Shown: one piece after another, positions 1 through 64,000 of the stretch
Layout of the letters: the number at the start of each line of letters is the position of its first letter
How positions within the stretch are numbered: position 1 is the first letter of the stretch
DNA from: Gammaproteobacteria bacterium
GTDB taxonomy: Bacteria; Pseudomonadota; Gammaproteobacteria; Burkholderiales; Thiobacillaceae
Direction: 5' to 3'
DNA: 64,000 nucleotides
Assembly (NCBI GenBank): GCA_018820765.1
Contig: JAHJNN010000015.1
Span: forward strand, 62,001 to 126,000
Made by a program: the position numbers and the translations under genes
The notes under the pieces: generated by a model
Told to the model about the DNA's origin: nothing
The model's input: the letters and a program-made list of their open reading frames with translations, nothing else
Databases searched by the model: none

Positions 1-294
1 GTGGGTGCCGACGCACAGATGCCAGATGGCATGCGGCGCGAGCAGATAGCCGATGAGCATGAGCGCGACGATGAGCGTCCAGAAGCCGGTTGCGAACAGA
101 TTGGCCACCGTCGCCAGCACCAGCACCGACGCCACCAGTCCGAGGTAGGCGAGGTAGGCGACCGGCATCAGCCGCGGCTGCCGGCGCACGCGCGCATAGG
201 CGAACAGCAGCGCATACAGCGCCCCGCACAGGATCACCATGGCGGCCGAGAAAAAGCTCAGAAAGAAATCCTGCAGCGCGACGGGTTCGATCAT
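1..294 (-). CDS. Hypothetical membrane protein, N-terminal part only
   Basis: Only the first 98 codons of this gene are in the window: the ATG is at 294 and the frame stays open to base 1. The visible part is hydrophobic, with about three predicted membrane helices (roughly residues 9-32, 43-67 and 70-90) and a basic turn (RVRRQPR) after the first. No family is recognised. It starts 35 bases downstream of the DsrC-like gene on the same strand, so the two are probably co-transcribed; whether their functions are linked cannot be told. Confidence 0.6.
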   Translation of the reverse strand, partial: MIEPVALQDFFLSFFSAAMVILCGALYALLFAYARVRRQPRLMPVAYLAYLGLVASVLVLATVANLFATGFWTLIVALMLIGYLLAPHAIWHLCVGTH

Positions 295-329
295 CGGACG
301 TTTTCGAAACGGGACGGAAGCGCCGAGCT

Positions 330-650
330 TCAGCCTGTGCTCCAGGCACGTGGCCGCCGCATGCCGGCGATCTTGCAGGCCTGCTTCACGTAGCCGTAGG
401 GATACAGTTCGAACAGCTTTTTCTGCGCGTCCTTTCCCACGCGTTCGGCCAGGTGCTTGATGACGAAGCGGGCATCGGCGATGACCTGGTGTTCGTCGAA
501 GTAGTCGCGCATGAAGCGGAGGGTGTCCCAGTGGTCGTCGCTGAGTTCGATGTTCTCCTCCTGGGCCAGGGCGCGGGCGATGTCCTCGCTCCAATCGCCG
601 GGCTCGATCAAATAGCCTTCTGCATCGCGTTCGGGCAACTCGGTCACCAT
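330..650 (-). CDS. DsrC/TusE-family sulfur-carrier-like protein, variant C-terminus
   Basis: A 106-residue protein of the DsrC/TusE family, which carries sulfur as persulfide or trisulfide on C-terminal cysteines in sulfur oxidation or tRNA thiolation. The start has an AGGAGG ribosome site 9 bases upstream. The C-terminal arm keeps the inner cysteine (C92, in QACKIAGM), but the position ten residues further on, where DsrC and TusE carry their essential penultimate cysteine, is W103, followed by STG. The protein therefore has the DsrC-only cysteine but lacks the one shared by DsrC and TusE. I infer a regulatory or otherwise altered role rather than a standard sulfur relay. It lies beside the nar operon, not in a dsr operon. 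Confidence 0.85.
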   Translation of the reverse strand: MVTELPERDAEGYLIEPGDWSEDIARALAQEENIELSDDHWDTLRFMRDYFDEHQVIADARFVIKHLAERVGKDAQKKLFELYPYGYVKQACKIAGMRRPRAWSTG

Positions 651-743
651 GCTTGCGTCCTCCTTTTTAACTGAAAATTCTGAGATTCGTTTTCACGTTC
701 GGCCGCTGCCATCAGCATAGGCCATGAAAGCGGGCGTGTCGCA

Positions 744-2300
744 TCACGTCCCGCCGCCGTGGAACTCGACCCCCGGCTGGTGTTCCGGCAGTTCCTCCAC
801 CAGCAGTTCGCGCCGCGAGAGCGCCATCGCCTCGACCGCGGCCTCGTTCAGATAGGACTTGGCGTCGGACACCGCGGCGGCCAGCAAGTCGGCCGCCAGC
901 GCATCGGGCGCGCGCCCCAGCGACTTGGCGAGCGCCCGCAACTCGACGCAGGGCTCCGGCGGCAGCCGGATTTCCAGCGGCGTGCCGGCACCTGCCGGGA
1001 CCGGCGCCGGCACCGGGCGGGCGGAGCCGCCTGCCTCGGCCAGCACCTGGCTCATCACGCTGGCAACCTTCGAGGCGGACGAAGGCGCCTGGCCCGCCGG
1101 CTGCAGACGGACCTTGTTGACGAAATACTTCTCGAAATCGACCTTGGCCTGATGCACCCAGCGGCCCTGGCGCATCCAGTTGATGTCGCGCAGCGGCACC
1201 TGCGGTTCCGACAGGTAGGCCGCGCCGTTATTGCCCATGTCGGAGAGCCATTTGGCGCGCTGCGGCACATGGCTTTCCAGCGGTGCGTCGCTGAGCTGGG
1301 CGAGGATGTTGCGCACCACGATCTCGCCCGCCTTCTGGATCGAATACACCGAGTCGGGCGCGCCCACCGGCACCGGCGTCCTGACCACCGCCGGCTGCGC
1401 AACGCAGGCGCCCAAGGCGAATACATTGGGGTAGTCCGGGTTGCGCAGGTAGTCGTCCACGATCACCAGGCCGCGCTCGTCGACCAGCCCGGGCGAGTTG
1501 CGCAGCCCCGGCACGCCGCCGAAGGCCGGCCAGTAGACCGAGTAGGCATAGGGCAGGGCGTGGGTCTGCATGACGGTGCCGGCGGCGTTCAGCTCGGCCA
1601 CGTGGATGGTGTCCTTGTCGATGCGGGTCGTGAAGGCATTGCAGATCACGCTGATCCTGGTGTCGACCAGCGCGGCGGTCACCGCGCCGCGGCTGGCGCC
1701 TTCGCCGCCGAGGCCGAGGTGGCCGGGCCAGGGTTCGGGCGTCACCAGGGTGATCGTTACCCGATCGCGGATGTTGCGCCGCTTGAGGTCGGCGTCGATC
1801 AGGAAGGCATATTCGTAAATCGGCCCCAGCACGCTGGCGCCCGCCGCCGCGCCGACCACGATGGGGCCGGGATGGCGCACGAATTCCCGGTACGCGGCGA
1901 ACGCCCGCTCGGCCTGGTCGACGTGGATCACAGACTGGGTGTGCTCGGCCATCCCGGGGACGTCGTCGGTGAGGCCGGCCGCGCCGGTGGCGATCAGCAG
2001 CGTGTCGTAGAACAGCACGTCGCCGTTCTCCAGATCGATCTGGATGACGTCGGGCTGGATGCGCTTGACGCCGCTGTGGATGAACTTGATGCCGCGCGAT
2101 TCGAGATAGGGCCCGATCGGGAAGGCGATGTCGGAGCGCTCGCGCCAGCCCATGGCAACCCACGGGTTCGACGGCACGAAGTGGAAGTAGGGCTTGTCCG
2201 ATACCACCGTCACCTCGTCGCGCGGGCCCAGCTTGGCTTTCAGTGCGTAGGCCGCGGTGACGCCTGCAATGCCGGCACCCAGGATGACAACATGAGTCAT
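744..2300 (-). CDS. SQR-family FAD-dependent oxidoreductase lacking the redox cysteines
   Basis: A 518-residue flavoprotein of the sulfide:quinone oxidoreductase fold. The FAD-binding GAGIAG motif is at residues 8-13, the TPVP quinone-side motif near 308-311, and the membrane-facing signature WVHQAKVDFEKYF follows near 405. However, the two cysteines that form the polysulfide bridge in true SQRs are absent: the usual GASCFGP reads GASVLGP (V157), and the usual CLADFGD reads WLSDMGN. A C-terminal tail of about 90 residues, rich in Ala and Pro, is extra. The start at 2300 is chosen for a GGAGA site 7 bases upstream and because FAD-binding begins at once. It is the last gene after narI on the same strand. 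I infer an NADH- or other-donor quinone reductase, not a working SQR. Confidence 0.75.
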   Translation of the reverse strand: MTHVVILGAGIAGVTAAYALKAKLGPRDEVTVVSDKPYFHFVPSNPWVAMGWRERSDIAFPIGPYLESRGIKFIHSGVKRIQPDVIQIDLENGDVLFYDTLLIATGAAGLTDDVPGMAEHTQSVIHVDQAERAFAAYREFVRHPGPIVVGAAAGASVLGPIYEYAFLIDADLKRRNIRDRVTITLVTPEPWPGHLGLGGEGASRGAVTAALVDTRISVICNAFTTRIDKDTIHVAELNAAGTVMQTHALPYAYSVYWPAFGGVPGLRNSPGLVDERGLVIVDDYLRNPDYPNVFALGACVAQPAVVRTPVPVGAPDSVYSIQKAGEIVVRNILAQLSDAPLESHVPQRAKWLSDMGNNGAAYLSEPQVPLRDINWMRQGRWVHQAKVDFEKYFVNKVRLQPAGQAPSSASKVASVMSQVLAEAGGSARPVPAPVPAGAGTPLEIRLPPEPCVELRALAKSLGRAPDALAADLLAAAVSDAKSYLNEAAVEAMALSRRELLVEELPEHQPGVEFHGGGT

Positions 2301-2353
2301 TTCAGTCTCCTTAATCGTTAATCGGTTTGGGCGCGGCAAAGCCGCATCGTTCG

Positions 2354-2390
2354 CCCCCTCCCCCGTTCGGGGGGAGGGTTGGGGAGAGGG
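2354..2390. repeat. GC-rich REP-like inverted repeat between narI and the SQR-like gene
   Basis: A 9-bp perfect stem (2356-2364 with 2370-2378, CCCTCCCCC against GGGGGAGGG) encloses a 5-base loop and is followed by a G-rich direct copy (GGGGAGAGGG). There is no T-run on either side, so it looks like a dispersed repeat or mRNA-stabilising hairpin rather than a terminator. A related CCCTCCC/GGGAGGG motif occurs near 40166-40190 in the V-ATPase operon. Confidence 0.6.
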
Positions 2391-2430
2391 CGCGAAGCCA
2401 TCACTTCGGGCAATGTTGCTGCGCGCTTCT

Positions 2431-3114
2431 TCACCCCCGCGGCCGCACCAACTGCCACGCGCGAACCACATAAGTCGTTGCGGCAAAGCCGCTCCACACA
2501 TGCACCAGACGGGTGAACGGGAAGACGAGGAAGATCGTCATGCCGAGGAACAGGTGGGTCTTGAAGATCCAGCCCGCGCCTATCAGCAGTTCGACCGCGC
2601 CGCCGCGGAAGGTGACGATGTGCTGCGCCCATTCGGCCAGACGGACCATCATGCTGCCGTCCAGGTGCTGCGCCGACAGCGGGATGGTCGCGAGTCCCAG
2701 CAGCAGCTGCAGCCACAAGAGCAGCAGGATCAGGATGTCGCTCGGCTTCGAGGTGGCGCGGATGCGCGGCTCGGTCAGCCGGCGGTGCAGCAGCAGCGAA
2801 AGCCCGGCGAACGCCAGCACGCCGGCGATGCCGCCCGAGACCATGGCCATGATCTGCTTGGCGCCGGAACTGAGGAAGGGCTCGTAAATGAAGTGCGGCG
2901 TCAGCATGCCGAACAGGTGGCCGAAGAACAGGAACAGCACGCCGATGTGGAACAGGTTGCTGCCCAGCCGCAACTGGCCGCGCTTGAGCAGCTGCGACGA
3001 ATCGCTTTTCCACGTGTACTGCTCGCGGTCGAAGCGGATCAGGCTGCCGAGGAAAAAGACCGACAGCGCGATGTACGGGTAGATGCCGAACAGGAAAGTT
3101 TGCGAGTAGGACAT
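2431..3114 (-). CDS. narI: Respiratory nitrate reductase gamma subunit (cytochrome b)
   Basis: A 227-residue integral membrane cytochrome b that takes electrons from quinol and passes them over two b hemes to NarH. Five membrane helices are predicted. The four heme-ligating histidines fall at H56, H66, H187 and H205, the same numbers as in Escherichia coli NarI, and length matches the family. It is the last structural gene of narGHJI; narJ ends 18 bases upstream. A strong GGAGGA ribosome site precedes the ATG. Assignment is firm. Confidence 0.97.
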   Translation of the reverse strand: MSYSQTFLFGIYPYIALSVFFLGSLIRFDREQYTWKSDSSQLLKRGQLRLGSNLFHIGVLFLFFGHLFGMLTPHFIYEPFLSSGAKQIMAMVSGGIAGVLAFAGLSLLLHRRLTEPRIRATSKPSDILILLLLWLQLLLGLATIPLSAQHLDGSMMVRLAEWAQHIVTFRGGAVELLIGAGWIFKTHLFLGMTIFLVFPFTRLVHVWSGFAATTYVVRAWQLVRPRG

Positions 3115-3132
3115 TTCAGTTTCCTCCTGTGA

Positions 3133-3789
3133 TTAGGCCGTGGCCTGCCGGCGCGAGGCGGGCATCTGCACCACCGACACCTGCGGGCCGGGCTTCAGCA
3201 AGGGTTCGACACCGTCGACCGACGGGCCGAACATTTCCATCGCCTCGTCCATGTCGCGCACCGGCGGCTCGGCCAGTTCCTGCGCCGCCACCGGCGACAG
3301 CGCTTCCAGCACCTGGAAGGCGGTGGCATAGGGGCTGCCGTTGGCGTCGAGCTTGCGGCCGACGGTGGCGAGCACGTGCACGGCGTCGCCCAGCAGCTCG
3401 AGCGCGTCCTCGGCCGGCAACAGCGAGAGGAATTCGAGGAAGAGCGGCACGTAGTCCGGCAGTTCGGCGGCCGAGGCGTCGAAGTCGTGCTTCCAGTATT
3501 CCTGCAGCAGATCGATCATCGCCGAGCCGCGGTCGCGCGATTCGCCGTGGATGTGCTCGAACAGGTGCAGCGAATGCGATGGGTTGCGATCGAAGGTGGC
3601 GACGTAGCTTTCCTGCAGCGCGATCAGGCGGGTGTCGCGCAGCTGCGCGAACAGCGGCGCCAGCCGGGTGTGCGCATCGCCGTTGAAATCGGCCTCGGAC
3701 GCCAGCGCGTCCTCCAGCTCGGGCAGCGCCGAGAGCCAGTCGGATTCCGGATACATCAACAGCAGGGACAGGACTTTGAAGGTTTTCAT
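3133..3789 (-). CDS. narJ: Nitrate reductase assembly chaperone (delta subunit)
   Basis: A 218-residue cytoplasmic chaperone of the NarJ/TorD all-helical family. It binds apo-NarG, aids molybdenum cofactor and FS0 cluster insertion, and is not part of the final enzyme. The MKTFKVLSLLLMYPESDWL opening and the acidic helix around LPDYVPLFLEFLSLLP are typical. It sits between narH (12 bases before) and narI (18 bases after), in the normal narGHJI order. Confidence 0.95.
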   Translation of the reverse strand: MKTFKVLSLLLMYPESDWLSALPELEDALASEADFNGDAHTRLAPLFAQLRDTRLIALQESYVATFDRNPSHSLHLFEHIHGESRDRGSAMIDLLQEYWKHDFDASAAELPDYVPLFLEFLSLLPAEDALELLGDAVHVLATVGRKLDANGSPYATAFQVLEALSPVAAQELAEPPVRDMDEAMEMFGPSVDGVEPLLKPGPQVSVVQMPASRRQATA

Positions 3790-3801
3790 GGCATGGGCTC
3801 C

Positions 3802-5346
3802 TTAACCGGTTTTCTTCTTGGCGTGCAGCTGCGACAGGTCGACCGGCACCGAGTTTTTGCGGTTGCCGAACAGGGTGGTCTTGGAGGTGCCGTCCGAGCA
3901 GCCGTTGCCGAAGGTGAAGCCGCAGCTCGATTTTTCCTCGAAGGTGTTGAGCGCCTCTTCGCGGTGTCCGGATGGAATGACGAAGCGGTCCTCGTAGTTG
4001 GCGATGGCGAGGTAGCGGTACATCTCGTCGGCCTGCGCGGAGGAGAGACCCACCTGATCGAGCGCGGCGGTGTTGGGAATGCCTTCCACCGACTTGCCGC
4101 GCATGTACGCGCGCATCGCCAACAGGCGGTCGAGCGCGGTGACGATCGGTTTTTCCTTGCCGCCGGTGAGCAGGTTGGCGAGGTAGGTGATGGGAATGCG
4201 CAGCGACTTGGTGTCGGGAATGATGCCGTTCATGCCCATCTGGCCGGACTCGGCGGCCGACTGGATGGGGGAGAGCGGCGGCACGTACCACACCATCGGC
4301 AGCGTGCGGTATTCCGGATGCAGCGGGAAGGCTATCTTCCAGTCGATGGCCATCTTGTACACCGGCGACTTCACCGCGGCGTCGAGCCAGGCTTCGGGGA
4401 TGCCTTCGGCGCGGGCGGCGGCGATGACTTCGGGGTCGCTGGGGTCGAGGAAGATCTTCAGCTGCGCCTCGTAGAGTTCCTTCTCGTCGGTGACGCTGGC
4501 GGCTTCTTCGATGCGGTCGGCGTCGTACAGGATCACGCCGAGGTAGCGGATGCGGCCGACGCAGGACTCCGAGCACACGGTGGGCTGGCCGGCCTCGATG
4601 CGCGGGTAACAGAAGATGCACTTCTCGGCCTTGCCGGACTTCCAGTTGAAGTAGATCTTCTTGTAGGGGCAGCCGGAGATGCACATGCGCCAGCCGCGGC
4701 ACTTGTCCTGGTCGACCAGCACGATGCCGTCTTCCTCGCGCTTGTAGATCGAGCCGGAGGGGCAGGAGGCGACGCAGGTCGGGTTGAGGCAGTGCTCGCA
4801 CAGCCGCGGCAGGTACATCAGGAAGGTGTTCTCGAAGGTCGAGTGCATTTCCTTCTGCACGTTGTCGAAGTTCTTGTCGCGGCTGCGCGAGGCGAACTCG
4901 CCGCCGAGGTCGTCTTCCCAGTTGGGGCCCCAGTTGATCTTCTCCATCTTCTCGCCGGTGATGGCGGAGATCGGGCGCGCGGTGGGCGGCGTCTCCGACA
5001 GCGGCGCCTTCTGCAGGTGCTGGTAGTCGTAGGTGAAGGGCTCGTAGTAGTCGTCGATCTCGGGCAGATTGGGGTTGCCGAAGATGTTGGCGAGGATTTT
5101 CAGGCGGCTGCCCTGGCGCGGTTCGAGCTTGCCGTCGCCTTTCAGCTTCCAGCCGCCGTTCCACACGTCCTGGTTCTCCCACTGCTTGGGATAGCCGATG
5201 CCGGGCTTCGACTCGACGTTGTTGAACCAGACGTATTCCATGCCTTCGCGCGAGGTCCACACGTTCTTGCACGTGATCGAGCAGGTATGGCAGCCGATGC
5301 ACTTGTCGAGGTTCAGCACCATCGCAATTTGCGCACGCACTTTCAT
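3802..5346 (-). CDS. narH: Respiratory nitrate reductase beta subunit (iron-sulfur)
   Basis: A 514-residue electron-transfer subunit. The first cysteine group C16-X2-C19-X2-C22-X3-C26 matches E. coli NarH exactly; a second is CEHCLNPTCVASCP, and the third carries the tryptophan-for-cysteine change CRGWRMC that gives a [3Fe-4S] centre, followed by CPYKK and CIFC. It therefore binds three [4Fe-4S] and one [3Fe-4S] clusters and links NarI to NarG on the cytoplasmic face. The ATG at 5346 is chosen because AAGGAG stands 8 bases upstream and family members start with MKVRAQ; an in-frame ATG nine codons earlier is less likely. Confidence 0.97.
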   Translation of the reverse strand: MKVRAQIAMVLNLDKCIGCHTCSITCKNVWTSREGMEYVWFNNVESKPGIGYPKQWENQDVWNGGWKLKGDGKLEPRQGSRLKILANIFGNPNLPEIDDYYEPFTYDYQHLQKAPLSETPPTARPISAITGEKMEKINWGPNWEDDLGGEFASRSRDKNFDNVQKEMHSTFENTFLMYLPRLCEHCLNPTCVASCPSGSIYKREEDGIVLVDQDKCRGWRMCISGCPYKKIYFNWKSGKAEKCIFCYPRIEAGQPTVCSESCVGRIRYLGVILYDADRIEEAASVTDEKELYEAQLKIFLDPSDPEVIAAARAEGIPEAWLDAAVKSPVYKMAIDWKIAFPLHPEYRTLPMVWYVPPLSPIQSAAESGQMGMNGIIPDTKSLRIPITYLANLLTGGKEKPIVTALDRLLAMRAYMRGKSVEGIPNTAALDQVGLSSAQADEMYRYLAIANYEDRFVIPSGHREEALNTFEEKSSCGFTFGNGCSDGTSKTTLFGNRKNSVPVDLSQLHAKKKTG

Positions 5347-5422
5347 TTTTGACTCCTTGCCTGCCAGGGGCATTGCCCCTGTGCGTTGTAAAAACCCCGC
5401 ACCGGAGAGAGGTGGCGCGGGT

Positions 5423-5447
5423 AAGAAGGGCGGGAGACACCCTTCTT
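5423..5447. repeat. Hairpin in the narG-narH gap
   Basis: In the 114-base gap between narG and narH an 8-bp perfect inverted repeat (AAGAAGGG, 9-base loop, CCCTTCTT) is visible; a second smaller one (AGGGGC/GCCCCT) lies near 5366-5380. Neither has a following T-run, so they may set the relative stability of narG and narH mRNA rather than end transcription. Confidence 0.5.
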
Positions 5448-5460
5448 GAAACGTTTCATT

Positions 5461-8400
5461 TCAGCGCTCCACCAGCGGACCTTCCATCCAGTCCACCTTC
5501 TTCATCTTGCGCACGATCACGTATTCGTCGCGGTTGGAGCCGACCGTGCCGTAGTAGTTGAAGCCGTAGGCCAGCTGCGCATAGCCGCCGATCATGTGGG
5601 TGGGCTTGGTGATGGTGCGCGTCACCGAGTTGTGGATGCCGCCGCGGAATCCACTGACCTCGGCACCCGGCACGTTGATGATCTTTTCCTGCGCGTGGTA
5701 CATCAGGCACATGCCCTTGGGCACGCGCTGGCTGACCACGACGCGTGCGGTCAGCGTGCCGTTGACGTTGAACACCTCGACCCAGTCGTTGTCGACCAGC
5801 CCGGCTTCCTTCGCCTCGATCTCGGACACCCAGACGTGGGGGCCGCCGCGCGACAGCGTCAGCATCCTGAGGTTGTCGGTGTAGGTGCTGTGGATGCCCC
5901 ACTTCTGGTGCGGGGTGATCCAGTTGAGCACCAGCTCGTGATGGCCGTTCGGCTTCTTGCCCAGCATCGGCGCGATCGTCTTGGTGTCGACCGGTGGCTT
6001 GTAGACACACAGGCCCTCGCCGAAATCCAGCATCCATTGGTGATCCTGGTAGAACTGCTGGCGGCCGGTCAGCGTGCGCCACGGGATCAGTTCGTGCACG
6101 TTGGTGAAGCCGGCGTTGTACGACACGTGCTCCGACTCCAGCCCCGACCAGGTCGGCGAGGAAATGATCTTGCGCGGCTGCGCCACGACGTCGCGGAAGC
6201 GGATCTTGTCGTCCTCGCGCGAGAGGGCCAGGTGGGTATGGTCGATGCCGGTGATTTTCGACAGCGCCTCCCAGGCCTTCACCGCCACATGGCCGTTGGT
6301 CTCCGGGGCAAGCGAGAGAATGACTTCGCAGGCGTCGATGGCCGATTCGATCTTCGGCAGCCCTTTGCTGATCCCTTCTTCGGTGACGGTGTAGTTCAGT
6401 TCGGCCAGCTGGTGCACTTCCAGTTCGGTGTTCCAGCTGATGCCCTTGCCGCCGTTGCCGATCTTGGTCATCAGGGGGCCGAGCGCGGTGAATTTCTTGT
6501 AGGTGTCGCCGTAGTCGCGCGTCACCACCGTCATGGTCGGCATGGTCTTGCCCGGGATGGGGTCGACTTCGCCTTTCTTCCAGTCGCGCACCGCCATGCT
6601 CTGGCCCAGCTCGGACGGGGTGTCGTGCATCAGCGGGGTGAGCACCAGGTCCTTCTGCGTGCCGAGATGAACCGCCGCGATCTCGGAAAACTTCTTCGCA
6701 ATGGTCTTGTATATCTCCCAGTCGGACTTCGATTCCCACAGCGGCTGCACCGCTTCGGACAGCGGGTGGATGAAGGGGTGCATGTCCGAGGTGTTGAGGT
6801 CGTCCTTCTCGTACCAGGTGGACGACGGCAGCACGATGTCGGAATACAGACAGGTGGTCGACATGCGGAAATCGAGCGTCACCAGCAGGTCGAGCTTGCC
6901 TTCGGCGCCCTTGTCGTGCCACACCACTTCCTTCGGCTTGGCCTCGCCCAGTTCGCCGAGGTCCGGCCCCAGCACCGCGTTCTGGGTGCCGAGCAGGTAC
7001 TTGAGGAAGTACTCGTGGCCCTTGCCGGAGGAACCCAGCAGGTTGGAGCGCCAGACGAACATGTTGCGCGGGAAGTTCTTCGGGTTGTCCGGGTCCTCGC
7101 AGGCAAACTTGAGCGCGCCGCTCTGGATCTGCTCGACCGCGTACTTGACCGGATCGATGCCGGCAGCATCGGCAGCCTTGGTGATTTCCAGCGGATTGGC
7201 ATCCAGCTGCGGCGCGGACGGCAGCCAGCCCATGCGTTCGGCGCGCACGTTGAAGTCGATCAGGCGGTAGTCGCCCAGATCCTTGTTCGCGGTGGGCGAC
7301 AGGATCTCGGACGCCGCCAGCTTCTCGTGGCGCCACTGGCTGGTGTGGGCGTAGAAATAAGAGGTGGAGTTCATCTGGCGTGGCGGGCGGTGCCAGTCGA
7401 GACCGAAGGCCAGCGGTGCCCAGCCGGTCTGCGGGCGCAGCTTCTCCTGGCCCACGTAGTGCGCCCAGCCGCCGCCCGACTGGCCGATGCAGCCGCACAT
7501 CATCAGCATGTTGATGATGCCGCGGTAGATCATGTCGTTGTGGTACCAGTGGTTGAGCGCGGCGCCGAGGATGACCATGGACTTGCCGTGGGTCTTGTCG
7601 GCGTTGTCGGCGAACTCGCGCGCCACCGTGATGATGTCGGCGCGCGGCACGCCGCAGTGCTTCTCGGCCCAGGCCGGGGTGTAGGGCACGTCGTCGTCGT
7701 AGCTGGTGGGGATGTTCGGCCCGCCGAGGCCGCGGTCGACGCCGTAGTTGGCGAGCGTGAGATCGTAGACGGTGGCGACGCGCACGTCGCGGCCAGCCAC
7801 GCTGATGATCTTCACCGGCAGGTTACGGACGAGCAGTTCGTTGTGGTCGTCGCCGCCGAAGTAGGGCAGCGCCACCTCGGCGACCTCGTCGTGGTCCCCC
7901 AGCAGCGTCAGCCGCGGCTTCACGTCCTTGCCGGAATAGCCGTCGCGCATTTCCAGGTTCCAGGCGCCGGACTGGCCCCAGCGGAAACCGATCGATCCAT
8001 TGGGCGCCACCAGATAGCCGGTGTTCTCGTCGTAAACCACCGTTTTCCACTCGGGGTTGTTGTCCTGCCCCATGTTGCCGGTGAGGTCGGAGGCGCGCAG
8101 GTAGCGGTCGGCGATGAGCGTGCCTTCGTGCTCCTTCAGCATCACCAGCATCGGCATGTCGTTGTACTGGCGGCAGTAGGAATCGAAGTATTCGCTGCGG
8201 TTCTTGACGTGGAATTCGCTCAGGATCACGTGGCCCATCGCCAATGCCAGCGCGGCGTCGGTGCCCTGGCGGGGTGCGAGCCAGATGTCGCCGAATTTCA
8301 CCATTTCGCCGTAGTCGCTTGATACCGCCACGGTCTTGGTGCCCTTGTAGCGCACCTCGGTATAGAAGTGGGCGTCCGGGGTGCGCGTCTGCGGCACGTT

Positions 8401-9162
8401 GGAGCCCCAGACCATTAAATACGTGGAGTTGTACCAGTCGGCCGATTCCGGCACGTCGGTCTGCTCGCCCCACACCTGCGGGCTGGACGGCGGCAGGTCG
8501 CAATACCAGTCGTAGAAGGAGCCGCAGACGCCGCCGATCAGCGACATGTAGCGGCTGCCTGCCGCATAGCTCACCATCGACATGGCGGGAATCGGCGAGA
8601 AGCCGTAGATGCGGTCGGGGCCGAATTCCTTGATGGTGAAGACGTTGGCGGCGGCGATCATTTCCGTCACCTCGTCCCACTTGGCGCGCACGAAGCCGCC
8701 CTGGCCGCGCACCGACTTGTAGCGCTTGGCCTTATCGGGATTCTGGCTGATCGATTTCCAGGCTTCCACCGGGTCCATCGTCTTCCTCGCCTCGCGCCAC
8801 ATTTCCATCAGCCGGCCGCGGATCAGCGGGTACTTCACGCGCTGCGCCGAATACACGTACCAGGAATAGCTGGCGCCGCGCGGACAGCCGCGCGGTTCGT
8901 GGTTGGGCAGGTCGGCGCGGGTACGCGGATAGTCGGTCTGCTGGATCTCCCAGGTGATCAGGCCGTTCTTGACGTAGATTTTCCAGCTGCACGACCCGGT
9001 GCAATTCACGCCGTGGGTGGAACGCACCACCTTGTCATGCTGCCAGCGGCTGCGGTAGGCGTTCTCCCAGCTGCGGTCTTCGTCGCTGACGACGCCGTGG
9101 CCGTTGGAATATTCGGCAATGGTCTTCTTGAAGAAGGTCAGTCGGTCGAGGAAGTGACTCAT
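5461..9162 (-). CDS. narG: Respiratory nitrate reductase alpha subunit (molybdenum)
   Basis: A 1233-residue catalytic subunit that reduces nitrate to nitrite on the cytoplasmic side of the membrane at a bis-MGD molybdenum centre. FS0 cluster ligands H50, C54, C58 and C93 and the molybdenum ligand D222 all fall on the E. coli NarG numbers. There is no Tat signal, as expected for membrane-bound Nar. It is followed by narH, narJ and narI and preceded by two nitrate/nitrite transporter genes, so it is read from the narK1 side. Conservation is full length, with no frameshift seen. Confidence 0.98.
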   Translation of the reverse strand: MSHFLDRLTFFKKTIAEYSNGHGVVSDEDRSWENAYRSRWQHDKVVRSTHGVNCTGSCSWKIYVKNGLITWEIQQTDYPRTRADLPNHEPRGCPRGASYSWYVYSAQRVKYPLIRGRLMEMWREARKTMDPVEAWKSISQNPDKAKRYKSVRGQGGFVRAKWDEVTEMIAAANVFTIKEFGPDRIYGFSPIPAMSMVSYAAGSRYMSLIGGVCGSFYDWYCDLPPSSPQVWGEQTDVPESADWYNSTYLMVWGSNVPQTRTPDAHFYTEVRYKGTKTVAVSSDYGEMVKFGDIWLAPRQGTDAALALAMGHVILSEFHVKNRSEYFDSYCRQYNDMPMLVMLKEHEGTLIADRYLRASDLTGNMGQDNNPEWKTVVYDENTGYLVAPNGSIGFRWGQSGAWNLEMRDGYSGKDVKPRLTLLGDHDEVAEVALPYFGGDDHNELLVRNLPVKIISVAGRDVRVATVYDLTLANYGVDRGLGGPNIPTSYDDDVPYTPAWAEKHCGVPRADIITVAREFADNADKTHGKSMVILGAALNHWYHNDMIYRGIINMLMMCGCIGQSGGGWAHYVGQEKLRPQTGWAPLAFGLDWHRPPRQMNSTSYFYAHTSQWRHEKLAASEILSPTANKDLGDYRLIDFNVRAERMGWLPSAPQLDANPLEITKAADAAGIDPVKYAVEQIQSGALKFACEDPDNPKNFPRNMFVWRSNLLGSSGKGHEYFLKYLLGTQNAVLGPDLGELGEAKPKEVVWHDKGAEGKLDLLVTLDFRMSTTCLYSDIVLPSSTWYEKDDLNTSDMHPFIHPLSEAVQPLWESKSDWEIYKTIAKKFSEIAAVHLGTQKDLVLTPLMHDTPSELGQSMAVRDWKKGEVDPIPGKTMPTMTVVTRDYGDTYKKFTALGPLMTKIGNGGKGISWNTELEVHQLAELNYTVTEEGISKGLPKIESAIDACEVILSLAPETNGHVAVKAWEALSKITGIDHTHLALSREDDKIRFRDVVAQPRKIISSPTWSGLESEHVSYNAGFTNVHELIPWRTLTGRQQFYQDHQWMLDFGEGLCVYKPPVDTKTIAPMLGKKPNGHHELVLNWITPHQKWGIHSTYTDNLRMLTLSRGGPHVWVSEIEAKEAGLVDNDWVEVFNVNGTLTARVVVSQRVPKGMCLMYHAQEKIINVPGAEVSGFRGGIHNSVTRTITKPTHMIGGYAQLAYGFNYYGTVGSNRDEYVIVRKMKKVDWMEGPLVER

Positions 9163-9180
9163 TGTTGCTCCTTTCAGTCG

Positions 9181-9282
9181 CTAGGGGTCAGGGGTCAGGG
9201 ATCAGGGGTCAGGGTTTAAGGAAGGCGCGGCGTAGCCGCCCGTTCCCTGAATCCTGAATCCCGACCCCTGATCCCTAGGGGT
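9181..9282. repeat. Fold-back array of short repeats between narK2 and narG
   Basis: Tandem copies of a GGGGTCA-type heptamer (9181-9214) are matched by an inverted arm (9245-9282) built of CCTGACCCCTGA-like units. The two arms could pair into a long imperfect hairpin with a loop of about 30 bases. The right arm runs into the end of narK2 and supplies its TAG stop codon (9275-9277). The same heptamer occurs between hypA and hypB. Confidence 0.75.
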
Positions 9283-10885
9283 TCCGAATCTCCGAACCCT
9301 TGCGCAAATAAAACCACCAGTTCAGCACCAGGCACACGGCGTAGAAGATGGCGAAGCCGTACATGGCGTTTTGCGGGGTGCCGGCCTTGATCTGCTCGCC
9401 GATCACCACCGGCGCGATGAAGGAACCGTAGGCGGCGACCGCCGAGGTCCAGCCGAGCACCGGGCCAGCCTGGACGCGGTCGAAGATCATGCCGACGGTG
9501 CGGAAGGTGGAGCCGTTGCCGATGCCGGTGGCGGCGAACAGCACGACGAAGGTGACCAGGAACTGGGTGAAGTAGATTTCCGGGGTGGCCGACTGGTAGG
9601 CCTGCATCATGATCCAGCCGGCGTAGGCCGAGGCCGCCACCATCACCGCCGAGATGACCTGGGTGACGATGGAGCCGCCGAGCTTGTCGGAAATCCAGCC
9701 GCCCACGGGACGGATCAGCGCGCCGACGAAGGGGCCGATCCAGGCGTATTGCAGCGCGGACGGGGCCTGCGGGTTTTTCACGTGGGTCCAGACGCCGGTC
9801 GCGGCATCCAGGATGTGCTGCTCGCCGAAGATGACGGTGATCGCCAGCGGCAGCGCCATCGAAAAGCCGATGAAGGAACCGAAGGTGACGAGGTACAGCG
9901 CCGTCATCGACCAGGTGTGCTTGTTCCTGAAAATGGCGAACTGCTTGCCGATGTTTTCCTTCATGGCGCCGAAGGCGGCCAGCTTCATGATCAGCAGCGT
10001 GCTGACGATGATGAGCGGCATCGCCACCCACATGTTGAGCAGCCCCAGTCCGGTGGGCGCCGGCAGGTAGAGGTAGAGGCCGCCGATGGCGGGAACGAAG
10101 GCAAGGGTGTAAAGCCAGGTGACCTTGAGGAAGGCGGGCAGCGTGCCGTCGAGATCGGGCGAGACCGGCCGCAGGTTGTTCATGCCGAACCAGGCGATGA
10201 CGGCGAGCGGCACCAGCGACAGCACCCAGGCGAAGCCGGCATTCTGGATGAAGGTCTCGGTGCCGGCGGCGATCTTGCCGAGAATCCAGCCGCTGTCCTT
10301 CACCAGGGTCATCGAGTCGCCGCCGAGCGCGCCGAAGAGGCTGACCGTCATGACCAGCGGGATGATGATCTGCATGGTGGTGACGCCGAAGTTGCCCAGC
10401 CCGGCGTTGATCCCGAGCGCGGTGCCCTGCAGGCGCTTGGGGAAGAAGGTGTTGATGTTGGACATCGAGCTGGCGAAGTTGCCGCCGCCGACGCCCGACC
10501 ACAGCGCCATCAGCTGGAAGCTCCACAAGGGCCAGTCGGGATGCTGCAGGACGATGCCGGTGCCGATGGCCGGCGCCAGCAGCATGGCGGTGGTGAGGAA
10601 AATGACGTTGCGCCCGCCGGCCAGCCGGATGAAGAAGGACGAGGGGATGCGCATGGTTGCCCCGGCCAGGCCGGAAATCGCGGTGAGCGTGAACAGCTCT
10701 TCCTTGCTGAACGGAAAGCCCAGGTTGAGCATCTGCACGCTGATGATTCCCCACATCAGCCACACGGCGAAGCCGCACAGTAGGGCCGGCACCGAGATCC
10801 ACAAATTGCGGTAGGCGATCTTCTTGCCGGTCGATTCCCAGAAGCTCGGGTCTTCCGGGTTCCATTCCTTGATGTTGGTGGGCAT
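9275..10885 (-). CDS. narK: Nitrate/nitrite transporter, NarK2 type
   Basis: A 536-residue major-facilitator protein with about 12-14 predicted membrane helices and the two nitrate-signature regions typical of NarK (glycine-rich helix GLAGATMRIPSSF and GVGGGNFASSMSNIN). It has longer loops than the 421-residue protein encoded upstream. Such pairs of transporters (NarK1, a nitrate/proton symporter type, and NarK2, a nitrate/nitrite antiporter type) precede narG in many denitrifiers. The ATG at 10885 is preferred over one nine codons earlier because AGAGGAA lies 8 bases before it. Confidence 0.92.
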   Translation of the reverse strand: MPTNIKEWNPEDPSFWESTGKKIAYRNLWISVPALLCGFAVWLMWGIISVQMLNLGFPFSKEELFTLTAISGLAGATMRIPSSFFIRLAGGRNVIFLTTAMLLAPAIGTGIVLQHPDWPLWSFQLMALWSGVGGGNFASSMSNINTFFPKRLQGTALGINAGLGNFGVTTMQIIIPLVMTVSLFGALGGDSMTLVKDSGWILGKIAAGTETFIQNAGFAWVLSLVPLAVIAWFGMNNLRPVSPDLDGTLPAFLKVTWLYTLAFVPAIGGLYLYLPAPTGLGLLNMWVAMPLIIVSTLLIMKLAAFGAMKENIGKQFAIFRNKHTWSMTALYLVTFGSFIGFSMALPLAITVIFGEQHILDAATGVWTHVKNPQAPSALQYAWIGPFVGALIRPVGGWISDKLGGSIVTQVISAVMVAASAYAGWIMMQAYQSATPEIYFTQFLVTFVVLFAATGIGNGSTFRTVGMIFDRVQAGPVLGWTSAVAAYGSFIAPVVIGEQIKAGTPQNAMYGFAIFYAVCLVLNWWFYLRKGSEIRNP

Positions 10886-10943
10886 TGCGTATTCCTCTTG
10901 TAAGTTGAGCAACGGAGCCGTGCGTCGTCCGGCTCAAGCGTTC

Positions 10944-12209
10944 CTATTCCATCTGGTCCGCAGCCTGGAGCCGCTTCAGCTGCCGGGCCGCATCCATCGG
11001 GCGCACTTCCGTCCAGTACATCCACATCAACGACACCCACACCACGCCGAACATCAACATGAACGCGGAGGAGCGGATGCCGGTCAGGTCGACCAGCGCC
11101 CCGAACATGATCGGCATCAGGAAGCCGCCGAGGCCGCCGGCAAGCCCGACCACGCCTGAAATCACGCCGATGTTGTCGGGGTAGTCGTCGGAGATGTATT
11201 TGAAGACCGAGGCCTTGCCGAGGGCGAAGACAATGCCGAGGGTGAACATGATGATGGTGAACATCGTCGCATCCAGGCCGAAGTGGAACGTCGCCGGGCC
11301 ATTGACGGTCTGGACGGTGATGTCGCTTTGCGGGTAGGACAGAAAGAACAGGCAGACCAGCGAAATCCACAACACCCACCAGGTCATGGTGTGGGCCCCG
11401 AACTTGTCGGAGAAGTGGCCGCCGATGGCCCGCAATATCCCGCCGGGGATGCTGAAGGCGGCAGCCAGCAGGGCGGCCGTCTTGAGGTCGAAGCCGTACT
11501 CGCTGACGTAGTATTTGGTCATCCACAGGGCCAGCGCCACATAGCCGCCGAACACGATGGAGTAGTACTGGCTGTAGCGCCATACCTTCGGGTCCTTGAA
11601 GGCGGCAAGCTGCTCACGGATGGTGACGTGCTTGCCGACCTTGTGCCCGGGGTCGCTGTAGGTGAAGAACCAGAACACGATGGCGGTCACCGCCATCAGC
11701 ACCGCATACACCTTCGGCACCATCGTCCAGCCGTAGCCGATCACGATGATGGGCGCCAGCAGCTTGGTGACGGCCGCGCCGGTGTTGCCGGCGCCGAAAA
11801 TGCCCATCGCCAGGCCCTGCCGCTCCTTGGGGAACCAGCGGGCAGTGTAGGCAATGCCGACCGTGAACGAGCCGCCCGCCATGCCGACGAACAGGCCGAC
11901 CACCAGGAAATGCCAGAACGCGGTCGCGTAGGAAATCAGCCAGATCGGGATGATCGTGGAGAGCATCAGGATGAAGAACACGAGGCGTCCGCCGAATTTG
12001 TCGGTCCACATCCCCAGCGGGACGCGGATCAGGGAACCGGTCAAAACCGGCGTGGCGACCAGGATGCCGAACTCGGTCTCGTTCAGCCCCAGCTGCTGCT
12101 TGATGGGAACGCCGATGACGGCGAACATCATCCAGATCATGAAACACACCGTGAACGCCAGCGTGCTCATGATGACGACCGACCATGCCTTGTATTGTTG
12201 CGTTGCCAT
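10944..12209 (-). CDS. narK: Nitrate/nitrite transporter, NarK1 type
   Basis: A 421-residue major-facilitator protein with 12 predicted helices, of the shorter NarK1 type thought to be a nitrate/proton symporter. The signature FVGMAGGSFTVGIAYTARWF is present and a second glycine-rich segment, GVVGLAGGLGGFLMP, occurs in the second half. It is the first gene of the nar operon on this strand, 291 bases from the divergent narX gene; the intergenic region has a NarL-type site. narK2 follows after 58 bases. Confidence 0.93.
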   Translation of the reverse strand: MATQQYKAWSVVIMSTLAFTVCFMIWMMFAVIGVPIKQQLGLNETEFGILVATPVLTGSLIRVPLGMWTDKFGGRLVFFILMLSTIIPIWLISYATAFWHFLVVGLFVGMAGGSFTVGIAYTARWFPKERQGLAMGIFGAGNTGAAVTKLLAPIIVIGYGWTMVPKVYAVLMAVTAIVFWFFTYSDPGHKVGKHVTIREQLAAFKDPKVWRYSQYYSIVFGGYVALALWMTKYYVSEYGFDLKTAALLAAAFSIPGGILRAIGGHFSDKFGAHTMTWWVLWISLVCLFFLSYPQSDITVQTVNGPATFHFGLDATMFTIIMFTLGIVFALGKASVFKYISDDYPDNIGVISGVVGLAGGLGGFLMPIMFGALVDLTGIRSSAFMLMFGVVWVSLMWMYWTEVRPMDAARQLKRLQAADQME

Positions 12210-12316
12210 GATTCACCCCGTAGCCTGTGCCGGTGAAATAAAAAGACCTTGGTATGTTTTTTACGCCATGGAACGCGCGCTTGCTAGGGGAGGGCCGGGC
12301 ACGAAAACAGGCTGAA

Positions 12317-12341
12317 TACCTCTTTCGAGGTAGGAGGGGTA
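12317..12341. promoter_or_regulatory. Predicted NarL binding site (7-2-7 plus a further heptamer)
   Basis: In the narK1-narX divergent region, TACCTCT-TT-CGAGGTA (12317-12332) fits the E. coli NarL 7-2-7 inverted heptamer (TACYYMT, 2 bases, AKRRGTA) with one mismatch, and AGGGGTA (12335-12341) is a perfect third heptamer. The site lies about 110-130 bases before the narK1 start and 160 before narX. I infer nitrate-dependent activation of the nar operon by the adjacent NarL, possibly with narXL autoregulation. The rest of 12210-12500 holds AT-rich tracts but no gene and no full FNR site. Confidence 0.65.
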
Positions 12342-12500
12342 TTTGATAGTGCGTTGTTTATTAGTATGTTTTTTCGACGCACCGGCATGGCGCGGCGCGG
12401 GCGGCAAAGAAGAGGTATGCCCATTTATCCGCCGTGGCGCAGATTGGGTGTATTACGCTTGGAGCGTCGGGTGACAGGATGGAAAAACAGGTGAGCCGTT

Positions 12501-14372
12501 GTGACATCGAATAAGCTGCAGAACTCCCTGCTGCTGCGCCTGGGCGGCATGTTCGTCGCCATCACCGTGCTGGCGGTGGCCAGCATGTCCACCTCATGGA
12601 TGGTGGCGGAAACCACCCAGGGCAGCGGCCAGGCGATCAACCTGGCGGGCAGTCTGCGGATGCAGAGCTGGCGCATGGCTTCGATCTACCAGCGCCTGCT
12701 GCAGGATGGCACCCCCGCGCATCGGGAAACCCTGCAGCAGGCCATCAGCCGGTTTGAAAGCGACTTGAAGGCGGGCCCCATCCTGGCCGTCCTGCCGGAC
12801 GATGAAACCGCCCCGCTCAGGCAGGTCTACCGGCAGGTCGAAAGCAGCTGGCGCAGCCGGATCAAACCCGGCCTGCTCGACCTGCCGGCCGCGACGGACA
12901 CGGCCGTGCTCGACCAGATTCCTGCCTTCGTCGCCCGCATCAACGATCTGGTCAAGCAGATCGAAGATGCCGCCGAGGCGAAAATCATGGTCATGCGCAT
13001 CATCCTCGGCGCATCGGTCATTGCCACCCTGCTCGTGGTGATCCTGTCCATCTATCTGGTCTACAACATTCTCGTCCGTCCCCTGCGCGGCCTGCTGGGG
13101 CTGGCCGACCAGATCGGGCAGGGCAATCTTGCCGTGCGCACCGACCTCGCCGGGGAGGACGAAATCGGGCGGCTGGGCCAGGCCTTCAACCACATGGCGG
13201 AAGACCTCTCCAAGCTGTATCAGAACCTGGAAGCGCGGGTGGAGGACAAGACCGCCGAACTCACCATCGCCAACCGCTCGCTGGAGCTGCTCTACCACTC
13301 GATCGCGCGGCTCTACAACGGGCCGGTGGCGCCGGACACCTACGCCATCCTGCTGAAAGATCTGGAAAACGTGCTCGGCGTGGGGCACGGCATGGCCTGC
13401 CTGGTCGAATCCGGCGAGGTGCGCGCGCGGGTGATCGCCAGCACGCTGCAGCCCGAGCGCGGCGACATCGACACGTGCGGCCTGATGAGTTGTGCCGAGT
13501 GCCTGGCCCACCAGGAGCTGGCCGTGCACCCGCTGCAGGATGGCCGGCGCGTGCTGTCGCTGCCGCTGAAGGACACCGAGCAGCACTACGGCGTGCTGCA
13601 GCTGGAAATGCCGCCGGGCAAGGAACTGGCGCAATGGCAAACCCAGTTGCTCGACGCGCTGTCGCGCCACATCGGCATCGCCATCGGCACCGCGCGGCGC
13701 ACCGAACAGAGCCGCCGACTGTCGCTGCTGGAAGAACGCGCGGCGCTGGCGCGCGACCTGCACGATTCGCTGGCGCAGTCGCTCGCCTACATGAAAATCC
13801 AGGTCAGCCGCCTGAAGCCGCTGGTCGACCGTGCCGATGCCGGCGGCGAGGCGGCCGAGGTGCTGGCCGAACTGCGCGAAGGCCTGAACAGCGCCTACCG
13901 CCAGCTGCGCGAGCTGTTGACGACCTTCCGTCTGCGCATCGAGGGCGAGGGCCTGGCGGCCGCCCTGCAGACCACGGTGACCGAGTTTTCGGATCGCGGC
14001 GGCATTCCGGTCACGCTCGATGCGCACCTGGCCGGCTGCACGCTCAGCGCCAACGAGGAAATCCATGCCCTGCAGATCATTCGCGAGGCGCTGTCCAACG
14101 TGCTCAACCATGCGCGGGCGCATCGGGCCGAAGTCAGGGTGACGTGCAACAGCGACGGCTCGGTGTCGGCCACCGTCACCGACGACGGCATCGGCATCCG
14201 CCAGGCCGCCGGCACGCACCATTACGGCATGACCATCATGGACGAACGGGCGAAAAACCTGGGCGGCCAGCTGACGGTCGAGAACCTGCCCACGCTCGGC
14301 ACCCGCGTGACCCTGCATTTCAAGCCGGGCAGCGGACACGACGCCGCCATCCCCATCCATCCCGCCACCTGA
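12501..14372 (+). CDS. narX: Nitrate/nitrite sensor histidine kinase
   Basis: A 623-residue inner-membrane kinase starting at GTG. In order: helix 1 (about 12-35), a periplasmic sensor domain beginning with the nitrate-binding P-box-like segment INLAGSLRMQSWRM (47-60), helix 2 (about 165-190), HAMP (190-245), a central module with a cysteine cluster (C326, C331, C334), a HisKA_3 domain with phosphoryl-accepting H421 in ARDLHDS, and a HATPase domain (EALSNVLNHARAH and DDGIGI). It senses nitrate and phosphorylates NarL, encoded 10 bases downstream. The cysteine cluster resembles that in the central module of enterobacterial NarX. Confidence 0.95.
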   Translation: MTSNKLQNSLLLRLGGMFVAITVLAVASMSTSWMVAETTQGSGQAINLAGSLRMQSWRMASIYQRLLQDGTPAHRETLQQAISRFESDLKAGPILAVLPDDETAPLRQVYRQVESSWRSRIKPGLLDLPAATDTAVLDQIPAFVARINDLVKQIEDAAEAKIMVMRIILGASVIATLLVVILSIYLVYNILVRPLRGLLGLADQIGQGNLAVRTDLAGEDEIGRLGQAFNHMAEDLSKLYQNLEARVEDKTAELTIANRSLELLYHSIARLYNGPVAPDTYAILLKDLENVLGVGHGMACLVESGEVRARVIASTLQPERGDIDTCGLMSCAECLAHQELAVHPLQDGRRVLSLPLKDTEQHYGVLQLEMPPGKELAQWQTQLLDALSRHIGIAIGTARRTEQSRRLSLLEERAALARDLHDSLAQSLAYMKIQVSRLKPLVDRADAGGEAAEVLAELREGLNSAYRQLRELLTTFRLRIEGEGLAAALQTTVTEFSDRGGIPVTLDAHLAGCTLSANEEIHALQIIREALSNVLNHARAHRAEVRVTCNSDGSVSATVTDDGIGIRQAAGTHHYGMTIMDERAKNLGGQLTVENLPTLGTRVTLHFKPGSGHDAAIPIHPAT

Positions 14373-14382
14373 CCCGACACTC

Positions 14383-15042
14383 ATGAACCCGGCAGATCCC
14401 CAGAGCATCCTCATCGTCGACGACCACCCGCTGTTCCGCAAGGGCGTGATCCAGCTGATCCAGGCCGCGCCCGAATTCCGTTTCGTCGGCGAAGCGCCCA
14501 GCGGCAGGGAAGGCATTGCGCTCGCCCGCAGCCTGCATCCGGACATGATTCTGCTCGACCTCAACATGAAGGACATGAACGGGGTCGAGGTGCTGAAAAC
14601 GCTGAAGGACGAAGGCCTCGATTCGCGCATCATCATGCTCACCGTGTCCGACCAGACGGAAGACCTGATGGCCGCGCTGCAGGCCGGCGCCGACGGCTAC
14701 CTGCTGAAGGACATGGAGCCGGAAGACCTGATGCAGCAACTGGCCGAGGCAGCGCGCGGCAAGATCACCATCAGCGAACGCCTGACCCAGTTGCTGGTTG
14801 CGTCGCTGCGCGAGAAGGGCCGCCCCGTCAGCCTGGCCGAAGCGGCGCTGACCGAGCAGGAAAGCCGGATTCTGGAACATCTTGTAGAGGGCAAGAGCAA
14901 CAAGCTGATCGCCCGCGACATGGGCATCGCCGAAGGCACGGTCAAGGTCCACGTCAAGCACCTGCTGAAAAAGCTCAACCTGCGCTCGCGCGTCGAAGCC
15001 GCCGTGTGGGCCGACCGCAGCCGCCGCCAGGCCAAGCCCTGA
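14383..15042 (+). CDS. narL: Nitrate/nitrite response regulator
   Basis: A 219-residue two-domain regulator: receiver domain (about 7-125) with acidic pocket D13-D14 and phospho-acceptor D59, then a LuxR-type helix-turn-helix (LTEQESRILEHLVEGKSNKLIARDMGIAEGTVKVHVKHLL). D59 has the same number as in E. coli NarL. It follows narX after 10 bases, so the two are translated together. It is the likely user of the 7-2-7 site upstream of narK1. Confidence 0.95.
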   Translation: MNPADPQSILIVDDHPLFRKGVIQLIQAAPEFRFVGEAPSGREGIALARSLHPDMILLDLNMKDMNGVEVLKTLKDEGLDSRIIMLTVSDQTEDLMAALQAGADGYLLKDMEPEDLMQQLAEAARGKITISERLTQLLVASLREKGRPVSLAEAALTEQESRILEHLVEGKSNKLIARDMGIAEGTVKVHVKHLLKKLNLRSRVEAAVWADRSRRQAKP

Positions 15043-15188
15043 ACAAAGTCGTCACCCCGGAGGTGCGTACGAAAATCGCGGCGAGGGCGCCGCTCCCACC
15101 GGAGGGCCCGCCCCTGGCAGCGCTTCTGCCGGATCACGCCGAGTCGACTATCTTCAACAGGAGAGACAGGCTGAACAAGGGGAACGGC

Positions 15189-15638
15189 ATGGCAGTCGGC
15201 GAAATTTGCAACCATGTGGTGGTGACCGCGGAGATGACGCTTTCGGTGACGGATGCGGCGCAGCTGATGCGAACGCACCACGTCGGCGATCTGGTCGTGG
15301 TCGAAGAAAAAGGCGGCCGCAAGCATCCGGTCGGCATCGTCACCGACCGCGACATCGTGGTGGAAGTGGTGGCCGCCGGGGTCAATGCGGACGCGTTGAA
15401 CGTGGGCGACATCATGGGTCCGGACATGGCCGCCGTGCGCGAAAGCGACGGCCTGTTCGAGGCGCTGCGCCACATGCGCGACAAGGGCGTGCGGCGCATG
15501 CCGGTGGTGGACGGCGCAGGCGGGCTGGTCGGCATCCTTACGCTGGACGACCTTCTGAGCCTGCTGGCGGAGGAACTGACTGAACTGGCGAAGCTGGTGT
15601 CGCGCGAACGGCAGCGCGAAGCGGCCGTCCGGACTTGA
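15189..15638 (+). CDS. Two-CBS-domain protein
   Basis: A 149-residue soluble protein made almost wholly of a CBS-domain pair (about residues 8-65 and 75-130), with the VGIVTDRDIV and VGILTLDDLL turns typical of each repeat. CBS pairs bind adenosine nucleotides or similar ligands and act as energy sensors, but no partner is obvious here. The ATG at 15189 is chosen because AGGGGA lies just upstream; the frame is open further but without a good site. It lies 146 bases after narL on the same strand and could be read from the same promoter. Confidence 0.85.
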   Translation: MAVGEICNHVVVTAEMTLSVTDAAQLMRTHHVGDLVVVEEKGGRKHPVGIVTDRDIVVEVVAAGVNADALNVGDIMGPDMAAVRESDGLFEALRHMRDKGVRRMPVVDGAGGLVGILTLDDLLSLLAEELTELAKLVSRERQREAAVRT

Positions 15639-15660
15639 GCTGCGGCACCCTGACCGGAGA

Positions 15661-16092
15661 CTATTGCACCCGGAACGTGGCGTGACAGGCCATGCACTGG
15701 TTCATCAGGTTTGCCGTGTCGCGGGCGAGGCTGTCCATGTCGTCGGTTTCCGCGCGGACGGCCAGTTCCTCGAACATCATGTGGGTCGGCCCGCCGAGGT
15801 CGCGGAAGGATTGCGGGAGCTTGGCCCGGACCGAAGCCGGCGTGGCGCGTGCCATCCGGTTGCCGGACTGGCGCGCAGCGGCGGCGATGCGCTCGCGGTC
15901 GGCGTCGCCGATGCCTTGCATGACGCCCTGGATGCTGCCGAGCATCTGCCGCATTTCCGCCAGAAACTCCACGCGCTCCTCGGGCGTGAGCTTGAGGTTG
16001 ATTCGGGTGTCGTCGGCAGGCTGTGCGCCCGTAGCGTGGGACGCCAGGCAAACGAGGGCCAGGGCAAGCAAGCGTGAGTGTAAGGGTTTCAT
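15661..16092 (-). CDS. Cytochrome c'-like class II c-type cytochrome
   Basis: A 143-residue exported heme protein. A signal peptide of about 23 residues (MKPLHSRLLALALVCLASHA) is followed by a helical domain with the single heme motif CMACH ten residues from the C-terminus. This C-terminal position is the mark of the four-helix cytochrome c' / class II family, several of which bind nitric oxide. A role in NO tolerance during denitrification is plausible but not shown. The ATG at 16092 is favoured by GGAAG upstream and the signal peptide. Confidence 0.75.
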   Translation of the reverse strand: MKPLHSRLLALALVCLASHATGAQPADDTRINLKLTPEERVEFLAEMRQMLGSIQGVMQGIGDADRERIAAAARQSGNRMARATPASVRAKLPQSFRDLGGPTHMMFEELAVRAETDDMDSLARDTANLMNQCMACHATFRVQ

Positions 16093-16166
16093 GGTGTGCT
16101 TCCGTCCGTTTCGATGAAGTGTTATGTCGTTTGTGCCGTTCAGCTCGGCTTCGATATCCGCGGCAA

Positions 16167-16293
16167 CGTCATTCCGGCGCACGCCGGAATCCAGTTATAT
16201 CAAGCACCTGGACCCCGGCTTTCGCCTGCAAGGGGCAGGCCGCGGTTGTAAAACAGCTAAAGCTGTAACAACCGCGCACCGCCGGGGTGACGA
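16167..16293. repeat. Palindromic intergenic repeat (REP/MITE-like)
   Basis: A 127-base element bounded by GTCATTCCGG and CCGGGGTGAC, which are inverted copies of each other. Inside are a hairpin TTCCGGCGCACGCCGGAA and a nested one, GCGGTTGT..AACAGC TAAA GCTGT..ACAACCGC. Elements with this GTCATTCCGGCG start and CTGGACCCCGGCTTTCGCC core are widely scattered in proteobacterial genomes. It fills most of the gap between the cytochrome and the DUF4395 gene. Confidence 0.75.
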
Positions 16294-16310
16294 CTTGTTC
16301 AAGGGCCTCC

Positions 16311-17039
16311 CTAGTTGCAGTTGTTGTGCAGCTTCCACATCTCGGCATGGCCGATGGACACGGCCCAGTCCGGCGGTGTGCAATCCTTGTTGCCTGCCGG
16401 GGCGGCGACTGCCTGCATCGCTGAAACCGGCGTCTCGCTGCCGAGGGATTGCGCGACGGCGGCCATCACGCCGAGGAACAGGACGAAGACCGCCGTCTGC
16501 GCGGGACTGATTTTCTGGATCTCGTGACGGGCGGAGATTTCGCAGCGTCCACCCGGGCACAAGCGGGCTTTCTGGCGATGGAAAAAGTTGTAAACCGTGC
16601 AGGCGATGCAGATGCCGAACGCCGCCTCGAAGAAGAGCAGCAGCAGGCAGGCGGAACAGATGATGAGGTTGACCGGACCGACGACCCGGTTGACGACCAC
16701 CAGGAACAGCATGGCCAGCGCCAGCGCCAGCCCGATGCTCCAGGCGAACCGCTTCTGCGTGGCGCCGACATATTCAGGCACCTGGTTTCTGACCGCGAAG
16801 CGGCCGAGCACGAGGCTGGGCGCGTATCGGGGGTTGATGAGCACGCGGATCGCGAAATCGATCAGGAACGCCACCACGAAAATCCGCGTGGGCTGGAAAT
16901 TGCCGGTGAGCCAGGCGTTCATGAAGGCGATCAGGGCAAGAAAGAACAAGATGCCGGCGCTTGCCCGGACTTCCCGTTCGTTCAGGACGTTGACGTCATA
17001 GCCTGCGACGCGCTCGCCGAAGCTGAAAACCGTGCTCAT
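16311..17039 (-). CDS. DUF4395-family membrane protein
   Basis: A 242-residue protein with four to five predicted helices and the DUF4395 pattern (NEREVRASAGILFFLALIAF, then NPRYAPSLVLGRFAVRNQ and a C-rich stretch ICIACTVYNFF). Function is unknown in the family. It carries an unusual C-terminal extension with a further helix (QTAVFVLFLGVMAAVAQ) and an exported-looking tail with two cysteines (CTPPDW and LHNNC). An FNR-type site lies 83 bases upstream of the ATG in the class II position, so expression is probably anaerobic. A GG-purine ribosome site (AAGGAA) stands 6 bases upstream of the start. Confidence 0.8.
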   Translation of the reverse strand: MSTVFSFGERVAGYDVNVLNEREVRASAGILFFLALIAFMNAWLTGNFQPTRIFVVAFLIDFAIRVLINPRYAPSLVLGRFAVRNQVPEYVGATQKRFAWSIGLALALAMLFLVVVNRVVGPVNLIICSACLLLLFFEAAFGICIACTVYNFFHRQKARLCPGGRCEISARHEIQKISPAQTAVFVLFLGVMAAVAQSLGSETPVSAMQAVAAPAGNKDCTPPDWAVSIGHAEMWKLHNNCN

Positions 17040-17080
17040 GAATATTCCTTTGCTTGAATGCCTGCGATCGTCAGGCGAAG

Positions 17081-17129
17081 GCTGCCCATGATGCAGCAAA
17101 ACCCCCTTCGTTTATATGATCTGAATCAT
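17081..17129 (-). promoter_or_regulatory. Predicted FNR-type class II promoter of the DUF4395 gene
   Basis: ATGAT-CTGA-ATCAT (17116-17129) matches TTGAT-N4-ATCAA at 12 of 14 counted positions, with the TGAT/ATCA core intact. On the minus strand a CATCAT -10-like hexamer is at 17093-17088, giving a start near 17081; the site centre would then be at -41.5, the classic class II activator position. It begins 2 bases beyond the stop codon of the Crp/Fnr-family gene. Confidence 0.6.
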
Positions 17130-17131
17130 AT

Positions 17132-17716
17132 TCAGTCGAGCTTGGCCAATAGCTTGAGCGTCGTCCCGTCCCGTGCCAGCACGCCTTCCTTCTCCATCGC
17201 GGCCAGCGTCCGGTAGAGCGCCTCGTGGCTCACTCCCAGCTCTTCCGCCCAGCGGATGAGCGGCTGGCCCAGCGTCACGCAACCGGAGTCGCCGCAATCG
17301 ACGAGGTAATGCACGACACGAGCCCGCGTTCCCTTCAGCGCCAGGCGTTCCTGGGCCGCACGCTGGCGCCGCAGATTGCGCGACAAGGCGGTAATCCATT
17401 CCAGGGCGAAGCCGGGGTCGTTCGCGATGGCCTGACGCAGGGCATCGGCCGGTAGGCGCAGACAGCGGCAGGGCCGCACGCAGATGGCATCACAGTGATA
17501 GCGCTCGCTGAACAGGCTCGCCTCGGCAAAAAAGTCGCCCGTGCGGGCACGATGGATCACGATCGCCGTGCCATCCGGCGCACGGCGCAGCAGATGCACC
17601 TCGCCCGCCATGACCCGGAAGACCACATCGGCCGGATCGCCCGCGCGGAAAACGGCCTGGTTCTTTTCGTAACGCAGGGCCTGCGAGATTTGAGCGAGGG
17701 GTTCCGGGATCTGCAC
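17132..17716 (-). CDS. Crp/Fnr-family transcription regulator
   Basis: A 194-residue regulator with an N-terminal cyclic-nucleotide-binding-type beta-roll (about 15-115) and a C-terminal winged helix (recognition helix VSHEALYRTLAAMEKEG). It lacks the N-terminal cysteine group of FNR, so it is not an oxygen-labile iron-sulfur sensor; four cysteines (C-DAI-C-VRP-C-R-C) cluster in the beta-roll. DNR/NnrR-like NO sensing is one option. Start is GTG at 17716; an in-frame stop lies just upstream and no clear ribosome site is seen. The last bases adjoin an FNR-type site it might use. Confidence 0.85.
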   Translation of the reverse strand: MQIPEPLAQISQALRYEKNQAVFRAGDPADVVFRVMAGEVHLLRRAPDGTAIVIHRARTGDFFAEASLFSERYHCDAICVRPCRCLRLPADALRQAIANDPGFALEWITALSRNLRRQRAAQERLALKGTRARVVHYLVDCGDSGCVTLGQPLIRWAEELGVSHEALYRTLAAMEKEGVLARDGTTLKLLAKLD

Positions 17717-17813
17717 GCGGCTATGGGTGAATTTCTTGAGTGTTCAAGCCTACCACCGTGGGCAAGCCTAGGTGGGTGGTGCGTGTCGAAACTCAACATC
17801 TCGTATCCGGGGC

Positions 17814-17867
17814 TTGACGATGTAAGACAATCGTCCTACTTTGTATTCGGAGTAGGACAATTGTCTT
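17814..17867 (+). promoter_or_regulatory. Promoter with twin palindromic operators (TetR-type)
   Basis: Two near-palindromic 14-mers, AAGACAATCGTCCT (17824-17837) and AGGACAATTGTCTT (17854-17867), are repeated exactly 30 bases apart, about three helical turns. A possible -35 (TTGACG, 17814-17819) and a weak -10 (TACTTT, 17837-17842) at 17-base spacing place the operators over and just after the promoter. I infer binding by the TetR protein encoded at 18106 and repression of the unit that includes it. Confidence 0.6.
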
Positions 17868-18093
17868 GCAGAGGCTGTGCCAAGCCAGGGAGGTCTTCTT
17901 GTCTTCAGAGGCGGCGATAAATAGCGGCGCTGCGGATCTGGTCGCCTTCGGCGTTCCGTTCCTGGCCAATCCAGACTTGGTACGCCGGTATCGGGAAAAT
18001 CTTTCCTTGAACGAGGCCGATCCATCCACGTTCTATGGCGGCGGTGAAACTGGCTATACCGACTACCCTTTTTACCGTAACGAGGAAACCTGA
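17866..18093 (+). pseudogene. C-terminal remnant of an old-yellow-enzyme (NemA-like) ene-reductase
   Basis: About 63 codons match the C-terminal end of FMN-dependent alkene/N-ethylmaleimide reductases: SGAADLVAFGVPFLANPDL, then NEADPSTFYGGGETGYTDYP. The first 300 or so residues of the enzyme, with the FMN site and catalytic residues, are gone; the remnant now begins directly next to the twin operators, as if the middle of the gene had been deleted and its promoter kept. It is certainly non-functional as an enzyme. It precedes the tetR gene by 12 bases. Confidence 0.8.
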
Positions 18094-18105
18094 GTGGGGA
18101 CAGCC

Positions 18106-18702
18106 ATGAACGAGAAGACGACCCGCGATCACATTGTTGAAGCCGCCGATCAATTGTTCTATCAACAAGGTTACGAACACACCTCATTCGCGCACATTGC
18201 TGACGCAGTAGGAATAGCCCGTGGCAATTTTTACTACCACTTCAAATCCAAGGATGAAATACTGGACGCAGTAATCGGTGTTCGTTTGAACAATACCCGG
18301 GCGATGCTCGACCAGTGGGAACGCGAAGGGAAGCAACCTGCGGATCGCATCCGCAGCTTCATTAAAATCCTGATTGCCAACCGGGCTTACATTAAACGTC
18401 ACGGCTGCCCGGTGGGCACCCTCTGCACAGAGCTTGCAAAATTGAATCATGCCTCGCAAGCCGACGCGAACAAGCTATTCACGCTGTTTCGAACTTGGCT
18501 ACGCCAGCAATTCACGCTGCTCGGCTGCAAGACAGACGCTGACACGCTTGCGATGCACCTACTCGCTCGCAGCCAAGGTGTCGCGACGCTGGCCAATGCA
18601 TTTCACGACGAGAAGTTCATCAAACAAGAGGTAAAGCTGATGAACGACTGGCTGGATTCATGCACCAAGAGTGCCGCGTCAGCCGAAAATCTATCCCACT
18701 AA
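18106..18702 (+). CDS. TetR/AcrR-family repressor, possibly NemR-like
   Basis: A 198-residue regulator: TetR helix-turn-helix (HTSFAHIADAVGIARGNFYYHF, about residues 27-48 in the usual place) and an all-helical ligand domain with two cysteines in a short loop (HGCPVGTLC). Placement next to an old-yellow-enzyme remnant recalls the nemR-nemA pair, in which NemR senses electrophiles by cysteine. GGGGA lies upstream of the ATG. Base composition is lower in GC than the nar and hyp genes, suggesting acquisition. The twin operators upstream are its likely targets. Confidence 0.85.
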   Translation: MNEKTTRDHIVEAADQLFYQQGYEHTSFAHIADAVGIARGNFYYHFKSKDEILDAVIGVRLNNTRAMLDQWEREGKQPADRIRSFIKILIANRAYIKRHGCPVGTLCTELAKLNHASQADANKLFTLFRTWLRQQFTLLGCKTDADTLAMHLLARSQGVATLANAFHDEKFIKQEVKLMNDWLDSCTKSAASAENLSH

Positions 18703-18722
18703 AGCTGAAAGGAGTGAGTCTG

Positions 18723-19010
18723 ATGTTTGTCGTTCTGCTCAAGTTTTCGGACAACAAAGGCCGGGCCAAAGAGTTCATGGAAGGCCACAACGAATGGATC
18801 AAGCGGGGTTTTGACGACGGTGTATTTTTGTTGGCGGGTAGCCTTCAGCCCAATTTGGGCGGGTCAATTGTGACAAACAACATTTCGTTATCCGACCTTC
18901 AACACAGAGTGAACACAGATCCGTTTGTCGAGGCAAATGTTGTCAGCGCGGAAATTCTTGAAATCACGCCGTCAAAAGTCGATGAACGATTGAAGTTTCT
19001 TGTGGGTTGA
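18723..19010 (+). CDS. YCII-related (YciI-like) small protein
   Basis: A 95-residue protein with the ferredoxin-like YCII fold pattern (MFVVLLKFSDNKGRAKEFM, then HNEWIKRGFDDGVFLLAGSL and a DPFVEANVVSAEILEI end). Family members are dimeric, often dehalogenase- or hydrolase-like, with mostly unknown substrates. AAAGGAG precedes the ATG by 10 bases. It lies 20 bases after the tetR gene and is probably in the same transcript, so it may respond to the same inducer. Confidence 0.8.
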   Translation: MFVVLLKFSDNKGRAKEFMEGHNEWIKRGFDDGVFLLAGSLQPNLGGSIVTNNISLSDLQHRVNTDPFVEANVVSAEILEITPSKVDERLKFLVG

Positions 19011-19046
19011 GAAACCGTCCCCAATGTTGGTATAAGGAGTGGTGAG

Positions 19047-19676
19047 TTGAGCACGACGATACAGGGCTCGGATGGTAAATCTCGCTGCCGCTGGTGCGGT
19101 GCTGCGCCGGAGTTTCTCGCCTACCACGATACCGAATGGGGTTTTCCGGTGAGCGACGATCATCGCCTATTCGAAAAATTGAGCCTGGAAGGCTTTCAGT
19201 CTGGACTGAGCTGGCGCACCATCCTTGCCAAGCGTGAGAATTTCCGTCGCGCCTTCTGTAATTTTGACTTTGACAAGATCGCGAACTTCAACGAAGGCGA
19301 CGTTGATCGTCTGCTTCAGGATGGGGGTATCGTTCGCCATCGCGGGAAAATAGAGGCCGTTATCAACAATGCGCGACAGGCAAAGGAACTGGTACTGCGG
19401 GAAGGCTCGCTGGCCGCGTTCATATGGCGTTACGAACCTGACGTGAAGCAAATTGCCAAACCGCAGACCGTATCAACCTCAGCGGAATCGCTTGCCCTGT
19501 CAAAAAACCTGAAGAAACAGGGGTGGAAATTTGTCGGGCCGACCACGGTATATGCCTTCATGCAGGCAATGGGGTTGATCAACGATCATGTCGAGGGCTG
19601 CGTGATTCGAGCCGAAGTTGAACGCGCACGCAAGGACTTCAGAAGGCCGAGTGACAGCCCCGTCTCCCGGTCATAG
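19047..19676 (+). CDS. tag: DNA-3-methyladenine glycosylase I, 3' end altered
   Basis: A 209-residue base-excision repair enzyme that removes 3-methyladenine. The zinc-snap residues are visible (C14/C17 and H27 near the start; NDHVEGC near residue 180), as is the EWGFPVSDDHRLFEKLSLEGFQSGLSW block. Start is TTG at 19047 with AAGGAG 7 bases before it. The last six codons and the TAG stop (from about 19656) are antisense RHS sequence: the gene runs into a displaced RHS fragment and stops there. The catalytic core is complete, so the enzyme is probably active. Confidence 0.88.
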   Translation: MSTTIQGSDGKSRCRWCGAAPEFLAYHDTEWGFPVSDDHRLFEKLSLEGFQSGLSWRTILAKRENFRRAFCNFDFDKIANFNEGDVDRLLQDGGIVRHRGKIEAVINNARQAKELVLREGSLAAFIWRYEPDVKQIAKPQTVSTSAESLALSKNLKKQGWKFVGPTTVYAFMQAMGLINDHVEGCVIRAEVERARKDFRRPSDSPVSRS

Positions 19677-19955
19677 TACTGCCCGGGGAATCTCAGGTAG
19701 TTCTCGACAGTATTGACCCTGACCGTCGCCTTGCCGAACGGCTCGTAGTCGGCCTTCCATACCGTTGTTCCTGCGGCATTCGTCATCGCCTGCGGCGTCC
19801 CCAGATGATCGACGTGGTAGTAGTAAATCTGCGCGTCGTTGTCGATCCGCGCCAGCGGCCTTCCTTCCAGCCAGACGTAGACCCTGGTGTTGCCGTTGGC
19901 GTCGCGCTCGTAGAGCAGTTCGCCGTTGGGGCCGTAGTGGCGGGGGGTGTTGTGC
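19656..19955 (-). pseudogene. Displaced fragment of an RHS/YD-repeat gene
   Basis: About 300 bases encode the RHS core segment YGPNGELLYERDANGNTRVY..YYYHVDHLGTPQAM..NYLRFPGQYYDRETGL on the minus strand. By eye it is about 90% identical to 23233-23525 inside the full RHS gene 3.5 kb away. There is no start, no repeat array and no toxin tip; the left edge lies in the end of tag and the right edge lies near the 165-bp MITE-like element. It is a remnant of an older duplicate or of a displaced RHS tip. Confidence 0.85.
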
Positions 19956-19980
19956 GGCCGTCCGGACATGAGGCGCAGCC

Positions 19981-20145
19981 CTAGTGTCATGAATCAGAAA
20001 TATCGAAACATAAAACGGCGTCTATTTCCGCATGGCGGCGTTGCTCGTCGTTGCCCTAGGCCGAACTATGTCGCCCCCCGCGCCTTGCTCTGCGGAAAAA
20101 TCCATCCGTTTTATTTGTCCCGCTATTTCTGATTCACGACACTAG
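19981..20145. mobile_element. MITE-like element, 165 bp, with 22-bp terminal inverted repeats
   Basis: The ends (19981-20002 and 20124-20145; CTAGTGTC at the left, GACACTAG at the right) are inverted repeats that agree at 21 of 22 positions. The interior is itself imperfectly palindromic (TAAAACGG..TTTCCGCA against TGCGGAAA..CCGTTTTA) and codes for nothing. This is the build of a non-autonomous transposable element. Its right end supplies the TAG stop of the phospholipase-C-family gene, and its left end borders the RHS fragment. Confidence 0.85.
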
Positions 20146-22085
20146 GCATCCATGTCCTCGAAGCACAGGTGGTATTGCTTTCCCCCCGGCAAGCTGAAGT
20201 CGAACTCCACCCCGGCATACCATGCGATCGGCCCCGAGCGGCTTTTGAAGGGCCTTTGCGTCACGGTCGCGCCGGCCACGCGGTACACGATGCTGCCGTC
20301 GCCCTGCGCAGCATAGGTGGCGGTGACGGCGCCCGTATCGAAATGCGGAGTGCCGAAGTATTCCTTTGCAAGATCCCCCATGATCGAGAAGCGCAGCTGG
20401 CAGCGATTGTCGCCGCTCAATTGCCAGACGTGCAGGTCGATCGTTCCCTTCGTGGGGCCCAATGGGTGCAGGGGATCGATGAAATCGTAGGGACCTGAGA
20501 GATGCAGTTCGGTCCGGCCAAGCGCCTGCACGACCGGTTTTCCGGAGAGTTTGTTGAGGCTGATCCAGGTGCCGTCAGCGCCGTTCGGCGAGCCGTCCCA
20601 TCTTCCGCCGTGTCCTGCCTTCATACATGGCGGAAGATGATCGAGCATATTGATCGGCAGATCGAGCGTGTCGGTGCGCGCCGCGTCGAGCGTCAGCACG
20701 TTGTCGAACAGCGGCGCCGCCAACACGCGCTTGCCGAGCAGCGGCTTGACTGTCGTTCCTGGGTTGATGCCCTTCCATTTCAGCACCGTGGCAATGATCG
20801 AAGTATGGTCGTAGGGCACGCCGGTTTCGGAGCGGAACACCGTTCCCTTCTCGATCCAGGGGGAGATGAGCAGCGCAGGCACGCGCACGCCGAACCGGTC
20901 GAAGGCGAAGTCGTGGCCGTATTCCTTGTTCCGGCGTCCGTCCGGGTCGGCCGCACCCCAAGGCGGCGGCACGTGGTCGTAGGTGCCGCCGTGCTCATCG
21001 AACGTCACCACCAGCAGGGTTGTGTTCCAGACGTCGGGATTCGATGCGAGGGTCTGGTAGACGTCGGCGAGAAAACGTTCGCCGCGCACCAGCGGGCCGG
21101 GCGGGTGGTAGTCGTCGCCAGCAACGCGCTTCAGCTCGTAGCCTTTGTACTCGATGTCACCGCCCCAGCTTCCCGGTTCAAGAAAACTGAATTCGGGCAG
21201 GTCTCCCGTCTTCACCAGGTTTTTGAAATCGGTTTCGATCCGGAGAAACGACCCGGCACGGTTCGGTATTTTCGGGAACGTCAGCTGGGTGTAGCAGGTC
21301 GGGCTCGGGCAGGGCAGCCCCAGTTGCTTGGCGAGCGCGCATACATCCGGGTGCTGTTTGGCCAGCGCCTCGGAGATCGGGTATTTGTCCTTGTAGAAAA
21401 CCGCCCAGCTGACGGGCGGTTCGTTCGCGTCGAGCACGTTGAAAATGGTCTGGGTCGCAAACGAATCCTTTCCCTTCAGCGTGTCCTCGAATCCCATGTT
21501 GTCGGTCCGTCCCAGCGAGGTGCCGCAGAGCAGGAATGCGCGGTTGGAATTGGTCTGGGTGGGAACCGAGGAAAACCATCGGTCCGACACCGCATAGTGA
21601 CGCGCCAGCGAATAGAGCACCGGCAGTTGGTCCGGACCATAGCACTTCATGATGCTTTCCACCGTGGCTTCTTCGGACGTGGTGTAGCACTTCTTGTCGT
21701 AGAAGTTCTGCACGAATCCGCTCATGCTTGCCGTTTGTCCCTGAGCCGGGCCGGCTTCGCTGCCGTAGAGCTGCTGGTTGACGTCCAGATAAGGCTCCGC
21801 CGGATCGTAGGCCGGCGCGCCCTGCTCGATTTCACTGCAGGGGATCAGCGTGAGCGGCACCGTTTTGCTTTTGGTGCCCTTGTAGTAGGTGTAGGTATTC
21901 GTGCATTCCTTCTTGATGGCCCCATTTTTCAGCACGCCATCGTAGAAGGCAGTCGCCGCCTTCGGGATCGTGTGCGGCGGCGGGTTCTTGACTTCGTCGT
22001 AGAGACAGCCGAGCACTTGATCCAGCGAGCGATTCTCCAGCATCAAAACCACGATGTGCTTGATGCGATCCTTTAATACGTCCAT
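20142..22085 (-). CDS. Phosphoesterase family protein (phospholipase C / acid phosphatase type)
   Basis: A 647-residue protein of the PF04185 family, which hydrolyses phospholipid headgroups or phosphomonoesters. The N-terminal metal/nucleophile block HIVVLMLENRSLDQVLG (about 10-26), the SMSGFVQNFYDKK segment and the FDEHGGTYDHVPPP metal site are all present. There is no signal peptide from the chosen start (22085, GGGAG upstream); a longer start 31 codons earlier adds no clear signal either. The last bases of the stop codon lie in the inverted repeat of the adjoining MITE-like element, so the native C-terminus may have been trimmed. Confidence 0.85.
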   Translation of the reverse strand: MDVLKDRIKHIVVLMLENRSLDQVLGCLYDEVKNPPPHTIPKAATAFYDGVLKNGAIKKECTNTYTYYKGTKSKTVPLTLIPCSEIEQGAPAYDPAEPYLDVNQQLYGSEAGPAQGQTASMSGFVQNFYDKKCYTTSEEATVESIMKCYGPDQLPVLYSLARHYAVSDRWFSSVPTQTNSNRAFLLCGTSLGRTDNMGFEDTLKGKDSFATQTIFNVLDANEPPVSWAVFYKDKYPISEALAKQHPDVCALAKQLGLPCPSPTCYTQLTFPKIPNRAGSFLRIETDFKNLVKTGDLPEFSFLEPGSWGGDIEYKGYELKRVAGDDYHPPGPLVRGERFLADVYQTLASNPDVWNTTLLVVTFDEHGGTYDHVPPPWGAADPDGRRNKEYGHDFAFDRFGVRVPALLISPWIEKGTVFRSETGVPYDHTSIIATVLKWKGINPGTTVKPLLGKRVLAAPLFDNVLTLDAARTDTLDLPINMLDHLPPCMKAGHGGRWDGSPNGADGTWISLNKLSGKPVVQALGRTELHLSGPYDFIDPLHPLGPTKGTIDLHVWQLSGDNRCQLRFSIMGDLAKEYFGTPHFDTGAVTATYAAQGDGSIVYRVAGATVTQRPFKSRSGPIAWYAGVEFDFSLPGGKQYHLCFEDMDA

Positions 22086-22190
22086 CGGCAATCTCCCTGT
22101 GTGTGCGTAAAAGCGGATGAAGGGGGAACACGGAGGCAAAAAGGAAGGCGTGCCACAACTCGTGGCATGCTTTTTCATCCCCCTGAACAG

Positions 22191-22219
22191 AAAAAACCAT
22201 GGGTTGGCTCGCCCATGGT
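22191..22219 (-). terminator. Rho-independent terminator after the small membrane protein
   Basis: On the minus strand an 8-bp stem (ACCATGGG / CCCATGGT) with an 8-base loop is followed by six T residues. It lies 55 bases beyond the stop of the 123-residue gene and so ends the RHS-small protein transcript before the phospholipase gene. Confidence 0.75.
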
Positions 22220-22273
22220 CTGTTTGGTGTTTCCGAATATCAGATTAGGTCAAAGATCGGCCGCATGCTGAGA

Positions 22274-22645
22274 TTACGGCATTAGAGACACCTCTTGCCC
22301 AGCAGCAAATAATCTTGCCTCTGTGACTTTCCATTCACCAAAATCTTTTTTGAGTTTGATGTGTGCCTTACCCCTAGCTGTTGAGCTTTTCACGTTGAAT
22401 TCGAAATCGGCCGAACCGCTTGATCCGGCGAATTCAAGCTCATACCCAAAGGGGGTAAGCTGCACCTCGGTCACTGTCCCAAGCTTTGTTTGAACCATAG
22501 GGGATTCCATGATGAAGCGCCGTGCCACACCAAAGGCATCGCTATTTCTTGAAGAAAAATATCCAACCAGATATGTCCCTAGAGCTATGACGAGAATCGT
22601 CAATGCAATTTTCACTAAACTGTGTCGGGCCTTCAGTCTATTCAT
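22274..22645 (-). CDS. Small membrane-anchored protein, Coa1/Tim21-like; possible RHS immunity protein
   Basis: A 123-residue protein: one N-terminal membrane helix (about 12-30, VKIALTILVIALGTYLVGYF), then an alpha-beta domain (GTVTEVQLTPFGYELEFAGS and KKDFGEWKVTEARLFAAGQ) resembling the Coa1/Tim21 fold seen in many small bacterial proteins. It starts 26 bases after the RHS stop codon on the same strand and is closed by a terminator, the place where RHS immunity genes sit. I infer an immunity role from position and size only. GC is lower than in surrounding housekeeping genes. Confidence 0.6.
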   Translation of the reverse strand: MNRLKARHSLVKIALTILVIALGTYLVGYFSSRNSDAFGVARRFIMESPMVQTKLGTVTEVQLTPFGYELEFAGSSGSADFEFNVKSSTARGKAHIKLKKDFGEWKVTEARLFAAGQEVSLMP

Positions 22646-22671
22646 AAATTTCTCTCTTCAACATAACAAGC

Positions 22672-25600
22672 TTATTTGGGGCAACCACAACTTCCTTTTC
22701 CGTAGATCGTAAATTCAGCCCCAGCTGCAGCACTCGCGCTAATACCGGTTCCTCTATTGGTAAATGAAATTTTTGGCTTCACAAAAGAGCCATATGGATT
22801 AACGGGAAAAGCAGATGCACCATTCTGTAATCCCGCATTGGCACTCAGGCCGCCTTTCACAGGACCTAATCTTCCACCGACCTTGCCGAATAAGCCTATT
22901 GCCTCGCCGCTTGGATTGCTCTCTTGACCTGGGTTGCATTCTTCCGACCCTGGCCTGGTTGCTAATGGGTCATATTCAAAGCCGCCACCGATTCCATAGC
23001 CCCCACGTAACGTTATAAATGGCTGCCCAGTGTTTGAGTCCCGCCCAAATATTATTCCGCCGCCCAGTCCAACGTAGCCCTCAAAACTGATTGACCACAA
23101 TCCAAGAGGATCTACAAAGCCCAGCGGATTTCCCCCGGCATAGCTGTAGAGATTCATCCCCCCCTCCAACCCAATCGGATCCGCCTCAACATACCGCCCC
23201 GTCGTTGGGTCATAATCCCTGAAGTAGTTGTAATGCAGCCCCGTCTCCCGGTCGTAGTACTGCCCCGGGAATCTGAGGTTGTTCTCGACAGTGTTGATCT
23301 TCACCGTCGCCTTGCCGAACGGCTCATAGTCCGCCTTCCATACGGTTGTTCCCACCGCATCGGTCATCGCCTGCGGCGTCCCCAGATGGTCGACGTGGTA
23401 GTAATAAATCTGCGCGTCGTTATCGATCCGCGCCAGCGGCCTTCCTTCCAGCCAGACGTAGACCTTGGTGTTGCCGTTGGCGTCCTGTTCATACAGCAGT
23501 TCGCCGTTGGGGCCGTAGTGGAAGACGGTGGAGAGGCCGTTCTGGTTGATTTTCTTGATGCGCTCGCCCAGCGCGTTGTAGGTGTAGGTGGTGGTCTCGG
23601 CTGCGGTGACGCTGGTGGCGAGGCGGTTGAAGCCGTCGTAGGTGAAGCTGCCGATGGCGGTGCTGGATGCGGTGTTGCCGCTGGCGGTTTTGGTGCGGGT
23701 GTCGCTGCCTTTCTGGTAGAGCCAGTTGGGCGGGCTGTAGACGTAGGGCAGGGTGCTGGCGTTGCGGGTTTCTGCGAGACGGTTGCCGTTCGGGTCGTAG
23801 CTGTAGCCCAGGATGCCGAAGCTGCCGGCGGCGGTGTCGGTGGCGCCGGTCAGCCGCCCGCTGCTGTCGTAGCTGTAGCTGAGCACGGTGCTGCCGATGT
23901 CGGTGAGGCTGGCGACGTTGCCGGCGGGGTCGTGGCTGTAGGTCTTCTGATAGGGGCCGTCGACCGCGGTGGCGGGACGGTAGTCCTGGTCGCGGCTCTG
24001 GTTGAACGACTGGCCGTTGCCGTACTGGAAGCTCTGCGGGCCGGCGAAGGGGTAGCCGTGGACGAAGTTGCCGGCGAGCACGGTGACGGGGGTGCCGCTC
24101 CGGGGCTGGGTGGCAACCTGGCTGATGCGGCCCTGGGGATCGTAGCTGTAGGTGACGCTGCGGTTGGTGGGGTAATACACCGTCCCGATCTGGCCGCCGG
24201 GACGGTAGGCATAGGAAGTAAAAGCTGCCGTCCCGCTGGAATCCAGCTTGTAGGTAATACGTCCCTGCTGGTCGTACCTGAAGTACTGGTCGTACATGAC
24301 GTAGCTGTTCAGCGTACGCAACGTCCGGCACAAGCGCCCTGCACCGCATTCGTCGTAGAAATACTGATACGCGGGCGTGGCGGCATCCGAGCTTTGCTTA
24401 CTTGTCAGCCGGTTCAGCGCATCCCAGGTGTAGGTGACTGTGACGCCGCGGGCGTCACGCTCGGTCTTGAGATTGCCGGCTTCATCGTAGGTCCGCGTGG
24501 TGGTGCCGGTGTCGGCGCTGACGGTCTGGGTGACGTCGCCCAAGGCGTTGACGGTGTGCTGGGTGGCCTGGCTGGCGGGGTCGACGACGCGGGTGGTCTG
24601 GTCGAGCGCATTGATCGTGTATTGCTCGATTCCGCTGTCGGCGTTGAGGGTTTGCGTGAGGCGGTCGAGCGGATCGTAGCTGTGGCGGGTGAGGTCGGCG
24701 ACGTCGGTGCGGGCGCCGTCGATCTGCTTCATGTTGCCCTGGGCGTCATATTCGTAGGTGACGGTCTGGTTGTAGGCGCCGATGTCCTGCCACAGGCGGC
24801 CGAGGGCGTCGAAGCTGCGGCGGTGGGTGTAGTAGACGGTGCCGCCGGCGGGGCCGGTGATGTCTTCCTGAATCCGGTTACCGGCAGCGTCCAGGGTGTA
24901 GGTGAGGCGGCTGCCGTCTTGCTGGACGATGGCGGTGAGGCGGTGGGCAGGGTCGTATTCGAAGCCGACGTAGCTGCCGTCGGGACGGGTAAGCCGGGTC
25001 AGTTGGCCGACGCCATCGTAGTCGAAGCTCGTGGTCTCGGTGCCGATGCTGCGGCTCAGGAGCCAGCCGCGCGGGCTGTAGATGAAGGTGGTGACGAGGC
25101 CGTTGGGGTCGGTTGTCCTGAGCACGCGTCCGTGGGGGTCGTATTCGTCGTAGCGGGTGATATGGCCGAGGGCATTGGTGACCTGCCGGACCTGGCCGCG
25201 GCAGCCGAAGTGGCCGCCTGTGCAGTTCTCGTCGGGGGCGTAGTAGTCGGTGGTGGTGATGTCCGATACGTCGGTGCGCGGGCCGTTGTCGATTTTCTGG
25301 ACGAGGACGCCGGGAATAGTGGCGTGATAGGTGTAGGTGGTCGTCCAGGTGCGGGTTTGACCGCTTGCGGTGTCCTTGAGGCTGCGGCTGGTGACGTTGC
25401 CGCGGGTGTCGTAGACCGTGCTGGTTTCGCGGCCGGCTTCGGTGACCTTGACCGGCAGGCGGAAGCTGGGGTGCCACTCGGTGAGTATCTTGCGCTCGGC
25501 GGTGTTGGGCGCGGGGGTGTAGGTGGCGAGATTCGCCGGACAGACGCTGCCGGATGCCAGGCCTTCGACGCGCGCGGTTTCGAGATTGCGCGTCAGGTCG

Positions 25601-27165
25601 TAGGCGTAGCAGGTCTGGTGGCCGTTGAAGTCGGCGCGGCTAGCGACGTTGCCGTTGGCGTCATAGGTGGTGGCAGACGACGCCGGACCGCAGCCGGAAC
25701 CGCCGGGCTGCGACTGGCCGGTGCTTTTGACGACGCCGAGGATGGTAGTGAAGTTGTGGGTGCGCTGGGTGCCGAGGGGATCGGTGACGGTGGTGCTGCC
25801 GTCGGGGTTGTAGGCGAGCGTGTGCAGGTCGGCGCCGTTGGCGTGGCCGGTGGCGATGGCTTTGCCGTCGGCCTGGTACTGGTACGTGGCGTAACGGTCG
25901 CCGTTCTCGTCGGTGATGCCGGTCAGCGCATGCGGCAGGTCGGCGCCGGAAGTGTTCTCGGGTTCGTTGTAGTGGTAGGCCTTGCTGCGGCCGTCGGGAT
26001 AGGTGACGGAGACGAGGTTGCTCTGGGCATCGTAGCCGTAGGTGATGAGGCCGCCGGCGGGGTCGGTGACGGTGGCGATGCGTTTGTATGCGTCGTAACC
26101 GAAGCGCAGCTGGCGGCCGCTGTCGTCGGTGACGGTGTCGAGGGTTTCGGGGTCGTCGTCGCCGCCAAATACTGAAGACACGTCATAAGCCAGGGTCTGG
26201 GTGCGGCCGCTGCGGTCGGCGATGGTCAGCAACCTGCCAGCGGCGGAGTAGGTTTCAAGCGAGTCATCCACCGCAACGGTGTAGCGCCAGCCAGTGCGGG
26301 CGCCATTTGCGTCTTTGAGTTCGAGCAGACGATCGACGATGTCGGCATCGGGGAGCCAGTCCAAGTTGCTTGAAATAAAGCCAATTATTCTGGCATCGTT
26401 TCTACGGACATTTACATAGCGTTTAACTCCCAATATCTCCAAATTAACGGAGCTTGTGTAAGAGCCAGCCCACTGCCATCCAAACGACCTCACGCCAAAA
26501 AAGAAATTTGAGCTATTGAAATATCTTTGAAAGTTTAGCTGCCTATCCTTGTAGTCCTGTTCGTAAGCAAACTTACTCTTCGTAGCGAGACTTATCGGGT
26601 TCCCAGAACAACCCGCTCCACTTCCGCCATCGCCGAGATTTTTTTCTGTGCTGTCTGAAGAATAGTCAATCGAGTAATAGGGATACGGGCCATTCCCTTT
26701 GTACGTATACGCCCAAAAATAATCTGTTGCACAAGACTGAGGAAAATACGTCTCGCAGTTGCCTTGACGGTAAATCATGGCACCCCCGAACCCAACAGTG
26801 CCTGGTTGAAACTCAGGAAAACCTGTATTCGTATATCCCCATTCTGCAGCCTCAGCTATTCCAGCAAATCCGCAGCGAGAGTAGGGGGTGCCATTGAATC
26901 CCGTAGAGCGAGGGTATGCGGTCGTGCAGTAAGTCCCCGCATTTGCGAAAGCGGGGATAAAACCGAGCAATAAACCCGCCAAACCCAGGGCAGCCAGGGT
27001 CAGTTCATGCCTTTTGCCCCCCGCCTTCAGTTTTGGCGCCGGGCGCTGCGTCGACACACGCTTATTCAGCAAGCCAAGTTTCTTATGGCAGAACGCCAGG
27101 ACAAGCTGCAGCGCAATCACTACCTCACATGCGCCTTGCGCGCACGAACGCATCCCATTCGACAT
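22672..27165 (-). CDS. RHS/YD-repeat polymorphic-toxin-type protein
   Basis: A 1497-residue secreted shell protein. A long basic N-region leads to an export signal ([22 protein letters not shown], cleavage near 78), then a unique Cys-containing domain to about 300, then several tens of YD repeats (YDAQGN, YDPLDR, YDEAGN types) to about 1250, and the RHS core block [42 protein letters not shown]. The last 141 residues are the variable tip: glycine-rich ([19 protein letters not shown]) and ending GSCGCPK, with no toxin fold I recognise; a membrane-active tip is possible. Both ends of the gene are lower in GC than the repeat core. It may act in contact-dependent competition. No VgrG or PAAR partner is seen. 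Confidence 0.9.
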   Translation of the reverse strand: [1497 protein letters not shown]

Positions 27166-27332
27166 GGTTCCCTCTCCCTTCGCGTGTTGCTTTGAGTTAT
27201 TTGTTCTTCCGCAAGGTCGGCTCGCGTGCGTTGCGCGGGCCGTGATGTTGGGCTGGACTCTAATCGAGAGTCGTTGAATTCGTCAATCGCGGCAATGTTG
27301 CAACATGCATGGGCCGCAGAGTCTGTACATCC

Positions 27333-28337
27333 TCAACAGATCCGCGGCAGCGGATCGTCTTCCAGTTCGTCCAGCACGCGGCGGCCGCCGAGGCTGGTTT
27401 CCAGGATTACGCGTCCGCCCCCGGTTTCGATGCGGCCGATGATGCAGGCGCCGCGGCCTTCGGGCAGGGCATGCCAGCGGGTGAGCAGTTCGTTGGCGGC
27501 GTAGGGATCGGCGACGGCGACGACGCGGCCTTCGCAGGCGAGGAAGTAGGGGTCGTAGCCCAGCATTTCGCACACCGACACGACTTCCGGGCGCAGCGGC
27601 ACCGCGTTCTGCTCGAGCGCGACGCTGTGGCCGCTGGCGCGCGCGATTTCGTGGGCGACGGTGGCGAGTCCGCCGCGTGTCGGGTCGCGCATGAATTTGA
27701 GATCGGGAAAGTCGCGGATGGCGCGCGTCAAGGGCAGCACCGAGGCCGAATCGGAGCGCAGCTCGCCGGACAGGCCGAACTGCTCGCGCGCCAGCATCAC
27801 CGCGATGCCATGATCGCCGACCGGGCCGGATACCAGCACTACGTCGCCCGGCACGATGCGGTTCATCGCCAGCTGCGCGCCCGCGCGCCGCACGCCGATG
27901 CCGGTGACCGACAGATACAGCCCGCTGCCTTCGCCGCGGCGCACCACCTTGGTGTCGCCCGCCACCACGGCGACGTGGTTCTGGCGCGCGGCCCGCGCAA
28001 AGCTGGTGATGTAACGGTTGAGCGCCGAGATTTCCAGGCCTTCCTCGATGAGTGCGGACACGGTGAAATAGAGCGGATCGGCCCCGGCCACCGCCAGGTC
28101 GTTGACCACGCCGTGCACCGCCAGCGAGCCGATGTCGCCGCCGGGAAAATCGAGCGGCTCGACGGTGAAGCCGTCGGTGGTGACCATGATGTCGCCGTCC
28201 ACATGCGGCAGCGCGACGGCGTCGGCGTCGGTGTCGAGCAGCGGGTTGCCGAGGTGGCGGGCAAAGATGTCGGTGATGAGTTCGCGCATCAGGCGGCCGC
28301 CGTTGCCGTGCGCGAGGAGGATGCGGGTGTCGTCCAT
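27333..28337 (-). CDS. hypE: Hydrogenase maturation factor, carbamoyl dehydratase
   Basis: A 334-residue ATP-dependent dehydratase that converts the thiocarbamate on its C-terminal cysteine to thiocyanate, the source of the cyanide ligands of the NiFe site. The invariant C-terminal PRIC tail is present, as are the AHGNGGRLM opening and DPTRGGLA ATP-site loop. It is the last hyp gene on this strand, 8 bases after hypF, its direct partner in the cell. The RHS gene starts 167 bases further on. Confidence 0.97.
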   Translation of the reverse strand: MDDTRILLAHGNGGRLMRELITDIFARHLGNPLLDTDADAVALPHVDGDIMVTTDGFTVEPLDFPGGDIGSLAVHGVVNDLAVAGADPLYFTVSALIEEGLEISALNRYITSFARAARQNHVAVVAGDTKVVRRGEGSGLYLSVTGIGVRRAGAQLAMNRIVPGDVVLVSGPVGDHGIAVMLAREQFGLSGELRSDSASVLPLTRAIRDFPDLKFMRDPTRGGLATVAHEIARASGHSVALEQNAVPLRPEVVSVCEMLGYDPYFLACEGRVVAVADPYAANELLTRWHALPEGRGACIIGRIETGGGRVILETSLGGRRVLDELEDDPLPRIC

Positions 28338-28345
28338 GAGGTTTC

Positions 28346-30595
28346 TTATTGGTGGAGGAATTCGATGACTTGGCCGAAGCTTAACCCGGCATCGTTCACC
28401 GGAAGTCGTCGCGGCAGGCAGACGTCGAAGCCTGCGGCCTCAAACAGGCGAATCGCGGCTTCGGCGAGCAGCCGGTTCTGGAACACGCCGCCGGTGAGGC
28501 CGACGGAGCGAATGCCGGTTTGCGCGCGCAGCAGTTGCGCCTGGTCGACCAGCGCCTGCGCCAGGCTGAGATGAAAGCGGGCTGCGCGCTCCGCGACGGG
28601 GCGAGCGGTGTCGGCGAGCATCGGCAGCAGCGGCGCCCAATCGGTGCGCCACACGCCAAGCGGATCGCGTTCGAGCGGCAGCAGGGTGGCTTCGCTTGTT
28701 GCCGCGGCGGCCCTCAAGGGCACAATGGCCTCCAGCCGCATCGGGCCTTCGCCTTCGAAACTGGCGTGGGTGCACACGCCGCACAGCGCCGCCGCCGCAT
28801 CGAACAGGCGGCCGACCGACGAACTGGCCGGGCTGTTGAGCCGGGCCGACCACGCCTGATGCAGCGGCTCGGGGGCGAAGGGCGCGGCCTGGCCGGTCTC
28901 CCACAACAAGGCCGCAGCGGCACGCCACGGCTCGCGCCCGACCTTGTCGCCGCCGGGCAGGCGGAAGGGTCTGAACGAAGCGGCGTGTCGCCAGCGGCCA
29001 GGCGCGCCGGTGAAGGCTTCGCCGCCCCACTGGGTCTGATCCTCGCCGAGGCCGACGCCGTCCCAGGCGAACACGATCCATTCCTTCGCCTCGGGAAATT
29101 CCCACGCCAGCGCCGAGGCATGGGCGTGGTGATGCCAGACCTCAGTCAGGGGCAATTGGCTGTCGCGGGCATGGCGGCGATAGCCGTAACCGGGATGCCG
29201 GTCCACCAGCAATCGGGTCGCGTGCACCTGGTACAGGCGCTGCAGGTCGGCCGCCACCTGTACCAGCGTATCAAGGCTGCGCACGTTGTCGAGCTCGCCG
29301 ATGTGTGGCAGGACGACGGCGCGCTGGCCCCAGGCGAGGCAGAGCGTGTTCTTCATATGGCTGCCGAGCGCGAGCACAGGTTCCGGCAGCGAAGCGGGCA
29401 GTTCGAGCTCCAGCGGCGCGTTGCCGCGCCCCAGGCGCAGCGGCCGAGGCACGCCGGCAATGACGCGATACACCGGGTCGTCGGCCGGCCGCACGATGGG
29501 GCGGTCGTGATGCAGGAAGGCGTCGGCGATATGGGCGAGGCGGATGTGTGCCTCGCGGTTGTCGGTCAGCACAGGCTCGCCGGAAAGATTGCCCGAGGTG
29601 GCCACCAGCGGACCGCCGAAGTCGTTCAACAGCAGGTCGTGCAGCGGCGAGTAGGGCAGCAGGCAGCCGATTTCCGCGAGGCCGGGGGCGATGGATCCGG
29701 ACAGCGGCGCATCGGCGCGTTTCGGCAGCAGCACGATGGGGCGTTCAGGTGAGGCGAGAAAACGTTCCAGTTCCGGCGTGGTGTGCACGACCGCACGCAA
29801 GGCGTCGAGATCGCGCAGCATCACCGCCAGCGGCTTGGCTGGGCGCGGCTTACGGGCGCGCAGGGTGGCGATGGCTTCGTCGTTGGTCGCATCGCACATG
29901 AGGTGATAGCCGCCGACGCCTTTGACTGCGACGATTTTTCCGGCACGCAGCGAGGCGACGGCGGCGGCGAGCGCGGCCTCGTCATCATCGTGCGTTTCTT
30001 CGCCTGAAACGAACTGCAAATGCGGGCCGCATACCGGGCAGGCGATCGGTTCGGCATGAAAACGGCGGTCGAGCGGGTTCTCGTATTCCTGCCGGCAGTC
30101 CGGGCACAGCGCGAAGTCGCGCATGGCCGTATTCGGGCGGTCGTAGGGCAGGGCGGTGATCAGCGTGTAGCGCGGGCCGCACTGGGTGCAATTGATGAAG
30201 GGATAGCGGTGGCGGCGGTTGGCCGGGTCGTGCAGCTCGGCGAGGCAGTCGGCGCAGACGAAACCGTCGGCCGGGAGATGAACGTCGGCGGCGCTGGCGG
30301 CCAGGCTGTCGCGGATGGAAAAGTCCCGGTGCTGCTCGGCCGCGCAATCGGAAACGGCAAGCGGGCCGGGCGCCGACAGCGGCGGCGCCTTGCTCAACAG
30401 CGCGTCGCTGAACCGCAGAAGCTGTGCGGGCCTGCCTTCGGCATGGATTTCCACCGCGCCGTTGACGTTGCGCACCCATCCCTTGATCTGGTGCTGGTGC
30501 GCGAGGCGGTAGACGAAGGGCCGGAAGCCCACGCCCTGCACCCGGCCGCTGATGGTGATGCGCTGAGCGGTGGCAGCCTGCCGCGTTTCAGGCAT
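28346..30595 (-). CDS. hypF: Carbamoyltransferase for NiFe cofactor synthesis
   Basis: A 749-residue enzyme that moves the carbamoyl group of carbamoyl phosphate to HypE. Domains in order: acylphosphatase (about 9-95, GRVQGVGFRPFVYRLA), two zinc-finger pairs (CADC..CTQC and CPDC..CPVC, about 110-185), YrdC-like nucleotide-binding domain, and the Kae1-like carbamoyltransferase domain with the VDRHPGYG and HHHAHA metal site. Start 30595 is chosen because the acylphosphatase domain follows at once; it overlaps the end of hypD by 8 bases. Confidence 0.96.
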   Translation of the reverse strand: MPETRQAATAQRITISGRVQGVGFRPFVYRLAHQHQIKGWVRNVNGAVEIHAEGRPAQLLRFSDALLSKAPPLSAPGPLAVSDCAAEQHRDFSIRDSLAASAADVHLPADGFVCADCLAELHDPANRRHRYPFINCTQCGPRYTLITALPYDRPNTAMRDFALCPDCRQEYENPLDRRFHAEPIACPVCGPHLQFVSGEETHDDDEAALAAAVASLRAGKIVAVKGVGGYHLMCDATNDEAIATLRARKPRPAKPLAVMLRDLDALRAVVHTTPELERFLASPERPIVLLPKRADAPLSGSIAPGLAEIGCLLPYSPLHDLLLNDFGGPLVATSGNLSGEPVLTDNREAHIRLAHIADAFLHHDRPIVRPADDPVYRVIAGVPRPLRLGRGNAPLELELPASLPEPVLALGSHMKNTLCLAWGQRAVVLPHIGELDNVRSLDTLVQVAADLQRLYQVHATRLLVDRHPGYGYRRHARDSQLPLTEVWHHHAHASALAWEFPEAKEWIVFAWDGVGLGEDQTQWGGEAFTGAPGRWRHAASFRPFRLPGGDKVGREPWRAAAALLWETGQAAPFAPEPLHQAWSARLNSPASSSVGRLFDAAAALCGVCTHASFEGEGPMRLEAIVPLRAAAATSEATLLPLERDPLGVWRTDWAPLLPMLADTARPVAERAARFHLSLAQALVDQAQLLRAQTGIRSVGLTGGVFQNRLLAEAAIRLFEAAGFDVCLPRRLPVNDAGLSFGQVIEFLHQ

Positions 30596-31685
30596 CGACG
30601 GCAACACGCACGCCGCTTGCCCACCAGATGCGGCAGGCGCCTTCGTCCGACACCATGCAGGGGCCGACCGGGTTGCGCGGAGTGCAGGCCTTGCCGTAGA
30701 TGCGGCACTGGTTGGGATATATCTTGCCGAGCACCACTTGCGCGCAGTCGCAGCCGGGCGGCATTTCGCCGGCGCGGCGGCGGCCGGGGTCGGCGTGGTC
30801 GGGGAAGAGCTGACGCGCATCGTGCCGGGCGAAGGCGGGTTTCAGCGCAAAGCCCGAGCGCGGGATGATGCCGATGCCGCGCCAGTTGGCATCGACGATG
30901 TCGAGCGTTTCGCTGAGCATGCGGCGTGCGGTGGGATTGCCGTCGGGGTGGGCGACTTCCTGGTAGCAGTTGTCGAGGAAGCACTCCTCGCTTTTCAGCT
31001 GCCGCAGCACGGAATAGAACGACGCCAGCAGCGACTCCGGACCGAAGCCCGCCACCGCGGCGGGAATCTCGTGGCGGTCGACGACGAAGGCCCATTCCTG
31101 CGGGCCCATCACGGTGGAGACGTGGCCGGGTGCGACCAGCGCCTCGAAGCCGGGGCTGCCGGACTCCAGCAGCATGGCCACCGCCGGCCAGGTCAGCCGG
31201 CCGGACAGCAGGACGCTGAGATTGCCGGGAATGCCTTCCGCCAGCATCGCCGCCACCGGCGCAGTGGTGGTCTCGAAGCCGGCGGCGAAGAACACCACCG
31301 CGCGATCCGGATTCTCCAGCGCAATCTTGCGGGCATCGAGCGGGCTGGCGATCGGCCGCACGTCGGCACCGGCCGCCTGCGCCTCGGCGAGCGAACGCAC
31401 CTCGCCCTTCTTCACGTTCACCGGCACCCGCAGCATGTCGCCGAAGGCAACCAGGATGACCTTGTCCTGCAGTGCCAGCTGCATGGCCTGGTAGACGTCC
31501 TCTTCCGGGCATACGCACACCGGGCAGCCGGGACCGGGCACCAGCTCGACCCACTTCGGCAAGGCGCCGCGCAGGCCGGCCTGGGTGATCGAGCGCTCGT
31601 GGCCGCCGCACACGTTCATGATCTTCACCGTGCGGTCGAATCCGAGGGCGTGGATTTTCTCCAGCCAGGCGCGGGCGTTGTCCAT
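30588..31685 (-). CDS. hypD: Fe(CN)2CO assembly protein
   Basis: A 365-residue [4Fe-4S] protein which, with HypC, builds the Fe(CN)2CO unit. The conserved cysteine sites are all visible: NVCGGHE near residue 25, PGPGCPVCVCP near 60, and a C-terminal iron-sulfur cysteine set (CDC, QCRIYGKAC, GPCMV). It lies 12 bases after hypB and overlaps hypF. Confidence 0.97.
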   Translation of the reverse strand: MDNARAWLEKIHALGFDRTVKIMNVCGGHERSITQAGLRGALPKWVELVPGPGCPVCVCPEEDVYQAMQLALQDKVILVAFGDMLRVPVNVKKGEVRSLAEAQAAGADVRPIASPLDARKIALENPDRAVVFFAAGFETTTAPVAAMLAEGIPGNLSVLLSGRLTWPAVAMLLESGSPGFEALVAPGHVSTVMGPQEWAFVVDRHEIPAAVAGFGPESLLASFYSVLRQLKSEECFLDNCYQEVAHPDGNPTARRMLSETLDIVDANWRGIGIIPRSGFALKPAFARHDARQLFPDHADPGRRRAGEMPPGCDCAQVVLGKIYPNQCRIYGKACTPRNPVGPCMVSDEGACRIWWASGVRVAVDA

Positions 31686-31697
31686 GGTGGCCTCCCT

Positions 31698-32504
31698 TTA
31701 TGCGGTAACGCGGTGATACTTCATGCCGTCGGACTGGATCGCCGGGCGGCGCGATTGGCCGAGCGCCACGCGGGCGCGCTGGGCGGCGAGTTGTTCGCGC
31801 AGCCAGGTCAGCCACGCGTCCATGCCCAGATCCTTGCGCGCCGACAGGCGCATCACCGGCGCCGGGTTGGCGAGATTGCGTAAGTGCGCTTCGGCCTGGT
31901 CCGGATCGAAGTCGTCGAGCACGGCCAGCAGGTCGGTCTTGGTCAGGAGCATGGCATCGGCGGCACGGAACATCACCGGATACTTGGCCGGCTTGTCGTC
32001 GCCCTCGGTGACCGAGAGCAGGGTGACGTTGAGATGCTGGCCGAGGTCGAAGCTGGCGGGGCACACCAGGTTGCCGACGTTCTCGATGAAGAGCAGGTCG
32101 ACACCGTCGAGGTTCATGTGATGCAGCGCGTCGTGAACCAGGTGGGCGTCGAGGTGGCAGGCGGTGCCGGTGACGATCTGGTGCGCCTGCACGCCTTTCG
32201 CGCGGATGCGTTCGGCGTCGTTCTCGGTTTCGAGGTCGCCCTCGATCACGGCGCAGGTGAATTCGTCCTTCAGCGCGACCAGCGTGGCTTCCAGCAACGC
32301 AGTCTTGCCGGAGCCGGGCGAGGACATCAGGTTGATCGCGAGCATGCCGCGGCGGTCGAAGTGTTCGCGGTTGTGCGCGGCCTGGTCGTCGTTCTTTTGC
32401 AGAAGGCCTTTCAGCACCGACACCGCGGTCGCGCCCTTGGCGACGGGCTTGTACGCGAGGTGCGTGTTGCCGGGGGTGAGGTTGCAGCCGCAGGTGTCAC
32501 ACAT
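31698..32504 (-). CDS. hypB: Nickel-inserting GTPase
   Basis: A 268-residue GTPase that, with HypA, delivers nickel to the hydrogenase large subunit. The N-terminal high-affinity nickel motif MCDTCGC is present, the P-loop is GSGKT near residues 64-68, and the metal/G-domain segment EGDLETENDAERI follows. There is no histidine-rich stretch, so nickel storage is not suggested. It is separated from hypA by a GGGGTCA repeat array. Confidence 0.96.
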   Translation of the reverse strand: MCDTCGCNLTPGNTHLAYKPVAKGATAVSVLKGLLQKNDDQAAHNREHFDRRGMLAINLMSSPGSGKTALLEATLVALKDEFTCAVIEGDLETENDAERIRAKGVQAHQIVTGTACHLDAHLVHDALHHMNLDGVDLLFIENVGNLVCPASFDLGQHLNVTLLSVTEGDDKPAKYPVMFRAADAMLLTKTDLLAVLDDFDPDQAEAHLRNLANPAPVMRLSARKDLGMDAWLTWLREQLAAQRARVALGQSRRPAIQSDGMKYHRVTA

Positions 32505-32507
32505 TGT

Positions 32508-32556
32508 TCAGGGGTCAGGGGTCAGGGGTCAGGGGTCAGGATTCAGGGGTCAGGGA
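32508..32556. repeat. GGGGTCA heptamer array overlapping the hypA 3' end
   Basis: Five or six copies of the heptamer CAGGGGT, some altered, run through the hypA-hypB gap and into hypA. The last four to five residues and the stop codon of HypA (LTPES, TGA at 32536) are read from the array. No inverted arm is present here, unlike at 9181-9282, where the same unit occurs. Confidence 0.75.
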
Positions 32557-32904
32557 GGGGACGGTTTCGAGTTCGACGCTTTCGAGCAGGAGTTCGTCGC
32601 CGCTGATGATGCGGGTGTGCCAGTCGCCGCAGGCGCCGCAGATCAGGCGGTTCATCGCGGCGTCGGTTTCGGCGCCGCAGGCCTGGCAGCGCACCTGGAT
32701 CGGCGCGTCGACGAGATCGAGTTCGGCGTGCTCCATGCGGCTGCCGGCGGCGGCGAGCGGAAAGGCGCTGGCCAGGAGTTCGGGAACGATGCCGGCGAGC
32801 GGGCCGATGCGCACGCGGATGCGGCTCGCTTGCGTCGCGTTGTGCTGATCGATCACGGCGTCCACCTGTTCGACGAGCGCCTGGGCGACGGCCAGTTCAT
32901 GCAC
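32536..32904 (-). CDS. hypA: Nickel metallochaperone
   Basis: A 122-residue nickel-binding chaperone, working with HypB. It must begin M-H-E, since histidine 2 binds nickel; this requires the GTG start at 32904 (GTG CAT GAA), which overlaps the end of hypC by 8 bases. The zinc site CQAC..CGAC is intact. The C-terminal tail is encoded by the heptamer repeat array and differs from usual HypA ends. Confidence 0.94.
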   Translation of the reverse strand: MHELAVAQALVEQVDAVIDQHNATQASRIRVRIGPLAGIVPELLASAFPLAAAGSRMEHAELDLVDAPIQVRCQACGAETDAAMNRLICGACGDWHTRIISGDELLLESVELETVPSLTPES

Positions 32905-33127
32905 CGGACTCCTCCAGGATCTGGTCCAGCAGCTCCCAGGTGGTGCGGGCGTCGGACTCGGTGACTTTCTGGATGGCATAGCCGACGTGCACCATGATGA
33001 AGTCGCCGACCGCGGGCGGCGCATCCTGCATCATGAACAGGCTGACGTCGCGCCACACGCCCTTGGCCTGGCAGCGGGCGGTGTAGCCGTCGATCGATTC
33101 GATCTGCATTGGAATGGCAAGGCACAT
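32897..33127 (-). CDS. hypC: Hydrogenase maturation chaperone
   Basis: A 76-residue chaperone beginning MCLAIP; cysteine 2 is essential for carrying iron with HypD and for holding the large subunit, which fixes the start at 33127. A TTG three codons earlier is ruled out by this. It is the first gene of hypC-A-B-D-F-E and is divergent from the maturation protease gene across 151 bases. Confidence 0.95.
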   Translation of the reverse strand: MCLAIPMQIESIDGYTARCQAKGVWRDVSLFMMQDAPPAVGDFIMVHVGYAIQKVTESDARTTWELLDQILEESGA

Positions 33128-33278
33128 GAGCGGCAACCGGAACCTGTACTCAAACCAGTATATGTGATTTGCCGGGCCCGCGCCCGGGACGGGAATATTA
33201 CAAAAACATAATGGATAAACAGATGCTTGAGCGAATGACTTGGTTGTTATTCGAATTGCCTGCTGCTAGATTGAATCC
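33128..33278. promoter_or_regulatory. Divergent promoter region between hypC and the protease gene
   Basis: This 151-base, relatively AT-rich gap must hold the promoters for the minus-strand hyp operon and the plus-strand hydrogenase operon. A TATACT -10-like hexamer on the minus strand (near 33160) could serve hypC. For the plus strand only a weak TTGTTA..TAGATT pair close to the ATG is seen. No sigma-54 element or full FNR site was found. Confidence 0.35.
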
Positions 33279-33749
33279 ATGAAAACGCTCGTGCTCGGTA
33301 TCGGCAACACCCTGCTCACGGACGAAGGCATCGGCATTCATGTGCTGCAGGCGCTCGAACCCGAGCTGGCGGACTGGCCGGATGTGACCCTGCTCGACGG
33401 CGGCACGCTGTCGTTCACCCTGGCGGGACCGATCGAGGACGCCGATGCGCTGATCGTCGTCGATGCCGCCCATATCAAAACCAGGCCGGGCGAGTGGGTG
33501 TTGCTGGAAGGGGAGGAGATGGACGCATTCCTGATGAGCAATCGCAAGTCCACGGTGCATGAAGTGGGGCTGACCGATCTGCGTGCCATCGCACTGCTGG
33601 CCGGCCACTGGCCGGAAAAACGGGCGATGCTGGCGATCCGGCCCGATGTCATCGACTGGGGCGAGCAGCCCACCCCGGCCGTCGCCGCCGCCATTCCCTC
33701 CGCCTGTGCGGCCATCGTCGAACAGATCCGGGCGTGGCATGTCGCTTGA
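33279..33749 (+). CDS. hupD: Hydrogenase maturation endopeptidase
   Basis: A 156-residue protease of the HyaD/HupD/HybD family, which removes the C-terminal peptide of the large subunit after nickel has been inserted. The GIGNTLLTDEGIG opening with the nickel-sensing acidic residue is present. Its substrate is probably the large subunit encoded at 37437, which still has a 15-residue tail after its final histidine. No clear ribosome site precedes the ATG. The next gene overlaps its end by 11 bases. Confidence 0.92.
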   Translation: MKTLVLGIGNTLLTDEGIGIHVLQALEPELADWPDVTLLDGGTLSFTLAGPIEDADALIVVDAAHIKTRPGEWVLLEGEEMDAFLMSNRKSTVHEVGLTDLRAIALLAGHWPEKRAMLAIRPDVIDWGEQPTPAVAAAIPSACAAIVEQIRAWHVA

Positions 33750-34155
33750 CGCCATCCCCATTCACGTCATCACCCCGCCCGCGGGCGAACCCGGCCTGAC
33801 CGGCAATGCGCCGCCTTTGCTGCGCGAACTGGCCGAACAGGTGAAACGCCTGCTGGAGACCGGCGAATCCTCCGCCATCGACCTGTCCGCCTTGCCGCTC
33901 ACGCCCACCGATCTCGACTGGCTGCACGAGAAACTGGGGGCGGGCGAGATTGCCGTCACCCTGCAGGCCAGCGGCGAATCCACCCTGAACGAAACCGCCT
34001 GCCCCGGAATCTGGTGGGTGACGCATCGCAACGAGCAGGGCGCGGTCACCTCGCAGTTCATCGAGGTGGCCTTCGTGCCCGAACTGGTGAAGGCCCATCC
34101 CCAGGATGTGGCGATCGGTCTGGAAAATCTTGAGTTGATGATTTCCGACCTCTAA
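33739..34155 (+). CDS. HupH/HyaF-family hydrogenase expression protein
   Basis: A 138-residue protein with the C-terminal domain of the HupH/HyaF family (CPGIWWVTHRNEQGAVTSQFIEVAFVPELVK). HupH-type proteins help assemble iron-sulfur centres of the hydrogenase small subunit. At 138 residues it is shorter than HyaF or HupH (about 280) and covers roughly one domain. Start is ATG at 33739, inside the end of the protease gene. Confidence 0.82.
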   Translation: MSLDAIPIHVITPPAGEPGLTGNAPPLLRELAEQVKRLLETGESSAIDLSALPLTPTDLDWLHEKLGAGEIAVTLQASGESTLNETACPGIWWVTHRNEQGAVTSQFIEVAFVPELVKAHPQDVAIGLENLELMISDL

Positions 34156-34214
34156 GGTGAGTTGAGCGCTGTCGTGTATTGAGCTGTGGTCTTTTACGTC
34201 AGGAGGCTAGCATC

Positions 34215-35291
34215 ATGCAGGGTCCGTTGATCGACACACTCGCGCGGCAAGGCGTCACTCGCCGCACTTTCCTCAAGTACTGCGCCACCCTGGCCTCGAT
34301 GATGGCCTTGCCGCCTTCGGCGGGACGCGCCATGGCCGAGGCGATGGCCGCGGCCCGGCGGCCGTCGGTGATCTGGCTGCCGTTTCAGGAATGCACCGGC
34401 TGCACCGAGTCGATCACGCGTTCGCATTCGCCCACACTGGAAGGCATGATCTTCGACATGATCTCGCTCGACTATCAGGTGACGATCATGGCCGCAGCCG
34501 GCCACCAGGCCGAGGAAGCCCTGCGCAACGCGATGCTGGAGAACGACGGCAAGTACCTCCTCGTGGTGGACGGCTCGATCCCCATGGGCGATCCGGGGTA
34601 CGGCACTCACGGGGGACACAGCTTCGTCGATCACCTGCAGCAGGCAGCCAAAGGCGCGGCCGCCATCATCGCCGTGGGCACCTGCGCATCCTACGGCGGC
34701 ATCCCGAAAGCCAACCCGAACCCGACCGGCGCGGTGTCGGTGTCCGACATCATCAAGGACAAGCCCATCGTCAACATTCCCGGCTGCCCGCCGATTCCGG
34801 TGGTGATGACCGGCGTGCTGGCGCATTACCTCACCTTCGGCAGCCTGCCCGAACTCGACGCCAAGGGCCGGCCCAAAGCCTTCTTCGGCGAAACCATCCA
34901 CGACCGCTGCTACCGCCGCCCGTTCTACGACCAGGGCAAGTTCGCCAAGACCTTCGACGACGAGGGCGCGCGCCGCGGCTGGTGCCTGTTCGAGCTGGGC
35001 TGCAAGGGCCCGGTGACCTACAACGCCTGCGCCACCGTGAAATGGAACGGCGGCACCTCGTGGCCGGTGGAATCCGGGCACGGCTGCCTGGGCTGCTCCG
35101 AACCCGATTTCTGGGACGCCGGCGGCTTCTACAAGGCGCTGTCGGTGCCGGCCGATCCGCTCAAGCTCGCCGCAGCCGCTGCGGTGGTGGGCGCGGGTGC
35201 GGGCGTGGCGGTGAGCTTCGCCAACCGTGCCAAGAAGGGTGCCGCCAAGAAGGCGCATCAACCGATCACGCTGGCCGATTTGGAGAAATAA
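34215..35291 (+). CDS. hynS: [NiFe]-hydrogenase small subunit, Tat-exported
   Basis: A 358-residue precursor. The Tat signal TRRTFLK (15-21) is followed by a hydrophobic stretch, then the proximal-cluster motif C60-TG-C63, GTCASYGG, GCPPIP, distal-cluster segment DRCYRR..GWCLFELGCKG and medial GCLGCSE. The proximal site has only the standard cysteines, not the six-cysteine set of membrane-bound O2-tolerant MBH. A C-terminal hydrophobic anchor (LKLAAAAAVVGAGAGVAVSFAN) is present. AGGAGG lies 8 bases before the ATG. The isp1-isp2 genes between small and large subunits mark this as a group 1e (Isp) hydrogenase. Confidence 0.96.
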   Translation: MQGPLIDTLARQGVTRRTFLKYCATLASMMALPPSAGRAMAEAMAAARRPSVIWLPFQECTGCTESITRSHSPTLEGMIFDMISLDYQVTIMAAAGHQAEEALRNAMLENDGKYLLVVDGSIPMGDPGYGTHGGHSFVDHLQQAAKGAAAIIAVGTCASYGGIPKANPNPTGAVSVSDIIKDKPIVNIPGCPPIPVVMTGVLAHYLTFGSLPELDAKGRPKAFFGETIHDRCYRRPFYDQGKFAKTFDDEGARRGWCLFELGCKGPVTYNACATVKWNGGTSWPVESGHGCLGCSEPDFWDAGGFYKALSVPADPLKLAAAAAVVGAGAGVAVSFANRAKKGAAKKAHQPITLADLEK

Positions 35292-35293
35292 GC

Positions 35294-35953
35294 ATGAACG
35301 ATCTGCAATTTCTGACCTGGGTGCGTGGCACCGGCCTCGATATCGCCGTGGGAATTTTTCTCCTGGGCGTGCTGTGGCGCCTGATCGAGATATATACGCT
35401 GGGCCGCAAGAAGGACCTCGCCGCGCCACGCCACGCCGCCGGCGCCTCCGGCCTGCACACCGTGTTCCGCCGCTCGCTGCCGCCGCCGGGCATGCTGAAG
35501 CGGTCGCCGGTGAGCTACATCGGTGGCTACATCTTCCACATCGGGCTGGCCGTCATCGTGTTCCTGGGCGCCCCGCACATCCTCCTGATCACCAACCTCA
35601 CCGGCCTGTCGTGGCCCGGGCTGCCTACGCAGTTCATCGACCTGGTGACGGTGGTGACGATGGCGGCGATGGTGGTGATGCTGGTCGACCGCATCAACAA
35701 GCCGGTCAAGCGTTTTCTTTCCACCTTCGAGGACTGGTTCACCTGGGCGGTGACTTTCCTGCCGGTGCTGACCGGCTGGCTGGCGGTGCAGCATCTCCTG
35801 CTGCCCTACACCACGATGCTGGCGCTGCATATCCTCTCTGCGGAAATCCTGCTGGTGGTGCTGCCCTTCACCAAGCTGTTCCACGCCTTCACGCTGTTCG
35901 GCTCGCGCTGGTACAACGGTAGTGCGAACGCGCGCAAGGGGGTGCCGGTATGA
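35294..35953 (+). CDS. isp1: Isp1, cytochrome b membrane subunit
   Basis: A 219-residue membrane protein with five predicted helices and NarI-like heme b histidines (for example YIFHIGLAVIVF, and ALHILSAEIL with TKLFHAFT). In Isp-type hydrogenases it passes electrons between the periplasmic dimer and the cytoplasmic Isp2 or the quinone pool. It starts 2 bases after the small subunit stop. Confidence 0.93.
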   Translation: MNDLQFLTWVRGTGLDIAVGIFLLGVLWRLIEIYTLGRKKDLAAPRHAAGASGLHTVFRRSLPPPGMLKRSPVSYIGGYIFHIGLAVIVFLGAPHILLITNLTGLSWPGLPTQFIDLVTVVTMAAMVVMLVDRINKPVKRFLSTFEDWFTWAVTFLPVLTGWLAVQHLLLPYTTMLALHILSAEILLVVLPFTKLFHAFTLFGSRWYNGSANARKGVPV

Positions 35954-36129
35954 GCAGGGAGCAGGGGCCCCGCTTTGCGTGGATGCGACCGGCCGCGAAA
36001 ACGCAGTTTCGGCGCAAGCTAACTTGCCAGGGCAAGTTAAGCCACGTAATGGCGGCCGAAGCCAATACCGGCTGTGACCGACACGATAGCCGCGGAATCA
36101 CACGGAAGCTTAAGGAGGGAGCGGTATGA
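35950..36129 (+). CDS. Possible 59-residue protein coupled to isp1
   Basis: The ATG at 35950 overlaps the isp1 stop by four bases (ATGA) and opens a 59-codon frame ending TGA at 36127-36129. The product is basic (MSREQGPRFAWMRPAAK..) with two cysteines and no membrane helix. Within it lies a perfect 9-bp hairpin (TAACTTGCC AG GGCAAGTTA, about 36019-36038). It matches no family I know; it may be a real coupled gene or simply spacer DNA that stays open by chance. Confidence 0.3.
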   Translation: MSREQGPRFAWMRPAAKTQFRRKLTCQGKLSHVMAAEANTGCDRHDSRGITRKLKEGAV

Positions 36130-36173
36130 ACGCGCCCGATCCGCTGACGACCGCCAAGGAGAAAGCCCGATGA
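36126..36173 (+). CDS. Possible 15-residue leader-type peptide before isp2
   Basis: An ATG at 36126 with a very strong AAGGAGGG site opens a 15-codon frame (MNAPDPLTTAKEKAR) whose TGA overlaps the isp2 ATG (ATGA at 36170). It also overlaps the end of the 59-codon frame in the same ATGA way. Such an arrangement would couple translation of isp2 to this mini-frame. Whether the peptide has a function is unknown. Confidence 0.35.
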   Translation: MNAPDPLTTAKEKAR

Positions 36174-37432
36174 GCGCCTCACTGGACAAAGTCACGCAAA
36201 CCCTCAAGGAAGTCATCGACGCGCCCATCGCCAGCTATTTCGATAGCTGCGTGCATTGCGGACTGTGCGCCGAGGCCTGCCTGTTCTACACCGAGACCGG
36301 CGATCCCAAATACACGCCGATCCACAAGGTGGAGCCGTTGCGCCGCGTCTACGAGCAGGAATACACGCTGCTCGGGCGCCTGATGAAGATGGTGGGCCTG
36401 TCCAAGCCGATCACCGACGAGGAGCTCGGCGAGTGGCAGGAACTGGTCTACGACAGCTGCACGCTGTGCGGGCGCTGCTCCATGGTCTGTCCGGTGGGCA
36501 ACGACATCGTCTACATGGTCCGCAAGTTCCGCGAGGGGATGGCGGTGTCCGGCCACGTTCCCGACGGCATCCGTGGCGCTACCAAGCGCACGGTGGAAAT
36601 CGGCGGGCCGATGGGCCTGAAGTGGCCGGCCGTCGCCAACGTGCTGAGGAAGGCCGAGGAGGCCACCGGCGTGACGATCCCGGTGGACAAGGAAGGCGCC
36701 GACTATCTGGTGCTGCTGTCGTCGATGGAGATCGTCAACTACCCGGAATACATCGAAGCGCTGGCCAAGATCTTCCACAAGGCGGGGATCAGCTTCACGC
36801 TCGCGTCGGACGCCTTCGAGGCGACCAACGCCGGCATCCAGATCGGTGCGTCCGATCTCGCCAAGGTGATCGTCACGCGCATCGTCGATGCCGCCGAACG
36901 GCTGAAGGTGAAATACGTGCTGTCGCCCGAGTGCGGCCACGCTTACATGGCGATCCGCTGGGAAGGGCCCAACCTGATCGGCCGCCCCTTCGGCTTCAAG
37001 GTCGTGCATGTGCTGGAGCTGCTCGATCAGCTGCGCCAGGAGGGCGTGCTGAAGATGAAGGGCATGTTCAAGGATCCGCTCATCCTGCACGACCCCTGCC
37101 AGATCGTGCGCCGCGGCGGCGTGCTGCAGGCGCCCGAGGCACTGATCCGGCAGGTGGCGGAGAACTACATCCCGATCGCCGACCAGCAGAAATGGAACTG
37201 GTGCTGCGGCGGCGGCGGCGGTGCGTCGGCGATCCACACCGAAGAAGCGGAAGCGCTGCGTGCCAAGGCCTTCGGCGTCAAGAAGCGCCAGATCGAGGAG
37301 GCGGGCGTCGGCACCATGGTGACGTTCTGCGCCAACTGCCGCATCACCATCGAGGAGGCACTCGACCATTACGAGATGAATACCAAACTGCTCGGCCTGA
37401 CCGAACTGCTGGCAGAACACCTGGAGGACTGA
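36170..37432 (+). CDS. isp2: Isp2, HdrD-like iron-sulfur subunit
   Basis: A 420-residue cytoplasmic protein like heterodisulfide reductase subunit D. Two [4Fe-4S] ferredoxin motifs (CVHCGLCAEAC with C at about 24, and CTLCGRCSMVCP) are followed by two CCG-type domains (DPCQIVRRGG..CCGGGGGAS and CANC). With Isp1 it forms the electron-transfer module of group 1e hydrogenases. Start at 36170 has AAGGAG 9 bases before it. The large subunit follows after 4 bases. Confidence 0.94.
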   Translation: MSASLDKVTQTLKEVIDAPIASYFDSCVHCGLCAEACLFYTETGDPKYTPIHKVEPLRRVYEQEYTLLGRLMKMVGLSKPITDEELGEWQELVYDSCTLCGRCSMVCPVGNDIVYMVRKFREGMAVSGHVPDGIRGATKRTVEIGGPMGLKWPAVANVLRKAEEATGVTIPVDKEGADYLVLLSSMEIVNYPEYIEALAKIFHKAGISFTLASDAFEATNAGIQIGASDLAKVIVTRIVDAAERLKVKYVLSPECGHAYMAIRWEGPNLIGRPFGFKVVHVLELLDQLRQEGVLKMKGMFKDPLILHDPCQIVRRGGVLQAPEALIRQVAENYIPIADQQKWNWCCGGGGGASAIHTEEAEALRAKAFGVKKRQIEEAGVGTMVTFCANCRITIEEALDHYEMNTKLLGLTELLAEHLED

Positions 37433-37436
37433 GCCC

Positions 37437-39227
37437 ATGACCACAGCACAACGCGTCGTCGTCGATCCCATCACCCGCATCGAGGGCCACCTGCGCATCG
37501 AGGCGGAAACCGACGCCGACGGCAAGATCACGAGTGCCTATTCCGCCGGCACCATGGTGCGCGGCATCGAGATCATCCTGCGCGGACGCGACCCGCGCGA
37601 CGCCTGGGCCTTCGCCCAGCGCATCTGCGGCGTCTGCACCCTGGTGCACGGCATCGCCTCGGTGCGTTCGGTGGAGGATGCGCTGCATCGCGCCATCCCC
37701 AGCTACAGCATTCCTGCGAACGCCGAACTGATCCGCAACCTGATGATCGCGGCGCAGTTCGTGCACGACCACGTGATGCACTTCTATCACCTGCACGCGC
37801 TCGACTGGGTCGACGTGGTGTCGGCGCTGAAGGCCGACCCCAAGGCCACCTCGGCGCTGGCGCAATCGATCTCCGGCTATTCGAAATCGTCGCCGGGCTA
37901 CTTCGCCGACGCGCAGAAGAAGGTGAAGACCTTCGTCGAGCAGGGCCAGCTCGGCATCTTCGCCAACGCCTACTGGGGCCACCCCGCCTACAAGCTGCCG
38001 CCGGAAGCGAACCTGATGGCGGTGGCGCATTACCTCGACGCGCTCGCCTGGCAGCGCGACGTGGTCAAGCTGCACGCCATTTTCGGCGGCAAGAACCCGC
38101 ACCCCAACTTCGTGGTGGGCGGCGTGCCCTCGGCCATTTCGGTGCAGAGCGGCACCGGCTCGGGCAAGGGGCCGTATCATCGCGGCGGCCAGGATGCCAC
38201 CGCGCTCAACATGGTCGGCCTGCAGACGGTTGCCAACGTCATCAAGCAGATGCGCGAATTCGTCGATCAGGTCTACGTGCCGGACACCCTCGCCATTGCC
38301 GGTTTCTACAAGGACTGGGCCGGGCGCGGCGAGGGCCTCGGCAATTTCCTGTCGTTCGGCGACCTGCCGGCCAAGGGATTCTGGGATCCGGATTCCTACC
38401 TCATCCCGCGCGGCATCATCCTCAACCGCGACCTCTCCACCATCCATCCGATCGACCTCGATGCGGACAACGAGATCCAGGAATACGTCAGCCACTCCTG
38501 GTACACCTACAGCGAGGGCGACGCGCAGGGCCTGCACCCGTTCCGGGGCGAGACCGAACTCAACTACACCGGCCCGAAGCCGCCCTACGAGCACCTCGAT
38601 GTCGCGCAGAAATACTCCTGGCTGAAATCGCCGCGCTGGAAGGGCCACGCCATGGAAGTCGGCCCGCTCGCCCGCGTGCTGATGATGGTCGCCAAGGGCG
38701 ACAAGCAGGCCAAGGAACTGGTCGACCTGACGCTGAAGACGCTCGACGTGCCGGTCGATGCCCTGTACTCCACCCTCGGCCGCACGGCCGCGCGCACGCT
38801 GGAAACCAAGATCCTGGCCGACGCCATGCAGGGCTGGTTCGACCAGCTGCTGGCCAACATCAAGGCGGGCGATGTGCGCACCTTCAACGACCAGTACTGG
38901 GATCCGTCGACCTGGCCCAAGCACATGCAGGGCGTCGGCCTGATGGAAGCGCCGCGCGGCGGGCTCTCCCACTGGATCGTCATCGACGACGCCAGGATCA
39001 GCAACTACCAGGCGGTGGTGCCCAGCACCTGGAACGCCGGCCCGCGCGACGCGAATGGCCAGCCGGGCGCCTACGAGGCGGCGCTGCAGGACAATCACGT
39101 GATGCACGATCCGAAACAGCCGATCGAGATCCTGCGCACCATCCATTCCTTCGACCCCTGCATCGCCTGCGCGGTGCACGTGACCGATCCTGACGGCGAG
39201 GAACTGGTGCAGGTGAAGATCAAGTAA
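37437..39227 (+). CDS. hynL: [NiFe]-hydrogenase large subunit
   Basis: A 596-residue catalytic subunit. The NiFe ligands are C64 and C67 in RICGVC and C575 and C578 in DPCIACAVH. A 15-residue tail after H581 should be cut off by the protease encoded at 33279. The protein has no signal and would be exported with the Tat-bearing small subunit. It oxidises H2 in the periplasm. hupE follows. Confidence 0.97.
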   Translation: MTTAQRVVVDPITRIEGHLRIEAETDADGKITSAYSAGTMVRGIEIILRGRDPRDAWAFAQRICGVCTLVHGIASVRSVEDALHRAIPSYSIPANAELIRNLMIAAQFVHDHVMHFYHLHALDWVDVVSALKADPKATSALAQSISGYSKSSPGYFADAQKKVKTFVEQGQLGIFANAYWGHPAYKLPPEANLMAVAHYLDALAWQRDVVKLHAIFGGKNPHPNFVVGGVPSAISVQSGTGSGKGPYHRGGQDATALNMVGLQTVANVIKQMREFVDQVYVPDTLAIAGFYKDWAGRGEGLGNFLSFGDLPAKGFWDPDSYLIPRGIILNRDLSTIHPIDLDADNEIQEYVSHSWYTYSEGDAQGLHPFRGETELNYTGPKPPYEHLDVAQKYSWLKSPRWKGHAMEVGPLARVLMMVAKGDKQAKELVDLTLKTLDVPVDALYSTLGRTAARTLETKILADAMQGWFDQLLANIKAGDVRTFNDQYWDPSTWPKHMQGVGLMEAPRGGLSHWIVIDDARISNYQAVVPSTWNAGPRDANGQPGAYEAALQDNHVMHDPKQPIEILRTIHSFDPCIACAVHVTDPDGEELVQVKIK

Positions 39228-39256
39228 TGAAATCCTTCCAACCCGGAGAACACGCA

Positions 39257-39835
39257 ATGAACCCGATGACACCTTCACGCACGTTTGCACTGGCCACCTT
39301 GATCCTGTTCGCCGGGAGCGCATCCGCGCACACCGGCGATCACGCCACCGTCACCGGCTTTGCCGGCGGACTGGCGCACCCCCTCTTGGGGCTGGACCAT
39401 CTGCTCGCCATGATCGCAATCGGCCTGTGGGCGGCGCAGCAGGGCGGGCGGGTGCTGTGGGCGGTGCCTGCGGCCTTCGTCGGCGCGATGGTTTTGGGGG
39501 GCGGACTGGCTTGGTCGGGCATCGCGCTGCCGCAGGTCGAGACCGTCATCGCGCTGTCGGTGCTGGTGCTGGGACTGCTGGTCGCCACCCGCCGCCGGTG
39601 GGCGGCGACGGCCGGCATGGCGATCGCCGCCGGTTTCGCGCTGTTCCACGGTTACGCCCACGGACAGGAAATGCCGTCGGCCGCCTCGCCCGCGCTGTAC
39701 GCCCTGGGCTTCGTGCTGGCCACACTGGGCCTGCATGGCGCGGGCATCGCCGGCAGCCTGATCGGCCGCCGCGCAGTCCAGTGGGCAGGCGCCGGCATCG
39801 CCGCCGGCGGCCTGGCGCTGATCTTCGCCCTGTGA
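39257..39835 (+). CDS. hupE: HupE/UreJ-family membrane protein
   Basis: A 192-residue protein with a signal peptide ending at ASA-HTGDH and about six helices. The HPLLGLDHLLAM motif of HupE/UreJ nickel permeases is present. It probably supplies nickel or cobalt for the hydrogenase. The ATG at 39257 has GGAGAA upstream; an earlier ATG at 39227 overlaps the large-subunit stop but gives a poorer signal peptide. The V-ATPase operon starts 4 bases after its stop. Confidence 0.9.
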   Translation: MNPMTPSRTFALATLILFAGSASAHTGDHATVTGFAGGLAHPLLGLDHLLAMIAIGLWAAQQGGRVLWAVPAAFVGAMVLGGGLAWSGIALPQVETVIALSVLVLGLLVATRRRWAATAGMAIAAGFALFHGYAHGQEMPSAASPALYALGFVLATLGLHGAGIAGSLIGRRAVQWAGAGIAAGGLALIFAL

Positions 39836-39839
39836 GCCG

Positions 39840-40157
39840 ATGGACGCGCAGCTGCAGCGTCTGCTGAAAACCGAAGCCCGCGCTCAGGGCATCATCGATG
39901 ACGCCAGCCGGCAACGCCAGCGCCTGATCGACGAAGCCTTGGCCGCCGCGCGCGAGGCCGAGGCGCGTTTCGAAGCGGGCCGGAGCGAGCTGCGCGCGCC
40001 TTTCCTGCACGAAGCGCAGGGTCGCGCCGAACAGGCCGTGGCTGAACTCGCACGCAAATATGGCGAACGCCAGCGCATGCTGCGCGAACTGGCATCGCGC
40101 CACGAAACCGAGGCAGTGGATGCGGCCCTGACCCTGTTGCTCGACCCGACCGTATGA
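39840..40157 (+). CDS. V/A-type ATPase peripheral stalk subunit (G/H type)
   Basis: A 105-residue, highly charged, almost purely helical protein (heptad pattern throughout, rich in E, R, A), as expected for the small stalk subunit (AtpH/NtpF) that pairs with subunit E. It is the first gene of the ATPase set and starts 4 bases after hupE. Identification rests on composition and place in the operon. Confidence 0.75.
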   Translation: MDAQLQRLLKTEARAQGIIDDASRQRQRLIDEALAAAREAEARFEAGRSELRAPFLHEAQGRAEQAVAELARKYGERQRMLRELASRHETEAVDAALTLLLDPTV

Positions 40158-40219
40158 CGCGTTTCCCTCCCTGACGGGAAGGGGAGGGTGAGAGTCCCCG
40201 ATCACGCTGCCAGATAACC

Positions 40220-41263
40220 ATGTCCGCCTACCTCAACACCCGCGTCAGCCTGTATGCCGGCCGCCTCTGGCGGGATGAGGAACTCGACGCGCTCGTCAAC
40301 CTGCCGGATGACGCTGTGGCCGACACGCTGATCCAGCACGAGCTGCCGCAACTGGCGGCGGGTTACGCCCGCGAGCCTGGCCGGCAACAGGATCCCCGCT
40401 CGCTGGAACAACGCATCATTGCGCAAATCCTCGACGAGACGCAGGTGCTGATCCGGCCATTGTCCGGCGCCGCACGCGCGTTCCTGACTTTCTGGACCGC
40501 GCGTTTCGAAATTTCCAACGTGAAGACGCTGCTGCGCAGCAAGCTGAGGGACGAACGGCCTGCCGCCGTGCTCGCACGGCTGACGCCGATGGGGGCATTC
40601 GGCCGGCTCGACAACCAGGACCTGGCGCATGCCGAGGATGTCGGCGAACTGTTGCGCCGGCTGGAGGCCGGCCACTACGCCAGCATTGTGCGCCATGCCC
40701 GGCGCGCCTTCGAACAGAGCCACGATCCGTTCAGCCTGGATGCGGCGCTGGATCATGGCTACTACGAAGGGCTGACCCTGCGTGCCCAGCCGCTGGAAGA
40801 CGCGGTGGGTGCACCCTTCCGCAGCCTGATGGCGAACCTCATCGACCGCATCAACCTGGTCTGGCTGCTGCGTTACCGCTTCAATTACAAGCTGCCGCCG
40901 GCGCAGGTGTATTACCTGCTGGTGGGCTCGCGCTACAGCCTGCCCGGTTCGCGGCTGCAGGAACTGGCCGCGCTGGACAGCCTGGAAGCGGTGCTGGATG
41001 CATTGCCTTCAGCCTTGCAGTCTCAATTGACCGGCGTGACCGACATTCCCGGCGTGTTCGCCCGCATGGAACACGACGCCGCCGAGCAGGCACTGCGGGT
41101 GTTGCGTTCCAGCGCGCCCGACATTGCCCGCGCGTTTGCCTACCTGATCCTGCGCGAGCGCGACCTGCGTGCCGTCCGTGCGGTGCTGCGCGGCCGCCAT
41201 CTCGGCCTGGCCGCTGCCGATATCCGCCAGGCCCTGCAACGTGTTCCCGCCGAGGTGGCCTGA
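40220..41263 (+). CDS. ntpC: V/A-type ATPase subunit C (d)
   Basis: A 347-residue helical protein of the AC39/NtpC family, the socket linking the central stalk to the rotor ring. Typical features are the YLNTRVS opening, EISNVKTLLRSK, and a DLRAVRAVLRGRHLGL end. The 62-base gap before it has a CCCTCCC/GGGAGGG hairpin. Its TGA shares one base with the ATG of the next gene. Confidence 0.88.
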   Translation: MSAYLNTRVSLYAGRLWRDEELDALVNLPDDAVADTLIQHELPQLAAGYAREPGRQQDPRSLEQRIIAQILDETQVLIRPLSGAARAFLTFWTARFEISNVKTLLRSKLRDERPAAVLARLTPMGAFGRLDNQDLAHAEDVGELLRRLEAGHYASIVRHARRAFEQSHDPFSLDAALDHGYYEGLTLRAQPLEDAVGAPFRSLMANLIDRINLVWLLRYRFNYKLPPAQVYYLLVGSRYSLPGSRLQELAALDSLEAVLDALPSALQSQLTGVTDIPGVFARMEHDAAEQALRVLRSSAPDIARAFAYLILRERDLRAVRAVLRGRHLGLAAADIRQALQRVPAEVA

Positions 41264-43158
41264 TGCTGCGCGCCGAACCACTCTGCAAAATCCAGCTGCT
41301 GATGCTGGCCTCCGAAGCGCAGGATGCCGCACTGGCACTGGCCCGCTTCGGCGTCTTCAACCCGGCGCCCTGTGCGCTGGAGTCGCTCGGGGAATCGCCC
41401 GCCGTCGACTATCGCGAAGCCTGGCTGGAAGCCGAGGCCCGCTTGTCGAAACTGCTGGAACAGTGCGGCGATACCGGCCCCCTGGGCATTCCGGCCGATG
41501 CCGAAGCACCGGCACTGGCCGACCTGCAGGAATTGAACCACTGGCTGAAGGATGTGTGGGTCTCCTGCCTGGCGTGTCACGATAGCGAGACGCAGATCGA
41601 GGACGCACGCAATCATCTCGTTGCCCTGGAAGAAACGCTCGCCAAGCTGGAGCGCCTGAACGTGGATCTTGCGCATCTGTTGCGCGCTGACAGCTTGCTG
41701 GCCGTCAGCATCGGCAGCCTGCCTGTGGCGGGGCTCAAGCGCGTGACCGAGGCCCTGGCCATGACCGGCCACCTGGTTTCGCGCTTCGATCAGGTGGGTG
41801 AACAGGTATTTGCGGTGATTGCCGGCCCGCGCACCCGGCAGGACGAAGTGCGCGGCGTGCTGGCGCAGGCCGGCTGGCGAGAACTGCCGGTGCCGGACGA
41901 GTTGCGCACCCATCCGCAGGCCGCGCGAACCTGGATGGAAGAAGAACGCACCCGCCTGAACATGCAATCCGGCGCGGCATGCCAGATCATGGACGGGCTG
42001 CGCGACCGGTTCGGTCCGCGTCTGCACGAAGCGCGCCTGCGCCTCGCCCTGGCGCGCCCGCTGGCCGAAGCCGCGCTGGCCGGGGTGCGTGGCAAGGGTG
42101 GGCTGGCCGCCCTGTCGGGCTGGGTTCCCAAACGTCAGCTTGACGCGCTGCGCGACACGCTGGATGGGCATTTTCACGGGCGCTTCTGGCTCGATGTCCG
42201 CGAGCCCACCGCCGGCGAAATCGCCGAAGTCCCTTCGCTGGTGCGTTATCCAGGCTGGCTCAAGCCCTTCGTGCCGCTGGTGAAAAGCTACGGCATCCCC
42301 CGTTACGGCGAGTTCGACCCGGCGCTGCCGTTCGCCTTCACCTACCTGCTGCTGTTCGGCGCCATGTTCGGCGACATCGGCCACGGTGCGGTGATCCTGC
42401 TGCTGTCTGCCGCCCTGACCCGGCGGCTCGGACGCATGGCCTGGGTGGGTATCGCAGCAGGCGCGGCATCGATGCTGTTCGGCCTCTTCTACGGCAGCAT
42501 CTTCGGCTACGAGACCCTCATCGAGCCGCTGTGGCTGTCGCCGTTGCACGACCCGATCCGCGCGCTGACCATCGCGGTGAGCTTCGGCGTCGGCTTCATC
42601 GTGTTCACGCTGCTGGTCAATGCACGCAACAAATTCATGGCCGGCCAGGTCGGCGAGGCACTGTTCGATTCCACCGGCCTGGCTGGCCTGGTGTTTTATC
42701 TGGGCGCGGTCGGCAGCGTGGTCAGCCTCGCCGGCGCAGCCGATCTTGCCCAGCCGGCTGGCGTGCTGGCAGGGATTGGCATCGTCACGATTGCAGCGTT
42801 CAAATGGGTCGAGGCCAAGGCCGGGCTGGGCGAACGGATTCTGGTGACCGCCATCGAGACGCTGGAAACCGGCATCAACCTGTTCGCCAACACCCTGTCG
42901 TTCATGCGGGTGGCGGCATTCAGCCTCAATCACGTCGCACTGGCGCTGGCGATCTTCACCCTGGCCAACGGCTTGGGTACGGCCGGCCACTGGCTCACGA
43001 TCGTGCTGGGCAATATCGTCATCATCGTGCTCGAAGGCGGCATCGTCGCCATCCAGGCGCTGCGCCTGATGTATTACGAAGGGTTCTCGCGCTTCTTCAG
43101 CGGGGACGGAACGGAATTCGTGCCGTTGCGGCTGTCGTCGCAGCAGGCCAGGGTTTGA
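41263..43158 (+). CDS. ntpI: V/A-type ATPase subunit I (a), membrane stator
   Basis: A 631-residue protein: cytoplasmic coiled-coil half to about 330, then seven predicted helices starting near AFTYLLLFGAMFGDIGHG. The final helices hold a conserved arginine (LRLMYYEGFSRFF region nearby, and SFMRVAAFSLNH) expected to face the ring glutamate. It forms the ion half-channels. Confidence 0.92.
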   Translation: MLRAEPLCKIQLLMLASEAQDAALALARFGVFNPAPCALESLGESPAVDYREAWLEAEARLSKLLEQCGDTGPLGIPADAEAPALADLQELNHWLKDVWVSCLACHDSETQIEDARNHLVALEETLAKLERLNVDLAHLLRADSLLAVSIGSLPVAGLKRVTEALAMTGHLVSRFDQVGEQVFAVIAGPRTRQDEVRGVLAQAGWRELPVPDELRTHPQAARTWMEEERTRLNMQSGAACQIMDGLRDRFGPRLHEARLRLALARPLAEAALAGVRGKGGLAALSGWVPKRQLDALRDTLDGHFHGRFWLDVREPTAGEIAEVPSLVRYPGWLKPFVPLVKSYGIPRYGEFDPALPFAFTYLLLFGAMFGDIGHGAVILLLSAALTRRLGRMAWVGIAAGAASMLFGLFYGSIFGYETLIEPLWLSPLHDPIRALTIAVSFGVGFIVFTLLVNARNKFMAGQVGEALFDSTGLAGLVFYLGAVGSVVSLAGAADLAQPAGVLAGIGIVTIAAFKWVEAKAGLGERILVTAIETLETGINLFANTLSFMRVAAFSLNHVALALAIFTLANGLGTAGHWLTIVLGNIVIIVLEGGIVAIQALRLMYYEGFSRFFSGDGTEFVPLRLSSQQARV

Positions 43159-43184
43159 TGGAATTTTTTAAAAGGGGAGTGGAC

Positions 43185-43622
43185 ATGACCTGGTTGATTG
43201 CACTGATGGTTTTACCCGTGATGGCCACGCTGGGCGCAGGACTCTGGCTGGAACTGAAGCCGCGCCGAGTGCCGGCAGGTTGGCTCAAGGGCGGCATGCT
43301 CGCCAATGTGCTGCTGTTCGGTCCGGGGTTGGCCGGCGTCATGCTGCTGGGCGTGCAGGAAGTGCTCGCGGCCGAGCCTGCCGCGGCCGGCCTGATGGGC
43401 ATCTCCATGGGCAAGGGCCTGGCATTGATCGGTATCGGTTTGCCCACCGCGCTGGCCGCCATCGGCGCTGGCATCGCGCTGGGGCCGGTGGGATCGGCCT
43501 CGCTGGCTGTGATCGCGGAAAAGCCGGAAATGTTCGGCCGCACCCTGATCTACATGGGGCTGGCAGAAGGGATCGCGATTTACGGCCTGGTCATGTCGAT
43601 CCTCCTGCTCGGCAAGATTTGA
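43185..43622 (+). CDS. ntpK: V/A-type ATPase subunit K (proteolipid rotor ring)
   Basis: A 145-residue protein with four predicted helices. Only the second hairpin (about 77-100 and 117-142) has proteolipid character; the ion-binding residue is E128 in MGLAEGIAIYG. There is no matching acidic residue in the first hairpin, so one ion site per four helices is expected. I start it at 43185 because AGGGGAG lies just upstream; an ATG at 43158 overlapping ntpI is possible but lacks a site. The coupling ion (H+ or Na+) cannot be settled from this. Confidence 0.88.
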   Translation: MTWLIALMVLPVMATLGAGLWLELKPRRVPAGWLKGGMLANVLLFGPGLAGVMLLGVQEVLAAEPAAAGLMGISMGKGLALIGIGLPTALAAIGAGIALGPVGSASLAVIAEKPEMFGRTLIYMGLAEGIAIYGLVMSILLLGKI

Positions 43623-43626
43623 GGCC

Positions 43627-43971
43627 ATGCAATCCGATATCGATCTCCCGCACGGCAGCGCTCGCCTCGTGGTACTGGGCAGCGCCGGGCTGGCTGGCGG
43701 CTTCGGTCTGATCGGCGCCGAGGTACATGCCGATGCGGATACGGCCACGGTGGAAACGGTGCTCGAGCAACTGGCGATAAGCGGCGACGAAGCGCTGGTG
43801 CTGCTGGAAACGCACCTCGCGCACACCGGCGGCTACTGGCTCGACCGCCTGCGCAACGAAGGCGGGCGCATCGTCATCACCGAACTGCCGCCGCTGCCCG
43901 CGCCGCACGATTACGCGCCCGCGGTGGACGAGGTGGTGCGGGCAGTGCTGGGGGCGGAGGCGTTGAAGTAG
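43627..43971 (+). CDS. ntpG: V/A-type ATPase subunit F
   Basis: A 114-residue protein of the CheY-like ATPase F family, which binds subunit D in the central stalk. The N-terminal strand (RLVVLGSAGLAGGFGLIGAEV) and the LVLLETHLAHTG segment fit the family. It starts 4 bases after subunit K. Confidence 0.82.
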   Translation: MQSDIDLPHGSARLVVLGSAGLAGGFGLIGAEVHADADTATVETVLEQLAISGDEALVLLETHLAHTGGYWLDRLRNEGGRIVITELPPLPAPHDYAPAVDEVVRAVLGAEALK

Positions 43972-44049
43972 AGGCAAGAAACAAGGTTCAAGATGCAAGA
44001 CGATCCATGTTGAGAATCCACTTGAATCTTGCAACTTGAACCTTGCCTC
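43971..44049. repeat. Fold-back repeat between ATPase subunits F and E
   Basis: Left arm 43971-43999 (GAGGCAAG..GGTTCAAGATGCAAG) and right arm 44021-44049 (CTTGAATCTTGCAACTTGAACCTTGCCTC region) are imperfect inverted copies around a 21-base loop. Both are built from short CAAG/TTGCAA units like those at 47908-47988. Confidence 0.65.
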
Positions 44050-44073
44050 TCAAGATTTTGTTTTGGAGAGAAA

Positions 44074-44724
44074 ATGGAAGCGGATGCGCAGGTTTCCCAA
44101 CTCGAACAGGCGCTGTTGCAGCAGGCCGAGACGCAGGCGCGCGAAGCGTTGCAGAACGCCGAATCGGCGCGCGCGCGCATCCTCGCCGAGTCGGCGGAGA
44201 AACTGAAGTTGGCCGGCGAGCGCGAGGTGCTTGCCGCCAAGATCGAGGCCGAGCGCCTGGTACGGCGGCAAACCCAGGCGTCGGAGACGCGGCTGGCCGC
44301 CGAGCTCGACCGGACGCGCTGGGCGCTGACCGAGGCCACGCTGGCCGGCGTGAAAATCGCTTTCCAGCAGTTGGTGCAGGACGAGGCGCGCTACCTCGCG
44401 GCACTCGAAGCCTGGCTGGCCGCGGCGGCGCAGACGCTGCCGCCGGGCGACCTAGTGGCGGAAGTGCGGCCCGAGGATGAAACACGGCTGGCGCCGCTGT
44501 GGGCGGAAATGGCCGCACGCGCCGCGCCCGGGCGCACGGTCGCGCTGGCTGCGCACGGCCTTCCCAGCGTGGGCGGCATCCGCGTGCGCCTGGCCGACAA
44601 TCGCGCCCGGATCGACCAGACCTTCGAGGCGCGGCAGGCACGCCTGGCCGACGAGTTGGCCCGGGTGGCGATGGAACACCTGTTCGCCAGCGCCTCCGGC
44701 CTCGGCGCGTGCATCCGCGGATAA
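44074..44724 (+). CDS. ntpE: V/A-type ATPase subunit E (peripheral stalk)
   Basis: A 216-residue protein: long N-terminal coiled coil (1-100) rich in E, A and R, then a mixed alpha-beta C-terminal domain (GLPSVGGIRVRLADNRARIDQTFEARQARLADEL) as in subunit E. The ATG at 44074 has GGAGAG upstream. Subunit A follows after 6 bases. Confidence 0.85.
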   Translation: MEADAQVSQLEQALLQQAETQAREALQNAESARARILAESAEKLKLAGEREVLAAKIEAERLVRRQTQASETRLAAELDRTRWALTEATLAGVKIAFQQLVQDEARYLAALEAWLAAAAQTLPPGDLVAEVRPEDETRLAPLWAEMAARAAPGRTVALAAHGLPSVGGIRVRLADNRARIDQTFEARQARLADELARVAMEHLFASASGLGACIRG

Positions 44725-44730
44725 CACAGC

Positions 44731-46521
44731 ATGGGAAAAATTCTCGAAATCAACGGCCCGTTGGTCAAGCTCGAACTGCCGCAGACGGTAATCGGCGAAC
44801 AGATTCGGGTCGGGCGCCAGGGGCTGGTCGGCGAGGTGATCGGCCGCGACGGCGACACTGCGCTGGCGCAGCTGTACGAGGACACCGCCGGCCTGCGCCC
44901 CGGCGAGACGGCGGAAGGGCTGGGCTGGCCGCTGTCGGTCGAACTGGGTCCGGGCCTGCTGGGCGCCATCTTCGACGGCGTGCAACGGCCGCTGCTGGCA
45001 ATGCGGGCACGGAGCGGCGACCGCATTGCGCGCGGGGTGGCGGTGCCTGCGCTGCCGCGCGACAAGGCCTGGCATTTCGTACCCGACCCGGCGCGCCAAG
45101 CCGGCGGGTCGCTGGCGGGCGGCGACGTGCTCGGCACCGTGCAGGAAACCGAGTCGATCCGGCACCGTATCCTCACCCCGCCGCTGATCCAGGGCGAGTT
45201 GCTGGAACTGGCGCCGGAAGGCGATTACACGCTCGACGAAGCGATCGGCCGGGTGAAGCTGGCCGACGGCCATATCGAGAAGCTGCAGCTGTTCCATCGC
45301 TGGCCGGTGCGCACGCCACGCCCATTCCGGCAACGCGACCACGCGGTGGCACCGCTGATCACCGGGCAGCGCATCCTCGACACCTTCTATCCCTTGCTGA
45401 AGGGCGGCAAGGCCGCGATTCCCGGCCCCTTCGGCGCCGGCAAGACCATGCTGCAGCAGCAGATCGCGCGCTGGTGCAACGCCGAGATCGTCATCTACGT
45501 CGGTTGCGGCGAGCGCGGCAACGAACTCACCGACGTGCTCGAATCCATGCCCGAGCTGAAAGATCCCCACAGCGGCCGCCCGCTGATGGAGCGCACCCTG
45601 CTGGTGGCCAACACCTCCAACATGCCGGTGGTGGCGCGCGAGGCCTCGATCTATGTCGGCATCACGCTGGCCGAATATTTCCGCGACCAGGGTTACGACG
45701 TGGTGATGGTGGCCGACTCCACCAGCCGCTGGGCGGAAGCACTGCGCGAAGTCGCCGGACGGCTCGGCCAGATGCCGGTGGAGGAGGGCTATCCGGCCTA
45801 TCTCGGCTCGCGCCTGGCCGCCTTCTACGAGCGCGCCGGCCGAGTCGAAACGCTGGCCGGCGACCACGGCTCGGTGACGCTGATCGGCGCCGTGTCGCCG
45901 CCCGGCGGCGACTTCTCCGAGCCGGTCACCAGCCACACCAAGGAAATCATCCAGACCTTCTGGGCGCTGTCGAAGGAACTCGCCGACGCCCGCCATTACC
46001 CGGCGGTGGACTGGCTGGAAAGTTTCTCCGGCTACGTCAGTTCCGCTGCGAAGTGGTGGGCGCAACACGTTGATCCGAATTGGGAAAGCGCGCGCGCCGA
46101 GGCGCTCGACCTGCTCGCCGCATCGGAAGAGTTGCAGCGCATCGTCAATCTGGTCGGGGTCGAAGCGCTGTCAAGCGAACAGCGCTGGACGCTGGAAGCG
46201 GCGGGGCTCATCAAGGAGGGTCTGTTGCAGCAGTCGGCCATCGACGAAGTCGACAGCTTTGCCTCGCCGGAGAAACAATTCGCGCTGCTGGCGGCACTGC
46301 TGGAGATTTATCGCCAGGGCATGAAGCTGGTGAAGCTCGGCGCGCCGGCGCGGCGCCTGATCCAGATGCCGCTGCTGGCGCAGGCACGGCGCTGGAAAAG
46401 CCAGCACAGCTCGGACGATATCGCTGCGCTGAAAGCGAAAATTGCCGCCATCCCGGCTGCCTTCGAGCCGCTACTGCAGGAATATGCCGCCCCCTCGACC
46501 CCGAGGGAGGCCTCGTCATGA
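44731..46521 (+). CDS. ntpA: V/A-type ATPase catalytic subunit A
   Basis: A 596-residue catalytic subunit. The P-loop GPFGAGKT is at about 232-239, the catalytic glutamate lies in GCGERGNEL near 260, and the long non-homologous insert that separates V/A-type A from F-type beta is present before the P-loop. SYTDSTSRWAEALREVAGR-type motif reads MVADSTSRWAEALRE. It works with subunit B as the A3B3 head. Its TGA overlaps the start of subunit B by four bases. Confidence 0.96.
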   Translation: MGKILEINGPLVKLELPQTVIGEQIRVGRQGLVGEVIGRDGDTALAQLYEDTAGLRPGETAEGLGWPLSVELGPGLLGAIFDGVQRPLLAMRARSGDRIARGVAVPALPRDKAWHFVPDPARQAGGSLAGGDVLGTVQETESIRHRILTPPLIQGELLELAPEGDYTLDEAIGRVKLADGHIEKLQLFHRWPVRTPRPFRQRDHAVAPLITGQRILDTFYPLLKGGKAAIPGPFGAGKTMLQQQIARWCNAEIVIYVGCGERGNELTDVLESMPELKDPHSGRPLMERTLLVANTSNMPVVAREASIYVGITLAEYFRDQGYDVVMVADSTSRWAEALREVAGRLGQMPVEEGYPAYLGSRLAAFYERAGRVETLAGDHGSVTLIGAVSPPGGDFSEPVTSHTKEIIQTFWALSKELADARHYPAVDWLESFSGYVSSAAKWWAQHVDPNWESARAEALDLLAASEELQRIVNLVGVEALSSEQRWTLEAAGLIKEGLLQQSAIDEVDSFASPEKQFALLAALLEIYRQGMKLVKLGAPARRLIQMPLLAQARRWKSQHSSDDIAALKAKIAAIPAAFEPLLQEYAAPSTPREASS

Positions 46522-47903
46522 AAAACATCGAATTCCGCACCGCCAGCTCCGCCCAGGGCGGCCTCGTCGTGATGGCCGGCGTGCCCGGCGTGGCGGCCGG
46601 TTCGCGGGTGCAGCTGCGCGACCACGCCGGCCGCGTGCGTTCCGGTCTGGTGATCCGCTCGGCCGACGACGCGGTGCTGGTGGAAGTGTTCGAGGGCACC
46701 GACGAACTCGATCTCGAGCGCACCTGGGTGCGCTTCCTCGACGAGCCCTTCAAGCTGCCGTTGTCGCGCGACATCCTCGGCCGCGTATTCAACGGCGCCG
46801 GCCTGCCGCGCGACGGCCGGCCGCCGGTGATTTCCGCCGACCGTCGCGACGTCAACGGCGAACCGCTCAACCCGGCGGCGCGCGCCTATCCGCGCGAATT
46901 CATCCAGACCGGCATCTCCGCGATCGACGGCATGAATTCGCTGACGCGCGGACAGAAGCTGCCGATTTTTTCCGGCGGCGGCCTGCCGCACAACCGGGTG
47001 GCGGCGCAGATCGTGCGCCAAGCCAAGCTCCTGGGCGAGGAGGCCGCTGAATTCGTGGTGGTGTTCGCCGCCTTCGGCGCCTCGCATGCCGATGCGCGCT
47101 TCTTCCAGGAAAGCTTCGAAGAGTCCGGGGTGTTGAACAAGGTGGTGATGTTCCTGAATCTCGCCGACGAGCCGGTGATCGAACGCCTGCTGACGCCGCG
47201 CGCGGCGCTCACCGCGGCCGAATACCTGGCCTTCGACCTCGACTACCACGTACTGGTGGTGATGACCGACATGACCGCTTACGCCGAAGCCTTGAGGGAA
47301 GTCGCGGTGCTGCGCGGCGACGTACCGGCGCGCAAAGGCTATCCGGGTTATCTCTATTCGGATCTGGCCGAAATCTACGAGCGGGCAGGGCGCATCAAGA
47401 ACCGGCGCGGCTCGATCACGATGATCCCGGTGCTGTCGATGCCGTCCGACGACATCACCCACCCGATTCCCGACCTCAGCGGCTACATCACCGAGGGCCA
47501 GATCGTGCTCGGGCGCGAGCTTTCCAACCAGGGCGTGTACCCGCCGGTGACCGTGCTGCCGTCACTGTCGCGTCTGATGAAGGACGGCATCGGCAAGCAC
47601 TTCACCCGCGAGGACCATCCGCATGTCGCCAGCCAGCTGTTCGCCAGCTATGCCAAAGCGCTGGAAGTGCGGGGGCTGGCCGCCATCATCGGCGCCGAGG
47701 AATTGTCCGACGCCGACCGCCGCACCCTGGCGTTCGCCGACGCCTTCGAGTGCCGTTTCATCGGGCAGGGCGAGGACGAGGACCGCAGCATCCATGAAAC
47801 ACTGAACCTCGCGTGGGAACTGCTCTCGATGCTGCCGCCGGACGCGCTGACCCGCGTGTCGGAAGAGGAGCTGGCTAAATATCACAAGGGCGGGGAAGCG
47901 TGA
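46518..47903 (+). CDS. ntpB: V/A-type ATPase subunit B (non-catalytic)
   Basis: A 461-residue nucleotide-binding-fold subunit. It has the FQTGISAIDGMNSLTRGQK block and IPVLSMPSDDITHPIPDLSGYITEGQI and lacks a true P-loop (SGGGLPHN in its place), as usual for subunit B. The ATG at 46518 overlaps the stop of subunit A. Confidence 0.96.
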   Translation: MKNIEFRTASSAQGGLVVMAGVPGVAAGSRVQLRDHAGRVRSGLVIRSADDAVLVEVFEGTDELDLERTWVRFLDEPFKLPLSRDILGRVFNGAGLPRDGRPPVISADRRDVNGEPLNPAARAYPREFIQTGISAIDGMNSLTRGQKLPIFSGGGLPHNRVAAQIVRQAKLLGEEAAEFVVVFAAFGASHADARFFQESFEESGVLNKVVMFLNLADEPVIERLLTPRAALTAAEYLAFDLDYHVLVVMTDMTAYAEALREVAVLRGDVPARKGYPGYLYSDLAEIYERAGRIKNRRGSITMIPVLSMPSDDITHPIPDLSGYITEGQIVLGRELSNQGVYPPVTVLPSLSRLMKDGIGKHFTREDHPHVASQLFASYAKALEVRGLAAIIGAEELSDADRRTLAFADAFECRFIGQGEDEDRSIHETLNLAWELLSMLPPDALTRVSEEELAKYHKGGEA

Positions 47904-47907
47904 GAAA

Positions 47908-47988
47908 GATGCAAGTTACAAGTTGCAAGTTGCAAGAAAAAACAGGCGGTTGCGTCCTCCATGCAACTTGCAACTTGCGACTTGAAAC
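47908..47988. repeat. Fold-back TTGCAAC repeat between ATPase subunits B and D
   Basis: Left arm 47908-47936 (units of AAGTTGC) and right arm 47960-47988 (units of GCAACTT) are near-perfect inverted copies with a loop of about 23 bases. Each arm holds three or four short tandem units. The structure fills most of the gap between ntpB and ntpD. Confidence 0.75.
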
Positions 47989-48009
47989 TGCCGAGTGCCG
48001 GAGGCCGAG

Positions 48010-48630
48010 GTGAAAAAACGCCTCCCCGTCCCCCCCACCAAAAGCGCGCTGCTGCAGGTCGGCCGCCAGGCGCGTTTTCTGGAGCAGGGCCGGCAGATGC
48101 TGGAGAAGAAGCGCGACCTCTTGACCCGCCTGGTGTATGAGCGGCTGGCGCAATACCGCGAGCTGCGCGCGCAGACCCAGCGCGAACTGGCCGAAGCCTA
48201 TCGCTGGCTCGGCATCGTGCAGATGCGCATGGGCGGGCAGATGCTGCACCAGGCCTCGGTGGGCCTCAGGCCGGCGGTGGCGATCCGGGTGGTGGCGCGT
48301 TCCAGCGTTGGCGTCGAATACCCCAGCGTGACGGCCGAGCCGCTGCCGCTGCAGCCGGTGGGGCTGATGTGGACCGACGTCAGCTTCGACGAGGCGCGCT
48401 TGCGCCTGCGCGAATTGACGGTGACGCTGGCGCGGCTGGGCGAGGCGGAGAATGCCCTGTGGCGCCTGCTGGCCGCCAGCCGCAAGACGCAGAAGCGCGT
48501 CAACGCGCTGAAGTACAACATCATTCCGCGATACCAGGCGACGGTGGCCCACATCCGCGCCGCGCTGGAGGAGGACGAACGCAACACGCTGTTCCAGATC
48601 AAGGTGCTGCGCGCACGCAAGACGGGATGA
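48010..48630 (+). CDS. ntpD: V/A-type ATPase subunit D (central stalk)
   Basis: A 206-residue coiled-coil rotor shaft protein. The PPTKSALLQVGRQARFLEQG opening and the RVNALKYNIIPRYQATVAHI C-terminal helix are diagnostic for subunit D. I use GTG at 48010, with GGAGG 5 bases before it; a GTG at 47995 is possible but has no site. It completes a nine-gene set (G/H-C-I-K-F-E-A-B-D). Confidence 0.93.
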   Translation: MKKRLPVPPTKSALLQVGRQARFLEQGRQMLEKKRDLLTRLVYERLAQYRELRAQTQRELAEAYRWLGIVQMRMGGQMLHQASVGLRPAVAIRVVARSSVGVEYPSVTAEPLPLQPVGLMWTDVSFDEARLRLRELTVTLARLGEAENALWRLLAASRKTQKRVNALKYNIIPRYQATVAHIRAALEEDERNTLFQIKVLRARKTG

Positions 48631-48642
48631 GCAGGCCGGGCT

Positions 48643-49020
48643 TCAGTCCCCGCCGCCCGCACCGGGATTCTTCGGTTTCCACAGGGCGAGGGTGGCGCCG
48701 GTGGGGTCGGTGATCACGCTCATCCAGCCGTAGTCCCCCACCTCCACGACATCCTGGACGATAGCCGCGCCCAGCGACCGGGCCTTGGCCGTGGCGGCGA
48801 CGATGTCGTCGACGCCGACGTAGGCCATCCAGGCGGGCGGCACGTCGGGGTCGCTCAGCATGCCGCCACCGGTGCCTTCGCCGACGCTGATCATGGTGTA
48901 GGAACCGCCGCCGGGCATCGGCATGTCCTGCAGATTCCAGCCGAACAGCCCGGAATAGAACGTCTTGGCGCGGGCGAGATCGCCGGTATGCAATTCGACG
49001 TGCACGAAGGGGTTTGCCAT
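48643..49020 (-). CDS. VOC-family (glyoxalase-like) protein
   Basis: A 125-residue protein of the vicinal-oxygen-chelate superfamily: two beta-alpha-beta-beta-beta units (FVHVELHTGDLARAKTFYSGLFGW and AYVGVDDIVAATAKARSLGA) ending WMSVITDPTGATLALWKP. H7 and E-type residues could bind a metal. Function is not predictable. It lies 13 bases after the NnrU gene on the same strand. Confidence 0.85.
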   Translation of the reverse strand: MANPFVHVELHTGDLARAKTFYSGLFGWNLQDMPMPGGGSYTMISVGEGTGGGMLSDPDVPPAWMAYVGVDDIVAATAKARSLGAAIVQDVVEVGDYGWMSVITDPTGATLALWKPKNPGAGGGD

Positions 49021-49033
49021 GGTGTGTCTCCTT

Positions 49034-49612
49034 TCATGTGCGGCCGATCAGCGGGACGCCGATCAGCCAGCCATGCAGCCAGAGGACGAAGGCGGCATAC
49101 AGCGCCAGGCCGCCGGCCACGGCAACGAGGTCGTTCGCCGGGGACGGCGGGATGCCGGGGACGGGCCGCTGCGTGCGGCGCTTCATCGAGATGCGGTCCA
49201 GCACCGCCCAGACGAGAAAGGCGCCGAACAGCAGCGCATCGGCCAGCGTGCCGTTGGCGAGCAGGTGGGCGGCGGCCCACAGTTTGGTGGCCGCCAGCAT
49301 GGGATGTTTGGCTGCGGCCTGGATGCGTCCCGGAAGATAGGCGGCGAGCAGCAGGGGAAAGGCCGGGACAAGCAGGGTCATCGCCACGATGTGGAGCCAC
49401 GCGGGCGGGGTGTAGAGCACCACCGGGTGCTGGCGGGCGAGCCCGTAGCCCCAGACGATCAGCACGAGTCCGACCGCCGCCACCAGCGCGTACGCGCCCT
49501 GCCAGCCCCGTTCGCCCAGCCGCGCGGCCATGCGGTCGCGCCAGGGGTCGTTGACGATGGACACCGAGTGCACGCCGAAGAAGAGAACCAGTCCAAGCAG
49601 AAGCACGTTCAT
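49034..49612 (-). CDS. nnrU: NnrU-family membrane protein
   Basis: A 192-residue protein with five to six predicted helices and the NnrU signature (KHPMLAATKLWAAAHLLANGTLADALLFGAFLVWAV). NnrU-family proteins are found with nitric oxide and nitrite reductase genes, and some relate to methyltransferase-type isomerases of carotenoids; the exact role is unclear. Of two nearby ATGs the second (49612) has the better-spaced GAGG site. It is divergent from the PhoX-like gene. Confidence 0.85.
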   Translation of the reverse strand: MNVLLLGLVLFFGVHSVSIVNDPWRDRMAARLGERGWQGAYALVAAVGLVLIVWGYGLARQHPVVLYTPPAWLHIVAMTLLVPAFPLLLAAYLPGRIQAAAKHPMLAATKLWAAAHLLANGTLADALLFGAFLVWAVLDRISMKRRTQRPVPGIPPSPANDLVAVAGGLALYAAFVLWLHGWLIGVPLIGRT

Positions 49613-49846
49613 TCGTTTCATCCTCGATGGGGGTTGCCGTTCACCCGGGGTGCAGCGACAGGGTCCGGCCGTTGCGGCTGATGGACATGCCCAGTTTAGG
49701 TCAAGTTTTTTCAGCGCATGCGGGCGTGCCTTTTATTCAATTTCATGGAACCATCACAGCGCGGTCATACATCTTGGGAACAATGCACAGCGCGACATCC
49801 CTTGTCGCCTTGTCTTTTTCCAAATACCGTTCCAGGAGAGTTTTCA

Positions 49847-51244
49847 ATGAAGAAGTCCACGCTTGCCCTGACCCTGGTCGCTGCCTTTGCGGCCAATGTC
49901 CACGCGGATTCCGTCGTAAACGGCCCGATGTCGTTCAATCCCATTGCCGGTTCCGCCTACGGCCTGGAAGCCGACCCCAGCATCGCCACCGAACCCTGGG
50001 TCATTCCCCAGGGCTATGTCCAGTCCATCGTCTCCGACGAGACCGACCTCGACATCTATGTCGCCAACGACTGGAACGACATGAACACCGTCAACGAGAC
50101 CGGCAAGCACGCCGGCCGTTACATGTACCGCACGCATGAAGTGCGCGGCGGCGCCATCGGCGACGACCGCAACTCCGCCCGCGTCGACGGTGGCAGCGGC
50201 GGCGCCGTGTCGGTGGTCGACCTGAAGACCGGATTGTCCAAAGAAGTCGTTGGCCGGGCCGACTGGGAAGCGCTCGACGGCATCGTCTGGACGCCGTGGC
50301 GCACGGTCCTGTTCGCCGAAGAGGCCGGCACCGCCGCGCGCCCCGATCCCGATGCGCCGCAAGCCCAGGCCGGCCTGGTATACGAACTCAAGCTGGACAA
50401 GCGTGATCCCATGTCATTTGAGAGCGTGGCCGTGCGTCCGCTGCTCGGCGCGCTGGCCCACGAAGGCATCGAGATCGACGCCGAAGGCAACGTCTACGTC
50501 ATCGACGAAGACCGCAAGGGTTCCATCTACAAGTTCGTGCCGGAAAACTACGGCGATCTCTCCAGCGGCCAGCTGTATGCCCTGCGCGTGATGAACGGCG
50601 CCAAGACCGGCGCGGCCGAGTGGGTCGCGCTCGACATGACCCAGGCCCAGATCAAGGCCCACGCGGCCGCGACTGCGGTCGGCGCCACCGAGTTCTGCCG
50701 CCCCGAAGACCTCGAGCGCATCGACAGCACCCTGTACGTGGCGCTGACCTGCGAGGATGTCAACAACGCCGCCAACACCAGCGGTCAGGGTGCGGTCATG
50801 GCCATCGAGCTGGGTGAACAGCCTGTCGTCAGCTATGTTGTCGCTGCCGGCAAGAACGCCCCGCTGGAGGTCAAGCCCTCAGTCGACGCCAACGGCAACG
50901 CCGTGCCCGGTGTAACCGGTTTCAAGGGCCCGGACAACCTGGCCAACGGCCCGGATGGCAAGCTGTGGATCGTCGAAGACAACGCCTTCAGCGACATCTG
51001 GGTGTACGACCCGCGTTCCAAGGACGCCAACCAGGACGGCTACCGTGACGGCGTGCACCTGTTCGCCTCGCTCAAGGACAAGCCGGCCGAAGGCACCGGC
51101 ATCTACTTCGGCAAGGATTCCCACACCCTGTTCGTCAACGTGCAGCATTCCGGCACCGGCAACGACAAGACCATGGCCATCACCAAGCAGCACAAGGGCC
51201 ATGACAAGCATCACAAGGAAGGTCACAAGCATCACGACGACTGA
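49847..51244 (+). CDS. PhoX-like (DUF839) secreted phosphatase-type protein with His-rich tail
   Basis: A 465-residue exported protein. A Sec-type signal (MKKSTLALTLVAAFAANVHA) precedes a beta-propeller-like domain with repeated acidic motifs (GIEIDAEGNVYVIDEDRKGSIYKFV, GPDNLANGPDGKLWIVEDN) matching the PhoX/DUF839 family of Ca- and Fe-dependent phosphatases. No Tat motif is present, unlike classical PhoX. The last 20 residues hold 9 histidines, suggesting metal binding. AGGAGAG precedes the ATG; a strong terminator follows. Phosphatase activity is a family inference only. Confidence 0.8.
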   Translation: MKKSTLALTLVAAFAANVHADSVVNGPMSFNPIAGSAYGLEADPSIATEPWVIPQGYVQSIVSDETDLDIYVANDWNDMNTVNETGKHAGRYMYRTHEVRGGAIGDDRNSARVDGGSGGAVSVVDLKTGLSKEVVGRADWEALDGIVWTPWRTVLFAEEAGTAARPDPDAPQAQAGLVYELKLDKRDPMSFESVAVRPLLGALAHEGIEIDAEGNVYVIDEDRKGSIYKFVPENYGDLSSGQLYALRVMNGAKTGAAEWVALDMTQAQIKAHAAATAVGATEFCRPEDLERIDSTLYVALTCEDVNNAANTSGQGAVMAIELGEQPVVSYVVAAGKNAPLEVKPSVDANGNAVPGVTGFKGPDNLANGPDGKLWIVEDNAFSDIWVYDPRSKDANQDGYRDGVHLFASLKDKPAEGTGIYFGKDSHTLFVNVQHSGTGNDKTMAITKQHKGHDKHHKEGHKHHDD

Positions 51245-51275
51245 TGGCTGAAGGACGCTGAGTCGTCCTTTCGCA

Positions 51276-51308
51276 AACCCCCTTGCCGTTCCGGCAAGGG
51301 GGTTTTTT
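51276..51308 (+). terminator. Rho-independent terminator after the PhoX-like gene
   Basis: A perfect 12-bp stem (AACCCCCTTGCC / GGCAAGGGGGTT) with a 5-base loop runs into a TTTT tail. It lies 32 bases beyond the stop codon. A-rich sequence on the left side would also let it serve the minus-strand gene at 51336. Confidence 0.92.
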
Positions 51309-51335
51309 ATTTCCGGTCCCGGGAGCGTGCCCCGT

Positions 51336-51743
51336 CTACGAGAACCAGCGCAGGAAGGCAGCTGCCGTCAGGGCTGCGGCAGCCAGGGCGGCGAGGGCCT
51401 GGAACGTGTGTTTCACCCGCACGCGGTCCCATTCCCGGCCGCGGGCGAGATAGAAGGCAGCGAGCAGGAAGCCCACGATCGCCGCCGCCACTTTGACGGC
51501 GAGGGCCGCCATGGCAACGCGGCTCAGGTCCGGCATCTCGCCGTAGTAGTAGAAGCTGGTGAGACCGAACACGGCGCCGCTGGCAATCTGCGCGCCCCAG
51601 CCGATGAGGATCAGCCAGGCGAATGAGCGCCCGTATTCCAGGCGCAGCACGGGCCACAGCGCGAACACCGCCCCGCCCAGCACGGCGGCGGCGCCGAAGT
51701 TGTGCGCCACCTGGGTCAGGGCATAGGCGAGATTTTCCGACAC
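51336..51743 (-). CDS. Hypothetical four-helix membrane protein
   Basis: A 135-residue protein with four predicted membrane helices and a conserved-looking HNFGAAAVLGGAVFALWPVL first helix, somewhat like CopD-type heme/copper membrane proteins. The start is GTG at 51743, 4 bases after the stop of the preceding gene, so the two are translationally coupled. I do not recognise a firm family. Confidence 0.65.
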   Translation of the reverse strand: MSENLAYALTQVAHNFGAAAVLGGAVFALWPVLRLEYGRSFAWLILIGWGAQIASGAVFGLTSFYYYGEMPDLSRVAMAALAVKVAAAIVGFLLAAFYLARGREWDRVRVKHTFQALAALAAAALTAAAFLRWFS

Positions 51744-51747
51744 GCGC

Positions 51748-52092
51748 CTATTTCACCGTAACCTGAATGCACTTTTCGAGGCCGATCGGAACGTGGGCCT
51801 TGTTCACCACCTTGACGCAGAGGCTGCGCTTGCCGGCATCCAGGCTTTCCAGCAAATGGCTGCCCTTGAGCTTGCGCAGGATGCCGACTTCCTTGTTGTC
51901 GACGTAGACGTGCACATGGTCCCCGCGCGGGCCGGGGTCCACGTCGTAGGCGAGGCGGTTCTCGTTCATCGCATCGAGCGTGGCGCCGTCCGCCGGCGAC
52001 GTGATCTGCACCTTGCCTTGCGCCAGCGCAGTCAAGGGGGTGGCCAGAAAGAACCCGAGCAAAAGGGCGGCTGAAAAACGTTCTCCGTTCAT
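51748..52092 (-). CDS. Hypothetical periplasmic protein, Ig-like
   Basis: A 114-residue precursor: signal peptide MNGERFSAALLLGFFLATPL cleaved near ALA-QG, then a small beta domain (KVQITSPADGATLDAMNENR, GDHVHVYVDNKEVGIL, a conserved LKGSHLLESLDAGKRSLCVKVV) with two cysteines that could form a disulfide. The histidines in DHVHVY could bind metal. The ATG at 52092 has AAGGAG upstream. Function unknown; it is coupled to the membrane gene that follows. Confidence 0.7.
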   Translation of the reverse strand: MNGERFSAALLLGFFLATPLTALAQGKVQITSPADGATLDAMNENRLAYDVDPGPRGDHVHVYVDNKEVGILRKLKGSHLLESLDAGKRSLCVKVVNKAHVPIGLEKCIQVTVK

Positions 52093-52201
52093 GCTGATCT
52101 CCTTCTCGATGGCAACAGTGCTACTTTCCGTTATAGCGAGTCGCGGCACAAAAAACGTGAACCCGCCGGGCAGGCTGCCTATCCTGGCTGGGACACGTCC
52201 C

Positions 52202-52765
52202 ATGGCAGCCGCGTTCCTCGAACCCTCGATCCAGGCAATCGGCCGCACGCTGTACCAGCGGGCGCGGGCGCACCCGCCCGGCTTTTACGCCGGACGCCGC
52301 CGGGTACTGAGGCATGCCGTCGCCGACCCCAGGCTGCGCGACGCGCTGTTCCAGTTCGTCGACGTCCTGCCGCAGCTGCACGACCCGTCGGCGATCGCTA
52401 CGCACTTCCGCGCCTATCTCGGCGATTTTGAACTCGGCGGTCTGTTCGGGGGTGGATGGCGCCGCTGCTGCAGCGGGCGGTGGCGCGCATGGCGCGCCTG
52501 TTCGTGGTCGAGGAGGACGCCCGGGTTGTGGCCGCGACCTTGACGAAGATTGCCGGCCTGCCCGAGGCCGAGGCCGACCGCTACGCCGCGCGCATCCACA
52601 CGCTGCTCGCCTGGCTGGAAGCCGGCGCCACGCAGCAGCCCGATCTTTCGGTCAAGCTGTCCGCGCTGACGCCGCGTTTCGATCCGATCGATCTCGACGG
52701 CAGCGTGGAGCGGGTGCTCGTGCGCCTGGAACCGATCCGCACAGCAGCGGCGCAGGCGGGCAGCG
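52202..52765 (+). pseudogene. Degraded putA fragment (proline dehydrogenase / P5C dehydrogenase)
   Basis: From ATG 52202, about 80 codons resemble the N-terminus of PutA-type proteins (RRRVLRHAVADPRLRDALFQFVDVLPQL). Near 52440-52460 the frame changes and the match goes on in another frame (RAVARMARLFVVEEDA, then DLSVKLSALTPRFDPIDLDG). The rest of the proline dehydrogenase barrel and the whole aldehyde dehydrogenase domain are missing. Codon use stays coding-like, so decay is fairly recent. Confidence 0.75.
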
Positions 52766-52966
52766 AGGACACTCTGCGGCAGTTCGTGTGGTCGCGCGTG
52801 GTCAGCAGCAACCAGCTGCGCCATGGCTATGTGCCCGACTTGGGAGGGCAAATTTCGTAAGGTGCGCCACGCGCACCCTGTGCGTATTCGAGTGAAACCG
52901 CCAGCCATGCGCCGTGGGCAGATACGTCGAAGGGGCGCTCGCTACCCCGGATCGCGGCAATTCAGA

Positions 52967-53000
52967 TCGAGCCGATGCAATCAAGCTCGCATCGGCTCGA
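52967..53000. terminator. Inverted repeat after the Lys/Ala-rich gene
   Basis: A perfect 12-bp inverted repeat (TCGAGCCGATGC / GCATCGGCTCGA) with a 10-base loop lies 12 bases beyond the stop of the minus-strand gene at 53012. No T-run follows on either strand, so it is at best a weak or factor-dependent terminator. Confidence 0.45.
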
Positions 53001-53011
53001 CCAAGACTACG

Positions 53012-53518
53012 CTACTTGGCCCCCTTGGCAGGCCTTCCGGTCTTGATGACTTCGAGACGGCGAATGGCGGCAACCACCGAGGCGTCGCTCAGCTTTGCCA
53101 GTCCGACCACGGCCGCGCGCAGGATCTCGCTTTTCTTTGCGGAGACGCCCGCATTCAGGCAACGCTTCTTCAGCGATGCGATAAGGGCATATTCGGTTTC
53201 CGGCATGGTGAAACTATCGCGAACCAGCTTGACCTTTTTCGCCTTGGCTGGCTTGCCGCCTTTCTCGGTGGAAGCCGGTTTGGCTGCCTGCGCGGCTTTC
53301 TTTGCCGGAGCCGGTTTCGGCGCTGCCGCCGGCCGCGTACCAGCCTTCTTCGGTGCGACCGGTGTCCGTTTGCTGGCGGGTTTCGAAGCCGCCGGCTTGG
53401 CGGTTCGGGTGGTGCGTCTCTTGACGGCCGGCTTGGCTGTTTGAGGCTTGCCGGCGGTGGCACTCTCGGCGAGCACTGCGGAAGTCGTTGGGGCGGGGTT
53501 CTTGGTGTCGTCGGCCAT
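53012..53518 (-). CDS. Histone H1-like Lys/Ala/Pro-rich basic protein
   Basis: A 168-residue protein. Residues 20-95 are low-complexity, made almost only of K, A, P, T, R and S (KPAASKPASKRTPVAPKKAG), like AlgP or bacterial H1-like proteins that bind DNA. The C-terminal 70 residues are ordered (RDSFTMPETEYALIASLKKR..KKSEILRAAVVGLAKLSD), with a pattern that could be a ribbon-helix-helix-type DNA-binding unit. I infer nucleoid or regulatory DNA binding. It is divergent from the gene pair at 53653. Confidence 0.75.
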   Translation of the reverse strand: MADDTKNPAPTTSAVLAESATAGKPQTAKPAVKRRTTRTAKPAASKPASKRTPVAPKKAGTRPAAAPKPAPAKKAAQAAKPASTEKGGKPAKAKKVKLVRDSFTMPETEYALIASLKKRCLNAGVSAKKSEILRAAVVGLAKLSDASVVAAIRRLEVIKTGRPAKGAK

Positions 53519-53652
53519 GGGATTCTCCTCGGTGTAATAAACGGAGTATTCAGTTTATATAGTTTATTGGTTCATACAAGTGTCGTTCGCCCTGCTTGCG
53601 GCTGTCATAAATTTTTCATGATATTTGAATGCGACAAGCGTATTTTTTTCGA

Positions 53653-55575
53653 ATGACGGAAAAGAACCGCATCCTGAATTCGCTGAACGAGCAGGTCCTG
53701 CTGCTGCCGAGCCTGGTCAATCGCGCGCTTGCCGCGAATGATCGCGTCAAGTACCGCTTTACCCTGCTGCAGGCCGCCCGGGCCCATGCCGAGCGTCCGG
53801 ACGAAGTGACTTCAAGCCTGCGTGCCGAGCGCCTGGCCGCAGGCGTGCAGGACGGTAGTCTGGATCGCGTGGTCGGAGATTCCGAGCGGCTCGGGAAGGG
53901 GCGTTACCGCGTGCCGGAATCGGCGCGCATCGTCGGGGACGCGCTTTCCGACGTGTCCGAAATGCTCGAGCCGCTGCGCGCGGCCGGCACACCGGAAAGC
54001 GCGGGGTTTGCGCAGCGCCTGCAGGCGGTTGCCGTTCCGGAGTCGGGCGGCGACGAACTCACGGCCGACGCGATTCATGCCATCACCTCGGGAGACCGGG
54101 AGGCGGGGGACAGTCTCCACCTTCTGGTGATGGACATGCACCGGGCCCTGAATGCGCTGCAGGCGAGTCTGGCCAGCGAGACCATTGACGGCTGCCGTGC
54201 CTATGGCATCGGCGACACCGACCGGGGGCTGATTGCCGCGTTCATGGAGGGCATCAACCGCACCGCGCCGCTCAAGTTCGATCACCCCGGCCTGGCGGCC
54301 ACCGCAACCCACGTGGACGACAAGCTTGTCCTGCAAAACGACATCGGCACCACCGATGCGCACGTGCTGGTGATCCATGTCACCGGCCGCAGCGTGACCG
54401 TGACCTATACTGACGTCCACCTGCCGCGCCTGCTGTTTTTCCAGAGCTTGTTCGAAGGTTACGAGGTGAAGTGGCAGGACACACGCTCGCGCAAGGACGC
54501 GGGAATGGAAGACGGCGTCTACCATCTTTGCGTCGGAACTTACAGCGCGCGCAGCAATGCCCAGCTGCGCGAGTATTTGGGCCATCTCGGCTCGCGGCTG
54601 GTGTTCCTCATCGACTGGAACCGTGCGCGCAAGCGCCTGCGCCTGTTCGTTCCGCGCAAGGCCGCCATCGACCTGCTCAAGTGGGCGGCCGACGCCAACA
54701 TCGGCCACATGGCCTGGCTCAAGGCCGGCGGCGAGCAGTTGATTTTCGACGCCATGAGCTTCGCCTACGGCGGGCAGCTCAAGCCGGGCGACCGCCTTGA
54801 CAGCCTGCTCACGGAAAGCCGCGCGGTGCAGTTTCTGCGCTTCAACCTGAAGCAGGCGCTCGAAGGGCTGACGCAGGGCCGGCCGGCCTCGCTGGTGGCG
54901 GACGAAATCCGCACTGAGTTGGCCTCCCAGGTGCGCTCCAGCGAGGACGCCTTGCTGGACACGGCGCTCGAGCATGCCGGTCTGATTGTCGAGCTGGCCG
55001 ATACGGTGCGCGCCGCGCTGGAGGCGGCGCAGGCCGGGCACCAGCATGAGGTGACCGCCATGGCGGAACGGGCCAAGGATTGGGAGACGGCAGCCGACCG
55101 CGAATTGAACAGCGCCCGCAGCACCCTGCTGGAAGGCGACAATTTCATGCTGCAGCTGATGAGCGAGGCCGACGACATCGCCGACGATCTGGAAGAAGCG
55201 GTGTTTCATATCACGCTCTCGCCCAGCGCGCCCGCCACGTCGATTTCCGCGCTGGGCAAGCTGGTCGATCCGGTTGCCAATGCGAGCCGCGAACTGGTCA
55301 AGGCGCTGGCCGCATCGCGGCATGCGCGGCGCGGCGTGCCGCGCGAGGACATGGACGATTTCCTGCAGGCGGTCCACGCCATCCGCACCATGGAGCATGC
55401 GAGCGATCTGGCCGAGCGCGAAGTCAAGCGCACCTTGGCAGGCGATCCCCGGCCTTTCGCCGAGGTGTTCGGCGTGGCCGAGGCGGCGCGCAATCTCGAA
55501 GAAGCCGCGGACGGCCTGATGCACGTCGCCCTGCTGCTGCGCGACCATGTGATGGGCAAGGTGATCCATGCCTAA
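53653..55575 (+). CDS. Large protein of unknown function with PhoU/DUF47-like C-terminus
   Basis: A 640-residue soluble protein. The N-terminal 100 residues are helical (MTEKNRILNSLNEQVLLLPSL), the middle (about 190-390) is a mixed alpha-beta domain (HVLVIHVTGRSVTVTYTDVHLPRLLFFQSLFEGYEV and RLVFLIDWNRARKRLRLFVPRK), and the last 230 residues are long helices (ALLDTALEHAGLIVELADTVRAAL, FMLQLMSEADDIADDLEEAV, IRTMEHASDLAEREVKRTL) reminiscent of PhoU or DUF47. The next gene starts inside its last codons, so the two products probably act together. No known function. Confidence 0.75.
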   Translation: MTEKNRILNSLNEQVLLLPSLVNRALAANDRVKYRFTLLQAARAHAERPDEVTSSLRAERLAAGVQDGSLDRVVGDSERLGKGRYRVPESARIVGDALSDVSEMLEPLRAAGTPESAGFAQRLQAVAVPESGGDELTADAIHAITSGDREAGDSLHLLVMDMHRALNALQASLASETIDGCRAYGIGDTDRGLIAAFMEGINRTAPLKFDHPGLAATATHVDDKLVLQNDIGTTDAHVLVIHVTGRSVTVTYTDVHLPRLLFFQSLFEGYEVKWQDTRSRKDAGMEDGVYHLCVGTYSARSNAQLREYLGHLGSRLVFLIDWNRARKRLRLFVPRKAAIDLLKWAADANIGHMAWLKAGGEQLIFDAMSFAYGGQLKPGDRLDSLLTESRAVQFLRFNLKQALEGLTQGRPASLVADEIRTELASQVRSSEDALLDTALEHAGLIVELADTVRAALEAAQAGHQHEVTAMAERAKDWETAADRELNSARSTLLEGDNFMLQLMSEADDIADDLEEAVFHITLSPSAPATSISALGKLVDPVANASRELVKALAASRHARRGVPREDMDDFLQAVHAIRTMEHASDLAEREVKRTLAGDPRPFAEVFGVAEAARNLEEAADGLMHVALLLRDHVMGKVIHA

Positions 55576-57178
55576 GGGAAGGAGCAAGCCTGCCGCGCGG
55601 CTCCCCGTCTTCGACCTGAATGGCCGCGACGGCGTGCCGGACGCGCGTCTCGCCGGCTTCAAGGCGCACAACCTGATCCGCATGGCGGCCATGGGACTGC
55701 CGGTGCCGCAGGGCTTCGTCATGTCGACCGACTGGTGCGCTGCCGTCAGCAATGGCGACGGCGCGAAGACGCATCTGTCGGCGGCGCTGCAATCCGGCAT
55801 CCGCGATCTGGAGCGCGTGAGCGGCCTGGGATTCGGCAGCGCACGCCGCCCGCTGCTGGTGTCGGTTCGCTCGGGCGCGGCGGTTTCCATGCCGGGCATG
55901 ATGGAAACCGTGCTTAACGTCGGGCTCAACGAGGTCTCGCTGGCGGGGTTGTTGCGGCTGACCGGCGACCATCGGCTGGTGTGGGATTCCTATCGCCGCC
56001 TGATCCAAGCCTTCGCCGAGATCGTTGCCGACGCGCCGGCCGCACCATTCGAGGCCGCGCTCGACGCTGCCCTGCGCCGAAGCGGGACCGACAATGCCAG
56101 GCAGTTGGATTTCCGCGCCCTGCGCGATCTTGCCCAGACCTATCTCGCGCTGTATCGCGAACACACTGGGCGCGATTTTCCGCAGGACCCGTTCGAGCAG
56201 CTGGCCGCCTCGACCCATGCCGTGTTCGCTTCCTGGATGTCGGACAAGGCGGTCGAATACCGCCGCCTGAATGCGCTGGTGGAGGACCCCGGTACCGCCG
56301 TGACCGTCCAGCGCATGGTGTTCGGCAATGCCGGCGGCAACTCCGGCGCGGGCGTCGGCTTCACCCGTGACCCCTCGACCGGAGAAAACCGCCCCTACAT
56401 CGACTGGCTGGCCCGGGCGCAGGGTGAGGACATCGTTTCGGGACGACGCCGCGTTGCGGCGGAGATCGACGTTCCCGGCTGGCTCATGCACAAGCTCGCC
56501 AGCGTCGGCGAATCCCTCGAAAGGGCTTTCCGGGATGCCCAGGAATTCGAATTCACCGTCGAAAACGGCGAACTGTTCATGCTGCAAACCCGCGCCGCCA
56601 AACGCACTGCGCTTGCATCGCTGCGCATGGCCGTCGACCAGGTCGAAAGCGGCCTCATCACTGTGGACGAAGCGCTGGACAGGCTGTCCGGAATCGATAT
56701 CGACGCCATCACCATCCGGCGCGTCCAATCCGACCAGCCTCCCCTCGGGCAGGCCATTCCGGCCGGAACCGGCGTGGCCCAAGGCCCCGCCGCCTTTTCC
56801 ATCCAGGCTGCCCAGGCCTTTGCCGAGCGCGGCACCCCCGCCATCCTGGTCCGCAACGAAATTGCCACCAGCGACATCGCCGGCATCGCAGTTGTCAATG
56901 GGGTGCTCACCGCCACCGGCGGACGCACCTCCCATGCCGCCGTGGTCGCACGCCAAATGGGCAAGGTCTGTCTCGTCGGCTGTATCGACCTGCACGTCGA
57001 CGAAAGCGCCAAACAGGCTACGCTGGGGCAAGCCCTCCTGTCCGAAGGCGAGCCCCTCTGCCTCGATGGCGATGCCGGCACCATCTACGCCGGTTCTCCC
57101 GGAATCGCCAGCGAACGCCCCGAGACCCTGATAGCCAGCGTCCGGGAATGGCTCACCCGCGCGCGTCTTGGCGCGTAG
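55568..57178 (+). CDS. Truncated pyruvate phosphate dikinase-like protein (ATP-grasp plus His domain)
   Basis: A 536-residue protein that matches the first two thirds of PPDK/PEP synthase: ATP-grasp domain (LLVSVRSGAAVSMPGMMETV at about 96-115; NAGGNSGAGVGFTRDPSTG at 254-272) and the swivelling phosphohistidine domain with H456 in GGRTSHAAVVAR. The C-terminal pyruvate/PEP barrel of about 350 residues is absent and the frame ends cleanly, with no remnant after it. It could phosphorylate its histidine from ATP but has no own acceptor site; the partner encoded at 53653 may supply it. Overlap with that gene is 8 bases. Confidence 0.85.
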   Translation: MPKGRSKPAARLPVFDLNGRDGVPDARLAGFKAHNLIRMAAMGLPVPQGFVMSTDWCAAVSNGDGAKTHLSAALQSGIRDLERVSGLGFGSARRPLLVSVRSGAAVSMPGMMETVLNVGLNEVSLAGLLRLTGDHRLVWDSYRRLIQAFAEIVADAPAAPFEAALDAALRRSGTDNARQLDFRALRDLAQTYLALYREHTGRDFPQDPFEQLAASTHAVFASWMSDKAVEYRRLNALVEDPGTAVTVQRMVFGNAGGNSGAGVGFTRDPSTGENRPYIDWLARAQGEDIVSGRRRVAAEIDVPGWLMHKLASVGESLERAFRDAQEFEFTVENGELFMLQTRAAKRTALASLRMAVDQVESGLITVDEALDRLSGIDIDAITIRRVQSDQPPLGQAIPAGTGVAQGPAAFSIQAAQAFAERGTPAILVRNEIATSDIAGIAVVNGVLTATGGRTSHAAVVARQMGKVCLVGCIDLHVDESAKQATLGQALLSEGEPLCLDGDAGTIYAGSPGIASERPETLIASVREWLTRARLGA

Positions 57179-57288
57179 TTGGGGGAGGCCTGAAGGACGG
57201 GGGAAATATTGCCGGTGGGCGCCATAATAAAAAAGATATTATTGTCTACAATGCAAGCCCGGGAGGGTTTGAATGCGGAGGCGACCCG

Positions 57289-57504
57289 ATGGTCACATCA
57301 AACCATATCGAGTTGGAACCGGTACATCTCAGCGCAATCCAGGCGCTCGCCAACGAGACGCACCAGCCGGTGGACGACGTCAACAGGATCTACATCGAAA
57401 CCTTCGAAAGGCTTAACTCGGACGCGCGAATCAAGGATTTTCTGATCCTGCTCACCAGCAAGACTGTGCGCGACGAGCTGCGTCACCCGCGACCGGGCGC
57501 GTAG
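57289..57504 (+). CDS. DUF3562-family small protein
   Basis: A 71-residue protein with the DUF3562 pattern (ALANETHQPVDDVNRIYIETFERLNSDARI..FLILLTSKTVRDEL). Function unknown; the fold is probably three helices. GGAGGC lies just upstream of the ATG at 57289. The preceding 110 bases include an AT-rich stretch with a TACAAT -10-like hexamer (57247-57252), so it may have its own promoter. Its stop is 15 bases from that of dsrA, which converges on it. Confidence 0.8.
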   Translation: MVTSNHIELEPVHLSAIQALANETHQPVDDVNRIYIETFERLNSDARIKDFLILLTSKTVRDELRHPRPGA

Positions 57505-57519
57505 TCCCGGTCACCGGCT

Positions 57520-58824
57520 TCAGGCCGCGTTCTGCTTGTACTCGACCCACTTGGCGACCTGCTCGTCCCAGTCGTCGGAACGGAAGTAGGGATTGGAGCG
57601 TGGCTCCTTGATCATGTTGGGATCGATCGGGATGTCCATGCCTTCGAGGAAATTGGCCAGCCCGATGCGCTCGATCATTTCGCCGGTGCGCTCGTGATCC
57701 AGCGCGTTTTCGGCGAAGAAGTCGAGGACGTTGCGCGCCAGCTCGTTCAGCTTCTCGAAGTCCTCGTCGGACTCAAGCTTCATGAACGGAATCACCACGG
57801 TGCCCAGGGTGGCGCCGATCTTCAGCACGCCCTTGCCGCCCACCAGGATGGTGACGCCCTTGTCCTTGCCGGGCAAAAGCCCCCCGGGGATGACGTTCAG
57901 GCAGTGCATGCAGCGCACGCAGTTCTTGTTGTCGATGCACAGGGTGTTGCCGTCGCCCAAGCTGGCAGCGGAGACATGCTCGCTGGCCTTGAACTGGCTG
58001 GAGGGCACCACCGTGATGGCCTTGGTCGGACAGCGCCCGACCACGTCGTTGTAGAGGTCGTGCATGCCGTGCACCTTGTAGTAGTCCTGCACCTGTTCCT
58101 CGTTGACGCGGATGTTGTCGCGCCAGGTGCCGATGGTGGCCATGTCGGAACGCTGGATGGCGTTGACGCAGTCGTTCGGGCAGCCGGAGAACTTGAACTT
58201 GAACTTGTAGGGCAGGGACGGACGGTGCATGTCGTCCAGGTTGTTGTTGATGACGGTGCGCAGCGCGCGCGCCTCGTCGAAACAGGACATTTCGCAGCGC
58301 GCCGAGCCGACGCAGGACATCGAGGTGCGCAGCGCAGGACCGGCGCCGCCGAGGTCGAAGCCCATTTCGTTGAGGCCGTCGAATGCCTTCTGCACATTCG
58401 CGCTGCTGATGCCCTGGAACATGATGTCGCCCGATTGGCCATGGAAGGCAATCAGGCCGGAGCCGCCGCTGTCGACCCAGACGTCGCACAGCTTGCGCAA
58501 CAGGTCGGAGGAGTAGTGCATGCCGGCCGGCGGCTGCACGCGCAGGGTGTGGAATTCGGCCGCTTCGGGAAACAGCGGCTTGCCGGCCTCGTCCTTCAGT
58601 TCGGTAAAGCGCGGAATGATGCCGCCGCCGTAGCCGAACACGCCGACCGTGCCGCCTTTCCAGAAGCCCTTTCGGGTTTCGTAGGAGGTTTCCAGCTGAC
58701 CCAGCAGGTCAACCATCATGTCGTTATCTTTGGCCAGACGCTTGAGGCCGCTCACGAAGCTGGGCCAGGGGCCGCTCTCGAGCTGGTCGAGCATGGGAGT
58801 GTCACGGATCGTGCGCGTAGACAT
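57520..58824 (-). CDS. dsrA: Dissimilatory sulfite reductase alpha subunit, orphan
   Basis: A 434-residue siroheme protein. The siroheme-[4Fe-4S] cysteines are C171 and C177 (C-X5-C) with C215 and C219 (C-X3-C); the inserted ferredoxin domain has C265 and C302-X2-C305-X2-C308, closely matching archaeal and bacterial DsrA numbers. In sulfur oxidisers the enzyme runs in reverse, oxidising sulfur carried by DsrC. No dsrB or other dsr gene is adjacent: the next gene downstream is DUF3562 on the other strand, and upstream is a response regulator. AAGGAA precedes the ATG at 58824. Whether it pairs with a DsrB encoded elsewhere is open. Confidence 0.92.
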   Translation of the reverse strand: MSTRTIRDTPMLDQLESGPWPSFVSGLKRLAKDNDMMVDLLGQLETSYETRKGFWKGGTVGVFGYGGGIIPRFTELKDEAGKPLFPEAAEFHTLRVQPPAGMHYSSDLLRKLCDVWVDSGGSGLIAFHGQSGDIMFQGISSANVQKAFDGLNEMGFDLGGAGPALRTSMSCVGSARCEMSCFDEARALRTVINNNLDDMHRPSLPYKFKFKFSGCPNDCVNAIQRSDMATIGTWRDNIRVNEEQVQDYYKVHGMHDLYNDVVGRCPTKAITVVPSSQFKASEHVSAASLGDGNTLCIDNKNCVRCMHCLNVIPGGLLPGKDKGVTILVGGKGVLKIGATLGTVVIPFMKLESDEDFEKLNELARNVLDFFAENALDHERTGEMIERIGLANFLEGMDIPIDPNMIKEPRSNPYFRSDDWDEQVAKWVEYKQNAA

Positions 58825-58940
58825 GGCAGTTCCTTTCAAGAAAATGAAAGACACAACCCAGTCTAGGCAATACTTGAGTGATTTTCTCGGGATTACGCCA
58901 AATGGGTAGGGTGCGGCTCCCCTAAAAGGCGTGCATGGGA

Positions 58941-59636
58941 TCAGACCGCATGCAGGATGATGACGCGAATGACCAGATTCCCCTGAAGATCGGTTGCGGC
59001 GCATTGACGGGCATCGAGCATGCTGCCGCTGGCCGGCGCCTGGAAACGAAAATCCCCGCCCGCACTTGCAGCAGCGTACGCATCGGGCCCGAACAGCGCG
59101 CTTAAATCGAACGGGCCGACAGGCGAAGGCCGGCCCAGCAGCGCGCTGGCCAGGGGCGAGAGGCCGAGTATCTTCCACGCCGGGTCGGCGATCACCACGG
59201 CACCGGGCAGCTGCGGCAGGATGCCGCCGCGCGCGCTTTGCGCCAGCGCCAGGCTGGCCTGGAGGCGGGCCAGCAGTTCCTTGCGGTTGAAGGGCTTGCT
59301 GATGAAATCGGTGGCACCGGCCTCGATGCCGCGGATGCGCTCTTCCGGCAGCGACAGGGCGGTGACCATGATCACCGGCAGGGCGGAAAACTCGGGATCG
59401 CGCCGCACCGTCTGGCACACCTCGTAGCCCGTCATGCCAGGCATGCGCACGTCCAGCACCATGGCGTCCGGTTTTTCCCGCCGCAGGATGTCCAGGGCTT
59501 CGGGCCCGCTGCCGGCTTCCAGCACCTGGTATCCGGCGTCCTTGAGGATCAGGCGCAGCAGCTTCACGTTCGGCGGGGCGTCGTCGACCACCAGGACCGT
59601 CGCCCCGACTGCACCAGGCAAACCTTCCTCAGGCAT
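58941..59636 (-). CDS. Response regulator with C-terminal PAS-like domain
   Basis: A 231-residue protein: receiver domain (about 12-130; acidic DD in LVVDDAP, phospho-acceptor D in AMVLDVRMPGM, switch K in ISKPFN) followed by a short PAS-like segment (LPGAVVIADPAWKILGLSPLASALLG). No DNA-binding output is present. The start overlaps the end of the preceding regulator by 8 bases. dsrA begins 116 bases after its stop on the same strand. Confidence 0.88.
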   Translation of the reverse strand: MPEEGLPGAVGATVLVVDDAPPNVKLLRLILKDAGYQVLEAGSGPEALDILRREKPDAMVLDVRMPGMTGYEVCQTVRRDPEFSALPVIMVTALSLPEERIRGIEAGATDFISKPFNRKELLARLQASLALAQSARGGILPQLPGAVVIADPAWKILGLSPLASALLGRPSPVGPFDLSALFGPDAYAAASAGGDFRFQAPASGSMLDARQCAATDLQGNLVIRVIILHAV

Positions 59637-60027
59637 GGCCGGCCTTCCTGCCTTCCCGGAGGAAGCGCTCCACCACCTCCGGCAGCCGCCGGGTGTCGAT
59701 GGGCTTGCTGAGGTAGCCGTCGAAGCCGGCGGCGAGGAAACGGCTCTCGTCGTCCTTCATGGCCTGGGCCGTGATGGCCAGGGCCGGAATCTGGTCGAAC
59801 GCCGGATTCGCGCGCACGTGGCGGATCACATCCAGGCCGCTGCCGTCGCCGAGGCGGATGTCGAGCAGCAGCAGATCGGGTTTTTCGTGCTGCAGCAGGG
59901 CCAGGGCCTGTTCCACGCTCACTGCCTCGCTGATGCGATAGCGTCCGCCGCCCAGAACGATGCGCACCAGCTTGCGGTTGGTGTCGTCGTCCTCGACCAG
60001 CAGAATGTGTTTGGCTTGTTCCTGCAT
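59629..60027 (-). CDS. Single-domain response regulator (CheY-like)
   Basis: A 132-residue receiver-only protein (LLVEDDDTNRKLV, phospho-acceptor D in LLLLDIRLGDGSG, K in YLSKPID). It probably acts as a phosphate relay or sink in the chain started by the globin-coupled kinase. The ATG at 60027 lies 8 bases after the stop of the preceding regulator. Confidence 0.9.
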   Translation of the reverse strand: MQEQAKHILLVEDDDTNRKLVRIVLGGGRYRISEAVSVEQALALLQHEKPDLLLLDIRLGDGSGLDVIRHVRANPAFDQIPALAITAQAMKDDESRFLAAGFDGYLSKPIDTRRLPEVVERFLREGRKAGHA

Positions 60028-60035
60028 TTGCGTGC

Positions 60036-60845
60036 TCAGCTTTCTCCGCCGGCTGGTTTTTTCTGCTTGAACAGCAGGGAGATCGCCGCCAGCAGCCGTT
60101 CCTCGACCATTTCGTCCTCCTGGACCAGGACGAATTCGATGTGGTCTTCCGCGCGTGCATGCTTCTGCGCGCCGAGCCGGCTCAAGGCGAGGACGGGAAT
60201 GCGGGTGGTCTCGGGCGACGCCCGCAGCCATTCCAGCAGGGCGAAATAGTCCATTCCCCCCGCCAGGAGGTCGGTCACCACCAGGTCGGGATGGACACGT
60301 GCCGCAAGCAGGGCCGCTTCCTCGGGGCCGAGGGCCTGGATCACTTCGTAGTTTTCCTGGGCGACGATCATCGCCAGCAGATGCAGTTCTTCGGGGTCGG
60401 TGTGCACCACCATCACCCGGTGGCAGGCCCGCTCTTCGTTGCCGCGCGAAACACAGCGCTTCAGGGCGTGGAGCAAGGCTTTGCGTTCCACCGGCTTGAC
60501 CAGGTAACCCGAGGCGCCCAGCCGGAACCCCAGCGTCTGCTGGTCCAGCACGGAGACGATCACCACCGGGATATCGCGGGTGCGGGGCGAGGCCTTGAGC
60601 TCGGCCAGCACCTCCCAGCCGTCGCGGTCGGGCAGCAGGATGTCCAGGGTGATCGCCTTCGGACGGCAGCGGCCGGCCAGTTCCAGAGCCGTGATGCCAT
60701 TGGCGGCGAGCAGCACCTCGTAGCCGGCCCGGGTGAGGCTGAGCGACAGCAGTTTTGCGGCCTGCGGGTTGTCTTCCACCACCAGGATGGTGTTGGCCGG
60801 ATCCGGGCATGGCCTGCGGTCTGTCGCGTGGTTTCCCGTGCCCAT
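60036..60845 (-). CDS. Double-receiver response regulator
   Basis: A 269-residue protein with two receiver domains: the first (about 19-135) has D in ITLDILLPDRDG and K in YLVKPVE; the second (about 145-260) has D in LVVTDLLAGGMD but lacks the usual switch lysine, ending in FVLVQEDEMVEERLLAAISLLF. There is no output domain. It starts 1 base after the kinase stop. Confidence 0.88.
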   Translation of the reverse strand: MGTGNHATDRRPCPDPANTILVVEDNPQAAKLLSLSLTRAGYEVLLAANGITALELAGRCRPKAITLDILLPDRDGWEVLAELKASPRTRDIPVVIVSVLDQQTLGFRLGASGYLVKPVERKALLHALKRCVSRGNEERACHRVMVVHTDPEELHLLAMIVAQENYEVIQALGPEEAALLAARVHPDLVVTDLLAGGMDYFALLEWLRASPETTRIPVLALSRLGAQKHARAEDHIEFVLVQEDEMVEERLLAAISLLFKQKKPAGGES

Positions 60846-60846
60846 T

Positions 60847-62139
60847 TCAGCTTCCCTGAGTGTGGGGGGTGGGTGAATTCTTATTGTTGTTCGGAGGCTG
60901 CAGGGGAAGCAGGACGTGGAATACGCTGCCCGTCCCGAACTGGCTCTCCAGCCAGATGCGTCCGCCATGCGCCTCCACCAGACGTTTGGAGAGCGCGAGT
61001 CCCAGCCCGGTGCCTTCGTGACGCCGGGCGTGCGAGGCATCCACCTGGCTGAATTCGACGAAAATGCGCTCCATGTCTTCGGGCCGGATGCCGATGCCGG
61101 TGTCGGCGATGGCCAGGTGCAGCTGGCCGTCCTCGATCGCGGCGGTGACGGTCACCCCGCCGCGATCGGTGAATTTCACTGCGTTCGACAGCAGATTGAA
61201 CAGGACCTGTTTGAGACGGATCTGGTCGGCGCTGATCAACCCGAGGTCGGGCGGCAGGTTCAGCCGGACGACTATTCCCTTCTTCTCGGCGGCGCCGCGC
61301 AGGGCGGTGACGGCCTCGCGCACGGTCTGGGCGATCGGGAAGCTTTCGTAGAAGAGTTCAAGCCGGCCCGCCTCCACCTTGGCGAGGTCGAGCACGTCGT
61401 TGATCAGGCGCAGCAACAGCTGGCCGGCGTTGTTGACGTCGCCCAGGTATTCCACCTGTTCGGCGTTGAGCGGGCCCGGGATCTGATCCTGCAGCACCTC
61501 GGTGAAGCCGATGATGGCGTTGAGCGGGGTGCGAAACTCGTGCGACATGTTGGCCAGGAACTGGCTCTTGGCGGTGCTGGCCGCCTCGATCTGGTTGTTG
61601 AGCGCCTGCAGCTTCTCCATGGTGTTCGTGTAATGCACCATGTAGCTCTGGATGCCCAGCTGCATGTCCAGGTTCATGATCTTGTCGAGGGCGAGGATAT
61701 GCGCCACCACGGCCTGTGCGTCGTCGCAGTAGCGCTCGAGGATCATCGGATAGAGGATGCGGTGGTAAAGCTGAAAGGCGCCGATGAACCAGTGCGGTTC
61801 CAGATGGATGGCGTTGTGGATGAAGCCGATACGCCAGCGGCGGTCGAAATAGGCGGCGTCGTAGGGGCCTTCCACCGCCTGCATCAGATAGGCTTTTTGC
61901 GCTTCCTTGAGGCGCGAGATCATGCCCTCGTCCTTGAATACCGCGCGGGTCTCCGTGTAGTTCAGCAGATGCTGGTAGAACGCTTCGGAGATATCGGTCA
62001 GCCGCGTCTGGAACAGATCCACCAGATCCTTGAGCAAGGCGGCATCGCCTTCGTCGAACAGCAGGAAACTCAACTGGCGGGTACGCGCAGCGTCGTCGTA
62101 AACCGGCGGAATCACGTCTCCGTAAGTGGGTTCGGCCAT
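60847..62139 (-). CDS. Globin-coupled sensor histidine kinase
   Basis: A 430-residue soluble kinase. Residues 20-165 form a protoglobin-type heme sensor; the proximal histidine is H108 in WRIGFIHNAIHLEPHWFIG. A short linker helix leads to the HisKA domain with H200 in ANMSHEFRTPLN and a HATPase domain (NLLSNAVKFTD, ADTGIGI, GTGLGLALSKRLVEAHGG). It should sense O2, NO or CO and phosphorylate the regulators encoded next to it. It starts 4 bases after the GH15 stop. Confidence 0.92.
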   Translation of the reverse strand: MAEPTYGDVIPPVYDDAARTRQLSFLLFDEGDAALLKDLVDLFQTRLTDISEAFYQHLLNYTETRAVFKDEGMISRLKEAQKAYLMQAVEGPYDAAYFDRRWRIGFIHNAIHLEPHWFIGAFQLYHRILYPMILERYCDDAQAVVAHILALDKIMNLDMQLGIQSYMVHYTNTMEKLQALNNQIEAASTAKSQFLANMSHEFRTPLNAIIGFTEVLQDQIPGPLNAEQVEYLGDVNNAGQLLLRLINDVLDLAKVEAGRLELFYESFPIAQTVREAVTALRGAAEKKGIVVRLNLPPDLGLISADQIRLKQVLFNLLSNAVKFTDRGGVTVTAAIEDGQLHLAIADTGIGIRPEDMERIFVEFSQVDASHARRHEGTGLGLALSKRLVEAHGGRIWLESQFGTGSVFHVLLPLQPPNNNKNSPTPHTQGS

Positions 62140-62143
62140 GCTG

Positions 62144-64000
62144 TCATCTCCCGTCCGTCGCGGCCATCGCGGTGTGGCGCCCGGGTTGCACGCCTTTTTC
62201 CGGGCCGCCCAGCGCCGCCTGCTTCTCAGCGTAGTCCAGCATCGCCGCCACCAGCGTGCCGTGGCTCCAGGTAAGGGGGGAAACCGACAGAAACTCGCCC
62301 GTCAACGGATGCACCTGCTCCGGCATCACCCCGGAAGGCAAGGTCTGCTCGGCCGCCCAGACCAGCAGCGGCACGGCCCGCTGCAGTTCCTTGCGGCTGC
62401 GGGCCGCCGCGATGCGGTACTGGGCGAGCCACAGGGTGCACACGCTCCAGGGGTTGCCCGGCACGCCTTCGCGCACCAGCGCACGCTGGTAGCCGTCGTT
62501 TTCGTAGCGCGCCAGGCCGCCGCTGCCCGCCTGCACCCACAGGCGCTGCTCCACCGCCTGGGCGGTGCTCACCATGCGCGGGTCGAGCGGGTCGTAGCCG
62601 CCGAAGATCACCAGCCCCAGCAGACTGGAATCCACTGTTGCATCCCGGGTCTGCACGCCGTTCTCGACCACGATGCCGCGTGCGTAACGGCCTTCCCGCG
62701 GGCAATAGAGGTGGCGGTCGATGGCGGTCTTCATGTCCTGCGCCCCGCTCAGGCAGGCATCGGCCCGCGCCTCGTCCTGGAACAGGGTCGCCAGCTCCGC
62801 CGCCGCGCGCAGACCGGCGATGACGGTGGCGGCGGTATAGGTGAAGACGCCACGCCGTTCCTCCCACAGGTCGTAACCGGGCAGCGGCAGGCCGGTCCTG
62901 TCGTCGCGAAAGTTCAGCAGAAAATCGGCCGCCTGCTCGACGAATGGACTGTAGAGGGGACGGATCGCCTCGATGTCGCGGTGCACCGTGTAGTGGTGCC
63001 AGATCGCCCAGATCACCAGGGCGGTCTCGTCCTCCTGGATGGGGAACACCATTTCCTCGCCCTCCAGCCAGGGTTGCCAGGAGCTGCCCACCGAACCGTC
63101 GGGGTTGTACTTGTGCATCAGGAAGCCGGTTTCGGCCAGGATGCTGGCCGAATAACTGTAGCCGGCCGCTTTCTCGGTGCAGAATTCCAGGAACTGCCGG
63201 CTCAGGCTGCCGTAGCCCGCGCGGTCCAGCGCCTGGGCGACGATGGCGCCGTCGCGCGGCCACATGTAGCTGTAAGTGTCCTGGTTGAACTGGCGGATGT
63301 CGGTGTCGTTGGCCGCCAGCACCGCGCCGCCGCGGTCGATCTGGGTGCGCAGGATGAGCAGGCTGCGCCGGTAGCGCTCGACCAGCAGGTCGGGCAGGCC
63401 GGGAAAGGTGCGCGTCCCCGCGCTGATCCAGTGGCGCCAATAGTCGATGTTGCGCGCGATCAGACGCTCGGGGCCGGTGCGGGTGACGAAGTGGTGCAAT
63501 GCCTCCACCGCGCGGTAGCTTTCGCCCACGGCCATCCAGTAATGGCAGACCGCTTCCTGGCCGGGGGCGATCGACAGCGGAATCCCGATCACCGAATCCA
63601 CCGCCCCCTGTGCGATCGGGTTGCCGCCCAGTTCGCCGTCCTCGGCATCGCGCCAGGTGCCTTCCAGGCCCCGGTGGCGCTTGTTGCCGGTGGCAAAGGC
63701 GCTCACGCCCAGGGCCGTCTCGGTGGCGCAGCTCATCATGAAATAGCGGGGGCCTTTGTAATGCACCAGGCAGGCGTTGCGGGGATCGAAGAACACCGTA
63801 TCGCCGATCTCGTTTTCCAGGGCGTTGATGTCGGCATGGAAAAACAGGCGCGGCTCCAGCAGGCTTCCGGACAGGTTCTGCACCCGTACCTGCCGCAGCA
63901 GGATGTTCTTCTCGTAATCGACCGCATCGTTGAAGTGGAGCCGCAGCGGCAGGCGGGGATGGGATGCCGTCACCGCGGTGACCAGGGTGTCCGGCACATA
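62144..64000 (-). CDS. Glycoside hydrolase family 15 (glucoamylase-like), 5' end outside the window
   Basis: The open frame runs off the right edge; 618 codons are visible. GH15 catalytic-domain features are clear: DTYSYMWPRDGAIVAQALD, the LWEERRGVFTYTAATVIAGL block and the C-terminal PSGVMPEQVHPLTGEFLSVS..LTWSHGTLV with the base glutamate. A GTG at 63997 is unlikely to be the start, since GH15 proteins have some tens of residues before VPDTLV. It would release glucose from glycogen or trehalose-like glucans. It heads the transcript that includes the globin-coupled kinase. Confidence 0.88.
   Translation of the reverse strand, partial: YVPDTLVTAVTASHPRLPLRLHFNDAVDYEKNILLRQVRVQNLSGSLLEPRLFFHADINALENEIGDTVFFDPRNACLVHYKGPRYFMMSCATETALGVSAFATGNKRHRGLEGTWRDAEDGELGGNPIAQGAVDSVIGIPLSIAPGQEAVCHYWMAVGESYRAVEALHHFVTRTGPERLIARNIDYWRHWISAGTRTFPGLPDLLVERYRRSLLILRTQIDRGGAVLAANDTDIRQFNQDTYSYMWPRDGAIVAQALDRAGYGSLSRQFLEFCTEKAAGYSYSASILAETGFLMHKYNPDGSVGSSWQPWLEGEEMVFPIQEDETALVIWAIWHHYTVHRDIEAIRPLYSPFVEQAADFLLNFRDDRTGLPLPGYDLWEERRGVFTYTAATVIAGLRAAAELATLFQDEARADACLSGAQDMKTAIDRHLYCPREGRYARGIVVENGVQTRDATVDSSLLGLVIFGGYDPLDPRMVSTAQAVEQRLWVQAGSGGLARYENDGYQRALVREGVPGNPWSVCTLWLAQYRIAAARSRKELQRAVPLLVWAAEQTLPSGVMPEQVHPLTGEFLSVSPLTWSHGTLVAAMLDYAEKQAALGGPEKGVQPGRHTAMAATDGR

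Follow-up and report, generated by a model that had tools for sequence, protein, structure and literature searches.

The window, as we call the whole stretch of 64,000 nucleotides analysed here, carries two overlapping genes, P1 and P2, that form a real two-gene module, as the sequence-only reading had proposed; the pair is conserved and tightly linked. On balance, we think that P1 and P2 together make up a single phosphotransfer enzyme that descends from pyruvate phosphate dikinase (PPDK) and in which P1 would give a second site in trans. The gene pair itself, the catalytic residues of P2, the lack of a PEP/pyruvate barrel, the tight linkage and the separate group formed by the module P2s in a tree all speak for a two-component enzyme. 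By analogy, the barrel-less dikinase VadK, with its reported autophosphorylation and its operonic partner, may serve as a precedent.

Gene pair, linkage and distribution

The two genes overlap by 8 bases on the forward strand (Table 1). The reading frame of P1 is open from position 53629, and the ATG at 53653 (MTEK...) agrees with the start of its relatives. Compared with four relatives, dN/dS was 0.08-0.15 for P1 and 0.12-0.21 for P2, low values that indicate purifying selection on both, and on the sequence evidence the pair is neither a product of chance nor of decay.

Table 1. Coordinates of the P1-P2 module and its parts within the window
Feature	Position	Strand	Description
P1	53653..55575	+	partner protein of 640 aa; DUF47/PhoU-like bundle at the C-terminus, N-terminal domain of unknown type
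P1 residues 1-410	53653..54882	+	no Pfam family and no significant PDB fold match; six invariant His
P1 residues 153-163	54109..54141	+	pattern D-S-x-H-x6-H, present in VadK-type partner proteins as well
P1 residues about 437-640	54961..55575	+	DUF47/PhoU-like helical bundle
P2	55568..57178	+	536 aa; barrel-less PPDK
P2 ATP-grasp region, about residues 27-350	55646..56617	+	K32, R101, R143, E326, E328, Q340, R342
P2 phosphohistidine (swivel) domain, about residues 393-510	56744..57097	+	
H456 codon	56933..56935	+	predicted phospho-carrier of P2; H in 55/55 aligned module P2s

Linkage was scanned in the best 80 of 462 P1 relatives, those most like P1 of the window. P2 was found directly downstream of P1 on the same strand in 80 of 83 P1 loci (complete in 72, cut by the sequence end in 8), and at the remaining three the contig ends there. 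At the loci scanned, the absence of co-occurrence in other genomes that the sequence-only reading had named as a refutation was thus not observed. Likewise, among the matches listed in a 398-genome phylum sample, all four full-length P1 genes had P2 beside them. Two entries of the locus listing are not reliable, namely the P2 start given for L128 and, at L085, a short P2. The module is carried by several bacterial phyla, Methanomicrobiales and Nitrososphaerota, and it also occurs on plasmids; the plasmid records examined label the pair only 'DUF47 family protein' (or 'phosphate transport regulator') plus 'PEP/pyruvate-binding domain-containing protein'.

There is no general third gene, as ORF clustering gave P1, P2 and their shadow frames at most of the loci, while any further cluster was present in at most nine. 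Pfam tallies of the nearest neighbours were scattered (98 scanned of 359 chosen); a histidine phosphatase (PF00300) matched 3 of the 98 scanned, and the SixA-type phosphohistidine phosphatase motif was found in 0 of the 359. These varying neighbours, the plasmid occurrence and the patchy presence in the window's genus (8 of 56 genomes, one of them with fragments only) would suit a defence, toxin-antitoxin or mobile cargo module. However, PADLOC models gave no match to P1 or P2 at E<=0.1, on which a defence role was rejected, and the low dN/dS and the clustering of methanogen P2s in the tree also make this explanation very improbable.

P2 and the missing barrel

Judged by its sequence, P2 is the half of PPDK that comprises the ATP-grasp and phosphohistidine domains, and it retains almost every catalytic residue. 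The match to TIGR01828 runs from model position 16 to 510 of 865 (8.2e-154), after which P2 ends, in agreement with the earlier claim that it keeps the ATP-grasp domain and H456 and stops before the barrel. No match to the PEP/pyruvate barrel family PF02896 was found in P2. The protein aligns with residues 17-509 of the C. symbiosum-type PPDK 9pzl (E 1.3e-118), and in this alignment H456 falls on the PPDK phosphohistidine (H455). P2 thus resembles the N-terminal 510 residues of PPDK, with 38-45% identity to the full-length PPDKs compared, whereas these have the barrel that P2 is without and stand apart from the module P2s in the tree.

The catalytic ATP-grasp residues of PPDK are K22, R92, D321, E323, Q335 and R337 (C. 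symbiosum numbering). In the window's P2, K32, R101, E328, Q340 and R342 are all present, and the Asp321 position is the only one of the autophosphorylation residues checked that is not kept, being Glu (E326); among the module P2s this position is D in 28 and E in 27 of 55. R101, R143, E328, Q340, R342, T454 and H456 are found in all 55 module P2s and K32 in 54 of them.

A separately encoded PEP barrel had been named beforehand as the finding that would speak against the module, and scans of the genome and of the loci revealed none that would complete P2. Two PEP-utilizers_C (PF02896) barrels, the only ones in the window's genome, raise the alternative that P2 belongs to a split PPDK to which another protein, PtsI or PEP synthase, lends its barrel in trans. 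We rejected supply of the barrel in trans and consider a split PPDK exceedingly improbable: both barrels belong to proteins, one PtsI-like and one PEP synthase-like, that carry phosphohistidine domains of their own, and no barrel was matched in the ORFs of the 89 module loci scanned. In addition, at least five genomes among the matches listed (G309, G471, G601, G698 and G273) hold an open frame as long as a full PPDK alongside the module, and therefore the module is no replacement for PPDK.

The partner protein P1 and known two-component dikinases

The sequence-only reading had described P1 as a PhoU-like protein, which holds for the C-terminal third but does not extend to the remaining approximately 410 residues. 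The top fold matches of P1 are PhoU-like structures (TM 0.76 to 2iiu/2olt, normalised by target length), and the single P1 relative found by sequence in the PDB, a PhoU-like protein, matches only the C-terminus. Against Pfam PhoU_div/DUF47 (PF01865), the C-terminal third reaches E 0.0012 and 18.7 bits, which is below the gathering score of 24.4, and 45 of 60 P1 relatives match this family at E<=0.1 (best 4.1e-11). The C-terminal helical bundle is like the DUF47/PhoU_div proteins (PDB 2olt, 2iiu, 3l39), from which P1 differs by its tie to a dikinase and by the extra domain of about 410 residues without known relative. For this N-terminal domain, neither a Pfam family nor a significant PDB fold match was found; YbjN/AmyR was rejected as its fold, the matches being weak (E 0.19-0.5). 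Six histidines (H156, H163, H211, H237, H256 and H352) and several Asp, Asn and Arg are invariant in the domain.

DUF47/PhoU folds are usually regulatory. This favours an alternative in which P2 is a VadK-like regulatory histidine kinase that acts on metabolic enzymes by phosphorylation or by binding, with P1 not as an acceptor but as a targeting or regulatory subunit sensing phosphate via its DUF47 bundle. More generally, a chaperone, scaffolding or regulatory role for P1 would also be conceivable in place of an acceptor role. We regard the regulatory kinase as unlikely, since the six histidines and further polar residues that are invariant in the N-terminal domain exceed the needs of a scaffold, and VadK-type proteins and P2 fall into separate tree groups.

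The literature already describes a PPDK that lacks the barrel and has an operonic partner. The available parts of the VadK literature report that VadK (Rv1127c of M. tuberculosis) autophosphorylates on His422, that co-expression with its 'operonic partner' Rv1126c improved solubility, that separating the two involved a wash with 2 M NaCl, and that VadK interacts with methylcitrate-cycle enzymes; the autophosphorylation and this interaction would fit the regulatory kinase. The notion of an undescribed system thus has to be narrowed, and what stands of it is that VadK-type proteins group elsewhere and have another partner. VadK is like P2 in having the PPDK ATP-grasp and phosphohistidine domains without the barrel and its own adjacent partner gene, but the VadK-type partner is a winged-helix/helical protein of about 190-250 aa, whereas P1 has 640 aa and a DUF47 bundle.

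VadK-type proteins were found here through NCBIfam NF004531 (cut-off 456 bits), which is a weak criterion because full-length PPDKs also exceed its cut-off. VadK-type proteins scored 661-707 bits, the window's P2 396-397 bits, under the cut-off, and six other module P2s 421, 442, 460, 452, 439 and 430 bits, one of them over it. The tree was a quick, unrooted one in which long branches were flagged and no row was mycobacterial. A branch with SH-aLRT 99 set off 73 module P2s, apart from the full PPDKs, and the four VadK-type rows formed another group (SH-aLRT 100). The 63 full-length PPDKs of the tree were frames of over 850 aa among the matches listed; L037, L038, L040 and L041 were omitted, together with any P2 that was incomplete or not 500-600 aa long.

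P1 was found in none of the four VadK-type genomes tested. A remote likeness (hhalign probability about 5%, P 0.008) connects the VadK-type partner with P1 residues about 91-172, scoring 29.4 against a top score of 25.8 among 300 decoys, 299 of them made by shuffling columns and one by reversal; the D-S-x-H-x6-H motif had been spotted before testing. In two VadK-type frames a partner-like domain is apparently fused C-terminally, at the place of the barrel.

According to the available parts of the literature, the two-component aromatic dikinases HpeHI, CreHI and PpsAB are like the module in dividing ATP-dependent dikinase chemistry with a swivel His carrier over two proteins. In those systems the grasp domain is alone in one protein and the swivel and a rifampin-phosphotransferase-type substrate domain are in the other, whereas in the module both grasp and swivel are in P2 and the partner is of another fold. 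The swivel domain, located on the substrate-binding component in the HpeHI type, lies here in P2, and PF00391 was absent from the matches of P1 and of 60 P1 members (23 families).

Proposed mechanism and the polyphosphate lead

In the two-component enzyme that we favour, the grasp domain of P2 would bind ATP and the phosphoryl group would be loaded onto H456 as in PPDK, with release of AMP and probably PPi. P1 would replace the fused PEP/pyruvate barrel as the second site in trans, its N-terminal domain either accepting the phosphoryl group itself or binding a small-molecule acceptor, while the DUF47/PhoU-like bundle is probably a sensor of, or a binding site for, phosphate or metal. We infer that H456 is phosphorylated, that P1 and P2 form a complex and that the group is transferred to P1 or its substrate, with P1 as the acceptor component.

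Phosphate or polyphosphate metabolism is a lead that comes from one archaeal class. In a sample of 149 genomes of this class, PPK1 was matched in 29 of 29 genomes with P1 and in 66 of 120 without it (uncorrected for kinship), and in six of the 29 it was no more than 10 kb away from P1, with an orientation that differed among them. Genes for PPK1, Ppx or CHAD are beside the module in 7 of 83 loci, and the DUF47-like fold of P1 is phosphate-related. The pair might thus be a polyphosphate/pyrophosphate enzyme that interconverts ATP (or AMP and PPi) and polyphosphate via the phosphohistidine, with P1 holding the polymer. We consider this rather doubtful, as four of 28 module genomes tested, three of them Nitrososphaerota, were without a PPK1 match, and PPK1, Ppx and CHAD had no match within the window. 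Furthermore, among the three nearest genes per side in 80 loci, the Ppx/CHAD cluster was found in five, as often as a gyrase-like cluster that is surely unrelated. No PPK2 motif was found in the ORFs of the loci. Slightly more doubtful still is the broader proposal of a new PPDK-derived enzyme class in bacteria and archaea, with a new-fold partner in place of the barrel and a phosphohistidine-based interconversion of ATP, AMP-PPi and polyphosphate.

Among the papers available for searching, none combined 'DUF47' and 'pyruvate phosphate dikinase' and none joined three or more of PhoU domain, PEP-utilizing, phosphohistidine and polyphosphate; the available part of an archaeal polyphosphate paper (PMC6864096) does not mention 'dikinase', 'DUF47' or 'CHAD'.

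It seems that P1 and P2 form an enzyme system of two genes, conserved across several bacterial phyla and in two lineages of archaea. If this is true, the phosphoryl-loading half of PPDK would have been recruited at least twice to work with partner proteins in the barrel's stead. The system also suggests that the operonic partner of VadK is part of the VadK mechanism. The P1 domain is now defined, and the phosphate or polyphosphate lead is directly testable.

Linkage and spread of the P1 and P2 genes

The gene for P1, a protein with an N-terminal domain and a C-terminal DUF47/PhoU-like bundle, overlaps by 8 bases the gene for P2, a pyruvate, phosphate dikinase (PPDK) that lacks the C-terminal PEP/pyruvate barrel. 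A P1 alignment scanned against the genome contigs of 84,980 species genomes gave 462 relatives, and the best 80 of these, together with L043, L046 and L047 found otherwise, made a set of 83 loci (L numbers). In 80 of the 83, P2 lies immediately 3' of P1 on the same strand, and in the remaining three (L072, L075, L091) the contig stops inside P1 or 125 bases past it. The co-occurrence on which the sequence-only reading of a phosphotransfer pair depended is seen also in a phylum sample of 398 genomes, where the P1 profile matched in seven, three on the DUF47 part only and four at full length, all four adjoining P2. Of the 80 P2s in the 83 loci, 72 were complete (526-569 aa in 70 of them) and eight were cut by the sequence end; the spacing between the genes is -8 to +130 bases, leaving out L128 with its mis-set start. 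Later tests added G698, G674 and G273 as module genomes. Purifying selection acts on both proteins (dN/dS 0.08-0.21 across P1 and P2, each against four relatives).

The occurrence of P1 is patchy. It was present in the window's own genome alone in a class sample of 185 genomes and in 9 of 100 relatives, eight of the nine being among 56 same-genus genomes; one of these eight (G216, contig C113; L044, L045) holds P1 fragments only. Of the two plasmid records for Methylocella tundrae, NZ_LR536451 (L048) has the region annotated as several short genes; in this record and in G216 alike, the module may be disrupted or wrongly assembled. Plasmid copies occur in M. tundrae and Aquabacterium olei. Carriers among the kept loci include bacteria (Thiobacillus, Zoogloea, Accumulibacter, Anaeromyxobacter, Planctomycetes) and archaea (Methanoculleus, Methanolinea, Methanospirillum, Nitrososphaeraceae), some of whose MAG labels may be misbinned.

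The host of the window is apparently a Thiobacillus relative. Proteins that look like the window's lysine/alanine-rich one are found upstream of P1 in L047, L049, L050 and L051, possibly a low-complexity likeness only, and ORF clustering of the module loci did not give DUF3562 as a general module neighbour. The nitrite/sulfite-reductase-family protein downstream of the module is DsrA-like.

Features of the module and its surroundings in the window
Feature	Position	Strand	Remark
V/A-type ATPase subunit genes (V_ATPase_I, two ATP-synt_ab, ATP-synt_D)	41263-48630		Pfam; upstream of module
PhoX-type alkaline phosphatase	49718-51244		PF05787; stops 2.4 kb upstream of P1
Lysine/alanine-rich histone H1-like small protein	53012-53518	-	no Pfam match; divergent from P1
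P1	53653-55575	+	640 aa
P2, PPDK without barrel	55568-57178	+	536 aa
DUF3562 protein	57148-57504		immediately 3' of P2
Nitrite/sulfite-reductase-family protein	57520-59418	-	downstream of module

The catalytic part of P2 and the likeness to VadK

P2 retains the ATP-grasp half and H456 and stops before the barrel, as had been read from the sequence: Pfam matches PPDK_N and PEP-utilizers and not PEP-utilizers_C, TIGR01828 (865 positions) is covered over positions 16-510, and a solved PPDK is matched over its residues 17-509 at about 400 bits. R101, R143, E328, Q340, R342, T454 and H456 are kept in all 55 aligned module P2s and K32 in 54, while at the Asp321 position 28 carry D and 27, the window's P2 among them, carry E; all of these are positions with a role in PPDK. 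A separate barrel completing P2 was not found. The genome (3.44 Mb, 18 contigs, completeness estimate 99.98%) has two PEP-utilizers_C matches, one in a PtsI-like protein of 574 aa and one in a PEP synthase of 808 aa (names assigned here from the two sequences). These two proteins also hold the genome's only two other PEP-utilizers domains, and a PPDK barrel query had no match among the ORFs of 89 module loci.

In a quick unrooted maximum-likelihood tree of 140 sequences with several long branches flagged (73 module P2s, 63 full-length, 4 VadK-type, the last found through NCBIfam NF004531), one branch (SH-aLRT 99) sets the module P2s to one side, and the four VadK-type sequences form their own group (SH-aLRT 100). 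Module and a full-PPDK-length frame occur together in five genomes (G309, G471, G601, G698, G273).

Like P2, VadK (Rv1127c) of M. tuberculosis is a barrel-less PPDK, for which autophosphorylation on His422 and an action on the methylcitrate cycle are reported (PMC12636432). The EMBO Reports version names Rv1126c as the operonic partner, with better solubility on co-expression and a 2 M NaCl wash used for their separation (PMC13400623). Whereas the module partner is P1 with its DUF47 part, the VadK-type partner is a winged-helix/helical protein, and Rv1126c is, judging by gene order, probably this protein. The partner gene adjoins the VadK-type gene in L031 and L166, and in L167 and L168 (G282 and G259, in the window's order) it lies within the same open frame, at the VadK-type C-terminus. 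Plasmid records matching the partner numbered 19; seven of nine fetched loci have an adjoining PPDK-like gene (506-579 aa in four annotated loci) and L191 and L195 are without one. This frequent adjacency and the shared frame in two genomes suggest that Rv1126c belongs functionally to VadK and is more than a neighbour.

The partner genes in L031, L166 and L189-L197 are annotated as MarR, transcriptional regulator or hypothetical. Genes annotated as PEP-utilizing enzyme adjoin the VadK-type genes in L189 (Rhodococcus oxybenzonivorans plasmid), L192 and L197, and L189 also has AMP-binding, biotin/lipoyl and biotin-carboxylase genes; these surroundings look like small-molecule catabolic clusters, not a methylcitrate locus.

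P1 was not found in the four VadK-type genomes tested (G091, G259, G282, G691). In alignment, P1 residues about 91-172 and the VadK-type partner C-terminus have a D-S-x-H-x6-H pattern in common, its D being absent in 1 of 12 partners; hhalign scored the two at 29.4 (P 0.008, probability only about 5%) against a maximum of 25.8 in controls (299 column shuffles and one reversal).

P1 and the candidate acceptor

AlphaFold2 predicted P1 with confidence, both whole (pLDDT 90.7, pTM 0.74) and as residues 1-410 (pLDDT 89.7, pTM 0.77). The description of P1 as PhoU-like holds for the C-terminal part, where the profile match to the PhoU/DUF47 fold spans residues 473-641. At E<=0.1, DUF47 matches 45 of the 60 members (any other family at most two). 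The top 16 Foldseek matches of the whole model are all PhoU/DUF47 structures, one with E<=0.001, in a table that gives no aligned range. The description does not extend to residues 1-410, which had no Foldseek match in the PDB under E 0.001 (best 0.023, TM <0.2 by query length). Six histidines (H156, H163, H211, H237, H256, H352) are invariant in all 60 members.

PPK1, Ppx or CHAD genes, some assigned by BLAST only, stand in the fetched flanks of 7 of 83 loci (L050, L052, L062, L092, L096, L098, L105), and in Methanolinea (L098) PPK1, CHAD and Ppx run upstream of P1-P2 on the same strand. Such counts alone are weak, because among the three nearest genes each side a gyrase-like cluster (name assigned here) is as common as the Ppx/CHAD cluster, each in 5 of 80 loci. 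Co-occurrence in Methanolinea's archaeal class, where 29 of 149 genomes have P1, is stronger evidence: PPK1 (PF02503) is present in 29/29 P1 genomes against 66/120 others (Fisher P 5e-7, uncorrected for kinship), within 10 kb of P1 in six of the 29, in differing orientations. Against polyphosphate count the 4 of 28 module genomes tested that have no PPK1 match, and the window, where no PPK1, Ppx or CHAD gene was found.

The linkage of the two genes and the retention of the residues are direct observations. On these, the likeliest reading of the pair is a two-component dikinase, in which P2 would load H456 from ATP, dock with P1 and pass on the phosphoryl group, with P1 supplying in trans the acceptor site, the role of the barrel in PPDK. 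The most promising lead to the acceptor is phosphate or polyphosphate.
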